Source: Strigamia acuminata (taxonomy: Eukaryota > Arthropoda > Chilopoda > Geophilomorpha > Linotaeniidae). Taken from it: 64,000 nucleotides of DNA. Location: NCBI GenBank assembly GCA_949358305.1, contig CASHSZ010000105.1:62001-126000 (forward strand), given 5' to 3'. The notes under the pieces are model-generated. The model was given only the letters and a program-made list of their open reading frames with translations, was not told the DNA's origin and made no database searches. The translations under genes were made by a program, and so were the position numbers. Positions 1 through 64,000 of this stretch are shown piece by piece (position 1 is the stretch's first letter; each line of letters opens with the position of its first letter).

Positions 1-191
1 TTTATTTGTTAATTTTAAGTTTTTGGAGTGGGTCCCGATTAGTATCGGCACAGCCCTTCGGACATTCCGTCCAAGCTGTGCTTGTATTCTTAGACAAGGC
101 TGAGCCCTGCGCCACCTAACATTCCCGCGGCCCCAGGTGGTCATAAAGGACGTTAGGGGGACACTTGTCTAAGGTTCTTAGCCAATTTTAG
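1..191 (+). other. copia-1 leader, strongly structured
   Basis: No coding frame is supported here; the Pol frame opens after a TAG at 189-191. Several complementary pairs are visible: CCGAT/ATCGG (35-39, 44-48), GCACAGC/GCTGTGC (48-54, 75-81) enclosing GGAC/GTCC (60-63, 69-72), and CTTAGACAAG/CTTGTCTAAG (89-98, 164-173) enclosing CCTAAC/GTTAGG. In retroelements such leaders can carry packaging or dimerisation signals; that role is an inference here. Confidence 0.5.
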
Positions 192-290
192 CATTGGCTC
201 CCCGTCGAGGTTATTCCGCTTCTAACAACGTTTAGTGAAGTGCTTCGAGTGAAAAGTGCTCCGATTACGTCTTTAGTGCCTCGAGTGTTT

Positions 291-3200
291 ATGCGTGCTC
301 ATTATCGCCATTATCTCCGATTTTCCTCCGGAAAAATGCAGACAGCAAGAGCCAACTTGAATTGGAATCGGTACACGAAGGAAACATCGGCTTTTGCTAT
401 GGACAATCGTGGATGCAATCAATCCCGACCTCCTCGTCCGATTTCGCAGGTTCGCTGTTTTAATTGCGGCTTTTTCGGCCACTACGCGAATAAGTGCCCC
501 CGCCCTCGCAAACAGGGCAAGGAACCGCAACCGGTCGCGTCTCAACAAGGCCGACCCCGCAGTAAGAGCAAACGACGGCAGAATAACAGTTCGCAGCAAT
601 CCGGTGGTCAAAACCGTGATGTTTCTCGTCCCCGAAGGGACGCCGCTTACCTGTTGTCGGCTCCACCGGTGATCGAAGCTCCGGTTGTACATTTTCTCCA
701 GTCCCACGAATGGATTGTCGATTGTGGGGCCACCGACCACGTTTCGCACGTCAAAGCGTGGTTTACGAACTTTGTTTCCGTTGTCCCGTTCAACATCGAG
801 TTAGGCCAGGGCAGTTCGAGGGTCACAGGCAAAGGTGACGTTCCGGTCAAGTCGCTCATCGATGGCTGCGAATGCACCGTATTGCTCCGCGACGTATTAT
901 TCGCACCTGACTTCGGCGCCAATCTTATCTCGGTTTCTCGGATTGATAAATGCGGACATCACATCCACATTCACAACTCGGAATTGCATACGTATGAAAC
1001 GGACATCAAACTAAGTGTTCTTCGGGCGAAACAGAAGTCTGGACTTTATTTCGTGGATGGGCTCATCTCGCCATTCGCCGCTCCGACTAATGTTTCGAGT
1101 TCGTCTGTTTCATCATCACTTCCGACTCCGATACCGACCACTCTAGTGACGAAGGAAGAGGACTTTCCCGCATTGCCCAAGTCTTCCAACAAGACTAAGA
1201 AGAAGTCGGCTGACAATATGACCGATTTCCGCTTGCCCGTCTCCTCCAACACCTTGCTTGTCCCTTCACTTTTCCCTACCAGTCCTGCTCCTATTCCCGG
1301 ATCCCAACCTCAACAGATCCGGATGTATTCCAATGCCCTCGCATCTCCTCCTCCCGTTGCCAAGTCAAACGCAGCATTACCTCCCAAACCAGTTAATCCT
1401 TCGGTTGCCAACGTCGCAGACGCCACGGGATTGTGGCACGGCAGGCTGGGTCACCTGCATACGAAGGCCATGCGGACTTTAGCGGCTAACTCCCAGGTTT
1501 ATGGGCTTGATCCAGCTGCTGTTCGCCAGGAACTTTCCTGCAACACGTGCCGTGTTGCCAAGTCCACGCGTGCTCCACATAAGCCAATTTCCGCGCCTTC
1601 AACCACGAAACCGCTTGAATTGCTTCACATGGACGTCTGGGGCCCGTCGAGACTGCCTTCCATCGGCGGTGCTAATTTTGCCTTCACCATTATCGATGAC
1701 GCCACCAGGTACGCCTGGCTTTTCCCGATCGCCCGTAAATCCGATGTTTTTGCTACGTTTAAAGACTTTGTTTCCCGCGTTGAACGTATTGCTGATTGCC
1801 GGATTAAAACAATTCGCACCGACCGTGGAGGAGAATTTATTTCGAGGGATTTTGACCGTTTTCTTGCCGACAAGGGTATTGTTGCTCAACGGACCAATCC
1901 CGCATCGCCACAGATGAACGGTGTCGCCGAACGCCTGAACCGGACAATGGGCGACTATCTCCGCTCCATCAACTCCGAAACCGGATTTTCGCACACGCTT
2001 TGGGCTGAACTTGCCGTGACGTTCACATATATCAAAAACCGCAGTCCGCATTCGAAGCTCAACGACGAAATCCCATACATTTTGTGGCGCCAGCGTGCTC
2101 TTTCCGTCAGACATTTTCGTAAGATTGGTTCCAAGTGCTGGGTACACTTCACCGCACCTGGACGCAACAAACTGGATCCTCGAGCGTGGGAAGGATTTCT
2201 CGTTGGCTACGCTTCGGGAACTCGAGGGTATCGAGTGTGGAATCCGGCTACGAACACCGTCACCGAATCTGTTCACGTCCAAATCGATGAACGGCAGAAC
2301 TTTAAGCGCTCGCCCTTTTATGTTCCAGATCCGGATGACAATGCTCCACCCATGGAGGAGCCTGCTCGTGGCCACACCCCGTCACGTGTCACTTTTCGTG
2401 ATAACTTTCCAACTCAGCCTTGGCCTCGTCGACGTCACGATTCGGATAACGACTCTTCTGCTGACAGCAGTGACGAGGATGGTATTGCCAGTCGTGCTCC
2501 CTCCGTCGCTTCGAGTGCTCCGTCTTTCGCTTCATTCGCACCATCTCTTCCTACAGCTGATGGTCTCATCGCCGCTGCTGACGGCTTAGCTGCTACGACT
2601 GATGGCTCTGTTACCGACGCTGATGGCTCTGTTACCGTCGCTGATGGCTCCGATAATGTTACGACCATTGCAGGACATGGACAATTTACTCCGACCGTAC
2701 GTTCCACCCGCTTGCCTCATCTACGGCGTTCGATGTCCTACCCATCTCTCCCGGGTCTTGACGACACCGCAGCGATGTCTGAACAGGGTTCAGATTTTGA
2801 CGAAGACCTTCTCGACGAAGCGGCTGCCTTGCCTGTCCGACTTCCGGGTACGCCTAATTTGGCGCCTTTACGCGCTCTTCATTGCCCTTGGAGTTTTGTT
2901 GGCGGCGTTTCGCCCTTCAGCGGATGGAGGAGAGAAGAGCATCTCCGGAAAGATCAGGTTCCGGGGAGGATTAAAGTCGACGTTTATTATTATCCGGAGC
3001 ACGGTGTCCGCTTGCGGTCGCACACAGATATCGCCGCTTATTGTTTCGCACACCGGATACCGTATGATGAGTCCGTTTTCTTCTTCGGCAATTTAGAACA
3101 CCACATGCCATATGCTCCGCCATCGCCTCCTCGTGTCCACATGTGTTTTCGGGAACCGGCCACATACGCCGAAGCTGTGAAATTGCCCGAAGCACCGAAA

Positions 3201-4679
3201 TGGACCGAAGCAATCGACGAGGAACTTTCGACTTTCAAGCAACGAGACGTTTATAAGGAGGTTCCGAGACCCCCTGACAAGACTGTGCTCGGTTGCAAAT
3301 GGATTTTTAAGTTCAAAAGTGACATTACCGGAAAGATTACCCGATATCGTGCTCGACTGGTCGCCCAAGGATTTCGGCAGACAATGGGCGTTGACTACGA
3401 TGAAGTTTTTAGTCCCGTAGTCAATTTTGTCCTAATCCGTTTCTTCTTTTGTCTGCTGGTTATTCTCCTCGGATGGAGGGACACGCACCTCGACGTGAAA
3501 TGTGCCTACCTCTACGGCGACCTTGACCACGAGATTTATATGCGGATTCCCGCTGGTGCCACATGTTCCTCGCCCGACAACGTATGGTTGTTGACCAAGT
3601 CGCTTTACGGTCTTCACCAGTCGGGGCGCATGTGGTACCAGAAACTTAATGAAACATTGACAGAACTCGGATTTCAAAAGTTTCCAGCATGTAATTGTGT
3701 GTACGCCTACGGACATTCGGCCATTATGCTGGTATACGTCGACGATATTGTTTTATTTTATGCTTCGGAAAACATCAGGGATCGAATACTCAAGCTGATC
3801 ACGAGTAAATTCGACATTGTCGACCTGGGGCCAATCACCAAACTGCTGGGAGTCGAGTTCGAGCGTCGTGACGGGAAAGTCTTTATGACTCAACGCAATT
3901 ACATTGACAAACTCCTCAAAAAGTTTAATGTTTCATCTGACGCGCTCATCAAGGTGCCAGTCACACCTGGGACCACGTTAGTCAAGGGACCGCTCACCGA
4001 CCTTCCGGATTTTCCGTATCGATCACTCGTCGGATCTTTATTGTTCCTGGCTTCACGTACTCGCCCCGACATTTTGTACTCGGTGATCGCATTATCGCAG
4101 TACAACAACTGCTACACCGAGAGCCATATCAAGTGTTTGCTGCAGGTCCTTCGTTACGTCGCGAACACGAGCGAGTACGCCATCGAACTTTCGAAATGCG
4201 ATTCGAGTCAACTGTGGGGTTGCACAGACGCCTCTTGGGCCTCCGACATCGCTACATCGAGATCATTCGGCGGATACATTGTTTACATCGGAAGTGTGCC
4301 CATTGGCTGGAGCTGCAAGAAGCAGACCAGCGTCGCTTGCTCCACAATGGAAGCCGAATTTGTGGCACTTGTCGAAATCGTCAAAGAACTCTATTGGCTC
4401 GACAGTATTTATCAAGTGTTTCCACCTTTACGTCGGTTATCGAAACCGATCATATTTTCCGATGCCCTCGCCTCGATTCAGTTCACGAACAACGACATCG
4501 AGAACTCGAAAACGAAACATATTCGAGTGAAGTTTCACTGGCTTCGTGAGTGGCACATTGCCGGATGTTTCGAACTCCGCAAAATTCCGGGTGAGATAAA
4601 TGTATCCGACATTTTCACCAAGTGGCTCAGTTCAGAGCGTCTTCGAAATTTATTATCTCGGATTTTCGTCTCGAAGTAA
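291..4679 (+). CDS. copia-1 Pol polyprotein, Gag N-terminus missing
   Basis: One uninterrupted frame, open from 192; the first ATG is at 291. Residue numbers count from codon 240-242. A CCHC zinc knuckle (C73, C76, H81, C86) is followed by an aspartic protease with D161 in the unusual setting DCGA instead of DSGA or DTGA. Next come the pre-integrase HHCC region, an integrase with D, D and E (LHMD, IRTDRGG, NGVAERLN), an acidic Ser/Ala-rich linker, an MBD-like segment (about 894-945), reverse transcriptase with YVDD at 1166-1169, and RNase H (TDASWASD, MEAEF). The usual N-terminal Gag domain (UBN2 type), about 200 residues before the knuckle in copia-2, is absent; only about 70 residues precede it. 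The gene makes the enzymes for reverse transcription and integration, but without a capsid domain it probably depends on Gag from elsewhere, unless that part lies upstream in another frame outside the window. Confidence 0.88.
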   Translation: MRAHYRHYLRFSSGKMQTARANLNWNRYTKETSAFAMDNRGCNQSRPPRPISQVRCFNCGFFGHYANKCPRPRKQGKEPQPVASQQGRPRSKSKRRQNNSSQQSGGQNRDVSRPRRDAAYLLSAPPVIEAPVVHFLQSHEWIVDCGATDHVSHVKAWFTNFVSVVPFNIELGQGSSRVTGKGDVPVKSLIDGCECTVLLRDVLFAPDFGANLISVSRIDKCGHHIHIHNSELHTYETDIKLSVLRAKQKSGLYFVDGLISPFAAPTNVSSSSVSSSLPTPIPTTLVTKEEDFPALPKSSNKTKKKSADNMTDFRLPVSSNTLLVPSLFPTSPAPIPGSQPQQIRMYSNALASPPPVAKSNAALPPKPVNPSVANVADATGLWHGRLGHLHTKAMRTLAANSQVYGLDPAAVRQELSCNTCRVAKSTRAPHKPISAPSTTKPLELLHMDVWGPSRLPSIGGANFAFTIIDDATRYAWLFPIARKSDVFATFKDFVSRVERIADCRIKTIRTDRGGEFISRDFDRFLADKGIVAQRTNPASPQMNGVAERLNRTMGDYLRSINSETGFSHTLWAELAVTFTYIKNRSPHSKLNDEIPYILWRQRALSVRHFRKIGSKCWVHFTAPGRNKLDPRAWEGFLVGYASGTRGYRVWNPATNTVTESVHVQIDERQNFKRSPFYVPDPDDNAPPMEEPARGHTPSRVTFRDNFPTQPWPRRRHDSDNDSSADSSDEDGIASRAPSVASSAPSFASFAPSLPTADGLIAAADGLAATTDGSVTDADGSVTVADGSDNVTTIAGHGQFTPTVRSTRLPHLRRSMSYPSLPGLDDTAAMSEQGSDFDEDLLDEAAALPVRLPGTPNLAPLRALHCPWSFVGGVSPFSGWRREEHLRKDQVPGRIKVDVYYYPEHGVRLRSHTDIAAYCFAHRIPYDESVFFFGNLEHHMPYAPPSPPRVHMCFREPATYAEAVKLPEAPKWTEAIDEELSTFKQRDVYKEVPRPPDKTVLGCKWIFKFKSDITGKITRYRARLVAQGFRQTMGVDYDEVFSPVVNFVLIRFFFCLLVILLGWRDTHLDVKCAYLYGDLDHEIYMRIPAGATCSSPDNVWLLTKSLYGLHQSGRMWYQKLNETLTELGFQKFPACNCVYAYGHSAIMLVYVDDIVLFYASENIRDRILKLITSKFDIVDLGPITKLLGVEFERRDGKVFMTQRNYIDKLLKKFNVSSDALIKVPVTPGTTLVKGPLTDLPDFPYRSLVGSLLFLASRTRPDILYSVIALSQYNNCYTESHIKCLLQVLRYVANTSEYAIELSKCDSSQLWGCTDASWASDIATSRSFGGYIVYIGSVPIGWSCKKQTSVACSTMEAEFVALVEIVKELYWLDSIYQVFPPLRRLSKPIIFSDALASIQFTNNDIENSKTKHIRVKFHWLREWHIAGCFELRKIPGEINVSDIFTKWLSSERLRNLLSRIFVSK
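2553..2651 (+). repeat. 21-bp coding minisatellite in the copia-1 linker
   Basis: A 21-bp unit beginning GATGGCTCTGTTACCG is repeated at 2601 and 2622 with a partial third copy at 2643 and weaker copies upstream. It encodes an ADG-containing repeat in the acidic linker between integrase and the MBD-like segment. The period keeps the frame. Confidence 0.7.
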
Positions 4680-4715
4680 CTTTTTTTCGATTGTTTAGCA
4701 CCGACATTTTACATC

Positions 4716-4727
4716 GAAGGAGGGAAT
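4716..4727 (+). other. copia-1 polypurine tract
   Basis: The purine-rich stretch GAAGGAGGGAAT lies directly before the TG of the 3' LTR, where plus-strand DNA synthesis is primed in LTR elements. Confidence 0.65.
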
Positions 4728-5280
4728 TGTTAGACTTTGGAACCACTTTTGAGTTATTTAAATCGTTTTTCGATGTGAAATGACTTTGAAATGTTTATTT
4801 TATTATCCATCGGTTATCTTTTCTTATTCGGGGTAATTTAGTATTGTTTCTTATGTTTTTCCTTAGTTTCTATGTAAAGGGAATGCATGATGCCTTTTAG
4901 ATGTGTCTTATCCATCTGGCATCATGCATCCTCTATTCTGTGTGTATTTCTACTTATTGTTTCTATTTTCGGCCACCAGATGTCTCTGGCACATTACAAA
5001 TGGCCGCTCACACGGGTAGTGTGTTTCCTTGTGTTTGTCCAGTGATTCTGGACCCATTATGTAAGTTTTCTCTTAATAAATGTTATATTTTTGGTTAACT
5101 ATTGTATTTAGTTCGGCACTACACGTTTCTATAAGTGTAGTGCACGCGAATTTGATCGTAAGTCCGCTCAAACTCGCGTACGCGCATCACGCGCATTTGT
5201 CCGCACTTAGAAGTGCGTTTGACTCAGTTTTACGCTTCCTATCGCCTATTTCGGCGATATTTTTGCGCCACACAGCTACA
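4728..5280 (+). repeat. copia-1 3' LTR, 553 bp
   Basis: It begins TGTTAGAC right after the polypurine tract and ends CAGCTACA exactly where satellite starts. An AATAAA signal is near 5075. It contains a 12-bp dyad ATGCATGATGCC/GGCATCATGCAT (4883-4894, 4918-4929) extended by AGATG/CATCT, and an 8-bp dyad CACTACAC/GTGTAGTG (5117-5124, 5135-5142). The right end is defined by the satellite junction, because the 5' LTR is not available for comparison. Confidence 0.75.
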
Positions 5281-5373
5281 GTTTTCGACCCGTTGCGGCC
5301 CGTTTTCGACCCGTTACGGTCCTTGGCCGTAACGGGCCGAAAACGGGAAAACTGAAAAAGTCGAGTGCGAGAC
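5281..5373. repeat. Start of satellite, partial lead-in to block B1
   Basis: The sequence TTTTCGACCCGTTGCGG and the following GAAAACGGG segment are the same as the lead-in before every other B block (for example before 14706 and 18363), but truncated on the left by copia-1. Confidence 0.85.
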
Positions 5374-8300
5374 CACGTGACCCGGAGTGTGGTTTTTGGG
5401 GACGAGGGCCGTCCTCCGACCGCGCCGTGACGCGCCGCGGGTCGGTCACCAACTTTTGTCAATTTTTGACAGATTTTCACGGAATTTCAGCGACATTTTA
5501 CGAGACGTTTCTGCCCGATGGGACGGACTTCTGTAAAACATTGCTTAAAATCCATGGAAATTTATCACATATTGACAAAATTCGGTGCAAGTTTTGTCAG
5601 AAATTAGGAAAAAACTTTTTTCAAAACTCGTCCAACGCGCCGGTAAATTGAGCGCCCACGTGCGTCGACAGTGGGCGCTTCAAAACCGCGTGGACACTGT
5701 CAGATCTCGGCACAGTTTGATGCGCCCAAATCTAGCAATACTTGCACCGACTTTTGGCAATTTGTGACAAATTTTCACAGAATTTCGGCAACATTTTACG
5801 ACACATTTCTGCCCGGTTGGACACATTTCCACAGGTTTTTTGTAAAACGTTGCTAAAATTCCGTTGAATTTCATCAAAAATTGTGTCAAAAGTCGGTGAC
5901 GGGCGGAGGGGCGAGCTCCGGGCGCCCGAGAGAGAGAGAGAAAGAGAGAGAGAGGGGACGGCCGGGGCTCCCGCCAACGGGCGGAGGGGCGAGCCTTGGC
6001 GGGTTGGGCGTGCACTATCTAGGCATGTGGGCGCTCGATTTACCGGCACGTTGGACAAGTTTTGAAAATTTTTTTTTCCTAATTTTTGACAAAATTAGCA
6101 CCGAATTTTGCCAATATTTGATAAATTTCCACGGAATTTTATCAATGTTTTACAAAAAACCCCTGGAAATGTGTCCAATCGAGCAGAAATGTCTCGTAAA
6201 ATATCGCTGAAATTTGTCTAAAATTGACAAAAAATCGGTGCAAGTTTTGCTAGATATTTGCCCGGATCAAACTGTGCCCGAAACCGCCCGATCTGACAGT
6301 GTGCACGCGGGCTGGACGTGCCCACTGTCCCCGCATGTGCACTCGCCGGCGCGTTGGACGAGTTTAAGAAGATTTTATCAATTTCTGACAAAACTTGCAT
6401 CGATTTTTTGTCAATATTTGATAAATTTCCCCAGAATTTTAGCAATAAAACCTTTGAAAATGTATCCAAAAGAGCAGAAATGTCCTGTAAAATATTGCTG
6501 AAAATCTGTTGAAATTCATCAAATATTGACAAAAATCTGTGACGAGCGGAGGGGCGATCCTTTGGCGGCCGAAAGAGAGAGGGGGGACGGTCGGGGCTCC
6601 CGCCGACGGGCGGAGGGGCGAGCCTTGGCGGCCGAGAGAGAGAGAGAGAGAGGACGGCCGGGGCTCCCGCCGGCGCACTGTCCACGCATGGGCGCGCTCG
6701 ATTTACTGGCGCGTTGGACGAATTTTAAATTTTTTGTTTCCTATTTCTGACAAAATTTGCACCGACTTTTGGCAATTTGTGACAAATTTTCACAGAATTT
6801 CGGCAACATTTTACGACACATTTCTGCCCGGTTGGACACATTTCCACAGGTTTTTTGTAAAACGTTGCTAAAATTCCGTTGAATTTCATCAAAAATTGTG
6901 TCAAAAGTCGGTGACGGGCGGAGGGGCGAGCTCCGGGCGCCCGAGAGAGAGAGAGAAAGAGAGAGAGAGGGGACGGCCGGGGCTCCCGCCAACGGGCGGA
7001 GGGGCGAGCCTTGGCGGGTTGGGCGTGCACTATCTAGGCATGTGGGCGCTCGATTTACCGGCACGTTGGACAAGTTTTGAAAATTTTTTTTTCCTAATTT
7101 TTGACAAAATTAGCACCGAATTTTGCCAATATTTGATAAATTTCCACGGAATTTTATCAATGTTTTACAAAAAACCCCTGGAAATGTGTCCAATCGAGCA
7201 GAAATGTCTCGTAAAATATCGCTGAAATTTGTCTAAAATTGACAAAAAATCGGTGCAAGTTTTGCTAGATATTTGCCCGGATCAAACTGTGCCCGAAACC
7301 GCCCGATCTGACAGTGTGCACGCGGGCTGGACGTGCCCACTGTCCCCGCATGTGCACTCGCCGGCGCGTTGGACGAGTTTAAGAAGATTTTATCAATTTC
7401 TGACAAAACTTGCATCGATTTTTTGTCAATTTTTGATAAATTTCCCCAGAATTTTAGCAATAAAACCTTTGAAAATGTATCCAAAAGAGCAGAAATGTCC
7501 TGTAAAATATTGCTGAAAATCTGTTGAAATTCATCAAATATTGACAAAAATCTGTGACGAGCGGAGGGGCGATCCTTTGGCGGCCGAAAGAGAGAGGGGG
7601 GACGGTCGGGGCTCCCGCCGACGGGCGGAGGGGCGAGCCTTGGCGGCCGAGAGAGAGAGAGAGAGAGGACGGCCGGGGCTCCCGCCGGCGCACTGTCCAC
7701 GCATGGGCGCGCTCGATTTACTGGCGCGTTGGACGAATTTTAAATTTTTTGTTTCCTATTTCTGACAAAATTTGCACCGACTTTTGGCAATTTGTGACAA
7801 ATTTTCACAGAATTTCGGCAACATTTTACGACACATTTCTGCCCGGTTGGACACATTTCCACAGGTTTTTTGTAAAACGTTGCTAAAATTCCGTTGAATT
7901 TCATCAAAAATTGTGTCAAAAGTCGGTGACGGGCGGAGGGGCGAGCTCCGGGCGCCCGAGAGAGAGAGAGAAAGAGAGAGAGAGGGGACGGCCGGGGCTC
8001 CCGCCAACGGGCGGAGGGGCGAGCCTTGGCGGGTTGGGCGTGCACTATCTAGGCATGTGGGCGCTCGATTTACCGGCACGTTGGACAAGTTTTGAAAATT
8101 TTTTTTTCCTAATTTTTGACAAAATTAGCACCGAATTTTGCCAATATTTGATAAATTTCCACGGAATTTTATCAATGTTTTACAAAAAACCCCTGGAAAT
8201 GTGTCCAATCGAGCAGAAATGTCTCGTAAAATATCGCTGAAATTTGTCTAAAATTGACAAAAAATCGGTGCAAGTTTTGCTAGATATTTGCCCGGATCAA

Positions 8301-10204
8301 ACTGTGCCCGAAACCGCCCGATCTGACAGTGTGCACGCGGGCTGGACGTGCCCACTGTCCCCGCATGTGCACTCGCCGGCGCGTTGGACGAGTTTAAGAA
8401 GATTTTATCAATTTCTGACAAAACTTGCATCGATTTTTTGTCAATTTTTGATAAATTTCCCCAGAATTTTAGCAATAAAACCTTTGAAAATGTATCCAAA
8501 AGAGCAGAAATGTCCTGTAAAATATTGCTGAAAATCTGTTGAAGTTCATCAAATATTGACAAAAATCTGTGACGAGCGGAGGGGCGATCCTTTGGCGGCC
8601 GAAAGAGAGAGGGGGGACGGTCGGGGCTCCCGCCGACGGGCGGAGGGGCGAGCCTTGGCGGCCGAGAGAGAGAGAGAGAGAGGACGGCCGGGGCTCCCGC
8701 CGGCGCACTGTCCACGCATGGGCGCGCTCGATTTACTGGCGCGTTGGACGAATTTTAAATTTTTTGTTTCCTATTTCTGACAAAATTTGCACCGACTTTT
8801 GGCAATTTGTGACAAATTTTCACAGAATTTCGGCAACATTTTACGACACATTTCTGCCCGGTTGGACACATTTCCACAGGTTTTTTGTAAAACGTTGCTA
8901 AAATTCCGTTGAATTTCATCAAAAATTGTGTCAAAAGTCGGTGACGGGCGGAGGGGCGAGCTCCGGGCGCCCGAGAGAGAGAGAGAAAGAGAGAGAGAGG
9001 GGACGGCCGGGGCTCCCGCCAACGGGCGGAGGGGCGAGCCTTGGCGGGTTGGGCGTGCACTATCTAGGCATGTGGGCGCTCGATTTACCGGCACGTTGGA
9101 CAAGTTTTGAAAATTTTTTTTTCCTAATTTTTGACAAAATTAGCACCGAATTTTGCCAATATTTGATAAATTTCCACGGAATTTTATCAATGTTTTACAA
9201 AAAACCCCTGGAAATGTGTCCAATCGAGCAGAAATGTCTCGTAAAATATCGCTGAAATTTGTCTAAAATTGACAAAAAATCGGTGCAAGTTTTGCTAGAT
9301 ATTTGCCCGGATCAAACTGTGCCCGAAACCGCCCGATCTGACAGTGTGCACGCGGGCTGGACGTGCCCACTGTCCCCGCATGTGCACTCGCCGGCGCGTT
9401 GGACGAGTTTAAGAAGATTTTATCAATTTCTGACAAAACTTGCATCGATTTTTTGTCAATTTTTGATAAATTTCCCCAGAATTTTAGCAATAAAACCTTT
9501 GAAAATGTATCCAAAAGAGCAGAAATGTCCTGTAAAATATTGCTGAAAATCTGTTGAAATTCATCAAATATTGACAAAAATCTGTGACGAGCGGAGGGGC
9601 GATCCTTTGGCGGCCGAAAGAGAGAGGGGGGACGGTCGGGGCTCCCGCCGACGGGCGGAGGGGCGAGCCTTGGCGGCCGAGAGAGAGAGAGAGAGAGGAC
9701 GGCCGGGGCTCCCGCCGGCGCACTGTCCATGGGCGCGCTCGATTTACTGGCGCGTTGGACGAATTTTAAATTTTTTGTTTCCTATTTCTGACTAAATTTG
9801 CACAGACTTTTGTCAATTTTTGACAAATTTTCACGGAATTTCAGCAATGGGACGGACTTATGTAAAACATCGCTTAAAATCTGGAAATCTGTCAAATCTT
9901 CTTTAAATTTATGCAAGATATTGGGAAATTTTGGTTTAACTCGTCCAACGGGCCGGTAAATCGAGCGCCCACACGCGCCCACATGCACGTCCAACCCGCA
10001 TGGGCACTGTCACATCGGACGTTTGTTGCGTGCAAAACTTGCACCGACTTTTGGCCATTTTTGGTTAAACTTTCGCACAATTTCTGCCCGATTGGACACT
10101 GAGGTTCGGTTTCCGACCGGGTCGTTTCTTGTCCGACCCGCGGCGCGTCGCGGCGCGGCCGGAGGACGGCCCTCGTCCCCAAAAACCACACTCCGAGTCA
10201 CGGG
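5374..10204. repeat. Satellite block B1 (4,831 bp, four 1,015-bp units)
   Basis: The block is closed by inverted arms of 72 bp at 5374-5445 and 10133-10204, with about 4 mismatches. Inside are 1,015-bp units at 5744, 6759, 7774 and 8789 (the last is 1,011 bp and ends at 9799). Each unit consists of three diverged monomers of about 300-365 bp. Every monomer has an AT-rich part with repeated TTTGTCAA/TTGACAAA motifs and a GC-rich part with a (GA)n tract. Frames in this region come from repeats and are not taken as genes. Confidence 0.92.
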
Positions 10205-10969
10205 TCGCACGGCCAACAGGCCGTGACGGGCCGTAGCGGGTCGAAAACGGGCCGTTAACGGCCCGTTGACGGCCCGTTAGCGGCCCGCATGAGGTCGCAC
10301 GGGCCGTCGGCGAGCCGAAGTCCGGGAACGAAGGCCGTTACGGGACCGTGACGGGACCGTCGGCGGCCCGTTAACGGCCCGTGCGAGCCGTTACGGGACC
10401 GTGACGGGACCGTCGGCGGCCCGTTAACGGCCCGTGCGGGCCGTTACGGGATCGTGACGGGACCGTCGGCGGCCCGTTAACGGCCCGTGCGGGCCGTTAC
10501 GGGATCGTAACGGGCCGTTAACGGGCCGTTAACGGGCCGTTAACGGGCCGTGACGGTGTAAATCGAAAAAATCAACAACCGACAACACGTACATGAAAAC
10601 GCGTACAACATTCATAGACATTAATCTCGAATCCTGTTTTTGGTTTTACGCCGTTAACGGGCCGTTAACGGCCCGCATGAGGTCGTACGGGCCGTTACGG
10701 GGTCGTGACGGGATCGTCGGCGGCCCGTTAACGGCCCGTGCGGGCCGTTACGGGATAGTTACGGAACCGTCGGCGGCCCGTTAACGGCCCGTGCGAGCCG
10801 TTACGGGATCGTGACGGGACCGTCGGCGGCCCGTTAACGGCCCGTGCGAGCCGTTACGGGATTGTGACGGGACCGTCGGCGGCCCGTTAACGGCCCGTGC
10901 GGGCCGTTTTCGACCCGTTGCGGCCGTTTTCGACCCGTTGCGGCCCGTTTTCGACCCGTTACGGTCCTT
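10205..10969. repeat. G array 1: CpG-rich 11-bp palindromic repeats with spacer
   Basis: Runs of GGGCCGTTAAC before, and of the reverse complement GTTAACGGCCC after, a conserved 87-bp spacer at 10561-10647. Longer relatives of about 60 bp with GGGATCGTGACGGGACCGTC fill the flanks. There are two CpG per 11-bp unit. No gene. Confidence 0.9.
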
Positions 10970-12285
10970 GGCCGTAACGGGCCGAAAACGGGAAAACTGA
11001 AAAAGTCGAGTGCGAGACCACGTGACCCGGAGTGTGGTTTTTGGGGGCGAGGGCCGTCCTCCGACCGCGCCGTGACGCGCCCCGAGTCGGATCAAGAGGC
11101 GACCCGGTCGGAAACCGAACCTCGGGGTTCCTCGAGGCGTGGTTTTTTGGGGACGGGGGGAGGGGGGGGGGGGGGGGATCGGGTCGCGTGCTCCGACCGC
11201 GCCGCAACGCGATGTGGGTCGGTCACCAACTTTTGTCAATTTTTGACAAATTTCCACGGAATTTCAGCAACATTTTACGAGACGTTTCTGCCCGACTAGA
11301 CACGTTTCCGCAGGTTTTAGCAAAACAACGTTAAATTCTGTGGAAATTTATCAAATGTTGACAAAATTCTGTGCAAGTTTTGTCAGATACTTACTTACTT
11401 ACGATATAACCTTCGGAAGCGAGTGCACCCGCAAAATCCGCACTTTGGGAGTGACTATTCCTCGGATTCCGGCCGGACCAAACTCTTCCGGAAAATGTCC
11501 GGGGGAATGCTGAGAGTGCCGATAGACGACATTCGATTTTATGTCGTGGATTTTTGTGCGGTTTGCGCCGTGTTTATTATTCGTACGAGATTTGGTATTT
11601 TCGCAGGGTTGTTGTCGCGCGAGATTCATCGGGGTAAAGCGAGTTCATCAACGACCTCGCCGGTGAATGTTGCTAAAAATCTGTGCAAGTGTTGTCAAAT
11701 ATTGCCGTGATTCGATGGAATTTTTGTCAGACATTGGGAAATTTTTTTTGACTTGTCCAACGCGCCAGTAAATCGAGCGTCCACACGCGCCCACATGCGT
11801 GAACAGTGCACTCGCCCTCCGCGCCCCGTCGGCGTAGGCGCCGGCCGTCCCCCCTTTCTCTCTCTCTCTCTCTCTTCCGCCCGGGAATCGCCCTTCCGCC
11901 CGTCACCGAATTTTGTCAATATCTGATAAATTTCCACAGAATTGCAGCGACATTGTACGGGATATTTCTGCCCGATTTGACGGACTTATGTAAAACATTG
12001 TTGAAATTCCGTGGAAATTTATAAAATATTGACAAAGGTTGGTGACCGACCCACGGCGCGTTGCGGCGCGGTCGGAGCACGCGACCCAATCCCCCCCTCC
12101 CCCCGTCCCCAAAAAACCACGCCCCGAGGAACCCCGAGGTTCGGTTTCCGACCGGGTCGCCTCTTGATCCGACCCGGGGCGCGTCACGGCGCGGTCGGAG
12201 GACGGCCCTCGCCCCCAAAAACCACACTCCGGGTCACGTGGTCTCGCACCCGACTCTCTCAGTTATCCCGTTACGGCCCTTGGCC
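10970..12285. repeat. F module 1: foldback with about 300-bp inverted arms
   Basis: The left arm (about 10970-11290) and right arm (about 11990-12285) are inverted copies, both containing the sequence around the 72-bp B-block arm plus a GGTTCCTCGAGG-type segment and AT-rich monomer sequence. The left arm has a long G run (11154-11177, broken by one A); the right arm has only short C runs (about 12086-12105). The interior includes a segment (11386-11700) not found in the B blocks and a (TC)n tract. Confidence 0.8.
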
Positions 12286-14705
12286 GTAACGGGCCGTTAC
12301 GGGATCGTGACGGGACCGTCGGCGGCCCGTTAACGGCCCGCACGGGCCGTGACGGGATCGTGACGGGACCGTTGGCGGCCCGTTAACGGCCCGCACGCGC
12401 CGTGACGGGACCGTGACGGGACCGTCGGCGGCCCGTTAACGGCCCGTACGACTCCATGCGGGCCGTTGACGGGCCGTTAACGGGCCGTTAACGGGCCGTT
12501 AACGGCGTAAATCGAAAAAATCAACAACCGACAACACGTACGTGAAAACGCGTACAACATTCATAGACATTAATCTCGAATCCTGTTTTTGGTTTTACGC
12601 CGTTAACGGGCCGTTAACGGGCCGTTAACGGCCCGTTAACGGCCCGTTAACGGCCCGCGTGAGGTCGTACGGGCCGTCGGCGAGCCGAAGTCCGGGAACG
12701 AAGGCCGTGACGGGATCGTGACGGGACTGTCGGCGGCCCGTTAACGGCCCGCACGCGCCGTGACGGGACCGTGACGGGACCGTCGGCGGCCCGTTAACGG
12801 CCCGTGCGGGCCGTTGCGGGATCGTGACGGGATCGTCGACGGCCCGTTAACGGCCCGTGCGGGCCGTTGCGGGCCGTTGACGGGCCGTTGACGGGCCGTT
12901 AACGGGCCGTTAACGGGCCGTTACGGCGTGAATCGAAAAAATCAACAACCGACAACACGTACATGAAAACGCGTACAACATTCATAGACATTAATCTCGA
13001 ATCCTGTTTTCGGTTTTGCCCCGTTAACGGGCCGTTAACGGGCCGTTAACGGGCCGTTAACGGCCCGTGCGGGCCGTTGCGGGATCGTGACGGGACCGTC
13101 GACGGCCCGTTAACGGCCCGTGCGGGCCGTTGCGGGATCGTGACGGGACCGTCAGCGGCCCGTTAACGGCCCGTGCGGGCCGTTGCGGGATCGTGACGGG
13201 ATCGTCGACGGCCCGTTAACGGCCCGTGCGGGCCGTTGCGGGATCGTGACGGGACCGTCAGCGGCCCGTTAACGGCCCGTGCGGGCCGTTGCGGGATCGT
13301 GACGGGATCGTCGACGGCCCGTTAACGGCCCGTGCGGGCCGTTGCGGGCCGTTGACGGGCCGTTGACGGGCCGTTAACGGGCCGTTAACGGGCCGTTACG
13401 GCGTGAATCGAAAAAATCAACAACCGACAACACGTACATGAAAACGCGTACAACATTCATAGACATTAATCTCGAATCCTGTTTTTGGTTTTACGCCGTT
13501 AACGGGCCGTTAACGGGCCGTTAACGGCCCGTTAACGGCCCGCGTGAGGTCGTACGGGCCGTCGGCGAGCCGAAGTCCGGGAACGAAGGCCGTGACGGGA
13601 TCGTGACGGGACCGTCAGCGGCCCGTTAACGGCCCGTGCGGGCCGTTGCGGGATCGTGACGGGATCGTCGACGGCCCGTTAACGGCCCGTGCGGGCCGTT
13701 GCGGGATCGTGACGGGACCGTCAGCGGCCCGTTAACGGCCCGTGCGGGCCGTTGCGGGATCGTGACGGGATCGTCGACGGCCCGTTAACGGCCCGTGCGG
13801 GCCGTTGCGGGCCGTTGACGGGCCGTTGACGGGCCGTTAACGGGCCGTTAACGGGCCGTTACGGCGTGAATCGAAAAAATCAACAACCGACAACACGTAC
13901 ATGAAAACGCGTACAACATTCATAGACATTAATCTCGAATCCTGTTTTTGGTTTTACGCCGTTAACGGGCCGTTAACGGGCCGTTAACGGCCCGTTAACG
14001 GCCCGCGTGAGGTCGTACGGGCCGTCGGCGAGCCGAAGTCCGGGAACGAAGGCCGTGACGGGATCGTGACGGGACCGTCAGCGGCCCGTTAACGGCCCGT
14101 GCGGGCCGTTGCGGGATCGTGACGGGATCGTCGACGGCCCGTTAACGGCCCGTGCGGGCCGTTGCGGGCCGTTGACGGGCCGTTGACGGGCCGTTAACGG
14201 GCCGTTAACGGGCCGTTACGGCGTAAATCGAAAAAATCAACAACCGACAACACGTACGTGAAAACGCGTACAACATTCATAGACATTAATCTCGAATCCT
14301 GTTTTTGGTTTTACGCCGTTAACGGGCCGTTAACGGCCCGTTAACGGCCCGTTAACGGCCCGCATGAGGTCGTACGGGCCGTTACGGGGTCGTGACGGGA
14401 CCGTCGGCGGCCCGTTAACGGCCCGTGCGGGCCGTTACGGGATAGTTACGGAACCGTCGGCGGCCCGTTAACGGCCCGTGCGAGCCGTTACGGGATCGTG
14501 ACGGGACCGTCGGCGGCCCGTTAACGGCCCGTGCGAGCCGTTACGGGATTGTGACGGGACCGTCGGCGGCCCGTTAACGGCCCGTGCGGGCCGTTTTCGA
14601 CCCGTTGCGGCCGTTTTCGACCCGTTGCGGCCCGTTTTCGACCCGTTACGGTCCTTGGCCGTAACGGGCCGAAAACGGGAAAACTGAAAAAGTCGAGTGC
14701 GAGAC
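12286..14705. repeat. G array 2: five spacers in CpG-rich repeats
   Basis: The 87-bp spacer recurs at 12510, 12931, 13406, 13869 and 14226, separated by GC arms of variable length (periods 357-478 bp). Spacer ends carry the dyad ACGGCGTAAA/TTTACGCCGT in several copies. One copy has GCCCC in place of TACGCC at its right end (about 13020). No gene. Confidence 0.9.
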
Positions 14706-17506
14706 CACGTGACCCGGAGTGTGGTTTTTGGGGACGAGGGCCGTCCTCCGACCGCGCCGTGACGCGCCGCGGGTCGGTCACCAACTTTTGTCAATTTTTG
14801 ACAGATTTTCACGGAATTTCAGCGACATTTTACGAGACGTTTCTGCCCGATGGGACGGACTTCTGTAAAACATTGCTTAAAATCCATGGAAATTTATCAC
14901 ATATTGACAAAATTCGGTGCAAGTTTTGTCAGAAATTAGGAAAAAACTTTTTTCAAAACTCGTCCAACGCGCCGGTAAATTGAGCGCCCACGTGCGTCGA
15001 CAGTGGGCGCTTCAAAACCGCGTGGACACTGTCAGATCTCGGCACAGTTTGATGCGCCCAAATCTAGCAATACTTGCACCGACTTTTGGCAATTTGTGAC
15101 AAATTTTCACAGAATTTCGGCAACATTTTACGACACATTTCTGCCCGGTTGGACACATTTCCACAGGTTTTTTGTAAAACGTTGCTAAAATTCCGTTGAA
15201 TTTCATCAAAAATTGTGTCAAAAGTCGGTGACGGGCGGAGGGGCGAGCTCCGGGCGCCCGAGAGAGAGAGAGAAAGAGAGAGAGAGGGGACGGCCGGGGC
15301 TCCCGCCAACGGGCGGAGGGGCGAGCCTTGGCGGGTTGGGCGTGCACTATCTAGGCATGTGGGCGCTCGATTTACCGGCACGTTGGACAAGTTTTGAAAA
15401 TTTTTTTTTCCTAATTTTTGACAAAATTAGCACCGAATTTTGCCAATATTTGATAAATTTCCACGGAATTTTATCAATGTTTTACAAAAAACCCCTGGAA
15501 ATGTGTCCAATCGAGCAGAAATGTCTCGTAAAATATCGCTGAAATTTGTCTAAAATTGACAAAAAATCGGTGCAAGTTTTGCTAGATATTTGCCCGGATC
15601 AAACTGTGCCCGAAACCGCCCGATCTGACAGTGTGCACGCGGGCTGGACGTGCCCACTGTCCCCGCATGTGCACTCGCCGGCGCGTTGGACGAGTTTAAG
15701 AAGATTTTATCAATTTCTGACAAAACTTGCATCGATTTTTTGTCAATTTTTGATAAATTTCCCCAGAATTTTAGCAATAAAACCTTTGAAAATGTATCCA
15801 AAAGAGCAGAAATGTCCTGTAAAATATTGCTGAAAATCTGTTGAAGTTCATCAAATATTGACAAAAATCTGTGACGAGCGGAGGGGCGATCCTTTGGCGG
15901 CCGAAAGAGAGAGGGGGGACGGTCGGGGCTCCCGCCGACGGGCGGAGGGGCGAGCCTTGGCGGCCGAGAGAGAGAGAGAGAGAGGACGGCCGGGGCTCCC
16001 GCCGGCGCACTGTCCACGCATGGGCGCGCTCGATTTACTGGCGCGTTGGACGAATTTTAAATTTTTTGTTTCCTATTTCTGACAAAATTTGCACCGACTT
16101 TTGGCAATTTGTGACAAATTTTCACAGAATTTCGGCAACATTTTACGACACATTTCTGCCCGGTTGGACACATTTCCACAGGTTTTTTGTAAAACGTTGC
16201 TAAAATTCCGTTGAATTTCATCAAAAATTGTGTCAAAAGTCGGTGACGGGCGGAGGGGCGAGCTCCGGGCGCCCGAGAGAGAGAGAGAAAGAGAGAGAGA
16301 GGGGACGGCCGGGGCTCCCGCCAACGGGCGGAGGGGCGAGCCTTGGCGGGTTGGGCGTGCACTATCTAGGCATGTGGGCGCTCGATTTACCGGCACGTTG
16401 GACAAGTTTTGAAAATTTTTTTTTCCTAATTTTTGACAAAATTAGCACCGAATTTTGCCAATATTTGATAAATTTCCACGGAATTTTATCAATGTTTTAC
16501 AAAAAACCCCTGGAAATGTGTCCAATCGAGCAGAAATGTCTCGTAAAATATCGCTGAAATTTGTCTAAAATTGACAAAAAATCGGTGCAAGTTTTGCTAG
16601 ATATTTGCCCGGATCAAACTGTGCCCGAAACCGCCCGATCTGACAGTGTGCACGCGGGCTGGACGTGCCCACTGTCCCCGCATGTGCACTCGCCGGCGCG
16701 TTGGACGAGTTTAAGAAGATTTTATCAATTTCTGACAAAACTTGCATCGATTTTTTGTCAATTTTTGATAAATTTCCCCAGAATTTTAGCAATAAAACCT
16801 TTGAAAATGTATCCAAAAGAGCAGAAATGTCCTGTAAAATATTGCTGAAAATCTGTTGAAATTCATCAAATATTGACAAAAATCTGTGACGAGCGGAGGG
16901 GCGATCCTTTGGCGGCCGAAAGAGAGAGGGGGGACGGTCGGGGCTCCCGCCGACGGGCGGAGGGGCGAGCCTTGGCGGCCGAGAGAGAGAGAGAGAGAGG
17001 ACGGCCGGGGCTCCCGCCGGCGCACTGTCCATGGGCGCGCTCGATTTACTGGCGCGTTGGACGAATTTTAAATTTTTTGTTTCCTATTTCTGACTAAATT
17101 TGCACAGACTTTTGTCAATTTTTGACAAATTTTCACGGAATTTCAGCAATGGGACGGACTTATGTAAAACATCGCTTAAAATCTGGAAATCTGTCAAATC
17201 TTCTTTAAATTTATGCAAGATATTGGGAAATTTTGGTTTAACTCGTCCAACGGGCCGGTAAATCGAGCGCCCACACGCGCCCACATGCACGTCCAACCCG
17301 CATGGGCACTGTCACATCGGACGTTTGTTGCGTGCAAAACTTGCACCGACTTTTGGCCATTTTTGGTTAAACTTTCGCACAATTTCTGCCCGATTGGACA
17401 CTGAGGTTCGGTTTCCGACCGGGTCGTTTCTTGTCCGACCCGCGGCGCGTCGCGGCGCGGCCGGAGGACGGCCCTCGTCCCCAAAAACCACACTCCGAGT
17501 CACGGG
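14706..17506. repeat. Satellite block B2 (2,801 bp, two units)
   Basis: Same architecture as B1: arms at 14706-14777 and 17435-17506, units at 15076-16090 and 16091-17101. Confidence 0.92.
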
Positions 17507-18362
17507 TCGCACGGCCAACAGGCCGTGACGGGCCGTAGCGGGTCGAAAACGGGCCGTTAACGGCCCGTTGACGGCCCGTTAGCGGCCCGCATGAGGTCGC
17601 ACGGGCCGTCGGCGAGCCGAAGTCCGGGAACGAAGGCCGTTACGGGACCGTGACGGGACCGTCGGCGGCCCGTTAACGGCCCGTGCGAGCCGTTACGGGA
17701 CCGTGACGGGACCGTCGGCGGCCCGTTAACGGCCCGTGCGGGCCGTTACGGGATCGTGACGGGACCGTCGGCGGCCCGTTAACGGCCCGTGCGGGCCGTT
17801 ACGGGATCGTAACGGGCCGTTAACGGGCCGTTAACGGGCCGTTAACGGGCCGTGACGGTGTAAATCGAAAAAATCAACAACCGACAACACGTACATGAAA
17901 ACGCGTACAACATTCATAGACATTAATCTCGAATCCTGTTTTTGGTTTTACGCCGTTAACGGGCCGTTAACGGCCCGTTAACGGCCCGTTAACGGCCCGC
18001 ATGAGGTCGTACGGGCCGTTACGGGGTCGTGACGGGATCGTCGGCGGCCCGTTAACGGCCCGTGCGGGCCGTTACGGGATAGTTACGGAACCGTCGGCGG
18101 CCCGTTAACGGCCCGTGCGAGCCGTTACGGGATCGTGACGGGACCGTCGGCGGCCCGTTAACGGCCCGTGCGAGCCGTTACGGGATTGTGACGGGACCGT
18201 CGGCGGCCCGTTAACGGCCCGTGCGGGCCGTTTTCGACCCGTTGCGGCCGTTTTCGACCCGTTGCGGCCGTTTTCGACCCGTTGCGGCCCGTTTTCGACC
18301 CGTTACGGTCCTTGGCCGTAACGGGCCGAAAACGGGAAAACTGAAAAAGTCGAGTGCGAGAC
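17507..18362. repeat. G array 3
   Basis: 856 bp of CpG-rich palindromic repeats with one spacer at 17863-17949. No gene. Confidence 0.9.
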
Positions 18363-21300
18363 CACGTGACCCGGAGTGTGGTTTTTGGGGACGAGGGCCG
18401 TCCTCCGACCGCGCCGTGACGCGCCGCGGGTCGGTCACCAACTTTTGTCAATTTTTGACAGATTTTCACGGAATTTCAGCGACATTTTACGAGACGTTTC
18501 TGCCCGATGGGACGGACTTCTGTAAAACATTGCTTAAAATCCATGGAAATTTATCACATATTGACAAAATTCGGTGCAAGTTTTGTCAGAAATTAGGAAA
18601 AAACTTTTTTCAAAACTCGTCCAACGCGCCGGTAAATTGAGCGCCCACGTGCGTCGACAGTGGGCGCTTCAAAACCGCGTGGACACTGTCAGATCTCGGC
18701 ACAGTTTGATGCGCCCAAATCTAGCAATACTTGCACCGACTTTTGGCAATTTGTGACAAATTTTCACAGAATTTCGGCAACATTTTACGACACATTTCTG
18801 CCCGGTTGGACACATTTCCACAGGTTTTTTGTAAAACGTTGCTAAAATTCCGTTGAATTTCATCAAAAATTGTGTCAAAAGTCGGTGACGGGCGGAGGGG
18901 CGAGCTCCGGGCGCCCGAGAGAGAGAGAGAAAGAGAGAGAGAGGGGACGGCCGGGGCTCCCGCCAACGGGCGGAGGGGCGAGCCTTGGCGGGTTGGGCGT
19001 GCACTATCTAGGCATGTGGGCGCTCGATTTACCGGCACGTTGGACAAGTTTTGAAAATTTTTTTTTCCTAATTTTTGACAAAATTAGCACCGAATTTTGC
19101 CAATATTTGATAAATTTCCACGGAATTTTATCAATGTTTTACAAAAAACCCCTGGAAATGTGTCCAATCGAGCAGAAATGTCTCGTAAAATATCGCTGAA
19201 ATTTGTCTAAAATTGACAAAAAATCGGTGCAAGTTTTGCTAGATATTTGCCCGGATCAAACTGTGCCCGAAACCGCCCGATCTGACAGTGTGCACGCGGG
19301 CTGGACGTGCCCACTGTCCCCGCATGTGCACTCGCCGGCGCGTTGGACGAGTTTAAGAAGATTTTATCAATTTCTGACAAAACTTGCATCGATTTTTTGT
19401 CAATTTTTGATAAATTTCCCCAGAATTTTAGCAATAAAACCTTTGAAAATGTATCCAAAAGAGCAGAAATGTCCTGTAAAATATTGCTGAAAATCTGTTG
19501 AAATTCATCAAATATTGACAAAAATCTGTGACGAGCGGAGGGGCGATCCTTTGGCGGCCGAAAGAGAGAGGGGGGACGGTCGGGGCTCCCGCCGACGGGC
19601 GGAGGGGCGAGCCTTGGCGGCCGAGAGAGAGAGAGAGAGAGGACGGCCGGGGCTCCCGCCGGCGCACTGTCCACGCATGGGCGCGCTCGATTTACTGGCG
19701 CGTTGGACGAATTTTAAATTTTTTGTTTCCTATTTCTGACAAAATTTGCACCGACTTTTGGCAATTTGTGACAAATTTTCACAGAATTTCGGCAACATTT
19801 TACGACACATTTCTGCCCGGTTGGACACATTTCCACAGGTTTTTTGTAAAACGTTGCTAAAATTCCGTTGAATTTCATCAAAAATTGTGTCAAAAGTCGG
19901 TGACGGGCGGAGGGGCGAGCTCCGGGCGCCCGAGAGAGAGAGAGAAAGAGAGAGAGAGGGGACGGCCGGGGCTCCCGCCAACGGGCGGAGGGGCGAGCCT
20001 TGGCGGGTTGGGCGTGCACTATCTAGGCATGTGGGCGCTCGATTTACCGGCACGTTGGACAAGTTTTGAAAATTTTTTTTTCCTAATTTTTGACAAAATT
20101 AGCACCGAATTTTGCCAATATTTGATAAATTTCCACGGAATTTTATCAATGTTTTACAAAAAACCCCTGGAAATGTGTCCAATCGAGCAGAAATGTCTCG
20201 TAAAATATCGCTGAAATTTGTCTAAAATTGACAAAAAATCGGTGCAAGTTTTGCTAGATATTTGCCCGGATCAAACTGTGCCCGAAACCGCCCGATCTGA
20301 CAGTGTGCACGCGGGCTGGACGTGCCCACTGTCCCCGCATGTGCACTCGCCGGCGCGTTGGACGAGTTTAAGAAGATTTTATCAATTTCTGACAAAACTT
20401 GCATCGATTTTTTGTCAATTTTTGATAAATTTCCCCAGAATTTTAGCAATAAAACCTTTGAAAATGTATCCAAAAGAGCAGAAATGTCCTGTAAAATATT
20501 GCTGAAAATCTGTTGAAGTTCATCAAATATTGACAAAAATCTGTGACGAGCGGAGGGGCGATCCTTTGGCGGCCGAAAGAGAGAGGGGGGACGGTCGGGG
20601 CTCCCGCCGACGGGCGGAGGGGCGAGCCTTGGCGGCCGAGAGAGAGAGAGAGAGAGGACGGCCGGGGCTCCCGCCGGCGCACTGTCCACGCATGGGCGCG
20701 CTCGATTTACTGGCGCGTTGGACGAATTTTAAATTTTTTGTTTCCTATTTCTGACAAAATTTGCACCGACTTTTGGCAATTTGTGACAAATTTTCACAGA
20801 ATTTCGGCAACATTTTACGACACATTTCTGCCCGGTTGGACACATTTCCACAGGTTTTTTGTAAAACGTTGCTAAAATTCCGTTGAATTTCATCAAAAAT
20901 TGTGTCAAAAGTCGGTGACGGGCGGAGGGGCGAGCTCCGGGCGCCCGAGAGAGAGAGAGAAAGAGAGAGAGAGGGGACGGCCGGGGCTCCCGCCAACGGG
21001 CGGAGGGGCGAGCCTTGGCGGGTTGGGCGTGCACTATCTAGGCATGTGGGCGCTCGATTTACCGGCACGTTGGACAAGTTTTGAAAATTTTTTTTTCCTA
21101 ATTTTTGACAAAATTAGCACCGAATTTTGCCAATATTTGATAAATTTCCACGGAATTTTATCAATGTTTTACAAAAAACCCCTGGAAATGTGTCCAATCG
21201 AGCAGAAATGTCTCGTAAAATATCGCTGAAATTTGTCTAAAATTGACAAAAAATCGGTGCAAGTTTTGCTAGATATTTGCCCGGATCAAACTGTGCCCGA

Positions 21301-22178
21301 AACCGCCCGATCTGACAGTGTGCACGCGGGCTGGACGTGCCCACTGTCCCCGCATGTGCACTCGCCGGCGCGTTGGACGAGTTTAAGAAGATTTTATCAA
21401 TTTCTGACAAAACTTGCATCGATTTTTTGTCAATTTTTGATAAATTTCCCCAGAATTTTAGCAATAAAACCTTTGAAAATGTATCCAAAAGAGCAGAAAT
21501 GTCCTGTAAAATATTGCTGAAAATCTGTTGAAATTCATCAAATATTGACAAAAATCTGTGACGAGCGGAGGGGCGATCCTTTGGCGGCCGAAAGAGAGAG
21601 GGGGGACGGTCGGGGCTCCCGCCGACGGGCGGAGGGGCGAGCCTTGGCGGCCGAGAGAGAGAGAGAGAGAGGACGGCCGGGGCTCCCGCCGGCGCACTGT
21701 CCATGGGCGCGCTCGATTTACTGGCGCGTTGGACGAATTTTAAATTTTTTGTTTCCTATTTCTGACTAAATTTGCACAGACTTTTGTCAATTTTTGACAA
21801 ATTTTCACGGAATTTCAGCAATGGGACGGACTTATGTAAAACATCGCTTAAAATCTGGAAATCTGTCAAATCTTCTTTAAATTTATGCAAGATATTGGGA
21901 AATTTTGGTTTAACTCGTCCAACGGGCCGGTAAATCGAGCGCCCACACGCGCCCACATGCACGTCCAACCCGCATGGGCACTGTCACATCGGACGTTTGT
22001 TGCGTGCAAAACTTGCACCGACTTTTGGCCATTTTTGGTTAAACTTTCGCACAATTTCTGCCCGATTGGACACTGAGGTTCGGTTTCCGACCGGGTCGTT
22101 TCTTGTCCGACCCGCGGCGCGTCGCGGCGCGGCCGGAGGACGGCCCTCGTCCCCAAAAACCACACTCCGAGTCACGGG
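18363..22178. repeat. Satellite block B3 (3,816 bp, three units)
   Basis: Arms at 18363-18434 and 22107-22178; units at 18733, 19748 and 20763-21773. From about 18731 it repeats 6757 onward at an offset of 11,974 bp. Confidence 0.92.
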
Positions 22179-22943
22179 TCGCACGGCCAACAGGCCGTGA
22201 CGGGCCGTAGCGGGTCGAAAACGGGCCGTTAACGGCCCGTTGACGGCCCGTTAGCGGCCCGCATGAGGTCGCACGGGCCGTCGGCGAGCCGAAGTCCGGG
22301 AACGAAGGCCGTTACGGGACCGTGACGGGACCGTCGGCGGCCCGTTAACGGCCCGTGCGAGCCGTTACGGGACCGTGACGGGACCGTCGGCGGCCCGTTA
22401 ACGGCCCGTGCGGGCCGTTACGGGATCGTGACGGGACCGTCGGCGGCCCGTTAACGGCCCGTGCGGGCCGTTACGGGATCGTAACGGGCCGTTAACGGGC
22501 CGTTAACGGGCCGTTAACGGGCCGTGACGGTGTAAATCGAAAAAATCAACAACCGACAACACGTACATGAAAACGCGTACAACATTCATAGACATTAATC
22601 TCGAATCCTGTTTTTGGTTTTACGCCGTTAACGGGCCGTTAACGGCCCGCATGAGGTCGTACGGGCCGTTACGGGGTCGTGACGGGATCGTCGGCGGCCC
22701 GTTAACGGCCCGTGCGGGCCGTTACGGGATAGTTACGGAACCGTCGGCGGCCCGTTAACGGCCCGTGCGAGCCGTTACGGGATCGTGACGGGACCGTCGG
22801 CGGCCCGTTAACGGCCCGTGCGAGCCGTTACGGGATTGTGACGGGACCGTCGGCGGCCCGTTAACGGCCCGTGCGGGCCGTTTTCGACCCGTTGCGGCCG
22901 TTTTCGACCCGTTGCGGCCCGTTTTCGACCCGTTACGGTCCTT
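22179..22943. repeat. G array 4
   Basis: Near-identical copy of G array 1 at an offset of 11,974 bp, with the spacer at 22535-22621. Confidence 0.9.
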
Positions 22944-24259
22944 GGCCGTAACGGGCCGAAAACGGGAAAACTGAAAAAGTCGAGTGCGAGACCACGTGAC
23001 CCGGAGTGTGGTTTTTGGGGGCGAGGGCCGTCCTCCGACCGCGCCGTGACGCGCCCCGAGTCGGATCAAGAGGCGACCCGGTCGGAAACCGAACCTCGGG
23101 GTTCCTCGAGGCGTGGTTTTTTGGGGACGGGGGGAGGGGGGGGGGGGGGGGATCGGGTCGCGTGCTCCGACCGCGCCGCAACGCGATGTGGGTCGGTCAC
23201 CAACTTTTGTCAATTTTTGACAAATTTCCACGGAATTTCAGCAACATTTTACGAGACGTTTCTGCCCGACTAGACACGTTTCCGCAGGTTTTAGCAAAAC
23301 AACGTTAAATTCTGTGGAAATTTATCAAATGTTGACAAAATTCTGTGCAAGTTTTGTCAGATACTTACTTACTTACGATATAACCTTCGGAAGCGAGTGC
23401 ACCCGCAAAATCCGCACTTTGGGAGTGACTATTCCTCGGATTCCGGCCGGACCAAACTCTTCCGGAAAATGTCCGGGGGAATGCTGAGAGTGCCGATAGA
23501 CGACATTCGATTTTATGTCGTGGATTTTTGTGCGGTTTGCGCCGTGTTTATTATTCGTACGAGATTTGGTATTTTCGCAGGGTTGTTGTCGCGCGAGATT
23601 CATCGGGGTAAAGCGAGTTCATCAACGACCTCGCCGGTGAATGTTGCTAAAAATCTGTGCAAGTGTTGTCAAATATTGCCGTGATTCGATGGAATTTTTG
23701 TCAGACATTGGGAAATTTTTTTTGACTTGTCCAACGCGCCAGTAAATCGAGCGTCCACACGCGCCCACATGCGTGAACAGTGCACTCGCCCTCCGCGCCC
23801 CGTCGGCGTAGGCGCCGGCCGTCCCCCCTTTCTCTCTCTCTCTCTCTCTTCCGCCCGGGAATCGCCCTTCCGCCCGTCACCGAATTTTGTCAATATCTGA
23901 TAAATTTCCACAGAATTGCAGCGACATTGTACGGGATATTTCTGCCCGATTTGACGGACTTATGTAAAACATTGTTGAAATTCCGTGGAAATTTATAAAA
24001 TATTGACAAAGGTTGGTGACCGACCCACGGCGCGTTGCGGCGCGGTCGGAGCACGCGACCCAATCCCCCCCTCCCCCCGTCCCCAAAAAACCACGCCCCG
24101 AGGAACCCCGAGGTTCGGTTTCCGACCGGGTCGCCTCTTGATCCGACCCGGGGCGCGTCACGGCGCGGTCGGAGGACGGCCCTCGCCCCCAAAAACCACA
24201 CTCCGGGTCACGTGGTCTCGCACCCGACTCTCTCAGTTATCCCGTTACGGCCCTTGGCC
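22944..24259. repeat. F module 2: second copy of the foldback
   Basis: Copy of F module 1 at an offset of 11,974 bp, including the G run (about 23128-23151) and the interior segment (23360-23674). Confidence 0.8.
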
Positions 24260-25365
24260 GTAACGGGCCGTTACGGGATCGTGACGGGACCGTCGGCGGC
24301 CCGTTAACGGCCCGCACGGGCCGTGACGGGATCGTGACGGGACCGTTGGCGGCCCGTTAACGGCCCGCACGCGCCGTGACGGGACCGTGACGGGACCGTC
24401 GGCGGCCCGTTAACGGCCCGTACGACTCCATGCGGGCCGTTGACGGGCCGTTAACGGGCCGTTAACGGGCCGTTAACGGCGTAAATCGAAAAAATCAACA
24501 ACCGACAACACGTACGTGAAAACGCGTACAACATTCATAGACATTAATCTCGAATCCTGTTTTTGGTTTTACGCCGTTAACGGGCCGTTAACGGGCCGTT
24601 AACGGCCCGTTAACGGCCCGTTAACGGCCCGCGTGAGGTCGTACGGGCCGTCGGCGAGCCGAAGTCCGGGAACGAAGGCCGTGACGGGATCGTGACGGGA
24701 CTGTCGGCGGCCCGTTAACGGCCCGCACGCGCCGTGACGGGACCGTGACGGGACCGTCGGCGGCCCGTTAACGGCCCGTGCGGGCCGTTGCGGGATCGTG
24801 ACGGGATCGTCGACGGCCCGTTAACGGCCCGTGCGGGCCGTTGCGGGCCGTTGACGGGCCGTTGACGGGCCGTTAACGGGCCGTTAACGGGCCGTTACGG
24901 CGTGAATCGAAAAAATCAACAACCGACAACACGTACATGAAAACGCGTACAACATTCATAGACATTAATCTCGAATCCTGTTTTCGGTTTTGCCCCGTTA
25001 ACGGGCCGTTAACGGGCCGTTAACGGGCCGTTAACGGCCCGTGCGGGCCGTTGCGGGATCGTGACGGGACCGTCGACGGCCCGTTAACGGCCCGTGCGGG
25101 CCGTTGCGGGATCGTGACGGGACCGTCAGCGGCCCGTTAACGGCCCGTGCGGGCCGTTGCGGGATCGTGACGGGATCGTCGACGGCCCGTTAACGGCCCG
25201 TGCGGGCCGTTGCGGGATCGTGACGGGACCGTCAGCGGCCCGTTAACGGCCCGTGCGGGCCGTTGCGGGATCGTGACGGGATCGTCGACGGCCCGTTAAC
25301 GGCCCGTGCGGGCCGTTGCGGGCCGTTGACGGGCCGTTGACGGGCCGTTAACGGGCCGTTAACGG
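24260..25365. repeat. G array 5, up to the copia-2 insertion
   Basis: Copy of the first part of G array 2, with spacers at 24484 and 24905. The last five bases, AACGG (25361-25365), match the five bases after copia-2 (31298-31302) and are the likely target duplication. Confidence 0.9.
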
Positions 25366-25686
25366 GCCGTTACGGCGTGAATCGAAAAAATCAACAACCG
25401 ACAACACGTACATGAAAACGCGTACAACATTCATAGACATTATGTAGCTAAGTGTTAGTGTATGTGTTTGGCCAATGCGAGTGATCGCAATGTTTGTTTA
25501 CATACAGTGTCTGTATGCTGCCTACAGGTGGCGCTGATTGCATTGAGGTCATGTGACCAATCAATAAAGATCACTTGATGTTTTGGTTCTCACCTGTTAA
25601 CATGTTGTGTGTTTCTTTCACCTGATGCATTTTTCCAATCCACTACATTTGTCACTATTAGCAGAAGTTAGCAACACTATTCAACA
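25366..25686 (+). repeat. copia-2 5' LTR, first 77 bp replaced by satellite
   Basis: Only 25443-25686 (TGTAGCTA to TTCAACA) matches the 3' LTR, over 244 bp without mismatch. The expected first 77 bp (25366-25442) are instead uninterrupted satellite. This removes the TATA-like tract that the 3' LTR has at 31028-31038. AATAAA is present in the retained part. Confidence 0.8.
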
Positions 25687-25687
25687 A

Positions 25688-25698
25688 GGTTATGGGCC
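25688..25698 (+). other. copia-2 primer-binding site (half tRNA-iMet type)
   Basis: GGTTATGGGCC lies one base after the LTR. The same core is the primer site of Drosophila copia, which uses an internal fragment of initiator Met tRNA. Confidence 0.8.
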
Positions 25699-25784
25699 AC
25701 AAACAACGTGGGAAAAACAGGCAGAGTGAAGAGAAACATTTCAAGTCAACCACAGGTGAAAAAGTGGGCGTTTCTCCTCAAAAT

Positions 25785-25797
25785 CCAAGATGGCGGC
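25785..25797 (+). promoter_or_regulatory. YY1-like motif in the copia-2 leader
   Basis: CCAAGATGGCGGC matches the known YY1 consensus. It lies about 100 bp after the 5' LTR in a leader of roughly 790 bp (25699-26477) with no supported gene. Whether the host has a YY1 homologue that binds it is unknown. Confidence 0.45.
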
Positions 25798-26477
25798 GCC
25801 CATGAGGAAAGTCAGCAACCTGTGTTCCAGCCAAGAATCTACGGTTTCACAAGCGATTATTGGCCATCAAGCGATGCAGGAACACTAAACGGGTTCGAAC
25901 ATTATAGAACATTTATTTAATACGTTTATTTTGGCCATTTTCGGACGATTTCTCCGAATATCGCGAGGCGCGATACGTAACGTCGACGTGGCGTTAATTT
26001 TCGTCGAGAAGGCGATTCAACAAGACGTACGTGAGGACGGCGACGCTCGTCAACCACACGGGAAGTGTGAACGAGCCGGAAACGAAGAGGAATTGCCAAA
26101 AACAAGGGAACCTTTGATGAACGAATTTTTCGAGGCGAAAAAGACGGAAAAACGAGGAAAAATCAACAATACGACGATTTTTCTCAACCACACGTGAAGT
26201 GTGATTCGAAGCTGTCGACACAATACAAGTGGTGAATCTGCAGCAGGAAGCCAACATATATGAACTCTTTATTTCGTTTATTTCGTTTTATTTTCGAATA
26301 TATTGTTGAATACGGTTATTAGCTTAGTGTTGTTACTAGGATACACTAACATAGTATTAAGAGCGAACTAACATCGCAACACTGCACCCAGTTGCGATTA
26401 CCAGTATTTCAAAGTGTTTTGAGCAATCTTGTGTGTGTTTTTGCTGTGTTTCTGGCGTGTTGGACACTAAATTCACG

Positions 26478-29400
26478 ATGGACACGGAAAAACTCGACCG
26501 GAAGATAACACTTTTGAACCGAACGAACTATGACACGTGGAAACAGCAAATCAAAGTGCTGTTGATGCATCACGGATGTTGGGCCTTCACCGATGGAACA
26601 CAAGAAGCGCTGGCACCGGGAGCATCTTGGCGGGATCGCTCGGACTTTCAACTACGGAAGGGGCGAGCTTTCAGCCTAATTTACTACGCCATCGAGGAGC
26701 AATATCACGAATTGCTCAGCGGGACCGAGGACGCGAAAACAGCGTGGGATACGCTGAAAACTAACTTCGAACCGGTCTCGAGGGCGAGAATTATACGTCT
26801 GTTGGACGAATTCTTCAATTTAAAATACGATCCAGCGACGGAGACGATCGGCGTATTCGCGGCGAAGATACGCAATGCGGCGAAGCGATTAGCCGACGTC
26901 AAACACGATTTGGACAATTTGTATCAGGCATTCCAGCTCATCCGATACCTGCCACAAGAATACCAGTCAATTGTGCAGAGTATTTATCGATGGGACGATA
27001 AGGATTTCACACTGGAAAAGGTTGAAGCGGAATTGGTCGCTGAGGAGGGCAGACTCGCGCAACAACGCAGAGATTCGGGCCAAGCGCCAATTACGGACGC
27101 TTTCAACATGGGAACAAGCACAAAGAACAATGATAATTCGTCTAAATCCCAACAACAGCAAGGAAACAGCAGCCAAAACAACCGAGGCGGACAAAGGGGC
27201 GGCAAATCGAATTATCGAGGCGGTAAAAATTCGCGGAATTTTCGAGGAAACACGACGGGATCACCAGGACGGGGGCCGTGTTTTCGGTGCAATCAACCAG
27301 GGCACTGGGCGAGGGATTGCACGGCACAATTACCGTCAAACAACAGCCAAAACACGAATACAGCGGAAGAATTGGACACAAACATGTTCGATGTCGGATT
27401 TCTCACCGAGTTGAGCGAGGAAGAGATGTTACAGTGCAGCGCAGCCAACAACTGTTGGATCTACGACACCGGGGCCACTGGACATTTTTGTAAAGATAGG
27501 AACCAGTTCTTCAACTTCAAGGAAACCACAGGGACAATAAGTCAAGCGGATAAGAAAACTTTGATTCAAATCCAAGGCGTCGGGGACGTTTGCGTGATGT
27601 GTTTGGTTGGAAGTGAGACAATTCCAATCACATTGAAGAAGGTCTATTATGCGCCGGACATGCGAAGAAATTTATTGTCGGGACCGTGCATCGACGAAGC
27701 ACGATGCAAAGTCGCCGTTGGCTCGGGACTGGTCAAGATATACGATCCTCAGTGGAAGAGACAGTTGATGGAAGGCGTGAAGAAGGATCGTCTATATTAC
27801 ATCAAACTAAGCGACCAGAAGCCGGACTTTGAGAAGTTACGACAAAAAGCGAATAACAAGGCGAACGCCGGCGAACAAAGGAAACAAGAGCCAACTATTT
27901 CAACACAGAGCACAACAAAGAGCGCGTCTAATCCTGAGGAAGCAAGGCTTTGGCATGAGCGGCTCGGACACATCTATTTTCCTAGCGTCCAAGCAATGAG
28001 CAAAGGAGGCGCAGTGATTGGATTGCCAATTTTGGATGTGCCAATCACGCAATGCGACGTTTGCACATTAGCCAAGAAGAAGGCGATTTCTCATAAGTCG
28101 TTGCCAGGAATTAGATCGACAGAGCCACTCCAGTTGCTACACATGGATGTATGTGGAGCATTTGGCACACCAACACTCTCGGGAAACGTATACTTCTTAA
28201 CTATCACGGATGACTTCTCTCGTTACTCCACAGTCTACTTAATGAAGAAGAAGGACGAAGTATTCGACATTTTCCAGAAACACGTGAAACGAATAGAACG
28301 GTTGCTTGGGAAATCGGTTCTCGCAATTCGTACGGATAACGGGATGGAGTTCTGCTCGAACAAGTTTGGAGAGTACCTCCAAGGACTAGGAATCGCCCAC
28401 GAGAGGACTAACGCGTACACTCCAGTCCAAAATGGCGTTTCCGAGAGACTTAACCAGACATTAGCAAATGGAATGCGAGCGCTTGTGTACGATGCCGGCT
28501 TGGAACATCGATTCTGGGGAGAAGCCATCCTGACTTTCAACTATCTCAGGAACAGGATCGCAAAGCTGAATTCGGACAAGACGCCGATGGAATTGTATTA
28601 CGGACGGAAACCATCGCTTAGACATTTGAGAAAATTCGGGAGTTTATGCTTTGTGCAGAAAAGGATTCGAGATGGCAAAATCGACAACAAGAGTCTGCAT
28701 GGCATTATGCTCGGGTATTCAAGAATCACGAGAGGATATAGAGTATGGCTGCCGGAGTTTTCCAAAGTAATTGAAACCAGCGACGTGAAGTTCGTGGAGA
28801 GCAGGCGCGGTGTTGAAGGCGTACTGGGCCTACCAGAAAAATACACGACATACATCGATAATTTGGACGACAATTTGGACACTGACAATGAGCGCCAATA
28901 TTATTCGGATGAAGATGTCAGGCCGCCGCTACCCCCGCCAATACCAGTTAAAAAGAAGGAAGATCCACAACTGGAATTGCCCCCAGTTAAATTGAAATTT
29001 AGACTGCCAGACGACAAGTTGCGTCACAATTTACCAGAAGTGAAGTTGCAGGGCACTTTGCCACAACCCGGACAAGGACTTTTAAATCCAGTTCCAACTA
29101 TTCCTGCACTAGTTTGGAAGAAAACGGAGAAAGTCAGACCGACTGGACAGAGAGATGTCGAGTACACGATCGAGGGCTACGACAAGCCCAAGCTACGCTC
29201 GATACCCGACGTGAAGCGGTATTGTGCCGACCACAATCTCCGCGTACCAGAGCATCTGTTTGAGGACAAGAGAAAGAAGAAGCCCTCTGAATCGAATACG
29301 ACGGCGGATAATCTTGACCTGGACTTTGATGATATGAATATCAACTTCGAAGCTAATCACCTGGAAGTCCACGTACCCGTACGTTATGAGGAAATTGCGA

Positions 29401-30950
29401 ATTTACCCGAGAAGGATGAATGGCGCCAAGCGATGAACGATGAGATTGACACTATGCATGAGCGCGAGGTTTGGGAACTTGTTCCACCACCGCCCAACAC
29501 TAAGATAGTGGGTTGCAGATGGATTTACACGACCAAACAGAACGAAGAGGGAGAAATTGCACGTTATAAGGCGAGACTTGTCGCGCAAGGATTTTCCCAA
29601 GTCTACGGCGAATCCTATGAGGAGACATTCTCACCCGTGGTAGACTTTTCGATCGTGCGTTTCATGTTTACGCTACTCGTCTGTATGCTCAAATGGTCGT
29701 ACATTCAAGCTGACGTCAAATGTGCGTATCTTTACGCAAAGTTGCATAAAACCGTCTACATGCGACAACCGAAAGGTTTCATCATTGAAGGCAAGGAGAA
29801 CTATGTCTGCAGACTCCTCCGAGCCATCTATGGCTTACACCAATCTGGAAGAGAATGGGGAATAGAACTGGAGGAGACTTTATTGAAATTAGGACTAGAA
29901 CACGTCAATTGGTGCAATTGCGTTTATAAGTACGGGAATGTCGCGTATTTAATCGTCTACGTGGACGATATCGTTGTCTTCGGAAAGCAGTACGAAGATG
30001 CGATGAAAATACTCAACATGATTGGAACACAATTCGATTTAGTGATTCTCGGACAAACGAAGAAGCTGCTGGGAGTCGAATTTCACTCGCACAAACAACA
30101 ATTGGTTCTACATCAAAGATCGTACGTGAACAAAGTGTTGTTGAAATTCAAAAATTACTTGGAACATGTGAAGATTCGATCTCAACCGATGACAAAAGCA
30201 ACTGTTCTCACGAAACGAGATTGTCCGGACACAATTGATGAATTCAAAGTCATGGAAGGAATTCCATATAGAAGCTTACTTGGATGTTTAGCATTCATCG
30301 CGTCGAGAACAAGGCCCGACATGACTTATGCAGTGAACATCCTGAGCCAATTTCAATCGAATCCAGGGTGGGACCACTGGATTGCACTTTTGGACTTACT
30401 CAGTTATCTGAGAACAACAAGAAACCACGGATTAATGTTGTTTCCAAATGATCGGATCGAGGTAATCGGATACAGCGACTCCGATTATGCAAACAACAGA
30501 GACGACCGGATCTCCGTTGGAGGAACGCTAGTGACTTTGGGCAGCACACCCATCTACTGGCGCACCTTCAAACAACGGAACGTAACATTGTCAACAATGG
30601 AAGCCGAGTACGTAGCCCTTACAGAAACTGTCAAGGACTACATCTGGATTGTTCGTGTCCTGCACGAAATATCCCCGGAATTAGCTGGAAGATTCTCTCA
30701 TTATGTCATGTGCGACAACATATCAGCAGTGGACTTCACAAAATCTTGTGTTGAGAACAGGAAAACAAAGCACATTGACATCCGTTACCATTTTATAAGA
30801 GAACTTGTTAAAAGAGATAATCTTCTAATCGTTCACGTAGGCACAAAGTCCAATCATGCCGACATTTTCACAAAGTCAGTTGACAAAGCTGACCTGGTGA
30901 AGTTTTGCGATCGCTTCTTAGTTGATTTAAGCATTTTGCGGGCTCAATAA
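26478..30950 (+). CDS. copia-2 Gag-Pol polyprotein, 1,490 aa, intact
   Basis: The ATG at 26478 begins MDTEKLDRK, a typical copia Gag start; upstream in-frame codons contain no other ATG. Domains: UBN2-type Gag (about 10-205), a Gln/Asn/Gly-rich stretch, a CCHC knuckle from residue 268, aspartic protease with DTGA at D330, pre-integrase and HHCC region, integrase D/D/E (LHMD, IRTDNG, NGVSERLN), a Pro/Lys-rich linker, an MBD-like segment (about 878-928), reverse transcriptase with YVDD at 1161-1164, and RNase H (YSDSDYAN, MEAEY) ending at a TAA. There is no internal stop or frameshift, and all catalytic motifs are canonical. It provides capsid, protease, integrase and reverse transcriptase from a single frame, as is usual for copia. 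With identical LTR segments this looks like a recently active copy. Confidence 0.95.
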   Translation: MDTEKLDRKITLLNRTNYDTWKQQIKVLLMHHGCWAFTDGTQEALAPGASWRDRSDFQLRKGRAFSLIYYAIEEQYHELLSGTEDAKTAWDTLKTNFEPVSRARIIRLLDEFFNLKYDPATETIGVFAAKIRNAAKRLADVKHDLDNLYQAFQLIRYLPQEYQSIVQSIYRWDDKDFTLEKVEAELVAEEGRLAQQRRDSGQAPITDAFNMGTSTKNNDNSSKSQQQQGNSSQNNRGGQRGGKSNYRGGKNSRNFRGNTTGSPGRGPCFRCNQPGHWARDCTAQLPSNNSQNTNTAEELDTNMFDVGFLTELSEEEMLQCSAANNCWIYDTGATGHFCKDRNQFFNFKETTGTISQADKKTLIQIQGVGDVCVMCLVGSETIPITLKKVYYAPDMRRNLLSGPCIDEARCKVAVGSGLVKIYDPQWKRQLMEGVKKDRLYYIKLSDQKPDFEKLRQKANNKANAGEQRKQEPTISTQSTTKSASNPEEARLWHERLGHIYFPSVQAMSKGGAVIGLPILDVPITQCDVCTLAKKKAISHKSLPGIRSTEPLQLLHMDVCGAFGTPTLSGNVYFLTITDDFSRYSTVYLMKKKDEVFDIFQKHVKRIERLLGKSVLAIRTDNGMEFCSNKFGEYLQGLGIAHERTNAYTPVQNGVSERLNQTLANGMRALVYDAGLEHRFWGEAILTFNYLRNRIAKLNSDKTPMELYYGRKPSLRHLRKFGSLCFVQKRIRDGKIDNKSLHGIMLGYSRITRGYRVWLPEFSKVIETSDVKFVESRRGVEGVLGLPEKYTTYIDNLDDNLDTDNERQYYSDEDVRPPLPPPIPVKKKEDPQLELPPVKLKFRLPDDKLRHNLPEVKLQGTLPQPGQGLLNPVPTIPALVWKKTEKVRPTGQRDVEYTIEGYDKPKLRSIPDVKRYCADHNLRVPEHLFEDKRKKKPSESNTTADNLDLDFDDMNINFEANHLEVHVPVRYEEIANLPEKDEWRQAMNDEIDTMHEREVWELVPPPPNTKIVGCRWIYTTKQNEEGEIARYKARLVAQGFSQVYGESYEETFSPVVDFSIVRFMFTLLVCMLKWSYIQADVKCAYLYAKLHKTVYMRQPKGFIIEGKENYVCRLLRAIYGLHQSGREWGIELEETLLKLGLEHVNWCNCVYKYGNVAYLIVYVDDIVVFGKQYEDAMKILNMIGTQFDLVILGQTKKLLGVEFHSHKQQLVLHQRSYVNKVLLKFKNYLEHVKIRSQPMTKATVLTKRDCPDTIDEFKVMEGIPYRSLLGCLAFIASRTRPDMTYAVNILSQFQSNPGWDHWIALLDLLSYLRTTRNHGLMLFPNDRIEVIGYSDSDYANNRDDRISVGGTLVTLGSTPIYWRTFKQRNVTLSTMEAEYVALTETVKDYIWIVRVLHEISPELAGRFSHYVMCDNISAVDFTKSCVENRKTKHIDIRYHFIRELVKRDNLLIVHVGTKSNHADIFTKSVDKADLVKFCDRFLVDLSILRAQ

Positions 30951-30965
30951 GGAATGAGATAATAC

Positions 30966-30976
30966 GGGGGGCCGAA
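30966..30976 (+). other. copia-2 polypurine tract
   Basis: GGGGGG followed by CCGAA lies directly before TGTTAAG, the start of the 3' LTR. It is interrupted by two C, as in some copia elements. Confidence 0.55.
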
Positions 30977-31297
30977 TGTTAAGATATAATGTATATTGAT
31001 AAGCAATCACTATTTACAACACGTGTGTATATATATATCTTTGCGTATTATCATGTAGCTAAGTGTTAGTGTATGTGTTTGGCCAATGCGAGTGATCGCA
31101 ATGTTTGTTTACATACAGTGTCTGTATGCTGCCTACAGGTGGCGCTGATTGCATTGAGGTCATGTGACCAATCAATAAAGATCACTTGATGTTTTGGTTC
31201 TCACCTGTTAACATGTTGTGTGTTTCTTTCACCTGATGCATTTTTCCAATCCACTACATTTGTCACTATTAGCAGAAGTTAGCAACACTATTCAACA
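30977..31297 (+). repeat. copia-2 3' LTR, 321 bp
   Basis: TGTTAAGA to TTCAACA. It has a TATATATATAT tract at 31028-31038 and AATAAA at 31174-31179. The first 77 bp (30977-31053) have no counterpart in the 5' LTR. Confidence 0.88.
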
Positions 31298-32616
31298 AAC
31301 GGGCCGTTACGGCGTGAATCGAAAAAATCAACAACCGACAACACGTACATGAAAACGCGTACAACATTCATAGACATTAATCTCGAATCCTGTTTTTGGT
31401 TTTACGCCGTTAACGGGCCGTTAACGGGCCGTTAACGGCCCGTTAACGGCCCGCGTGAGGTCGTACGGGCCGTCGGCGAGCCGAAGTCCGGGAACGAAGG
31501 CCGTGACGGGATCGTGACGGGACCGTCAGCGGCCCGTTAACGGCCCGTGCGGGCCGTTGCGGGATCGTGACGGGATCGTCGACGGCCCGTTAACGGCCCG
31601 TGCGGGCCGTTGCGGGATCGTGACGGGACCGTCAGCGGCCCGTTAACGGCCCGTGCGGGCCGTTGCGGGATCGTGACGGGATCGTCGACGGCCCGTTAAC
31701 GGCCCGTGCGGGCCGTTGCGGGCCGTTGACGGGCCGTTGACGGGCCGTTAACGGGCCGTTAACGGGCCGTTACGGCGTGAATCGAAAAAATCAACAACCG
31801 ACAACACGTACATGAAAACGCGTACAACATTCATAGACATTAATCTCGAATCCTGTTTTTGGTTTTACGCCGTTAACGGGCCGTTAACGGGCCGTTAACG
31901 GCCCGTTAACGGCCCGCGTGAGGTCGTACGGGCCGTCGGCGAGCCGAAGTCCGGGAACGAAGGCCGTGACGGGATCGTGACGGGACCGTCAGCGGCCCGT
32001 TAACGGCCCGTGCGGGCCGTTGCGGGATCGTGACGGGATCGTCGACGGCCCGTTAACGGCCCGTGCGGGCCGTTGCGGGCCGTTGACGGGCCGTTGACGG
32101 GCCGTTAACGGGCCGTTAACGGGCCGTTACGGCGTAAATCGAAAAAATCAACAACCGACAACACGTACGTGAAAACGCGTACAACATTCATAGACATTAA
32201 TCTCGAATCCTGTTTTTGGTTTTACGCCGTTAACGGGCCGTTAACGGCCCGTTAACGGCCCGTTAACGGCCCGCATGAGGTCGTACGGGCCGTTACGGGG
32301 TCGTGACGGGACCGTCGGCGGCCCGTTAACGGCCCGTGCGGGCCGTTACGGGATAGTTACGGAACCGTCGGCGGCCCGTTAACGGCCCGTGCGAGCCGTT
32401 ACGGGATCGTGACGGGACCGTCGGCGGCCCGTTAACGGCCCGTGCGAGCCGTTACGGGATTGTGACGGGACCGTCGGCGGCCCGTTAACGGCCCGTGCGG
32501 GCCGTTTTCGACCCGTTGCGGCCGTTTTCGACCCGTTGCGGCCCGTTTTCGACCCGTTACGGTCCTTGGCCGTAACGGGCCGAAAACGGGAAAACTGAAA
32601 AAGTCGAGTGCGAGAC
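31298..32616. repeat. G array 6
   Basis: Continuation of the array interrupted by copia-2, with spacers at 31317, 31780 and 32137, followed by the lead-in to B4. It corresponds to 13387-14705. Confidence 0.9.
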
Positions 32617-35600
32617 CACGTGACCCGGAGTGTGGTTTTTGGGGACGAGGGCCGTCCTCCGACCGCGCCGTGACGCGCCGCGGGTCGGTCACCAACTTTT
32701 GTCAATTTTTGACAGATTTTCACGGAATTTCAGCGACATTTTACGAGACGTTTCTGCCCGATGGGACGGACTTCTGTAAAACATTGCTTAAAATCCATGG
32801 AAATTTATCACATATTGACAAAATTCGGTGCAAGTTTTGTCAGAAATTAGGAAAAAACTTTTTTCAAAACTCGTCCAACGCGCCGGTAAATTGAGCGCCC
32901 ACGTGCGTCGACAGTGGGCGCTTCAAAACCGCGTGGACACTGTCAGATCTCGGCACAGTTTGATGCGCCCAAATCTAGCAATACTTGCACCGACTTTTGG
33001 CAATTTGTGACAAATTTTCACAGAATTTCGGCAACATTTTACGACACATTTCTGCCCGGTTGGACACATTTCCACAGGTTTTTTGTAAAACGTTGCTAAA
33101 ATTCCGTTGAATTTCATCAAAAATTGTGTCAAAAGTCGGTGACGGGCGGAGGGGCGAGCTCCGGGCGCCCGAGAGAGAGAGAGAAAGAGAGAGAGAGGGG
33201 ACGGCCGGGGCTCCCGCCAACGGGCGGAGGGGCGAGCCTTGGCGGGTTGGGCGTGCACTATCTAGGCATGTGGGCGCTCGATTTACCGGCACGTTGGACA
33301 AGTTTTGAAAATTTTTTTTTCCTAATTTTTGACAAAATTAGCACCGAATTTTGCCAATATTTGATAAATTTCCACGGAATTTTATCAATGTTTTACAAAA
33401 AACCCCTGGAAATGTGTCCAATCGAGCAGAAATGTCTCGTAAAATATCGCTGAAATTTGTCTAAAATTGACAAAAAATCGGTGCAAGTTTTGCTAGATAT
33501 TTGCCCGGATCAAACTGTGCCCGAAACCGCCCGATCTGACAGTGTGCACGCGGGCTGGACGTGCCCACTGTCCCCGCATGTGCACTCGCCGGCGCGTTGG
33601 ACGAGTTTAAGAAGATTTTATCAATTTCTGACAAAACTTGCATCGATTTTTTGTCAATTTTTGATAAATTTCCCCAGAATTTTAGCAATAAAACCTTTGA
33701 AAATGTATCCAAAAGAGCAGAAATGTCCTGTAAAATATTGCTGAAAATCTGTTGAAATTCATCAAATATTGACAAAAATCTGTGACGAGCGGAGGGGCGA
33801 TCCTTTGGCGGCCGAAAGAGAGAGGGGGGACGGTCGGGGCTCCCGCCGACGGGCGGAGGGGCGAGCCTTGGCGGCCGAGAGAGAGAGAGAGAGAGGACGG
33901 CCGGGGCTCCCGCCGGCGCACTGTCCACGCATGGGCGCGCTCGATTTACTGGCGCGTTGGACGAATTTTAAATTTTTTGTTTCCTATTTCTGACAAAATT
34001 TGCACCGACTTTTGGCAATTTGTGACAAATTTTCACAGAATTTCGGCAACATTTTACGACACATTTCTGCCCGGTTGGACACATTTCCACAGGTTTTTTG
34101 TAAAACGTTGCTAAAATTCCGTTGAATTTCATCAAAAATTGTGTCAAAAGTCGGTGACGGGCGGAGGGGCGAGCTCCGGGCGCCCGAGAGAGAGAGAGAA
34201 AGAGAGAGAGAGGGGACGGCCGGGGCTCCCGCCAACGGGCGGAGGGGCGAGCCTTGGCGGGTTGGGCGTGCACTATCTAGGCATGTGGGCGCTCGATTTA
34301 CCGGCACGTTGGACAAGTTTTGAAAATTTTTTTTTCCTAATTTTTGACAAAATTAGCACCGAATTTTGCCAATATTTGATAAATTTCCACGGAATTTTAT
34401 CAATGTTTTACAAAAAACCCCTGGAAATGTGTCCAATCGAGCAGAAATGTCTCGTAAAATATCGCTGAAATTTGTCTAAAATTGACAAAAAATCGGTGCA
34501 AGTTTTGCTAGATATTTGCCCGGATCAAACTGTGCCCGAAACCGCCCGATCTGACAGTGTGCACGCGGGCTGGACGTGCCCACTGTCCCCGCATGTGCAC
34601 TCGCCGGCGCGTTGGACGAGTTTAAGAAGATTTTATCAATTTCTGACAAAACTTGCATCGATTTTTTGTCAATTTTTGATAAATTTCCCCAGAATTTTAG
34701 CAATAAAACCTTTGAAAATGTATCCAAAAGAGCAGAAATGTCCTGTAAAATATTGCTGAAAATCTGTTGAAGTTCATCAAATATTGACAAAAATCTGTGA
34801 CGAGCGGAGGGGCGATCCTTTGGCGGCCGAAAGAGAGAGGGGGGACGGTCGGGGCTCCCGCCGACGGGCGGAGGGGCGAGCCTTGGCGGCCGAGAGAGAG
34901 AGAGAGAGAGGACGGCCGGGGCTCCCGCCGGCGCACTGTCCACGCATGGGCGCGCTCGATTTACTGGCGCGTTGGACGAATTTTAAATTTTTTGTTTCCT
35001 ATTTCTGACAAAATTTGCACCGACTTTTGGCAATTTGTGACAAATTTTCACAGAATTTCGGCAACATTTTACGACACATTTCTGCCCGGTTGGACACATT
35101 TCCACAGGTTTTTTGTAAAACGTTGCTAAAATTCCGTTGAATTTCATCAAAAATTGTGTCAAAAGTCGGTGACGGGCGGAGGGGCGAGCTCCGGGCGCCC
35201 GAGAGAGAGAGAGAAAGAGAGAGAGAGGGGACGGCCGGGGCTCCCGCCAACGGGCGGAGGGGCGAGCCTTGGCGGGTTGGGCGTGCACTATCTAGGCATG
35301 TGGGCGCTCGATTTACCGGCACGTTGGACAAGTTTTGAAAATTTTTTTTTCCTAATTTTTGACAAAATTAGCACCGAATTTTGCCAATATTTGATAAATT
35401 TCCACGGAATTTTATCAATGTTTTACAAAAAACCCCTGGAAATGTGTCCAATCGAGCAGAAATGTCTCGTAAAATATCGCTGAAATTTGTCTAAAATTGA
35501 CAAAAAATCGGTGCAAGTTTTGCTAGATATTTGCCCGGATCAAACTGTGCCCGAAACCGCCCGATCTGACAGTGTGCACGCGGGCTGGACGTGCCCACTG

Positions 35601-36432
35601 TCCCCGCATGTGCACTCGCCGGCGCGTTGGACGAGTTTAAGAAGATTTTATCAATTTCTGACAAAACTTGCATCGATTTTTTGTCAATTTTTGATAAATT
35701 TCCCCAGAATTTTAGCAATAAAACCTTTGAAAATGTATCCAAAAGAGCAGAAATGTCCTGTAAAATATTGCTGAAAATCTGTTGAAATTCATCAAATATT
35801 GACAAAAATCTGTGACGAGCGGAGGGGCGATCCTTTGGCGGCCGAAAGAGAGAGGGGGGACGGTCGGGGCTCCCGCCGACGGGCGGAGGGGCGAGCCTTG
35901 GCGGCCGAGAGAGAGAGAGAGAGAGGACGGCCGGGGCTCCCGCCGGCGCACTGTCCATGGGCGCGCTCGATTTACTGGCGCGTTGGACGAATTTTAAATT
36001 TTTTGTTTCCTATTTCTGACTAAATTTGCACAGACTTTTGTCAATTTTTGACAAATTTTCACGGAATTTCAGCAATGGGACGGACTTATGTAAAACATCG
36101 CTTAAAATCTGGAAATCTGTCAAATCTTCTTTAAATTTATGCAAGATATTGGGAAATTTTGGTTTAACTCGTCCAACGGGCCGGTAAATCGAGCGCCCAC
36201 ACGCGCCCACATGCACGTCCAACCCGCATGGGCACTGTCACATCGGACGTTTGTTGCGTGCAAAACTTGCACCGACTTTTGGCCATTTTTGGTTAAACTT
36301 CCGCACAATTTCTGCCCGATTGGACACTGAGGTTCGGTTTCCGACCGGGTCGTTTCTTGTCCGACCCGCGGCGCGTCGCGGCGCGGCCGGAGGACGGCCC
36401 TCGTCCCCAAAAACCACACTCCGAGTCACGGG
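32617..36432. repeat. Satellite block B4 (3,816 bp, three units)
   Basis: Arms at 32617-32688 and 36361-36432; units at 32987, 34002 and 35017-36027. One private substitution is visible near 36301. Confidence 0.92.
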
Positions 36433-37341
36433 TCGCACGGCCAACAGGCCGTGACGGGCCGTAGCGGGTCGAAAACGGGCCGTTAACGGCCCGTTGACGG
36501 CCCGTTAGCGGCCCGCATGAGGTCGCACGGGCCGTCGGCGAGCCGAAGTCCGGGAACGAAGGCCGTTACGGGACCGTGACGGGACCGTCGGCGGCCCGTT
36601 AACGGCCCGTGCGAGCCGTTACGGGATCGTGACGGGACCGTCGGCGGCCCGTTAACGGCCCGTGCGAGCCGTTACGGAATCGTGACGGGACCGTCGGCGG
36701 CCCGTTAACGGCCCGTGCGGGCCGTTACGGGATCGTGACGGGACCGTCGGCGGCCCGTTAACGGCCCGTGCGACCCCATGCGGGCCGTTGACGGGCCGTT
36801 AACGGGCCGTTAACGGGCCGTTAACGGGCCGTGACGGTGTAAATCGAAAAAATCAACAACCGACAACACGTACATGAAAACGCGTACAACATTCATAGAC
36901 ATTAATCTCGAATCCTGTTTTTGGTTTTACGCCGTTAACGGGCCGTTAACGGCCCGTTAACGGCCCGTTAACGGCCCGCATGAGGTCGTACGGGCCGTTA
37001 CGGGGTCGTGACGGGACCGTCGGCGGCCCGTTAACGGCCCGTGCGGGCCGTTACGGGATAGTTACGGAACCGTCGGCGGCCCGTTAACGGCCCGTGCGAG
37101 CCGTTACGGGATCGTGACGGGACCGTCGGCGGCCCGTTAACGGCCCGTGCGAGCCGTTACGGGATTGTGACGGGACCGTCGGCGGCCCGTTAACGGCCCG
37201 TGCGGGCCGTTTTCGACCCGTTGCGGCCGTTTTCGACCCGTTGCGGCCGTTTTCGACCCGTTGCGGCCCGTTTTCGACCCGTTACGGTCCTTGGCCGTAA
37301 CGGGCCGAAAACGGGAAAACTGAAAAAGTCGAGTGCGAGAC
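36433..37341. repeat. G array 7
   Basis: 909 bp, one spacer at 36842-36928; one more long GC repeat than in arrays 8 and 9. Confidence 0.9.
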
Positions 37342-40142
37342 CACGTGACCCGGAGTGTGGTTTTTGGGGACGAGGGCCGTCCTCCGACCGCGCCGTGACG
37401 CGCCGCGGGTCGGTCACCAACTTTTGTCAATTTTTGACAGATTTTCACGGAATTTCAGCGACATTTTACGAGACGTTTCTGCCCGATGGGACGGACTTCT
37501 GTAAAACATTGCTTAAAATCCATGGAAATTTATCACATATTGACAAAATTCGGTGCAAGTTTTGTCAGAAATTAGGAAAAAACTTTTTTCAAAACTCGTC
37601 CAACGCGCCGGTAAATTGAGCGCCCACGTGCGTCGACAGTGGGCGCTTCAAAACCGCGTGGACACTGTCAGATCTCGGCACAGTTTGATGCGCCCAAATC
37701 TAGCAATACTTGCACCGACTTTTGGCAATTTGTGACAAATTTTCACAGAATTTCGGCAACATTTTACGACACATTTCTGCCCGGTTGGACACATTTCCAC
37801 AGGTTTTTTGTAAAACGTTGCTAAAATTCCGTTGAATTTCATCAAAAATTGTGTCAAAAGTCGGTGACGGGCGGAGGGGCGAGCTCCGGGCGCCCGAGAG
37901 AGAGAGAGAAAGAGAGAGAGAGGGGACGGCCGGGGCTCCCGCCAACGGGCGGAGGGGCGAGCCTTGGCGGGTTGGGCGTGCACTATCTAGGCATGTGGGC
38001 GCTCGATTTACCGGCACGTTGGACAAGTTTTGAAAATTTTTTTTTCCTAATTTTTGACAAAATTAGCACCGAATTTTGCCAATATTTGATAAATTTCCAC
38101 GGAATTTTATCAATGTTTTACAAAAAACCCCTGGAAATGTGTCCAATCGAGCAGAAATGTCTCGTAAAATATCGCTGAAATTTGTCTAAAATTGACAAAA
38201 AATCGGTGCAAGTTTTGCTAGATATTTGCCCGGATCAAACTGTGCCCGAAACCGCCCGATCTGACAGTGTGCACGCGGGCTGGACGTGCCCACTGTCCCC
38301 GCATGTGCACTCGCCGGCGCGTTGGACGAGTTTAAGAAGATTTTATCAATTTCTGACAAAACTTGCATCGATTTTTTGTCAATATTTGATAAATTTCCCC
38401 AGAATTTTAGCAATAAAACCTTTGAAAATGTATCCAAAAGAGCAGAAATGTCCTGTAAAATATTGCTGAAAATCTGTTGAAATTCATCAAATATTGACAA
38501 AAATCTGTGACGAGCGGAGGGGCGATCCTTTGGCGGCCGAAAGAGAGAGGGGGGACGGTCGGGGCTCCCGCCGACGGGCGGAGGGGCGAGCCTTGGCGGC
38601 CGAGAGAGAGAGAGAGAGAGGACGGCCGGGGCTCCCGCCGGCGCACTGTCCACGCATGGGCGCGCTCGATTTACTGGCGCGTTGGACGAATTTTAAATTT
38701 TTTGTTTCCTATTTCTGACAAAATTTGCACCGACTTTTGGCAATTTGTGACAAATTTTCACAGAATTTCGGCAACATTTTACGACACATTTCTGCCCGGT
38801 TGGACACATTTCCACAGGTTTTTTGTAAAACGTTGCTAAAATTCCGTTGAATTTCATCAAAAATTGTGTCAAAAGTCGGTGACGGGCGGAGGGGCGAGCT
38901 CCGGGCGCCCGAGAGAGAGAGAGAAAGAGAGAGAGAGGGGACGGCCGGGGCTCCCGCCAACGGGCGGAGGGGCGAGCCTTGGCGGGTTGGGCGTGCACTA
39001 TCTAGGCATGTGGGCGCTCGATTTACCGGCACGTTGGACAAGTTTTGAAAATTTTTTTTTCCTAATTTTTGACAAAATTAGCACCGAATTTTGCCAATAT
39101 TTGATAAATTTCCACGGAATTTTATCAATGTTTTACAAAAAACCCCTGGAAATGTGTCCAATCGAGCAGAAATGTCTCGTAAAATATCGCTGAAATTTGT
39201 CTAAAATTGACAAAAAATCGGTGCAAGTTTTGCTAGATATTTGCCCGGATCAAACTGTGCCCGAAACCGCCCGATCTGACAGTGTGCACGCGGGCTGGAC
39301 GTGCCCACTGTCCCCGCATGTGCACTCGCCGGCGCGTTGGACGAGTTTAAGAAGATTTTATCAATTTCTGACAAAACTTGCATCGATTTTTTGTCAATAT
39401 TTGATAAATTTCCCCAGAATTTTAGCAATAAAACCTTTGAAAATGTATCCAAAAGAGCAGAAATGTCCTGTAAAATATTGCTGAAAATCTGTTGAAATTC
39501 ATCAAATATTGACAAAAATCTGTGACGAGCGGAGGGGCGATCCTTTGGCGGCCGAAAGAGAGAGGGGGGACGGTCGGGGCTCCCGCCGACGGGCGGAGGG
39601 GCGAGCCTTGGCGGCCGAGAGAGAGAGAGAGAGAGGACGGCCGGGGCTCCCGCCGGCGCACTGTCCATGGGCGCGCTCGATTTACTGGCGCGTTGGACGA
39701 ATTTTAAATTTTTTGTTTCCTATTTCTGACTAAATTTGCACAGACTTTTGTCAATTTTTGACAAATTTTCACGGAATTTCAGCAATGGGACGGACTTATG
39801 TAAAACATCGCTTAAAATCTGGAAATCTGTCAAATCTTCTTTAAATTTATGCAAGATATTGGGAAATTTTGGTTTAACTCGTCCAACGGGCCGGTAAATC
39901 GAGCGCCCACACGCGCCCACATGCACGTCCAACCCGCATGGGCACTGTCACATCGGACGTTTGTTGCGTGCAAAACTTGCACCGACTTTTGGCCATTTTT
40001 GGTTAAACTTTCGCACAATTTCTGCCCGATTGGACACTGAGGTTCGGTTTCCGACCGGGTCGTTTCTTGTCCGACCCGCGGCGCGTCGCGGCGCGGCCGG
40101 AGGACGGCCCTCGTCCCCAAAAACCACACTCCGAGTCACGGG
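37342..40142. repeat. Satellite block B5 (2,801 bp, two units)
   Basis: Arms at 37342-37413 and 40071-40142; units at 37712-38726 and 38727-39737. Confidence 0.92.
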
Positions 40143-40998
40143 TCGCACGGCCAACAGGCCGTGACGGGCCGTAGCGGGTCGAAAACGGGCCGTTAACGGC
40201 CCGTTGACGGCCCGTTAGCGGCCCGCATGAGGTCGCACGGGCCGTCGGCGAGCCGAAGTCCGGGAACGAAGGCCGTTACGGGATCGTGACGGGACCGTCG
40301 GCGGCCCGTTAACGGCCCGTGCGAGCCGTTACGGAATCGTGACGGGACCGTCGGCGGCCCGTTAACGGCCCGTGCGGGCCGTTACGGGATCGTGACGGGA
40401 CCGTCGGCGGCCCGTTAACGGCCCGTGCGACCCCATGCGGGCCGTTGACGGGCCGTTAACGGGCCGTTAACGGGCCGTTAACGGGCCGTGACGGTGTAAA
40501 TCGAAAAAATCAACAACCGACAACACGTACATGAAAACGCGTACAACATTCATAGACATTAATCTCGAATCCTGTTTTTGGTTTTACGCCGTTAACGGGC
40601 CGTTAACGGCCCGTTAACGGCCCGTTAACGGCCCGCATGAGGTCGTACGGGCCGTTACGGGGTCGTGACGGGACCGTCGGCGGCCCGTTAACGGCCCGTG
40701 CGGGCCGTTACGGGATAGTTACGGAACCGTCGGCGGCCCGTTAACGGCCCGTGCGAGCCGTTACGGGATCGTGACGGGACCGTCGGCGGCCCGTTAACGG
40801 CCCGTGCGAGCCGTTACGGGATTGTGACGGGACCGTCGGCGGCCCGTTAACGGCCCGTGCGGGCCGTTTTCGACCCGTTGCGGCCGTTTTCGACCCGTTG
40901 CGGCCGTTTTCGACCCGTTGCGGCCCGTTTTCGACCCGTTACGGTCCTTGGCCGTAACGGGCCGAAAACGGGAAAACTGAAAAAGTCGAGTGCGAGAC
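40143..40998. repeat. G array 8
   Basis: 856 bp with a spacer at 40499-40585. Together with B5 it forms a 3,657-bp higher-order repeat that recurs at 40999 and 44656. Confidence 0.9.
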
Positions 40999-43799
40999 CA
41001 CGTGACCCGGAGTGTGGTTTTTGGGGACGAGGGCCGTCCTCCGACCGCGCCGTGACGCGCCGCGGGTCGGTCACCAACTTTTGTCAATTTTTGACAGATT
41101 TTCACGGAATTTCAGCGACATTTTACGAGACGTTTCTGCCCGATGGGACGGACTTCTGTAAAACATTGCTTAAAATCCATGGAAATTTATCACATATTGA
41201 CAAAATTCGGTGCAAGTTTTGTCAGAAATTAGGAAAAAACTTTTTTCAAAACTCGTCCAACGCGCCGGTAAATTGAGCGCCCACGTGCGTCGACAGTGGG
41301 CGCTTCAAAACCGCGTGGACACTGTCAGATCTCGGCACAGTTTGATGCGCCCAAATCTAGCAATACTTGCACCGACTTTTGGCAATTTGTGACAAATTTT
41401 CACAGAATTTCGGCAACATTTTACGACACATTTCTGCCCGGTTGGACACATTTCCACAGGTTTTTTGTAAAACGTTGCTAAAATTCCGTTGAATTTCATC
41501 AAAAATTGTGTCAAAAGTCGGTGACGGGCGGAGGGGCGAGCTCCGGGCGCCCGAGAGAGAGAGAGAAAGAGAGAGAGAGGGGACGGCCGGGGCTCCCGCC
41601 AACGGGCGGAGGGGCGAGCCTTGGCGGGTTGGGCGTGCACTATCTAGGCATGTGGGCGCTCGATTTACCGGCACGTTGGACAAGTTTTGAAAATTTTTTT
41701 TTCCTAATTTTTGACAAAATTAGCACCGAATTTTGCCAATATTTGATAAATTTCCACGGAATTTTATCAATGTTTTACAAAAAACCCCTGGAAATGTGTC
41801 CAATCGAGCAGAAATGTCTCGTAAAATATCGCTGAAATTTGTCTAAAATTGACAAAAAATCGGTGCAAGTTTTGCTAGATATTTGCCCGGATCAAACTGT
41901 GCCCGAAACCGCCCGATCTGACAGTGTGCACGCGGGCTGGACGTGCCCACTGTCCCCGCATGTGCACTCGCCGGCGCGTTGGACGAGTTTAAGAAGATTT
42001 TATCAATTTCTGACAAAACTTGCATCGATTTTTTGTCAATATTTGATAAATTTCCCCAGAATTTTAGCAATAAAACCTTTGAAAATGTATCCAAAAGAGC
42101 AGAAATGTCCTGTAAAATATTGCTGAAAATCTGTTGAAATTCATCAAATATTGACAAAAATCTGTGACGAGCGGAGGGGCGATCCTTTGGCGGCCGAAAG
42201 AGAGAGGGGGGACGGTCGGGGCTCCCGCCGACGGGCGGAGGGGCGAGCCTTGGCGGCCGAGAGAGAGAGAGAGAGAGGACGGCCGGGGCTCCCGCCGGCG
42301 CACTGTCCACGCATGGGCGCGCTCGATTTACTGGCGCGTTGGACGAATTTTAAATTTTTTGTTTCCTATTTCTGACAAAATTTGCACCGACTTTTGGCAA
42401 TTTGTGACAAATTTTCACAGAATTTCGGCAACATTTTACGACACATTTCTGCCCGGTTGGACACATTTCCACAGGTTTTTTGTAAAACGTTGCTAAAATT
42501 CCGTTGAATTTCATCAAAAATTGTGTCAAAAGTCGGTGACGGGCGGAGGGGCGAGCTCCGGGCGCCCGAGAGAGAGAGAGAAAGAGAGAGAGAGGGGACG
42601 GCCGGGGCTCCCGCCAACGGGCGGAGGGGCGAGCCTTGGCGGGTTGGGCGTGCACTATCTAGGCATGTGGGCGCTCGATTTACCGGCACGTTGGACAAGT
42701 TTTGAAAATTTTTTTTTCCTAATTTTTGACAAAATTAGCACCGAATTTTGCCAATATTTGATAAATTTCCACGGAATTTTATCAATGTTTTACAAAAAAC
42801 CCCTGGAAATGTGTCCAATCGAGCAGAAATGTCTCGTAAAATATCGCTGAAATTTGTCTAAAATTGACAAAAAATCGGTGCAAGTTTTGCTAGATATTTG
42901 CCCGGATCAAACTGTGCCCGAAACCGCCCGATCTGACAGTGTGCACGCGGGCTGGACGTGCCCACTGTCCCCGCATGTGCACTCGCCGGCGCGTTGGACG
43001 AGTTTAAGAAGATTTTATCAATTTCTGACAAAACTTGCATCGATTTTTTGTCAATATTTGATAAATTTCCCCAGAATTTTAGCAATAAAACCTTTGAAAA
43101 TGTATCCAAAAGAGCAGAAATGTCCTGTAAAATATTGCTGAAAATCTGTTGAAATTCATCAAATATTGACAAAAATCTGTGACGAGCGGAGGGGCGATCC
43201 TTTGGCGGCCGAAAGAGAGAGGGGGGACGGTCGGGGCTCCCGCCGACGGGCGGAGGGGCGAGCCTTGGCGGCCGAGAGAGAGAGAGAGAGAGGACGGCCG
43301 GGGCTCCCGCCGGCGCACTGTCCATGGGCGCGCTCGATTTACTGGCGCGTTGGACGAATTTTAAATTTTTTGTTTCCTATTTCTGACTAAATTTGCACAG
43401 ACTTTTGTCAATTTTTGACAAATTTTCACGGAATTTCAGCAATGGGACGGACTTATGTAAAACATCGCTTAAAATCTGGAAATCTGTCAAATCTTCTTTA
43501 AATTTATGCAAGATATTGGGAAATTTTGGTTTAACTCGTCCAACGGGCCGGTAAATCGAGCGCCCACACGCGCCCACATGCACGTCCAACCCGCATGGGC
43601 ACTGTCACATCGGACGTTTGTTGCGTGCAAAACTTGCACCGACTTTTGGCCATTTTTGGTTAAACTTTCGCACAATTTCTGCCCGATTGGACACTGAGGT
43701 TCGGTTTCCGACCGGGTCGTTTCTTGTCCGACCCGCGGCGCGTCGCGGCGCGGCCGGAGGACGGCCCTCGTCCCCAAAAACCACACTCCGAGTCACGGG
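40999..43799. repeat. Satellite block B6 (2,801 bp, two units)
   Basis: Arms at 40999-41070 and 43728-43799; units at 41369-42383 and 42384-43394. Confidence 0.92.
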
Positions 43800-44655
43800 T
43801 CGCACGGCCAACAGGCCGTGGCGGGCCGTAGCGGGTCGAAAACGGGCCGTTAACGGCCCGTTGACGGCCCGTTAGCGGCCCGCATGAGGTCGCACGGGCC
43901 GTCGGCGAGCCGAAGTCCGGGAACGAAGGCCGTTACGGGATCGTGACGGGACCGTCGGCGGCCCGTTAACGGCCCGTGCGAGCCGTTACGGAATCGTGAC
44001 GGGACCGTCGGCGGCCCGTTAACGGCCCGTGCGGGCCGTTACGGGATCGTGACGGGACCGTCGGCGGCCCGTTAACGGCCCGTGCGACCCCATGCGGGCC
44101 GTTGACGGGCCGTTAACGGGCCGTTAACGGGCCGTTAACGGGCCGTGACGGTGTAAATCGAAAAAATCAACAACCGACAACACGTACATGAAAACGCGTA
44201 CAACATTCATAGACATTAATCTCGAATCCTGTTTTTGGTTTTACGCCGTTAACGGGCCGTTAACGGCCCGTTAACGGCCCGTTAACGGCCCGCATGAGGT
44301 CGTACGGGCCGTTACGGGGTCGTGACGGGACCGTCGGCGGCCCGTTAACGGCCCGTGCGGGCCGTTACGGGATAGTTACGGAACCGTCGGCGGCCCGTTA
44401 ACGGCCCGTGCGAGCCGTTACGGGATCGTGACGGGACCGTCGGCGGCCCGTTAACGGCCCGTGCGAGCCGTTACGGGATTGTGACGGGACCGTCGGCGGC
44501 CCGTTAACGGCCCGTGCGGGCCGTTTTCGACCCGTTGCGGCCGTTTTCGACCCGTTGCGGCCGTTTTCGACCCGTTGCGGCCCGTTTTCGACCCGTTACG
44601 GTCCTTGGCCGTAACGGGCCGAAAACGGGAAAACTGAAAAAGTCGAGTGCGAGAC
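43800..44655. repeat. G array 9
   Basis: 856 bp with a spacer at 44156-44242; one substitution near 43821 relative to its copies. Confidence 0.9.
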
Positions 44656-47456
44656 CACGTGACCCGGAGTGTGGTTTTTGGGGACGAGGGCCGTCCTCCG
44701 ACCGCGCCGTGACGCGCCGCGGGTCGGTCACCAACTTTTGTCAATTTTTGACAGATTTTCACGGAATTTCAGCGACATTTTACGAGACGTTTCTGCCCGA
44801 TGGGACGGACTTCTGTAAAACATTGCTTAAAATCCATGGAAATTTATCACATATTGACAAAATTCGGTGCAAGTTTTGTCAGAAATTAGGAAAAAACTTT
44901 TTTCAAAACTCGTCCAACGCGCCGGTAAATTGAGCGCCCACGTGCGTCGACAGTGGGCGCTTCAAAACCGCGTGGACACTGTCAGATCTCGGCACAGTTT
45001 GATGCGCCCAAATCTAGCAATACTTGCACCGACTTTTGGCAATTTGTGACAAATTTTCACAGAATTTCGGCAACATTTTACGACACATTTCTGCCCGGTT
45101 GGACACATTTCCACAGGTTTTTTGTAAAACGTTGCTAAAATTCCGTTGAATTTCATCAAAAATTGTGTCAAAAGTCGGTGACGGGCGGAGGGGCGAGCTC
45201 CGGGCGCCCGAGAGAGAGAGAGAAAGAGAGAGAGAGGGGACGGCCGGGGCTCCCGCCAACGGGCGGAGGGGCGAGCCTTGGCGGGTTGGGCGTGCACTAT
45301 CTAGGCATGTGGGCGCTCGATTTACCGGCACGTTGGACAAGTTTTGAAAATTTTTTTTTCCTAATTTTTGACAAAATTAGCACCGAATTTTGCCAATATT
45401 TGATAAATTTCCACGGAATTTTATCAATGTTTTACAAAAAACCCCTGGAAATGTGTCCAATCGAGCAGAAATGTCTCGTAAAATATCGCTGAAATTTGTC
45501 TAAAATTGACAAAAAATCGGTGCAAGTTTTGCTAGATATTTGCCCGGATCAAACTGTGCCCGAAACCGCCCGATCTGACAGTGTGCACGCGGGCTGGACG
45601 TGCCCACTGTCCCCGCATGTGCACTCGCCGGCGCGTTGGACGAGTTTAAGAAGATTTTATCAATTTCTGACAAAACTTGCATCGATTTTTTGTCAATATT
45701 TGATAAATTTCCCCAGAATTTTAGCAATAAAACCTTTGAAAATGTATCCAAAAGAGCAGAAATGTCCTGTAAAATATTGCTGAAAATCTGTTGAAATTCA
45801 TCAAATATTGACAAAAATCTGTGACGAGCGGAGGGGCGATCCTTTGGCGGCCGAAAGAGAGAGGGGGGACGGTCGGGGCTCCCGCCGACGGGCGGAGGGG
45901 CGAGCCTTGGCGGCCGAGAGAGAGAGAGAGAGAGGACGGCCGGGGCTCCCGCCGGCGCACTGTCCACGCATGGGCGCGCTCGATTTACTGGCGCGTTGGA
46001 CGAATTTTAAATTTTTTGTTTCCTATTTCTGACAAAATTTGCACCGACTTTTGGCAATTTGTGACAAATTTTCACAGAATTTCGGCAACATTTTACGACA
46101 CATTTCTGCCCGGTTGGACACATTTCCACAGGTTTTTTGTAAAACGTTGCTAAAATTCCGTTGAATTTCATCAAAAATTGTGTCAAAAGTCGGTGACGGG
46201 CGGAGGGGCGAGCTCCGGGCGCCCGAGAGAGAGAGAGAAAGAGAGAGAGAGGGGACGGCCGGGGCTCCCGCCAACGGGCGGAGGGGCGAGCCTTGGCGGG
46301 TTGGGCGTGCACTATCTAGGCATGTGGGCGCTCGATTTACCGGCACGTTGGACAAGTTTTGAAAATTTTTTTTTCCTAATTTTTGACAAAATTAGCACCG
46401 AATTTTGCCAATATTTGATAAATTTCCACGGAATTTTATCAATGTTTTACAAAAAACCCCTGGAAATGTGTCCAATCGAGCAGAAATGTCTCGTAAAATA
46501 TCGCTGAAATTTGTCTAAAATTGACAAAAAATCGGTGCAAGTTTTGCTAGATATTTGCCCGGATCAAACTGTGCCCGAAACCGCCCGATCTGACAGTGTG
46601 CACGCGGGCTGGACGTGCCCACTGTCCCCGCATGTGCACTCGCCGGCGCGTTGGACGAGTTTAAGAAGATTTTATCAATTTCTGACAAAACTTGCATCGA
46701 TTTTTTGTCAATATTTGATAAATTTCCCCAGAATTTTAGCAATAAAACCTTTGAAAATGTATCCAAAAGAGCAGAAATGTCCTGTAAAATATTGCTGAAA
46801 ATCTGTTGAAATTCATCAAATATTGACAAAAATCTGTGACGAGCGGAGGGGCGATCCTTTGGCGGCCGAAAGAGAGAGGGGGGACGGTCGGGGCTCCCGC
46901 CGACGGGCGGAGGGGCGAGCCTTGGCGGCCGAGAGAGAGAGAGAGAGAGGACGGCCGGGGCTCCCGCCGGCGCACTGTCCATGGGCGCGCTCGATTTACT
47001 GGCGCGTTGGACGAATTTTAAATTTTTTGTTTCCTATTTCTGACTAAATTTGCACAGACTTTTGTCAATTTTTGACAAATTTTCACGGAATTTCAGCAAT
47101 GGGACGGACTTATGTAAAACATCGCTTAAAATCTGGAAATCTGTCAAATCTTCTTTAAATTTATGCAAGATATTGGGAAATTTTGGTTTAACTCGTCCAA
47201 CGGGCCGGTAAATCGAGCGCCCACACGCGCCCACATGCACGTCCAACCCGCATGGGCACTGTCACATCGGACGTTTGTTGCGTGCAAAACTTGCACCGAC
47301 TTTTGGCCATTTTTGGTTAAACTTTCGCACAATTTCTGCCCGATTGGACACTGAGGTTCGGTTTCCGACCGGGTCGTTTCTTGTCCGACCCGCGGCGCGT
47401 CGCGGCGCGGCCGGAGGACGGCCCTCGTCCCCAAAAACCACACTCCGAGTCACGGG
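44656..47456. repeat. Satellite block B7 (2,801 bp, two units)
   Basis: Arms at 44656-44727 and 47385-47456; units at 45026-46040 and 46041-47051. Confidence 0.92.
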
Positions 47457-48243
47457 TCGCACGGCCAACAGGCCGTGACGGGCCGTAGCGGGTCGAAAAC
47501 GGGCCGTTAACGGCCCGTTGACGGCCCGTTAGCGGCCCGCATGAGGTCGCACGGGCCGTCGGCGAGCCGAAGTCCGGGAACGAAGGCCGTTACGGGACCG
47601 TGACGGGACCGTCGGCGGCCCGTTAACGGCCCGTGCGAGCCGTTACGGGACCGTGACGGGACCGTCGGCGGCCCGTTAACGGCCCGTGCGGGCCGTTACG
47701 GGATCGTGACGGGACCGTCGGCGGCCCGTTAACGGCCCGTGCGGGCCGTTACGGGATCGTAACGGGCCGTTAACGGGCCGTTAACGGGCCGTTAACGGGC
47801 CGTGACGGTGTAAATCGAAAAAATCAACAACCGACAACACGTACATGAAAACGCGTACAACATTCATAGACATTAATCTCGAATCCTGTTTTTGGTTTTA
47901 CGCCGTTAACGGGCCGTTAACGGCCCGTTAACGGCCCGTTAACGGCCCGCATGAGGTCGTACGGGCCGTTACGGGGTCGTGACGGGATCGTCGGCGGCCC
48001 GTTAACGGCCCGTGCGGGCCGTTACGGGATAGTTACGGAACCGTCGGCGGCCCGTTAACGGCCCGTGCGAGCCGTTACGGGATCGTGACGGGACCGTCGG
48101 CGGCCCGTTAACGGCCCGTGCGAGCCGTTACGGGATTGTGACGGGACCGTCGGCGGCCCGTTAACGGCCCGTGCGGGCCGTTTTCGACCCGTTGCGGCCG
48201 TTTTCGACCCGTTGCGGCCCGTTTTCGACCCGTTACGGTCCTT
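47457..48243. repeat. G array 10
   Basis: CpG-rich palindromic repeats with the last spacer at 47813-47899. It leads into a third F module, as arrays 1 and 4 do. Confidence 0.9.
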
Positions 48244-48683
48244 GGCCGTAACGGGCCGAAAACGGGAAAACTGAAAAAGTCGAGTGCGAGACCACGTGAC
48301 CCGGAGTGTGGTTTTTGGGGGCGAGGGCCGTCCTCCGACCGCGCCGTGACGCGCCCCGAGTCGGATCAAGAGGCGACCCGGTCGGAAACCGAACCTCGGG
48401 GTTCCTCGAGGCGTGGTTTTTTGGGGACGGGGGGAGGGGGGGGGGGGGGGGATCGGGTCGCGTGCTCCGACCGCGCCGCAACGCGATGTGGGTCGGTCAC
48501 CAACTTTTGTCAATTTTTGACAAATTTCCACGGAATTTCAGCAACATTTTACGAGACGTTTCTGCCCGACTAGACACGTTTCCGCAGGTTTTAGCAAAAC
48601 AACGTTAAATTCTGTGGAAATTTATCAAATGTTGACAAAATTCTGTGCAAGTTTTGTCAGATACTTACTTACTTACGATATAA
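48244..48683. repeat. F module 3, left half only
   Basis: Matches 10970-11409 and 22944-23383, including the G run (about 48428-48451), up to the sequence ACTTACTTACGATATAA, where similarity stops. Confidence 0.85.
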
Positions 48684-49010
48684 ACTCGAACGTCGTCCAT
48701 CGACACTCTCAACATTCCACCGGACATTTTCCGGAAGAGTTTGTCCCGATCGGGACCACGCCTCGACGAAGCCCGGGACCCGGTTTCCGACCGGGTCGTT
48801 TTTGGCCCAAGTCACGGCGCGTCGCGGCGCTTTCGGAGCACGCGACCCGATCCCCCCCTCCCCCCGTTCTCAAAAACCACGCCTCGACGAAGCCCGGGAC
48901 CCGGTTTCCGACCGGGTCGTTTTTGGCCCAAGTCACGGCGCGTCGCGGCGCGTTCGGAGCACATGAACCGATCCCCCCTCCCTCCCGTCACAAAAACCAC
49001 GTTTTAGCGA
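48684..49010. repeat. Rearranged satellite edge: inverted fragment plus 121-bp tandem repeat
   Basis: About 75 bp after 48683 match the reverse complement of 11465-11545 at roughly 88% identity. Then a 121-bp unit starting ACCACGCCTCGACGAAGCC occurs at 48755 and 48876, with a diverged partial copy from 48997. The long frame across this region is carried by repeats and is not considered a gene. Confidence 0.7.
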
Positions 49011-49213
49011 AACCCTTGACCGGTCACAAAACCCACCGAACACCGAAAAGCAACGAACAAAACGCGCTCGGTCGCACGAACTACTCGGCCAAAACAACAT
49101 CCGCAAATTCCGCATCACAGTCGCGATCAACGAAACAACGTATAGGCCGCCGTAATGTTAAAAAGCGGGACCCTTTCGCCCCCGACAAAATCCGCACACA
49201 TACCCCAAGGTTA
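49011..49213. other. Unassigned junction sequence
   Basis: About 200 bp between the 121-bp repeat and the gypsy breakpoint. It is mildly GC-rich; no gene or repeat is recognised. Confidence 0.4.
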
Positions 49214-50822
49214 AAAGTGCGAAGAATGGTTTCTGAGTTATACTCAAGTTTGGAATTAATGCAGCGTAAAATCCCACCATTCCAATAAAACGCTGAAGCT
49301 GTTTTATACTGGAAGGTGTCGGATATTTAACGATGGCTTCCACTTTATCACCGTTTGGGCTGTAATTCCCTTGGTTCATTGTAAATCCAAGAAAATGTAA
49401 GTTTTCCGGACAGAGAAATGATTTTGAAGGACTAGCCGTCAATTTACTTTCATCTAGTTTTGACAAGATGTCGTCTAAATGTTGCAAGTGTTCTTCAAAA
49501 GAATCACTAAAAATGATAATGTCATCCAAATAGGCGAGGGCCCATTTGTACTGAGCAGTACCAAGAACTTTATCCATCATTCTCTGAAATGCACTCGGTG
49601 CATTACATAATCCAAAGGGCATACGAGTGAACTGGTATGTTCCGTCAGATGTAGAGAAAGCGGTTTTCTTTTTATCGCTTGGTTTGAGCTTGATTTGATA
49701 ATAACCTTTGGTTAGATCTAATGTGGAAAAGAATTTTTTCCCACCCAAGCAAGCCAAGATCATTGATATTGATGGCATTTGATAGACATCTTTTATTGTA
49801 ATTTTGTTTAACCAGCGAAAATCGATGCACAGGCGATATCCACCGTCTTTTTTGGCAACAATCACAGGAGGGTTTTTATAGCTCCCTTCGCATGGTTCAG
49901 CCCAACCATCTCTTAACAATTCCGCGACCAATTCTCGATAAAGCTCTGCTTTTTTCGGATTCATAGGCCGGTCTTTGCATCGAAATGCTGGTGCATCGCC
50001 CGTTGGAATTGGATGTTCCAATGTTGGGTGACAGCCAGCTTTGCTACTAAACACATGTTTGTGTTTTTTCACAAGAGCTGTGATTTGAAATCTTTGTCTT
50101 GCTGATAAGTGACTTTTGGATAAGAGTTGCTCCTCCAAAGTCAATGTATCAACTGCAGATTCTTTCGATTCTGCAATCAAAGCTTCCCATTGATCTATTA
50201 CAGCATTCCCAAAATCTTCCGCTAATGGGGGATCATCAAAAGGAAAAGTTTCAGCAGGAAAGTCAATATGGAAATATTCTTTCTCTATCAAGTTAAGAAT
50301 AATCCTGTTTTTTATTATCCAAGAACAGCCTAACAAAATAAATTTAGAAGCTGATGGAAGTACTGTAAATTTTTCTGGAAATTCACCACCTCGCCACTTA
50401 AATGGTATAGTGATGGTTCCCATTGGTCGAGTTGGTCGGTCTCCAGTTAGCACAACTCTATTTCCTAAAAATGGAGTCATGTACTTGAAAAGGTCCAATT
50501 TCTTAAGCATTCCACCACTGATGTATTTATGAGTTGCCCCAGTGTCCATCAGAGCGGTTGCCTTAATACCATTCAAAGTTGTGTTGAGGTAGGGCATTGG
50601 TGAAATGCTTTTTCCTGTTTTCAACGCAACATTGACTTGGTCAGTTTCTGGTTTTGATGAGAAAACAATGCATGGGTTTGGTTCTTCTGATGATTTATCA
50701 TCAAACAGAGAATCATACATGTCTTCTTCCGATGGCATTAGAATTGTTGAAAGTGCGCAGTCGTCGATTACTCTAAAGTCTCCTCCGACTGCGACTCCTC
50801 GTTTCCCGTTGCCGAATTCCAA
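49158..50822 (-). pseudogene. Gypsy Pol, truncated after reverse transcriptase
   Basis: The pol frame overlaps gag by 55 nt in the -1 frame and has no ATG of its own at the overlap. An aspartic protease with DTGA (D93 counted from 50822) is followed by a reverse transcriptase containing YRLCIDFRWLN, STLDLTKGYYQ, MPFGLCNAPSAFQ and YLDD at residues 431-434, then the start of the connection domain (LHFLGF, LQRFIGMVGFY). Similarity stops at about 49214; the last about 18 codons to the stop at 49158 come from unrelated flanking DNA. RNase H and integrase are absent, so the copy cannot move by itself. Protease and reverse transcriptase frames are otherwise undamaged. Confidence 0.85.
50756..50807 (-). 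promoter_or_regulatory. -1 ribosomal frameshift signal between gag and pol
   Basis: On the minus strand the heptamer GGGAAAC (50807-50801) has the correct phase: GGA and AAC are zero-frame gag codons (codon boundary at 50806). A 7-nt spacer follows (50800-50794), then a perfect 8-bp stem CGCAGTCG/CGACTGCG (50793-50786 with 50763-50756) around a 22-nt loop that contains the gag stop. Slipping by -1 enters exactly the pol frame. GGGAAAC is a known slippery sequence of lentiviral gag/pol junctions. Confidence 0.8.
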
Positions 50823-52393
50823 CCGAATTCATTGGCCATAAACATCTGTTGTGCCAGATGAAGTTTGGTTGCCTCGATCAACTCGATGGTTGCCTTGGCG
50901 GATTCCTCCTTGTGCGGACAGTGTCGCTCAAAATGAGGGCCTCCACATCCCCAGCAACCGCCGGTTCGTGGTTTGTTTGCATAGTCCTTCAGCTTATTGC
51001 TGGGGACTAGCGATCGGTCTGTATTCTCCGTGCCTTTGGTTGCTGCTACAGCAGCATTTTTTGGTGCGGGAAATAGTGTTCGGTTATTGAGATTTCTCAT
51101 CCCAAAAGGAACAAATGTTTTTGGTTTCTCTGCAGCAGTGGCGGTCGCAGGTGTTACCGATTGCTGCGGAGTTTGTTTTGGTGGAAAAACAGTTTCTGTC
51201 TTTTCTACCAATGGAGTTGCTGAAACTACTGTCTCTTCGTTAAGGACAGAAGCTTCGGTGATTTCGCAGGCATGTTTTAATGATGCCCACGAGTTGTTAG
51301 CATGCAAAGCGGCTCGTGCCATGTCTTTAGCTGCTGGTCGCAGAATTGACAGCACTTTCCGAATTTGCTGGCTTTCATGCACCGGTATAGTAAGCTGTTG
51401 GTACAGCTTCTCAAGTCTGTTGACCACCTCCGCGGCCGATTCGTAAGATGCTTGTCTTACTTTTTCAATTTCAGCCAGCAACGCAGTGTCGCTTGGCTTA
51501 AATCGTCTTATGAATTCGTTTTCGAATTTCTGCCAAGATTCCTTATTAGCTGACGAGAACCATGTTCCCGCTTCGCCTCTAAAGAATTTGAATAGATGGT
51601 GTTGAAGCACCTGGTTTATGTAAGGATTTACATATTTCAAAGCTTTCTTCAGGTCGGTAAGAAAAGCCTTCGCTTTTGTTTTTTCCCCGTGAAAAGCTTC
51701 CATTCCAATTGCGTTGATATGTTTTGCCAAATCAATCGCATCTTTGGGTTTAAAATCACCCAATGGTTCGTCCACTTCCTGACCGATGGTGTTACCCCAG
51801 GCCAAAAAAGTCGGATCCATAGTAATTGCTTGTGGCGTTACGTTTTGCGTATTGCCGTTCACAATAACTGGCGTGTTTGAATGCGTGTGCGATACAGCTG
51901 TTTTTGCAGCTTTCGCCACTCTATCGGCTTCGACCATTGCATGGCCCGCCGCTGTTACGTTGTCCATGACTGACTTCTGTTGGGTTAACAGATCAGACAA
52001 TGTTTTTATCGATCGCAAATGCGTTCGATTTGTTATCTCCGCTTCTTTAAGACGGCTGGTTAGGTCGTCATTTTCCGCGTTGAATTCCGCTGATTGTTGC
52101 TTAAAAACACCAGCTTCGTGCTCGATTTCCACTGTACGGTTGGCCACTGCAAGCAGCGCGCTTTCCCATACAGCGTACGTGGTAATATTTTCAATTTTTA
52201 GATCGAAAATTTCACATGTCGTCTCAAGCATTGCTTGATCCAACGGTTTATTATTACCTTCATCCGTCATTTCTTCTTCGATTGTTGATTCAGATGATAA
52301 ATTGTTGAAATCGTTGTCGGAATCCTCGTTTGTTGCAGAAGTTTTAATTGCCGGTGACTCCACCGTTTTCTTGCCTGACCTCGTGTATGGCAT
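50768..52393 (-). CDS. Gypsy Gag, 541 aa
   Basis: The ATG at 52393 begins MPYTRSGKK. An acidic, partly coiled-coil N-terminal third is followed by a retrotransposon Gag (capsid) core, about residues 235-405, including LFKFFRGEAGTWF and FIRRFKP, which is typical for Ty3/gypsy. Near the C-terminus is one zinc knuckle, CWGCGGPHFERHC, with three instead of four residues before His. The stop is at 50768-50770. The frame is intact. Gag forms the particle in which reverse transcription occurs; Pol is reached by a -1 frameshift in the last 13 codons (see 50756-50807). Confidence 0.88.
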   Translation of the reverse strand: MPYTRSGKKTVESPAIKTSATNEDSDNDFNNLSSESTIEEEMTDEGNNKPLDQAMLETTCEIFDLKIENITTYAVWESALLAVANRTVEIEHEAGVFKQQSAEFNAENDDLTSRLKEAEITNRTHLRSIKTLSDLLTQQKSVMDNVTAAGHAMVEADRVAKAAKTAVSHTHSNTPVIVNGNTQNVTPQAITMDPTFLAWGNTIGQEVDEPLGDFKPKDAIDLAKHINAIGMEAFHGEKTKAKAFLTDLKKALKYVNPYINQVLQHHLFKFFRGEAGTWFSSANKESWQKFENEFIRRFKPSDTALLAEIEKVRQASYESAAEVVNRLEKLYQQLTIPVHESQQIRKVLSILRPAAKDMARAALHANNSWASLKHACEITEASVLNEETVVSATPLVEKTETVFPPKQTPQQSVTPATATAAEKPKTFVPFGMRNLNNRTLFPAPKNAAVAATKGTENTDRSLVPSNKLKDYANKPRTGGCWGCGGPHFERHCPHKEESAKATIELIEATKLHLAQQMFMANEFGWNSATGNEESQSEETLE

Positions 52394-52461
52394 TGACTAC
52401 AATGTGCCGGAGAACAGGTCCGCAGAAAACAAAATGGATGCAAAGGATTAGTTTGCGACCA

Positions 52462-53100
52462 ATTACGGATCAGCAACGTTGTGAAATTTAGCCATTCATG
52501 GGGGAGGGATTAGTGATGTCACTCCCCCCCATTATCCCCATAAATCACGTGATTGGTTCGAAATTTTCAGAAGTTATTTCCCAGAGTTCCAAAAAACTTT
52601 AGTTTCTCGAAATTCCAGAATTTCTGGAAAAATCTTAGGTTTCCACATGGTTTTCCTATTGTTTCCGGGTCGCCATCTTTGATTTTTGAAAAAAATCAAG
52701 AATTTTGACCACAAAAAGATCTGATTTTTCTGTTTTTGCAGAAAAACCAACTTTTCGAAAACAACAGAAGGTGATTTGTTTGGTACTAGAAGCCATAGAA
52801 CCAGATCATAAATGGTCTGATTCCAAAGAAACATGACTTTTGTACTTTGTAAAAGCACTCAAATCATGTCCCAAAAGCTTCGACATTACCAAACGAATGG
52901 TTTTTACCATTGTTAAAACAACGGTAAAGTGACACGCAAAAGCGTTAATTAATCCCACAACTTTATTGTTTTTGCAACAAAGAAGTAGAATACACAAAAT
53001 AACCCCACAACTTTATTGTTTTGCAACAAAGAAGTAGAATTCACAATTTAAAAAGAAGAAAGACAAGAAAAAATACAATGAAAAAATGATAAAAGATGTG
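52462..53100 (-). other. Region upstream of gypsy gag, possible 5' LTR
   Basis: It should hold the 5' LTR of the minus-strand gypsy element, but no second LTR exists for comparison. AATAAA-like signals on the minus strand (near 52970 and 53020) lie in a 50-bp tandem duplication (52951-53000, 53001-53049). AAGATGGCG (minus strand, about 52671-52679) resembles a YY1 core. No gene. Confidence 0.35.
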
Positions 53101-54890
53101 TGAAGTTCCCAAGAAAATCACCCCAAAACTTACAATTTTTAGCAGAAGTCTGCAGAAATAAACAGGGATATTACTAGTTCTCTCCTTCTGCCCCAAGAAA
53201 ATAGCAATTGCGCCCGCTCGCCTACGCTGAGGCCTTCACCTCAGTCTGCACGAGGCTGCCTTCTCGACAGAAACGTGCCTACACTGGAATGTCTGCTCAT
53301 CCCAATGAAGTGGTTGTTTGTTTGGGACAATCAGATATATTTTAAAAGTAGAAGGCAAACACACCTGTTGTCCCTAGTCTCCCTGGGTCCCACCCTTCAG
53401 CTGCCATCTCGAAGCCATATCACCTTCCATTTGGTGCTGTATACCGCCCGGCATGAAATACTTGTATTCAATTGCAATGATATCTACTGTCAGGTGTGGA
53501 GTCCAAGGAAACCATGAAAATAATAGATAGAGAAGTAAAAATTGAAGAGAAAGAAAAATGAAAAAAGTGTAAGTAAAAATATAAAGTTCCCAAATTGCAA
53601 AGATTGCTTTAAAACTGTGGTTCGAGCACAGTCTCTACACAACCAGTAACAACTCGAAAAGTTTAAAAAAAGGTGAATAAAATATTGAAAATAAAGTTAC
53701 AGGCTAGATTCCCAGTCTTTTTTCAAAGCTGGTAGCTACCTGAATATACAGATATCGTTCCTACGCCCTAACGAGCTCTCTGTATCATTCGGGCACTTCA
53801 CCATCGGTATCCCCGTACCTCCGGCAGCCCGCCCCGCTGTCCAAGTCCCAGTCTCCACAGTTCTTGGGTTGTGCGCAACAACTTGCAACTGTTTCTGACC
53901 AGTACTTGGGACAGGGTAGGAATTAGAACGGAATGAACTTGGTATTCCAGCACTTTGAGCGACCGCAGGGCAATTCAGAGCTAATGAATCGCCACAGCAA
54001 CCTCCAAGCCAGTTTTCCCATGCTTGCCAGCACTTCGCCGCTACCCAGATCCAATTTATTTGACCACCGCTCAGTGCATCCTGAGTAAGTCAAGGCAACT
54101 TCCCCGTAGTAGCGACCTGGATACCGGGTAATACCCCAGTCTTCAAAAGGTCTTGTGCTCAAAGCTCAGTTCATTGCAACGCTTCCTCGCCCGGCCCATA
54201 ATGGAACCATTGGCTGCAGTGTGGCAATTGGATTATGCCCGCATTGGTTTTAGCGTAACCGCCTATCCCCTGTGGGTTTTGGCTTGTTGGTGGCCACCAA
54301 CGCGCCTCCTCCTCTAATCAGGTTCAAAAACTCTGCAGTTATAGTGCCATTACTTTACATGGGCTTCGCACCAAGAAAATAAAAATAAAAGCAAGGTTCA
54401 GAATCATATTCCCCTCCCAACCACCCAGTTGTTTAAGCTGAGCTAGAGAGAAATAGGAGACTTTTGGAAAGTATGGCTAATGTAAGTCCCTGCTTGCCAT
54501 TACCCAGGCAAGCTGGACATGCACAGCCAAAACTTTTTGTCAAATCAGGGTCCAATGGTCAGCGATTAGCGGCCGTTTCGCTTGCTGACCCCCTGTCACA
54601 ACCATGACCAAAGAAGTTTCCCCCTCTTTTGAAAGAAAGGAGATTTGTCTAATATGGTGTTTTGCACCATCAGTAAACAAAAATTTTTCGCCAGAGAGTT
54701 CAAAATCTCGGACGGGCCCACAATTGTGAGTGTTCGGACGGACGCCACGTGGTCTGGGGAGGACCGCGAGGCGCTGGACGCAACACACACGATGATTCAA
54801 TCCACGAAATACAACAGAGACACAAGTTTAGGTTTTGGTTATTGCTTTATTGTTGTCTAGGGGTATGATATGGTGTCTCAAGGTGTATTT
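53101..54890. other. ORF-poor DNA with two GC-richer islands, not recognised
   Basis: AT-rich stretches alternate with GC-richer islands (about 53200-53520 and 53750-54350). The islands look composed like old interspersed repeats or structured RNA, but I could not match them to any rRNA, snRNA or SRP RNA I know. No coding frame is convincing. The phrase AAAGTTCCC or GAAGTTCCCAAG recurs at about 53104 and 53584. Confidence 0.4.
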
Positions 54891-55340
54891 CCCAAATGTA
54901 ATAGCGGTTTTGCCGCTATTCCTGATTCGACCACGTGGCACGGCAATCGGTAGATCGCCATGACACGTGAGATCGGTTATCGCAGTTTGTGCCGCGTCGT
55001 CGCGACGTTCTTTAGAAACGTGCGGCGAACACGGCGTGTTGGACGCTTAGGTCCCGACCGGCGACAGCATTGCTGCGTCGGTCCTTCGGGTCTCTCCTAC
55101 GATCGGCATTGCGAAGAAGGTCGGAACACGACCGTTCGCCATGCTGGTCAAGAATCAACTGTCGGGCTTCTGCGGGGCCCACCACTTCCGGAAGGGGCAC
55201 TTCCGGTTCCCAATTGGCCGGAGCCAATGACCAACAGCTCCACCTGGTGCGGGGGACCGCGCCAGGTCGCGCACGAGAAACACACGAGGTGCGCGAGAGC
55301 TGGGAAGCGCCGTGTGTTGCAGTGAAGTGACACAGCATGA
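54891..55340. other. CpG-rich island
   Basis: About 450 bp with many CpG between AT-rich neighbours. Overlapping frames exist on both strands but show no recognisable domain. It could be a promoter-associated island or part of an unknown repeat. The following 55341-55640 is AT-rich with no feature seen. Confidence 0.3.
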
Positions 55341-55646
55341 GTGGGCAGCTGGTCACAATACAGTAAAACTTTTAGCGATCTGCGATAACCTCCTTATGAG
55401 AATTATCATACAAGACAAATCTGGAGTAAACAAATAGATCGCAGGTGACCCACAAGGCCTCCGTAATCGGGAGTTTACTTATAAATAATAAACATAGCAA
55501 AGTTTGCCGAATCCATGGAGTGAGAACATTCCTAAGTTTAATACCTACTCAAACAAGACAAATAAACACTAAAAATAAACAATTTGCAGATTTTTGAAAT
55601 ATAACGAAGAAAAGAGCAGGTGGGTCTAAAACCTGTAAAAATTAAT

Positions 55647-56176
55647 TTATTCGAGGTCCGTGTGCAACTGTCGGCAATTCGTTCCTGCATTTTCGTCACG
55701 TATAAGTTGTCGTGATTCTGGATTGTCAACACAGTATCGCATTTGTTCTAAAACACCACCTATGTGGGCAGTGTCGTCATTCAGGCGAATATGGTAGGCT
55801 TGCACATCTGACAATTCTCCATCATCTGCTGAGCATAACAAGCCTAGAATATTAATTTGCATATATTTAAACATTACAATTTTACTTGGGGTAGCCTACA
55901 TTTGGCCATAGGTGAAGGCAATAATGATGGCGTAGTAAATCTTTGGCGGGACCGTGGTTGTGGTCCAGAAAATCTCTGAGAAAATCCATTTGTTACGGGT
56001 ACGGGTCGTGCTACGGGTAGTGATGGTAGAATTGCCGAACTAGGTTGCATGGAAGTGCCGTGGACGCTGTATATGTCTCCTTGCAAAAGGTTTGCAGCAT
56101 CGAACATACCATCAGTATCGTTCGGGAAATACTCTAATCCAGCCACGTCTGTCAAAAACAGCGTGTTTTCTTGGAT
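55647..56176 (-). CDS. Possible host gene, last two exons
   Basis: Minus strand. An exon at 56176-55900 follows an acceptor TCACAG and ends at a GTAGGC donor in phase 1. A 56-nt intron (55899-55844) ends TTCTAG. The last exon, 55843-55647, continues in matching phase and stops at TAA, which is itself part of AATAAA. Upstream, a GTAAGT donor at 56252 closes a short exon piece and gives a 76-nt intron (56177-56252); that piece has an in-frame stop in phase 0 and may be untranslated. The joined reading frame is about 157 codons: an N-terminal half rich in Ser, Pro and Arg, and a second half beginning near CLLC and rich in acidic residues. I do not recognise the product. It could also be a remnant of a mobile element. 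Confidence 0.4.
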
Positions 56177-56278
56177 CTGTGATTGAAAAGGATTTTAAAT
56201 AAATTATTTCAAAAAACAAATCAATGCAAAAACAAATAATTGCGATACTTACATGTTTGTCCCCACCACATTAAACAT

Positions 56279-56461
56279 TAAGGGGAATCAGAAAAGAAAT
56301 TTAAGTACTTAACTGGTCAAGTACTTAAGTGTGGATATGCAACTGAGCATGCCCACAACATTTTTAAAGTTTGTTTTTATACACTGGGCATGCTCAGTTG
56401 CATATCCACACTTAAGTACTTGATCAGTTAAGTACTTAAATTTCTTTTCTGATTCCCCTTA
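56279..56461. mobile_element. Foldback MITE, 179 bp, with TA target duplication
   Basis: Two 75-bp arms (56281-56355, 56385-56459) are inverted copies with one mismatch (74/75), around a 29-bp loop. Ends are AGGGGAATC and GATTCCCCT, flanked by TA on both sides (56279-56280, 56460-56461). The TA duplication is typical of Tc1/mariner-related elements. There is no coding capacity. It lies just upstream of the exon piece of the possible host gene. Confidence 0.9.
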
Positions 56462-56773
56462 TTGTTTCGTTACATGTAAGTGTGTAAGAATCCATTGTAG
56501 CGTGTATTTAACTGAAAAGGAATAATTCCAATGCCACGTGGTATATATATACGTTACAATACGTTACGAACGATCAAGATGCAACAATGTCATTGTCAAA
56601 ATCACATTGCTACTTCCACTTCAAACTGCAGTTTTTGTGCATCAAAACTGCATTTCTACACTGCATAGACAAATAAACTGCTGTTTTCCAATCAATTGCT
56701 GTTAAACTTGAAGTAAATAAAAATATATTCAAAGTTTACCAATCAATTTCTAAAGTCCTTGACTACAAGTGGA
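56462..56773. other. AT-rich spacer
   Basis: No gene, repeat or RNA recognised. It borders the candidate BEL LTR; the bases AGTGGA before 56774 could contain its target duplication, which cannot be checked. Confidence 0.4.
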
Positions 56774-57222
56774 TGTAACAGTTGAAACTCGCGTTGAAGT
56801 CCAAGATGGCGTTGGAGTATAAAGGAGCACGACCACACAGTTTTAGTTGAAAAAGCACACTGAGTTTATTCTATTCAAAAAAGGAAAAGGAAATGCAAAT
56901 GACACGGTTCACAGAACCAATCACAAGCATCCGTAAGATAGGGGAATGACGTGTTCGAGCAGAGGAATGCAAAGGGATTAAAAGGGATTAACAAGTTAAG
57001 ATTCCAATAAAAGAACAGGTCAACACATCTCAATGGAAATACAAAATACATTATAATATAAAAATGTAACATCGAAATCAAATACACAAATCAAATAAAA
57101 TCATAAATTCAATATTAAAAAATCACAAGTAAAAAATAGAAATATAAATCAACAATACTAATTTAAACAATATAAATGAAACTCAAATAATAATTCACGC
57201 GTAAAATCATCCGATTTTCACA
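56774..57222 (-). repeat. Candidate 3' LTR of the BEL/Pao element
   Basis: On the minus strand it starts TGTGAAAATC at 57222, overlapping the integrase stop codon, and ends GTTACA at 56774. AATAAA (minus) is near 56870. A YY1-like CCAAGATGGC is at 56801-56810. The boundaries are inferred from TG/CA ends and position only, because the 5' LTR is not visible. Confidence 0.45.
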
Positions 57223-58830
57223 CTGCCGGGCGGGGATCACTTGACTCTACTTCCAAACGCACAAGACGTTGTATCGGTCGACGTAAATGTTCTCCATTAG
57301 CGAGCACCATCTCACATGATCTGATTTTATTATCTCGACCCTGCTTAACTTCGACCACTCTACCCATCTTCCATTTTAGACGTGGTTTGAATGGTTCCTC
57401 AATTATAACGACGTCGTTCAACTGGAGTTCTCGCACGCCTGGTTTGCCCGTTTGAATTTTCAGATCCGTCAAATATTCCCGAGACCAACGATTCCAGAAT
57501 GAGAGCAACACACGCTGTTGGTAGCGCCATTGTCGAATGAATTGTTTCTGAGTTGGTTCGAGGCTGTCTGATGCTCCCGAGTCGGGTAGGTGAGTCAACA
57601 TCACACCGGTCAGAAAATGTGCGGGCGTAAGTGGCTCAATTTCGTTTGGATCGTCGTATACATATGTGATCGGTCTGCGATTTATTACTGCTTCGGTTTG
57701 CACAAGAAAAGTTCCGAGTTGGTAAAAGTTCAAGTGTGCCGAACCGATAGCTTTCCTTAAGCACCTCTTGACCGTCTGCACCATCCTCTCCCAGAACCCG
57801 CCCCACCACGGTCCGTTTGGGCCAAGTAATTTCGAAACGTCTCGTCCTTCGTGTGGTTTAAGAGTGAGGCGAGCTCTTTGTGGGCGCGGTGGAATGTAGT
57901 TCCGTTGTCGCTGTACATCGTTTTCGGAAGCCCTCGGCGACCAATAAAGCGCTTGAACGCTCCCAAAAAGTCTGTTGTTGCTAGCGAGGGCACCAATTCC
58001 AAATGGACGGCTCGAATTGTTGCACATGTAAATACAGCTACGTACGCTTTAGTTTTCCGTCCCTTCACTATTATTGGTCCCGCGAAGTCGACTCCGGTGA
58101 CTGCAAACGGTTGAGTTTTTGACGTCCTGTCGGCTGGGAGGGCGCCTGGCACTTCTCGCATCAGACGGCCGTTGATTTTTTTGCAGACGACGCATCGTTC
58201 CAACATCGTCTTCAAGGTCCTCCTTGCGGATGGTGTCCAGTAGTTTTCTCGAAATTTGGATAGCGTGGACGTCAGTCCGCAATGGAGGACCTGTAAATGT
58301 GAAAATCGCAAAATTAGTTCAGTCAGTTTGTGTTTAGGTGGCAAAATCAAAGGTTGAGTGGCAGTGGGCAAATCTCGCGATTCATGCAGTCTGTTTCGCA
58401 GCTCGATCAGTCCCATTTCGTTTAGTCGTGGATTCAGGTCTCGCAGTTTTGACTCTCCATGCACCACCGATTTGCCATTCCTCATTCCCTCGATCTCTCG
58501 GCCATAAACTTCCGTTTGCGCAATTTTAATCAAATTGAATTTCGCGCGTTTCAGCTCGGCTGCTTTCAATGGGCCTCGATCGCGTTGACTGGCATCTGCT
58601 TGTTGCTTTCCAGCATTGTCTGCGAACCTAAAAACCCATGCCAGCGTTCGGATTGCCTTTGACAGCGATCCAAACCTGTCAAACGGAAAAATATTAGTTG
58701 TTGTTGTTTGTACCGCCTCGACGTGAATTTCTGCAGTTTCTTCATCGTCTTGCTCCTCGACTGTATTCGATGGCGCTTTTGGCCAGTTCTGGCGACTTCC
58801 GCGCAGCCAGTCCGGTCCCTGCCACCAAAG
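57218..58830 (-). pseudogene. BEL/Pao integrase, frameshifted
   Basis: It directly continues the reverse-transcriptase frame after the TGA. There is an H/H and CVVC zinc-binding region (RFSHLQVLHCG, MLERCVVCKK), then integrase with D in GVDFAGP and D in YSDNGTTF. Around 57811-57825 the coding switches frame: the Glu-containing GPWWGGFWERMV and the C-terminal part (INRRPITYV, LTPAHFLTG, RWRYQQRVLLSFW) continue in another frame to the stop at 57218. The indel lies between the second Asp and the catalytic Glu, so no active integrase is expected. All three catalytic residues are still encoded. Confidence 0.85.
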
Positions 58831-61461
58831 TCAGTCGGATATCATTGCTTCCGCGTCCATTCCCCTCGTCAGGCGGTCGGCTGGATTTTCAATTCCAGGC
58901 ACGTGTTTCCATTCTTCAATTCTTGATTTTTCTCTTATCTCCAAGACTCGATTATGCACGAATGTTGGTGGTCGTTTGGACGTGTTTCCTATCCAGTGGA
59001 GGCATATCTGCGAATCTGTCCAAAAAAACATTTCACTTGGTGTCACCAACTCCTTAATTTGGTCGGAGAGGCGCACAGCAATCAATGCTCCCATGAGTTC
59101 AAGTTTTGGTAGAGTTAGTGGTTTGACAGGAGCTACACGACACTTTGAAATTATAAAATTTGTTTTGATCAAATCACCAGTACTGTTCTGTATATAGGCC
59201 ACTGCCCTGTATGCCTTCGGACTCGCGTCGCAAAATATGTGCACTTCACACTGGTCGAACTCGTCCAATCCTAACCATCGTGGAATTTGAATGTATCTCA
59301 ACGTGGGAATTTGGTTGGTCCATTTTTTCCAGTCGGTGAGCAATTCGTTGCCCAATTCGTCGTCCCATGGCATGTTCTTGAGCCACAGGGATTGGAAGAA
59401 CATTCGTGCAGTCACCGTGAATGGCGTGGCAAATCCTAAAGGGTCGAATATTTGAGACGTTATTTTTATTACTTCTCTTTTTGTTGTTTTCTTGCAAGAT
59501 GGGCAAGTTTCTTCGACCGCTAGACCCAATTCGTCCGAGTTTGGGTTCCACTTGACTCCCAACACTTTGGTCTCTTCATCTGACATCAGCTGAGAGTCAG
59601 TGGGATTTTCCTCGCGAAATTTTGTTCTTAGTTCTGGCGAATTGGTCTGCCACTTGGCGAGTTCCATGCCGGCTGCTACAAAAATCAGATTAGCTTGTTG
59701 GAATGTTACCAGCGCTTCAGCGTCGTTCTTGAGCGAAGAGATGAAGTCGTCCACGTACAGGCATCGCAATAGTAACTTCACAGTGTTGGGGTACTGTTTC
59801 TCGAATTTGCGCAGGTGGTGTCGGATGGTCGCGCTCAACAGAAATGGGCTCGGAGTAGCGCCAAATAATACTCGAGTTTGTCGTAGTATTTTCAGCAGTG
59901 CCTTTCCTACGCCGTCCCAGTGTTCATCAATCCAGAAGAATCTCGTTGCGTCGCGGTCCTTCAAGGCGATTTCGATCATGTGAAACGCCTTTTTGATGTC
60001 TCCCACGATGGCCACTCTTCCGAGACGAAATCCCAACAGCACAAATATTAATGACGGCAAAAAATTGATACCTTTCGACAAGCAGTCGTTCAAGGAGAGA
60101 TGTCCCTTTCGATGTGAAGATGCATCAAATACCACTCTCAATTTCGTGGTTACGCGTTCTTCCTTGATGACTGGGCTGTGTGGCATGTAGTAAATGGGTC
60201 CTGTTGCCGTTTGATTCGGAATTTCTTCGACAATGCCTGTTTTCAGTTGTTCGTCGATGACTTTCTTGTATTCCAAATACAGGTTGGGTTGTTTTCTGAA
60301 ACGACGGATTAGTGACATGATACGTTGTTCGGCGCCTCGATAGTTGTCGTCCAGCTCGTTGCTATTCACAATCCACGGCAGCTCCACTGAATAATTCGAT
60401 CCCGTCCACTTGATTGCCTTTTCGAACTTTTCCAACGTCTCAGCGTCGTCGTTCGTTTCGACCGACTCGTGGCGGACTCCGATCGGTTCCAGCTCCCACA
60501 TCCGGCGCAAAAGATCATCTGTTGATGGGGTGAGTGTTATTTTGTTAATTCTCACCGGTGCAGCAATGACTCTCGTTCCGTTTGTAGTCTGTCCGTGTAA
60601 TGTCCAACCAAATTTCGTTTTTACTGCAATCAAGTTTTCTTCCAAAAATTCTGTTTGTCCAGTCATCACTCGCCAGTAATGGTCCACTCCAATTAGCAGG
60701 TCCACTTCCTTCGAATGCAACGCAACTTGCTTGCAGGCCACTTCGATTTTTCTTCGTTGTAGTTCCGCTTTGAGTTGTTTGTTTGGTTGTTCTCCAGGAG
60801 TGGACGTGACGTGGTCAGCTTCGATGGCTTCAATTGTGACTGCTGGCGACTTCGAGTTGGCGGGGCTGAGGACTAACTCGACTCTGTTGCGAACTTCTGA
60901 TCTGGGCTCTTGCCCAAACACGGCCAAATTTATCGTTTCAGTGCCTAAAATTCTCAAATTCAGTTTTTTAGTCAACTCAGAGCGTATGAAGGTACGTTGG
61001 GCTCCCCCATCGATATAGCACACTCCCAAAGCTGAGTGCGTTGGTCCGGCCATCTTCACCATCTGCACCATCAAAAATTCGGACTTGGGTGGACAGGTGG
61101 TAACGACTGCGTTGGTGTGGGTGATTCCCTCGCCGGCTTCTGTAGCTTTTGGTGTGTCGCACACGTGGGTGTGATGCGCTCCCTCGCAGCTGTAACATTT
61201 CATGCGAGTCCTACATTCTTCCGTCTTGTGGGGCACTTTCCCCAAGCATCTCATGCAAATCCCTTTTTTCTGCAGTCTTTTACGTCTCTCCTCCATCGTG
61301 AGCGGGCATCTTTTCCGATTGTGTTCTGTGGAATCGCAAAATTGACATTTCATTATTAATACTGACAGTTGCGACGCCGATCCCGATCGAGGTTCCTTTT
61401 CTTTTCGACTAAATCGTCCTTTGTTGGGGAGATTGTTGTCCGACGTTTTGTTTGTCGCGTC
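58831..61461 (-). pseudogene. BEL/Pao Gag end, protease, reverse transcriptase and RNase H
   Basis: The frame is open from about 61461; the ATG at 61353 is internal to Gag rather than a true start. Counted from that ATG: a first knuckle C3, C6, H11, C16; further Cys/His clusters to about residue 65; a retropepsin with D115 in the setting YIDGGAQRT; a BEL/Pao reverse transcriptase (LRVVFDASS, CLYVDDF with YVDD at 533-536); and RNase H (IFCDASPKA, LELMGA, FFWTDS, NPADRLTRG). It ends at a TGA (58833-58831). Beyond that the same frame continues at once with LWWQGPDWL, which belongs to this family, so the TGA is a nonsense mutation rather than the natural end, or is read through. Confidence 0.85.
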
Positions 61462-61466
61462 CTACC

Positions 61467-62269
61467 TGGTGATAGGTTTAATGAGCTAACGTGTATTACT
61501 TTACCTGTGATCCTACTAAATATGTAAATTACCCAAATGAATACTAAGTATATTTAAATGAACAAATAGGTTTATTCAATAGGCGTAAGCCTTAAAATAC
61601 ACTCAGTATAAAACTAGAGTCGACTTGGTCAGAGTCGAACAAAGGATTTCCCAAGATGGCGTCGTCGGTTCCGCGTGGTCGGCGGAACAAAGGCGGCGTC
61701 TCGAGTTGTCGTTAATTCGTCACGGATTCGTCGTTCACGGACGCGGTGGAATGCTCTTTCGAGTCTTCTATCCGTGCCTGTTGTCTAGGGGTTGGTTTTA
61801 GCGTCGCAAGGCTCCGTCCAGAAACGAGGAGTTTCTTACAGGGCACTCGGACACTTTGGTGGCGGAATAACCGTGGGTCGGTTATTCGGTGTGAATTCAC
61901 AAGGGTTATTTTCCTGCTTTCGCGGGAAATAAACGCACAGTGTAAATTCGTGAGAGTTACAGTTGCACTGGAATCAGCGGTCCTCGATCAATCCTAACTT
62001 GTACTTGAAGTTGGCCTGACGGTGAGGTAGTTGCTGTGTTCTTGGTGTCGTTTGTGTAAGTTCTGCTTGTAGGGCGCGAAACTCTACCTGATATAGGCCA
62101 GGGTGAGGGGCCTGGCTCGGCCAATGGGGGCCGGCCACGCGTCACCTCACCCCCTCGGGGCACGCGCTTCCCAGGGGGGGAAGGCGGAGCCAACGCGAGG
62201 GAACTGACCTTTCCTAGTGACTCATGCGGATGGCGTCCACTGGAGGGACGACCACCCGCGGGGTCACCA
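61467..62269 (-). repeat. Candidate 3' LTR of the gag-only element, 803 bp
   Basis: Reads TGGTGACCCC to CCTATCACCA on the minus strand, so the ends form the inverted pair TGGTGA/TCACCA. AATAAA (minus) is at 61576-61571. A YY1-like CCAAGATGGC is at 61651-61660. No second copy is available for comparison. Confidence 0.5.
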
Positions 62270-62271
62270 CA

Positions 62272-62284
62272 CGTCCCTCCCCCA
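62272..62284 (-). other. Polypurine tract of the gag-only element
   Basis: GGGGGAGGGACG on the minus strand directly before the candidate LTR start. Confidence 0.5.
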
Positions 62285-62307
62285 GCTTCGATCATCGATC
62301 GGGGCGA

Positions 62308-64000
62308 TTACCCTATCTGGTCTCTCAGCGCAATAGCGGGCAACTTCCCTCCGCGGGGACGTAGGATTGGGAGATTAACGGCTGGCGGTGGTGGAGGAAG
62401 GCCATCGGGCAGCGACGTGGTCAGATTCGCTGGATTCTCCGATTCGTTAATGAAGAATTGAGCGTGGCCGGGAGGTCCGTCCGTGCTGCTTCTTCTTTCA
62501 TGTACCCAGATTTGGGTCGAAGCGGGGAAGCGGCCGGGACATCGACGCATCCGATGCGATTCCGGCGGTGTGAGGGGCTCTCGGTGAGCCCGCTGGAGTC
62601 GTTGATGAAGGATCGGGTCGTTGGTCAACCTGATTTCCTTCGCCATCCATTGCAGGAACGATTCACCTTGGCGGTGAGTGGCCAATAACGCTCGGCGCGT
62701 GGTCTCCGACATCTGCAAATTCGGATATTCTACCTCCAGTCGTAGATAGAGCTGGGTCGGCGCAGGTGCCGGTGGAGGCAGTGGTGGCGGAGACGGTGGC
62801 AACGGAATTTCCAGCGGTGGAGTGGTTTCCTCCAAGGACAGGGTGTCTCGGCCACCGCGATGGGGCGGACGGCCTCCTCCTTAGCGGACGCCTCTTCGGC
62901 GACCTTTCGTAGCAACGTCGGGTGGACTCCTTGGCGGTGAGTGGCCAATAACGCTCGGCGCGTGGTCTCCGACATCTGCAAATTCGGATATTCTACCTCC
63001 AGTCGTAGATAGAGCTGGGTCGGCGCAGGTGCCGGTGGAGGCAGTGGTGGCGGAGACGGTGGCAACGGAATTTCCAGCGGTGGAGTGGTTTCCTCCAAGG
63101 ACAGGGTGTCCATGCTCGTCGAAGGCGGCGAGGGCGACGGCAGCGGGGGAGTCTGGGGTCCCTTGCGTGATCGCTTCGGGATTAGCTTTGGCCGCGTACT
63201 CGCCCTTCGTTCCTTTGGGAATACAGGCTTTGGAGTCGGGACATAACTCCGGGCGGCAGGCTCGGGAGGAACCGTCTCGGCCACCGCGATGGGGCGGACG
63301 GCCTCCTCCTTAGCGGACGCCTCTTCGGCGACCTTTCGTAGCAACGTCGGGTGGACTCCCGGGTTTTTGTAGCGGAACGCCATCGAACGCATCTTCGCGA
63401 ACTGGAAATTCGGGTTTTCCATGGAGCGGGCCAGCTCGAACCGGAGGTCGGCCGCGGCTGGCGTAAACTCGGCCCAAAGTTGGTAGAGGGCCCTGTTCAG
63501 AAAGACGCCCTCTCTGTCGATTATGGTCCAGGCGGCCATCGACTGTCGGCCGTCCAGGAAGAGGGCGGGAGACAGGATTTCGGACATCACGCGTGTTACC
63601 TCGGCGTTTAAGCTGCTTCGGTTGGACGGCAGGGCGCGGTTTGGATCTGCCGAAAAAGTGGCGGATAGTTTGCGCATTTGGGCTATCGCCCAATTGATGT
63701 GCTCCGTCTGAGCGGCGTCAGCCTGCGTCAAGGCCCGTTCGGCGGTAGCGGGGTGCTCGCATTCAGCCTGGTGGGCCTGTAGTTCTCCCAAGGTGGGATT
63801 CGCTGCCTCTCGGCGATTTCGGGCATCCCGCTCTTTCTCCTCGTACCACATGGCGTCACGAGCCGGCCTCGGTGCCTGAGTTGGCGGAGGAACCGGCGGG
63901 GGAGCTAGTCCTGGTGGTTGGTGCGGGACGTATTCTAGGAACGCCTCGCCTGGTCGCATGCTACCAGGGGGCGCCCATCTAGTTATGGCTGGTGGCGGGG
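62308..64000 (-). pseudogene. Gag-like protein, frame broken by a duplication
   Basis: The frame enters from the window edge; an ATG is at 63959, but upstream codons are open to 64000, so the start is unknown. The visible product has an N-terminal Pro-rich part, an Ala/Glu/Arg-rich helical region, a compact middle section (WTIIDREGVFL, LYQLWAEFTP), a basic stretch and a very Pro-rich part. I see no zinc knuckle, protease or polymerase motif and do not recognise the family; the gag label rests on position before the polypurine tract and LTR and on general composition. A duplication (62666-63359) shifts the frame: one frame stops near 62730 after about 409 codons from the ATG, and the original C-terminal part continues in another frame to 62308. 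Confidence 0.5.
62666..63359. repeat. Duplication A-B-A'-C-B' within the gag-like gene
   Basis: A is 62666-62847 with copy A' at 62929-63110 (offset 263). B is 62845-62930 with copy B' at 63274-63359 (offset 429). The segment C between A' and B' (63111-63273, 163 bp) is missing between A and B. This fits a duplication of A-C-B with loss of C in one copy; since neither 163 nor 263 is a multiple of three, the frame is lost. Confidence 0.85.

Follow-up and report, generated by a model that had tools for sequence, protein, structure and literature searches.

The window, a stretch of 64,000 nucleotides of the Strigamia acuminata genome, holds an LTR retrotransposon, copia-1, with a methyl-CpG-binding domain (MBD) inside its Pol, between integrase and reverse transcriptase. 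We interpret copia-1 as a young multi-copy S. acuminata element of the CopiaMBD type with a captured MBD that would dock on methylated DNA, and we give this reading a probability of about 0.8. In the mechanism that we propose, the MBD captured into Pol would still be joined to integrase and could thereby bring the preintegration complex to DNA that is both CpG-dense and methylated, such as satellites and older repeats. New copies would then be inserted away from genes, in repeats resembling heterochromatin.

The MBD of copia-1

The MBD covers about residues 894-955 of the copia-1 Pol (2919..3104, plus strand), as indicated by Pfam, phmmer against PDB, the modelled fold and the contact residues. 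The original prediction had recognized an MBD-like segment at this place from its motifs, and the coordinates fit: GWRREEHLRK begins at residue 895 (base 2922) and DVYY at residue 914 (base 2979), between integrase/SH3 and RVT_2. The C-terminal F-x-F-like stretch, examined by eye, runs past 3090, to about 3104. The Pfam profile PF01429 matched residues 895-939 significantly, with 22.9 bits (E 6.5e-5) on the whole ORF and 29.2 bits (E 7.3e-7) on an excised piece of 68 aa, both above the curated cut-off of 21. MBD2 chains were the closest by sequence in the PDB (phmmer, E 0.0014), and the Smith-Waterman score of 77 against a 41-residue MBD2 fragment was reached by 0 of 2000 shuffles. A single-sequence AlphaFold model of the domain, of low overall pLDDT (51), showed strands and helix in the MBD order; Foldseek ranked MBD structures at positions 1-27 and the first unrelated chain at 28. 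The predicted fold resembles that of known MBDs, and an MBD alpha/beta fold is likely for copia-1. Neither of the two outcomes named in the original prediction as refuting it, lack of a significant profile match and a predicted fold unlike the MBD sandwich, was observed.

Counterparts of methyl-CpG contacts had been proposed at R903, D914, Y916 and R926. All of them are present at these positions, together with K912, and we take these residues to be mCpG contacts from their roles in MBD2/MeCP2 structures. Compared with an MBD2-type animal MBD, the copia-1 domain shares the predicted fold, the Trp, both Arg fingers, Lys, Asp and Tyr, but differs by an L1 loop longer by one residue and by being embedded in Pol. 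The copia-1 domain is a real, functional-looking MBD, for which methyl-CpG binding is predicted.

The copia-1 Element and Its Relatives in the Genome

The copia-1 Pol ORF (240..4679, plus strand) starts with GTG at 240 and encodes 1479 aa. Along it, Pfam found a weak zinc knuckle, the protease-side beta barrel (Pol_BBD), integrase, SH3, the MBD and RVT_2, which marks the RT/RNase H part. The 3′ LTR (4728..5280, plus strand) is 553 bp long and of the TG..CA type; the window does not include the 5′ LTR. Among 20 fetched stretches of 9.9 kb (10 of 34 copia-1-type copies and 10 sister-family copies), 553-bp LTRs were observed at one or both ends. Target duplications of 5 bp were exact in 15 of the 15 copies assessable, which excludes L026, L027, L040, L044 and L045. 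The layout of copia-1 is that of the CopiaMBD type, with the Copia order of Pol domains and an MBD inside Pol, between LTRs.

The genome searched comprised 237,517,015 bases in 157 contigs and is slightly different from the published assembly qcStrAcum1.1, given as 237,534,282 bases in 158 scaffolds, with N50 19,347,077, N90 9,836,499 and a longest scaffold of 66,985,994 bases (PMC10556566). When it was searched with the MBD profile, all 150 matches scored out of 1092 candidates were above the cut-off, and many of them lay in Pol-sized frames of about 1540-1630 aa; the same search gave a match in 0 of 14 control genomes. In the fetched pieces, Pfam detected an MBD followed by RVT_2 in L004, L005, L006 and L009, and an MBD alone in the short piece L002. 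RT-like sequence after the MBD was also seen by eye in L002, L003, L007 and L008, the shown stretches of which contain stops. With the copia-1 MBD as query (150 scored of 1242 candidates), at least 34 places, window included, were identical over 77 aa, and further groups appeared at about 91, 74 and 64-67% identity. The MBD is present in several copia families of S. acuminata.

The sister family, with 91% MBD identity, possesses a copia-type gag (L036, Pfam Retrotran_gag_2, E 3.7e-27). When this gag was sought in one copia-1-type copy, L030, nothing better than E 0.34 was obtained, and the leader of this copy between 5′ LTR and Pol (L030:916-1784; in the window, 1-240 precedes Pol) has stops in all three forward frames. 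The copia-1 family may therefore borrow its Gag, and it is possibly mobilised with Gag in trans, despite the number of places that carry an identical MBD.

Insertion in CpG-Dense DNA

Both copias of the window are inserted in one repeat array, a CpG-dense tandem-repeat region (5281..25442) that continues from 31298 to about 48240. The flanks of further insertions were sampled over 250 bp beyond the 3′ LTR in 39 hand-picked copies, namely 29 of the 34 identical copia-1-type copies and 10 of the sister family (L053, all N, was dropped). The median CpG density of these flanks was 76 per kb. It was 50 in 20 stretches placed at random on the 11 chromosomes, with C9 at a guessed length, and 30 in 20 stretches lying 1.4 kb past BEL Pol ends, hand-picked among 150 matches for their long frames (Mann-Whitney, p 0.0027 vs random and 0.0005 vs BEL). 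When the 32 chromosome copies only were considered, the median was 72 (p 0.012 vs random, 0.002 vs BEL), and flanks at 700-950 bp, in 20 copies, gave a median of 68 (p 0.03 and 0.003, respectively). BEL and random stretches, 20 each, showed no difference in CpG density (p 0.27). Also, the satellite of the window was found at 8 of the 39 MBD-copia copies, at 0 of 20 random places and at 1 of 20 BEL places (8/39 vs 1/40, Fisher p 0.014). The sampled insertions are biased toward CpG-dense DNA, as expected for an integration-targeting reader.

These flanks bear on the idea, put forward in the original prediction, that the MBD targets integration. The CpG-rich insertion flanks speak for it. On the other side, CpG o/e is above 1 in both copia-1 and the array, so that the sequence bears no mark of long-standing methylation. 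A reader or targeting function of the copia-1 MBD is plausible. In S. maritima, a fraction of 0.758 of 719 annotated TEs was placed in the highly methylated group (PMC7343188).

The insertion bias might instead result from purging of copies from gene-rich DNA, without MBD targeting, an explanation that we find possible but doubtful. Surviving copies alone are visible, and by hand count 19 of 150 copia-1-type, 16 of 150 best-Pfam and 10 of 150 copia-2-type places lie off the 11 chromosomes, vs 5 of 150 for BEL (Fisher p 0.005, 0.02 and 0.29, the last not significant). Nevertheless, the sampled BEL neighbourhoods face the same purge, yet they are not CpG-dense. Furthermore, purging had little time to act, as the sampled Pol copies of copia-1 share 98.7 to 100% identity with the protein of the window.

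The Diverged MBD-Like Segment of copia-2

The second copia of the window, copia-2, has a 5′ LTR of 244 bp (25443..25686), identical to its 3′ LTR (31054..31297), and a Gag-Pol ORF of 1505 aa (26433..30950), all on the plus strand. This ORF contains a diverged version of the MBD (29103..29282, plus strand) that the original prediction had overlooked. The segment retains the Trp, the first Arg, the Asp and the second Arg, with Tyr replaced by Glu, Lys replaced by Gln and a shorter L1 loop. The cut-off of PF01429 was not reached: the whole ORF showed no MBD match with an E-value limit of 1, nor did two pieces with a limit of 10, and the segment gave no BLASTP match to the MBD2 fragment and no PDB match. 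Its kinship to MBDs is drawn from its resemblance to the copia-1 MBD, from a weak MBD fold match and from a local alignment to MBD2 that beats 2000 of 2000 shuffles. Similar segments occur in at least 150 places, at 82-100% identity (150 scored of 395 candidates), and 147 of the 150 scored have no stop inside, while 3 have one. We tentatively suggest that copia-2 bears an MBD-like fold that persists even though two methyl-CpG contacts, Tyr and Lys, and a portion of the DNA-contacting loop are gone. It is conceivable, albeit speculative, that in this lineage a captured methylation reader was re-purposed for another DNA or protein target.

The fate of this segment is relevant to a further explanation, which we regard as unlikely, namely that the domain, although of MBD fold, recognises CpG density or unmethylated CpG, or simply grips DNA, instead of reading 5-methylcytosine. 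Targeting would in that case be to CpG-dense repeats whatever their methylation. Such a reading would agree with the excess, rather than shortage, of CpG in copia-1 and the array, and with the abundance and mostly open frames of a copia-2 segment devoid of the Tyr and Lys. MBD3 is among the MBD-fold proteins that read mCpG poorly, which also counts in its favour. However, all canonical contacts tested are kept in copia-1, among them the Tyr, which contacts methyl-CpG in known MBDs. Moreover, the title of a published study (de Mendoza, Pflueger and Lister, 2019, Genome Res 29:1277) describes the MBD of an arthropod retrotransposon as functionally active in methyl-CpG binding.

Selection on the MBD

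Between L030 and L042, which represent the copia-1 type and the sister family, omega was 0.088 in the MBD (65 codons) and 0.192 in the linker that leads from integrase/SH3 to the MBD (2322..2891, plus strand), which evolves faster in this one family pair. The values were 0.053 for IN, 0.042 for RT-RH and 0.671 for the 19-codon spacer after the MBD. The copia-1 MBD is kept by purifying selection in this pair of families. An MBD that persists as a passive remnant without role in integration would suit its location in the variable integrase-RT region, but is highly improbable given its omega, lower than that of the preceding linker in this one pair, and the occurrence of the domain in several families.

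Comparison with Known Systems

The original prediction knew of no MBD as a standard part of copia Pol; the capture of an MBD by an arthropod retrotransposon family has nevertheless been published (de Mendoza et al., 2019). Copia-1 too is an arthropod retrotransposon with a methyl-CpG-binding domain. The published elements are reportedly Copia elements, named CopiaMBD, of Strigamia maritima and of the spider Stegodyphus dumicola, and are said to insert in CpG-dense DNA in Strigamia; by this description, copia-1 shares with them the host genus and the type of insertion site. Because such a capture was already published, reportedly from the same genus, the copia-1 MBD is not the first of its kind. 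The name CopiaMBD did not occur in the part of the literature searched. Relative to the published elements, as known by description, the differences are the host, here S. acuminata, the copia-1 copy examined being without recognisable gag, and the diverged MBD of the copia-2 family, which lacks the Tyr contact.

Chromoviruses, which are Ty3/gypsy elements whose integrase carries a C-terminal chromodomain (PMC3605345), likewise join a chromatin reader to integrase; their reader domain and superfamily are different, and the copia-1 reader is located between IN and RT. Retrotransposons of dinoflagellates and charophytes carry a DNMT (PMC5890265). They also captured a component of cytosine methylation, but theirs is a writer, while copia-1 has a reader.

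Our data display the strategy of placing an MBD in copia across several families of a Strigamia genome assembled to chromosome scale, most of the families sampled having kept the methyl-CpG contacts and one having altered them. As families with intact and diverged MBDs coexist in one genome, the targeting hypothesis can be tested by comparing their insertion maps.

Other Features of the Window

In the tandem-repeat region (5281 to about 48240), ORFs are spaced by 1015 bp and units of 53/463 bp are found; its repeated minus-strand ORFs of 155 aa are probably not genes. Two further elements adjoin the array, one gypsy-like (49158-52393) and one of the BEL/Pao type (57218-61353), and neither is contained in a single ORF. 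At 62666-63359, direct duplications, one of 182 bp and the other of 86 bp, overlap a minus-strand ORF of 409 aa, for which no Pfam match was obtained.

Copia-2 is flanked by an exact direct duplication of 82 bp of satellite (25361-25442 and 31298-31379), which is not a 5-bp target duplication. Once one 82-bp copy is removed, the flanking sequence is 100% identical to array units found elsewhere. Alternatively, the duplication may have arisen by array rearrangement after the insertion of copia-2. Directly after the copia-2 5′ LTR, at 25687-25705, stands GGTTATGGGCC, a sequence that resembles the primer site for initiator tRNA in Drosophila copia.
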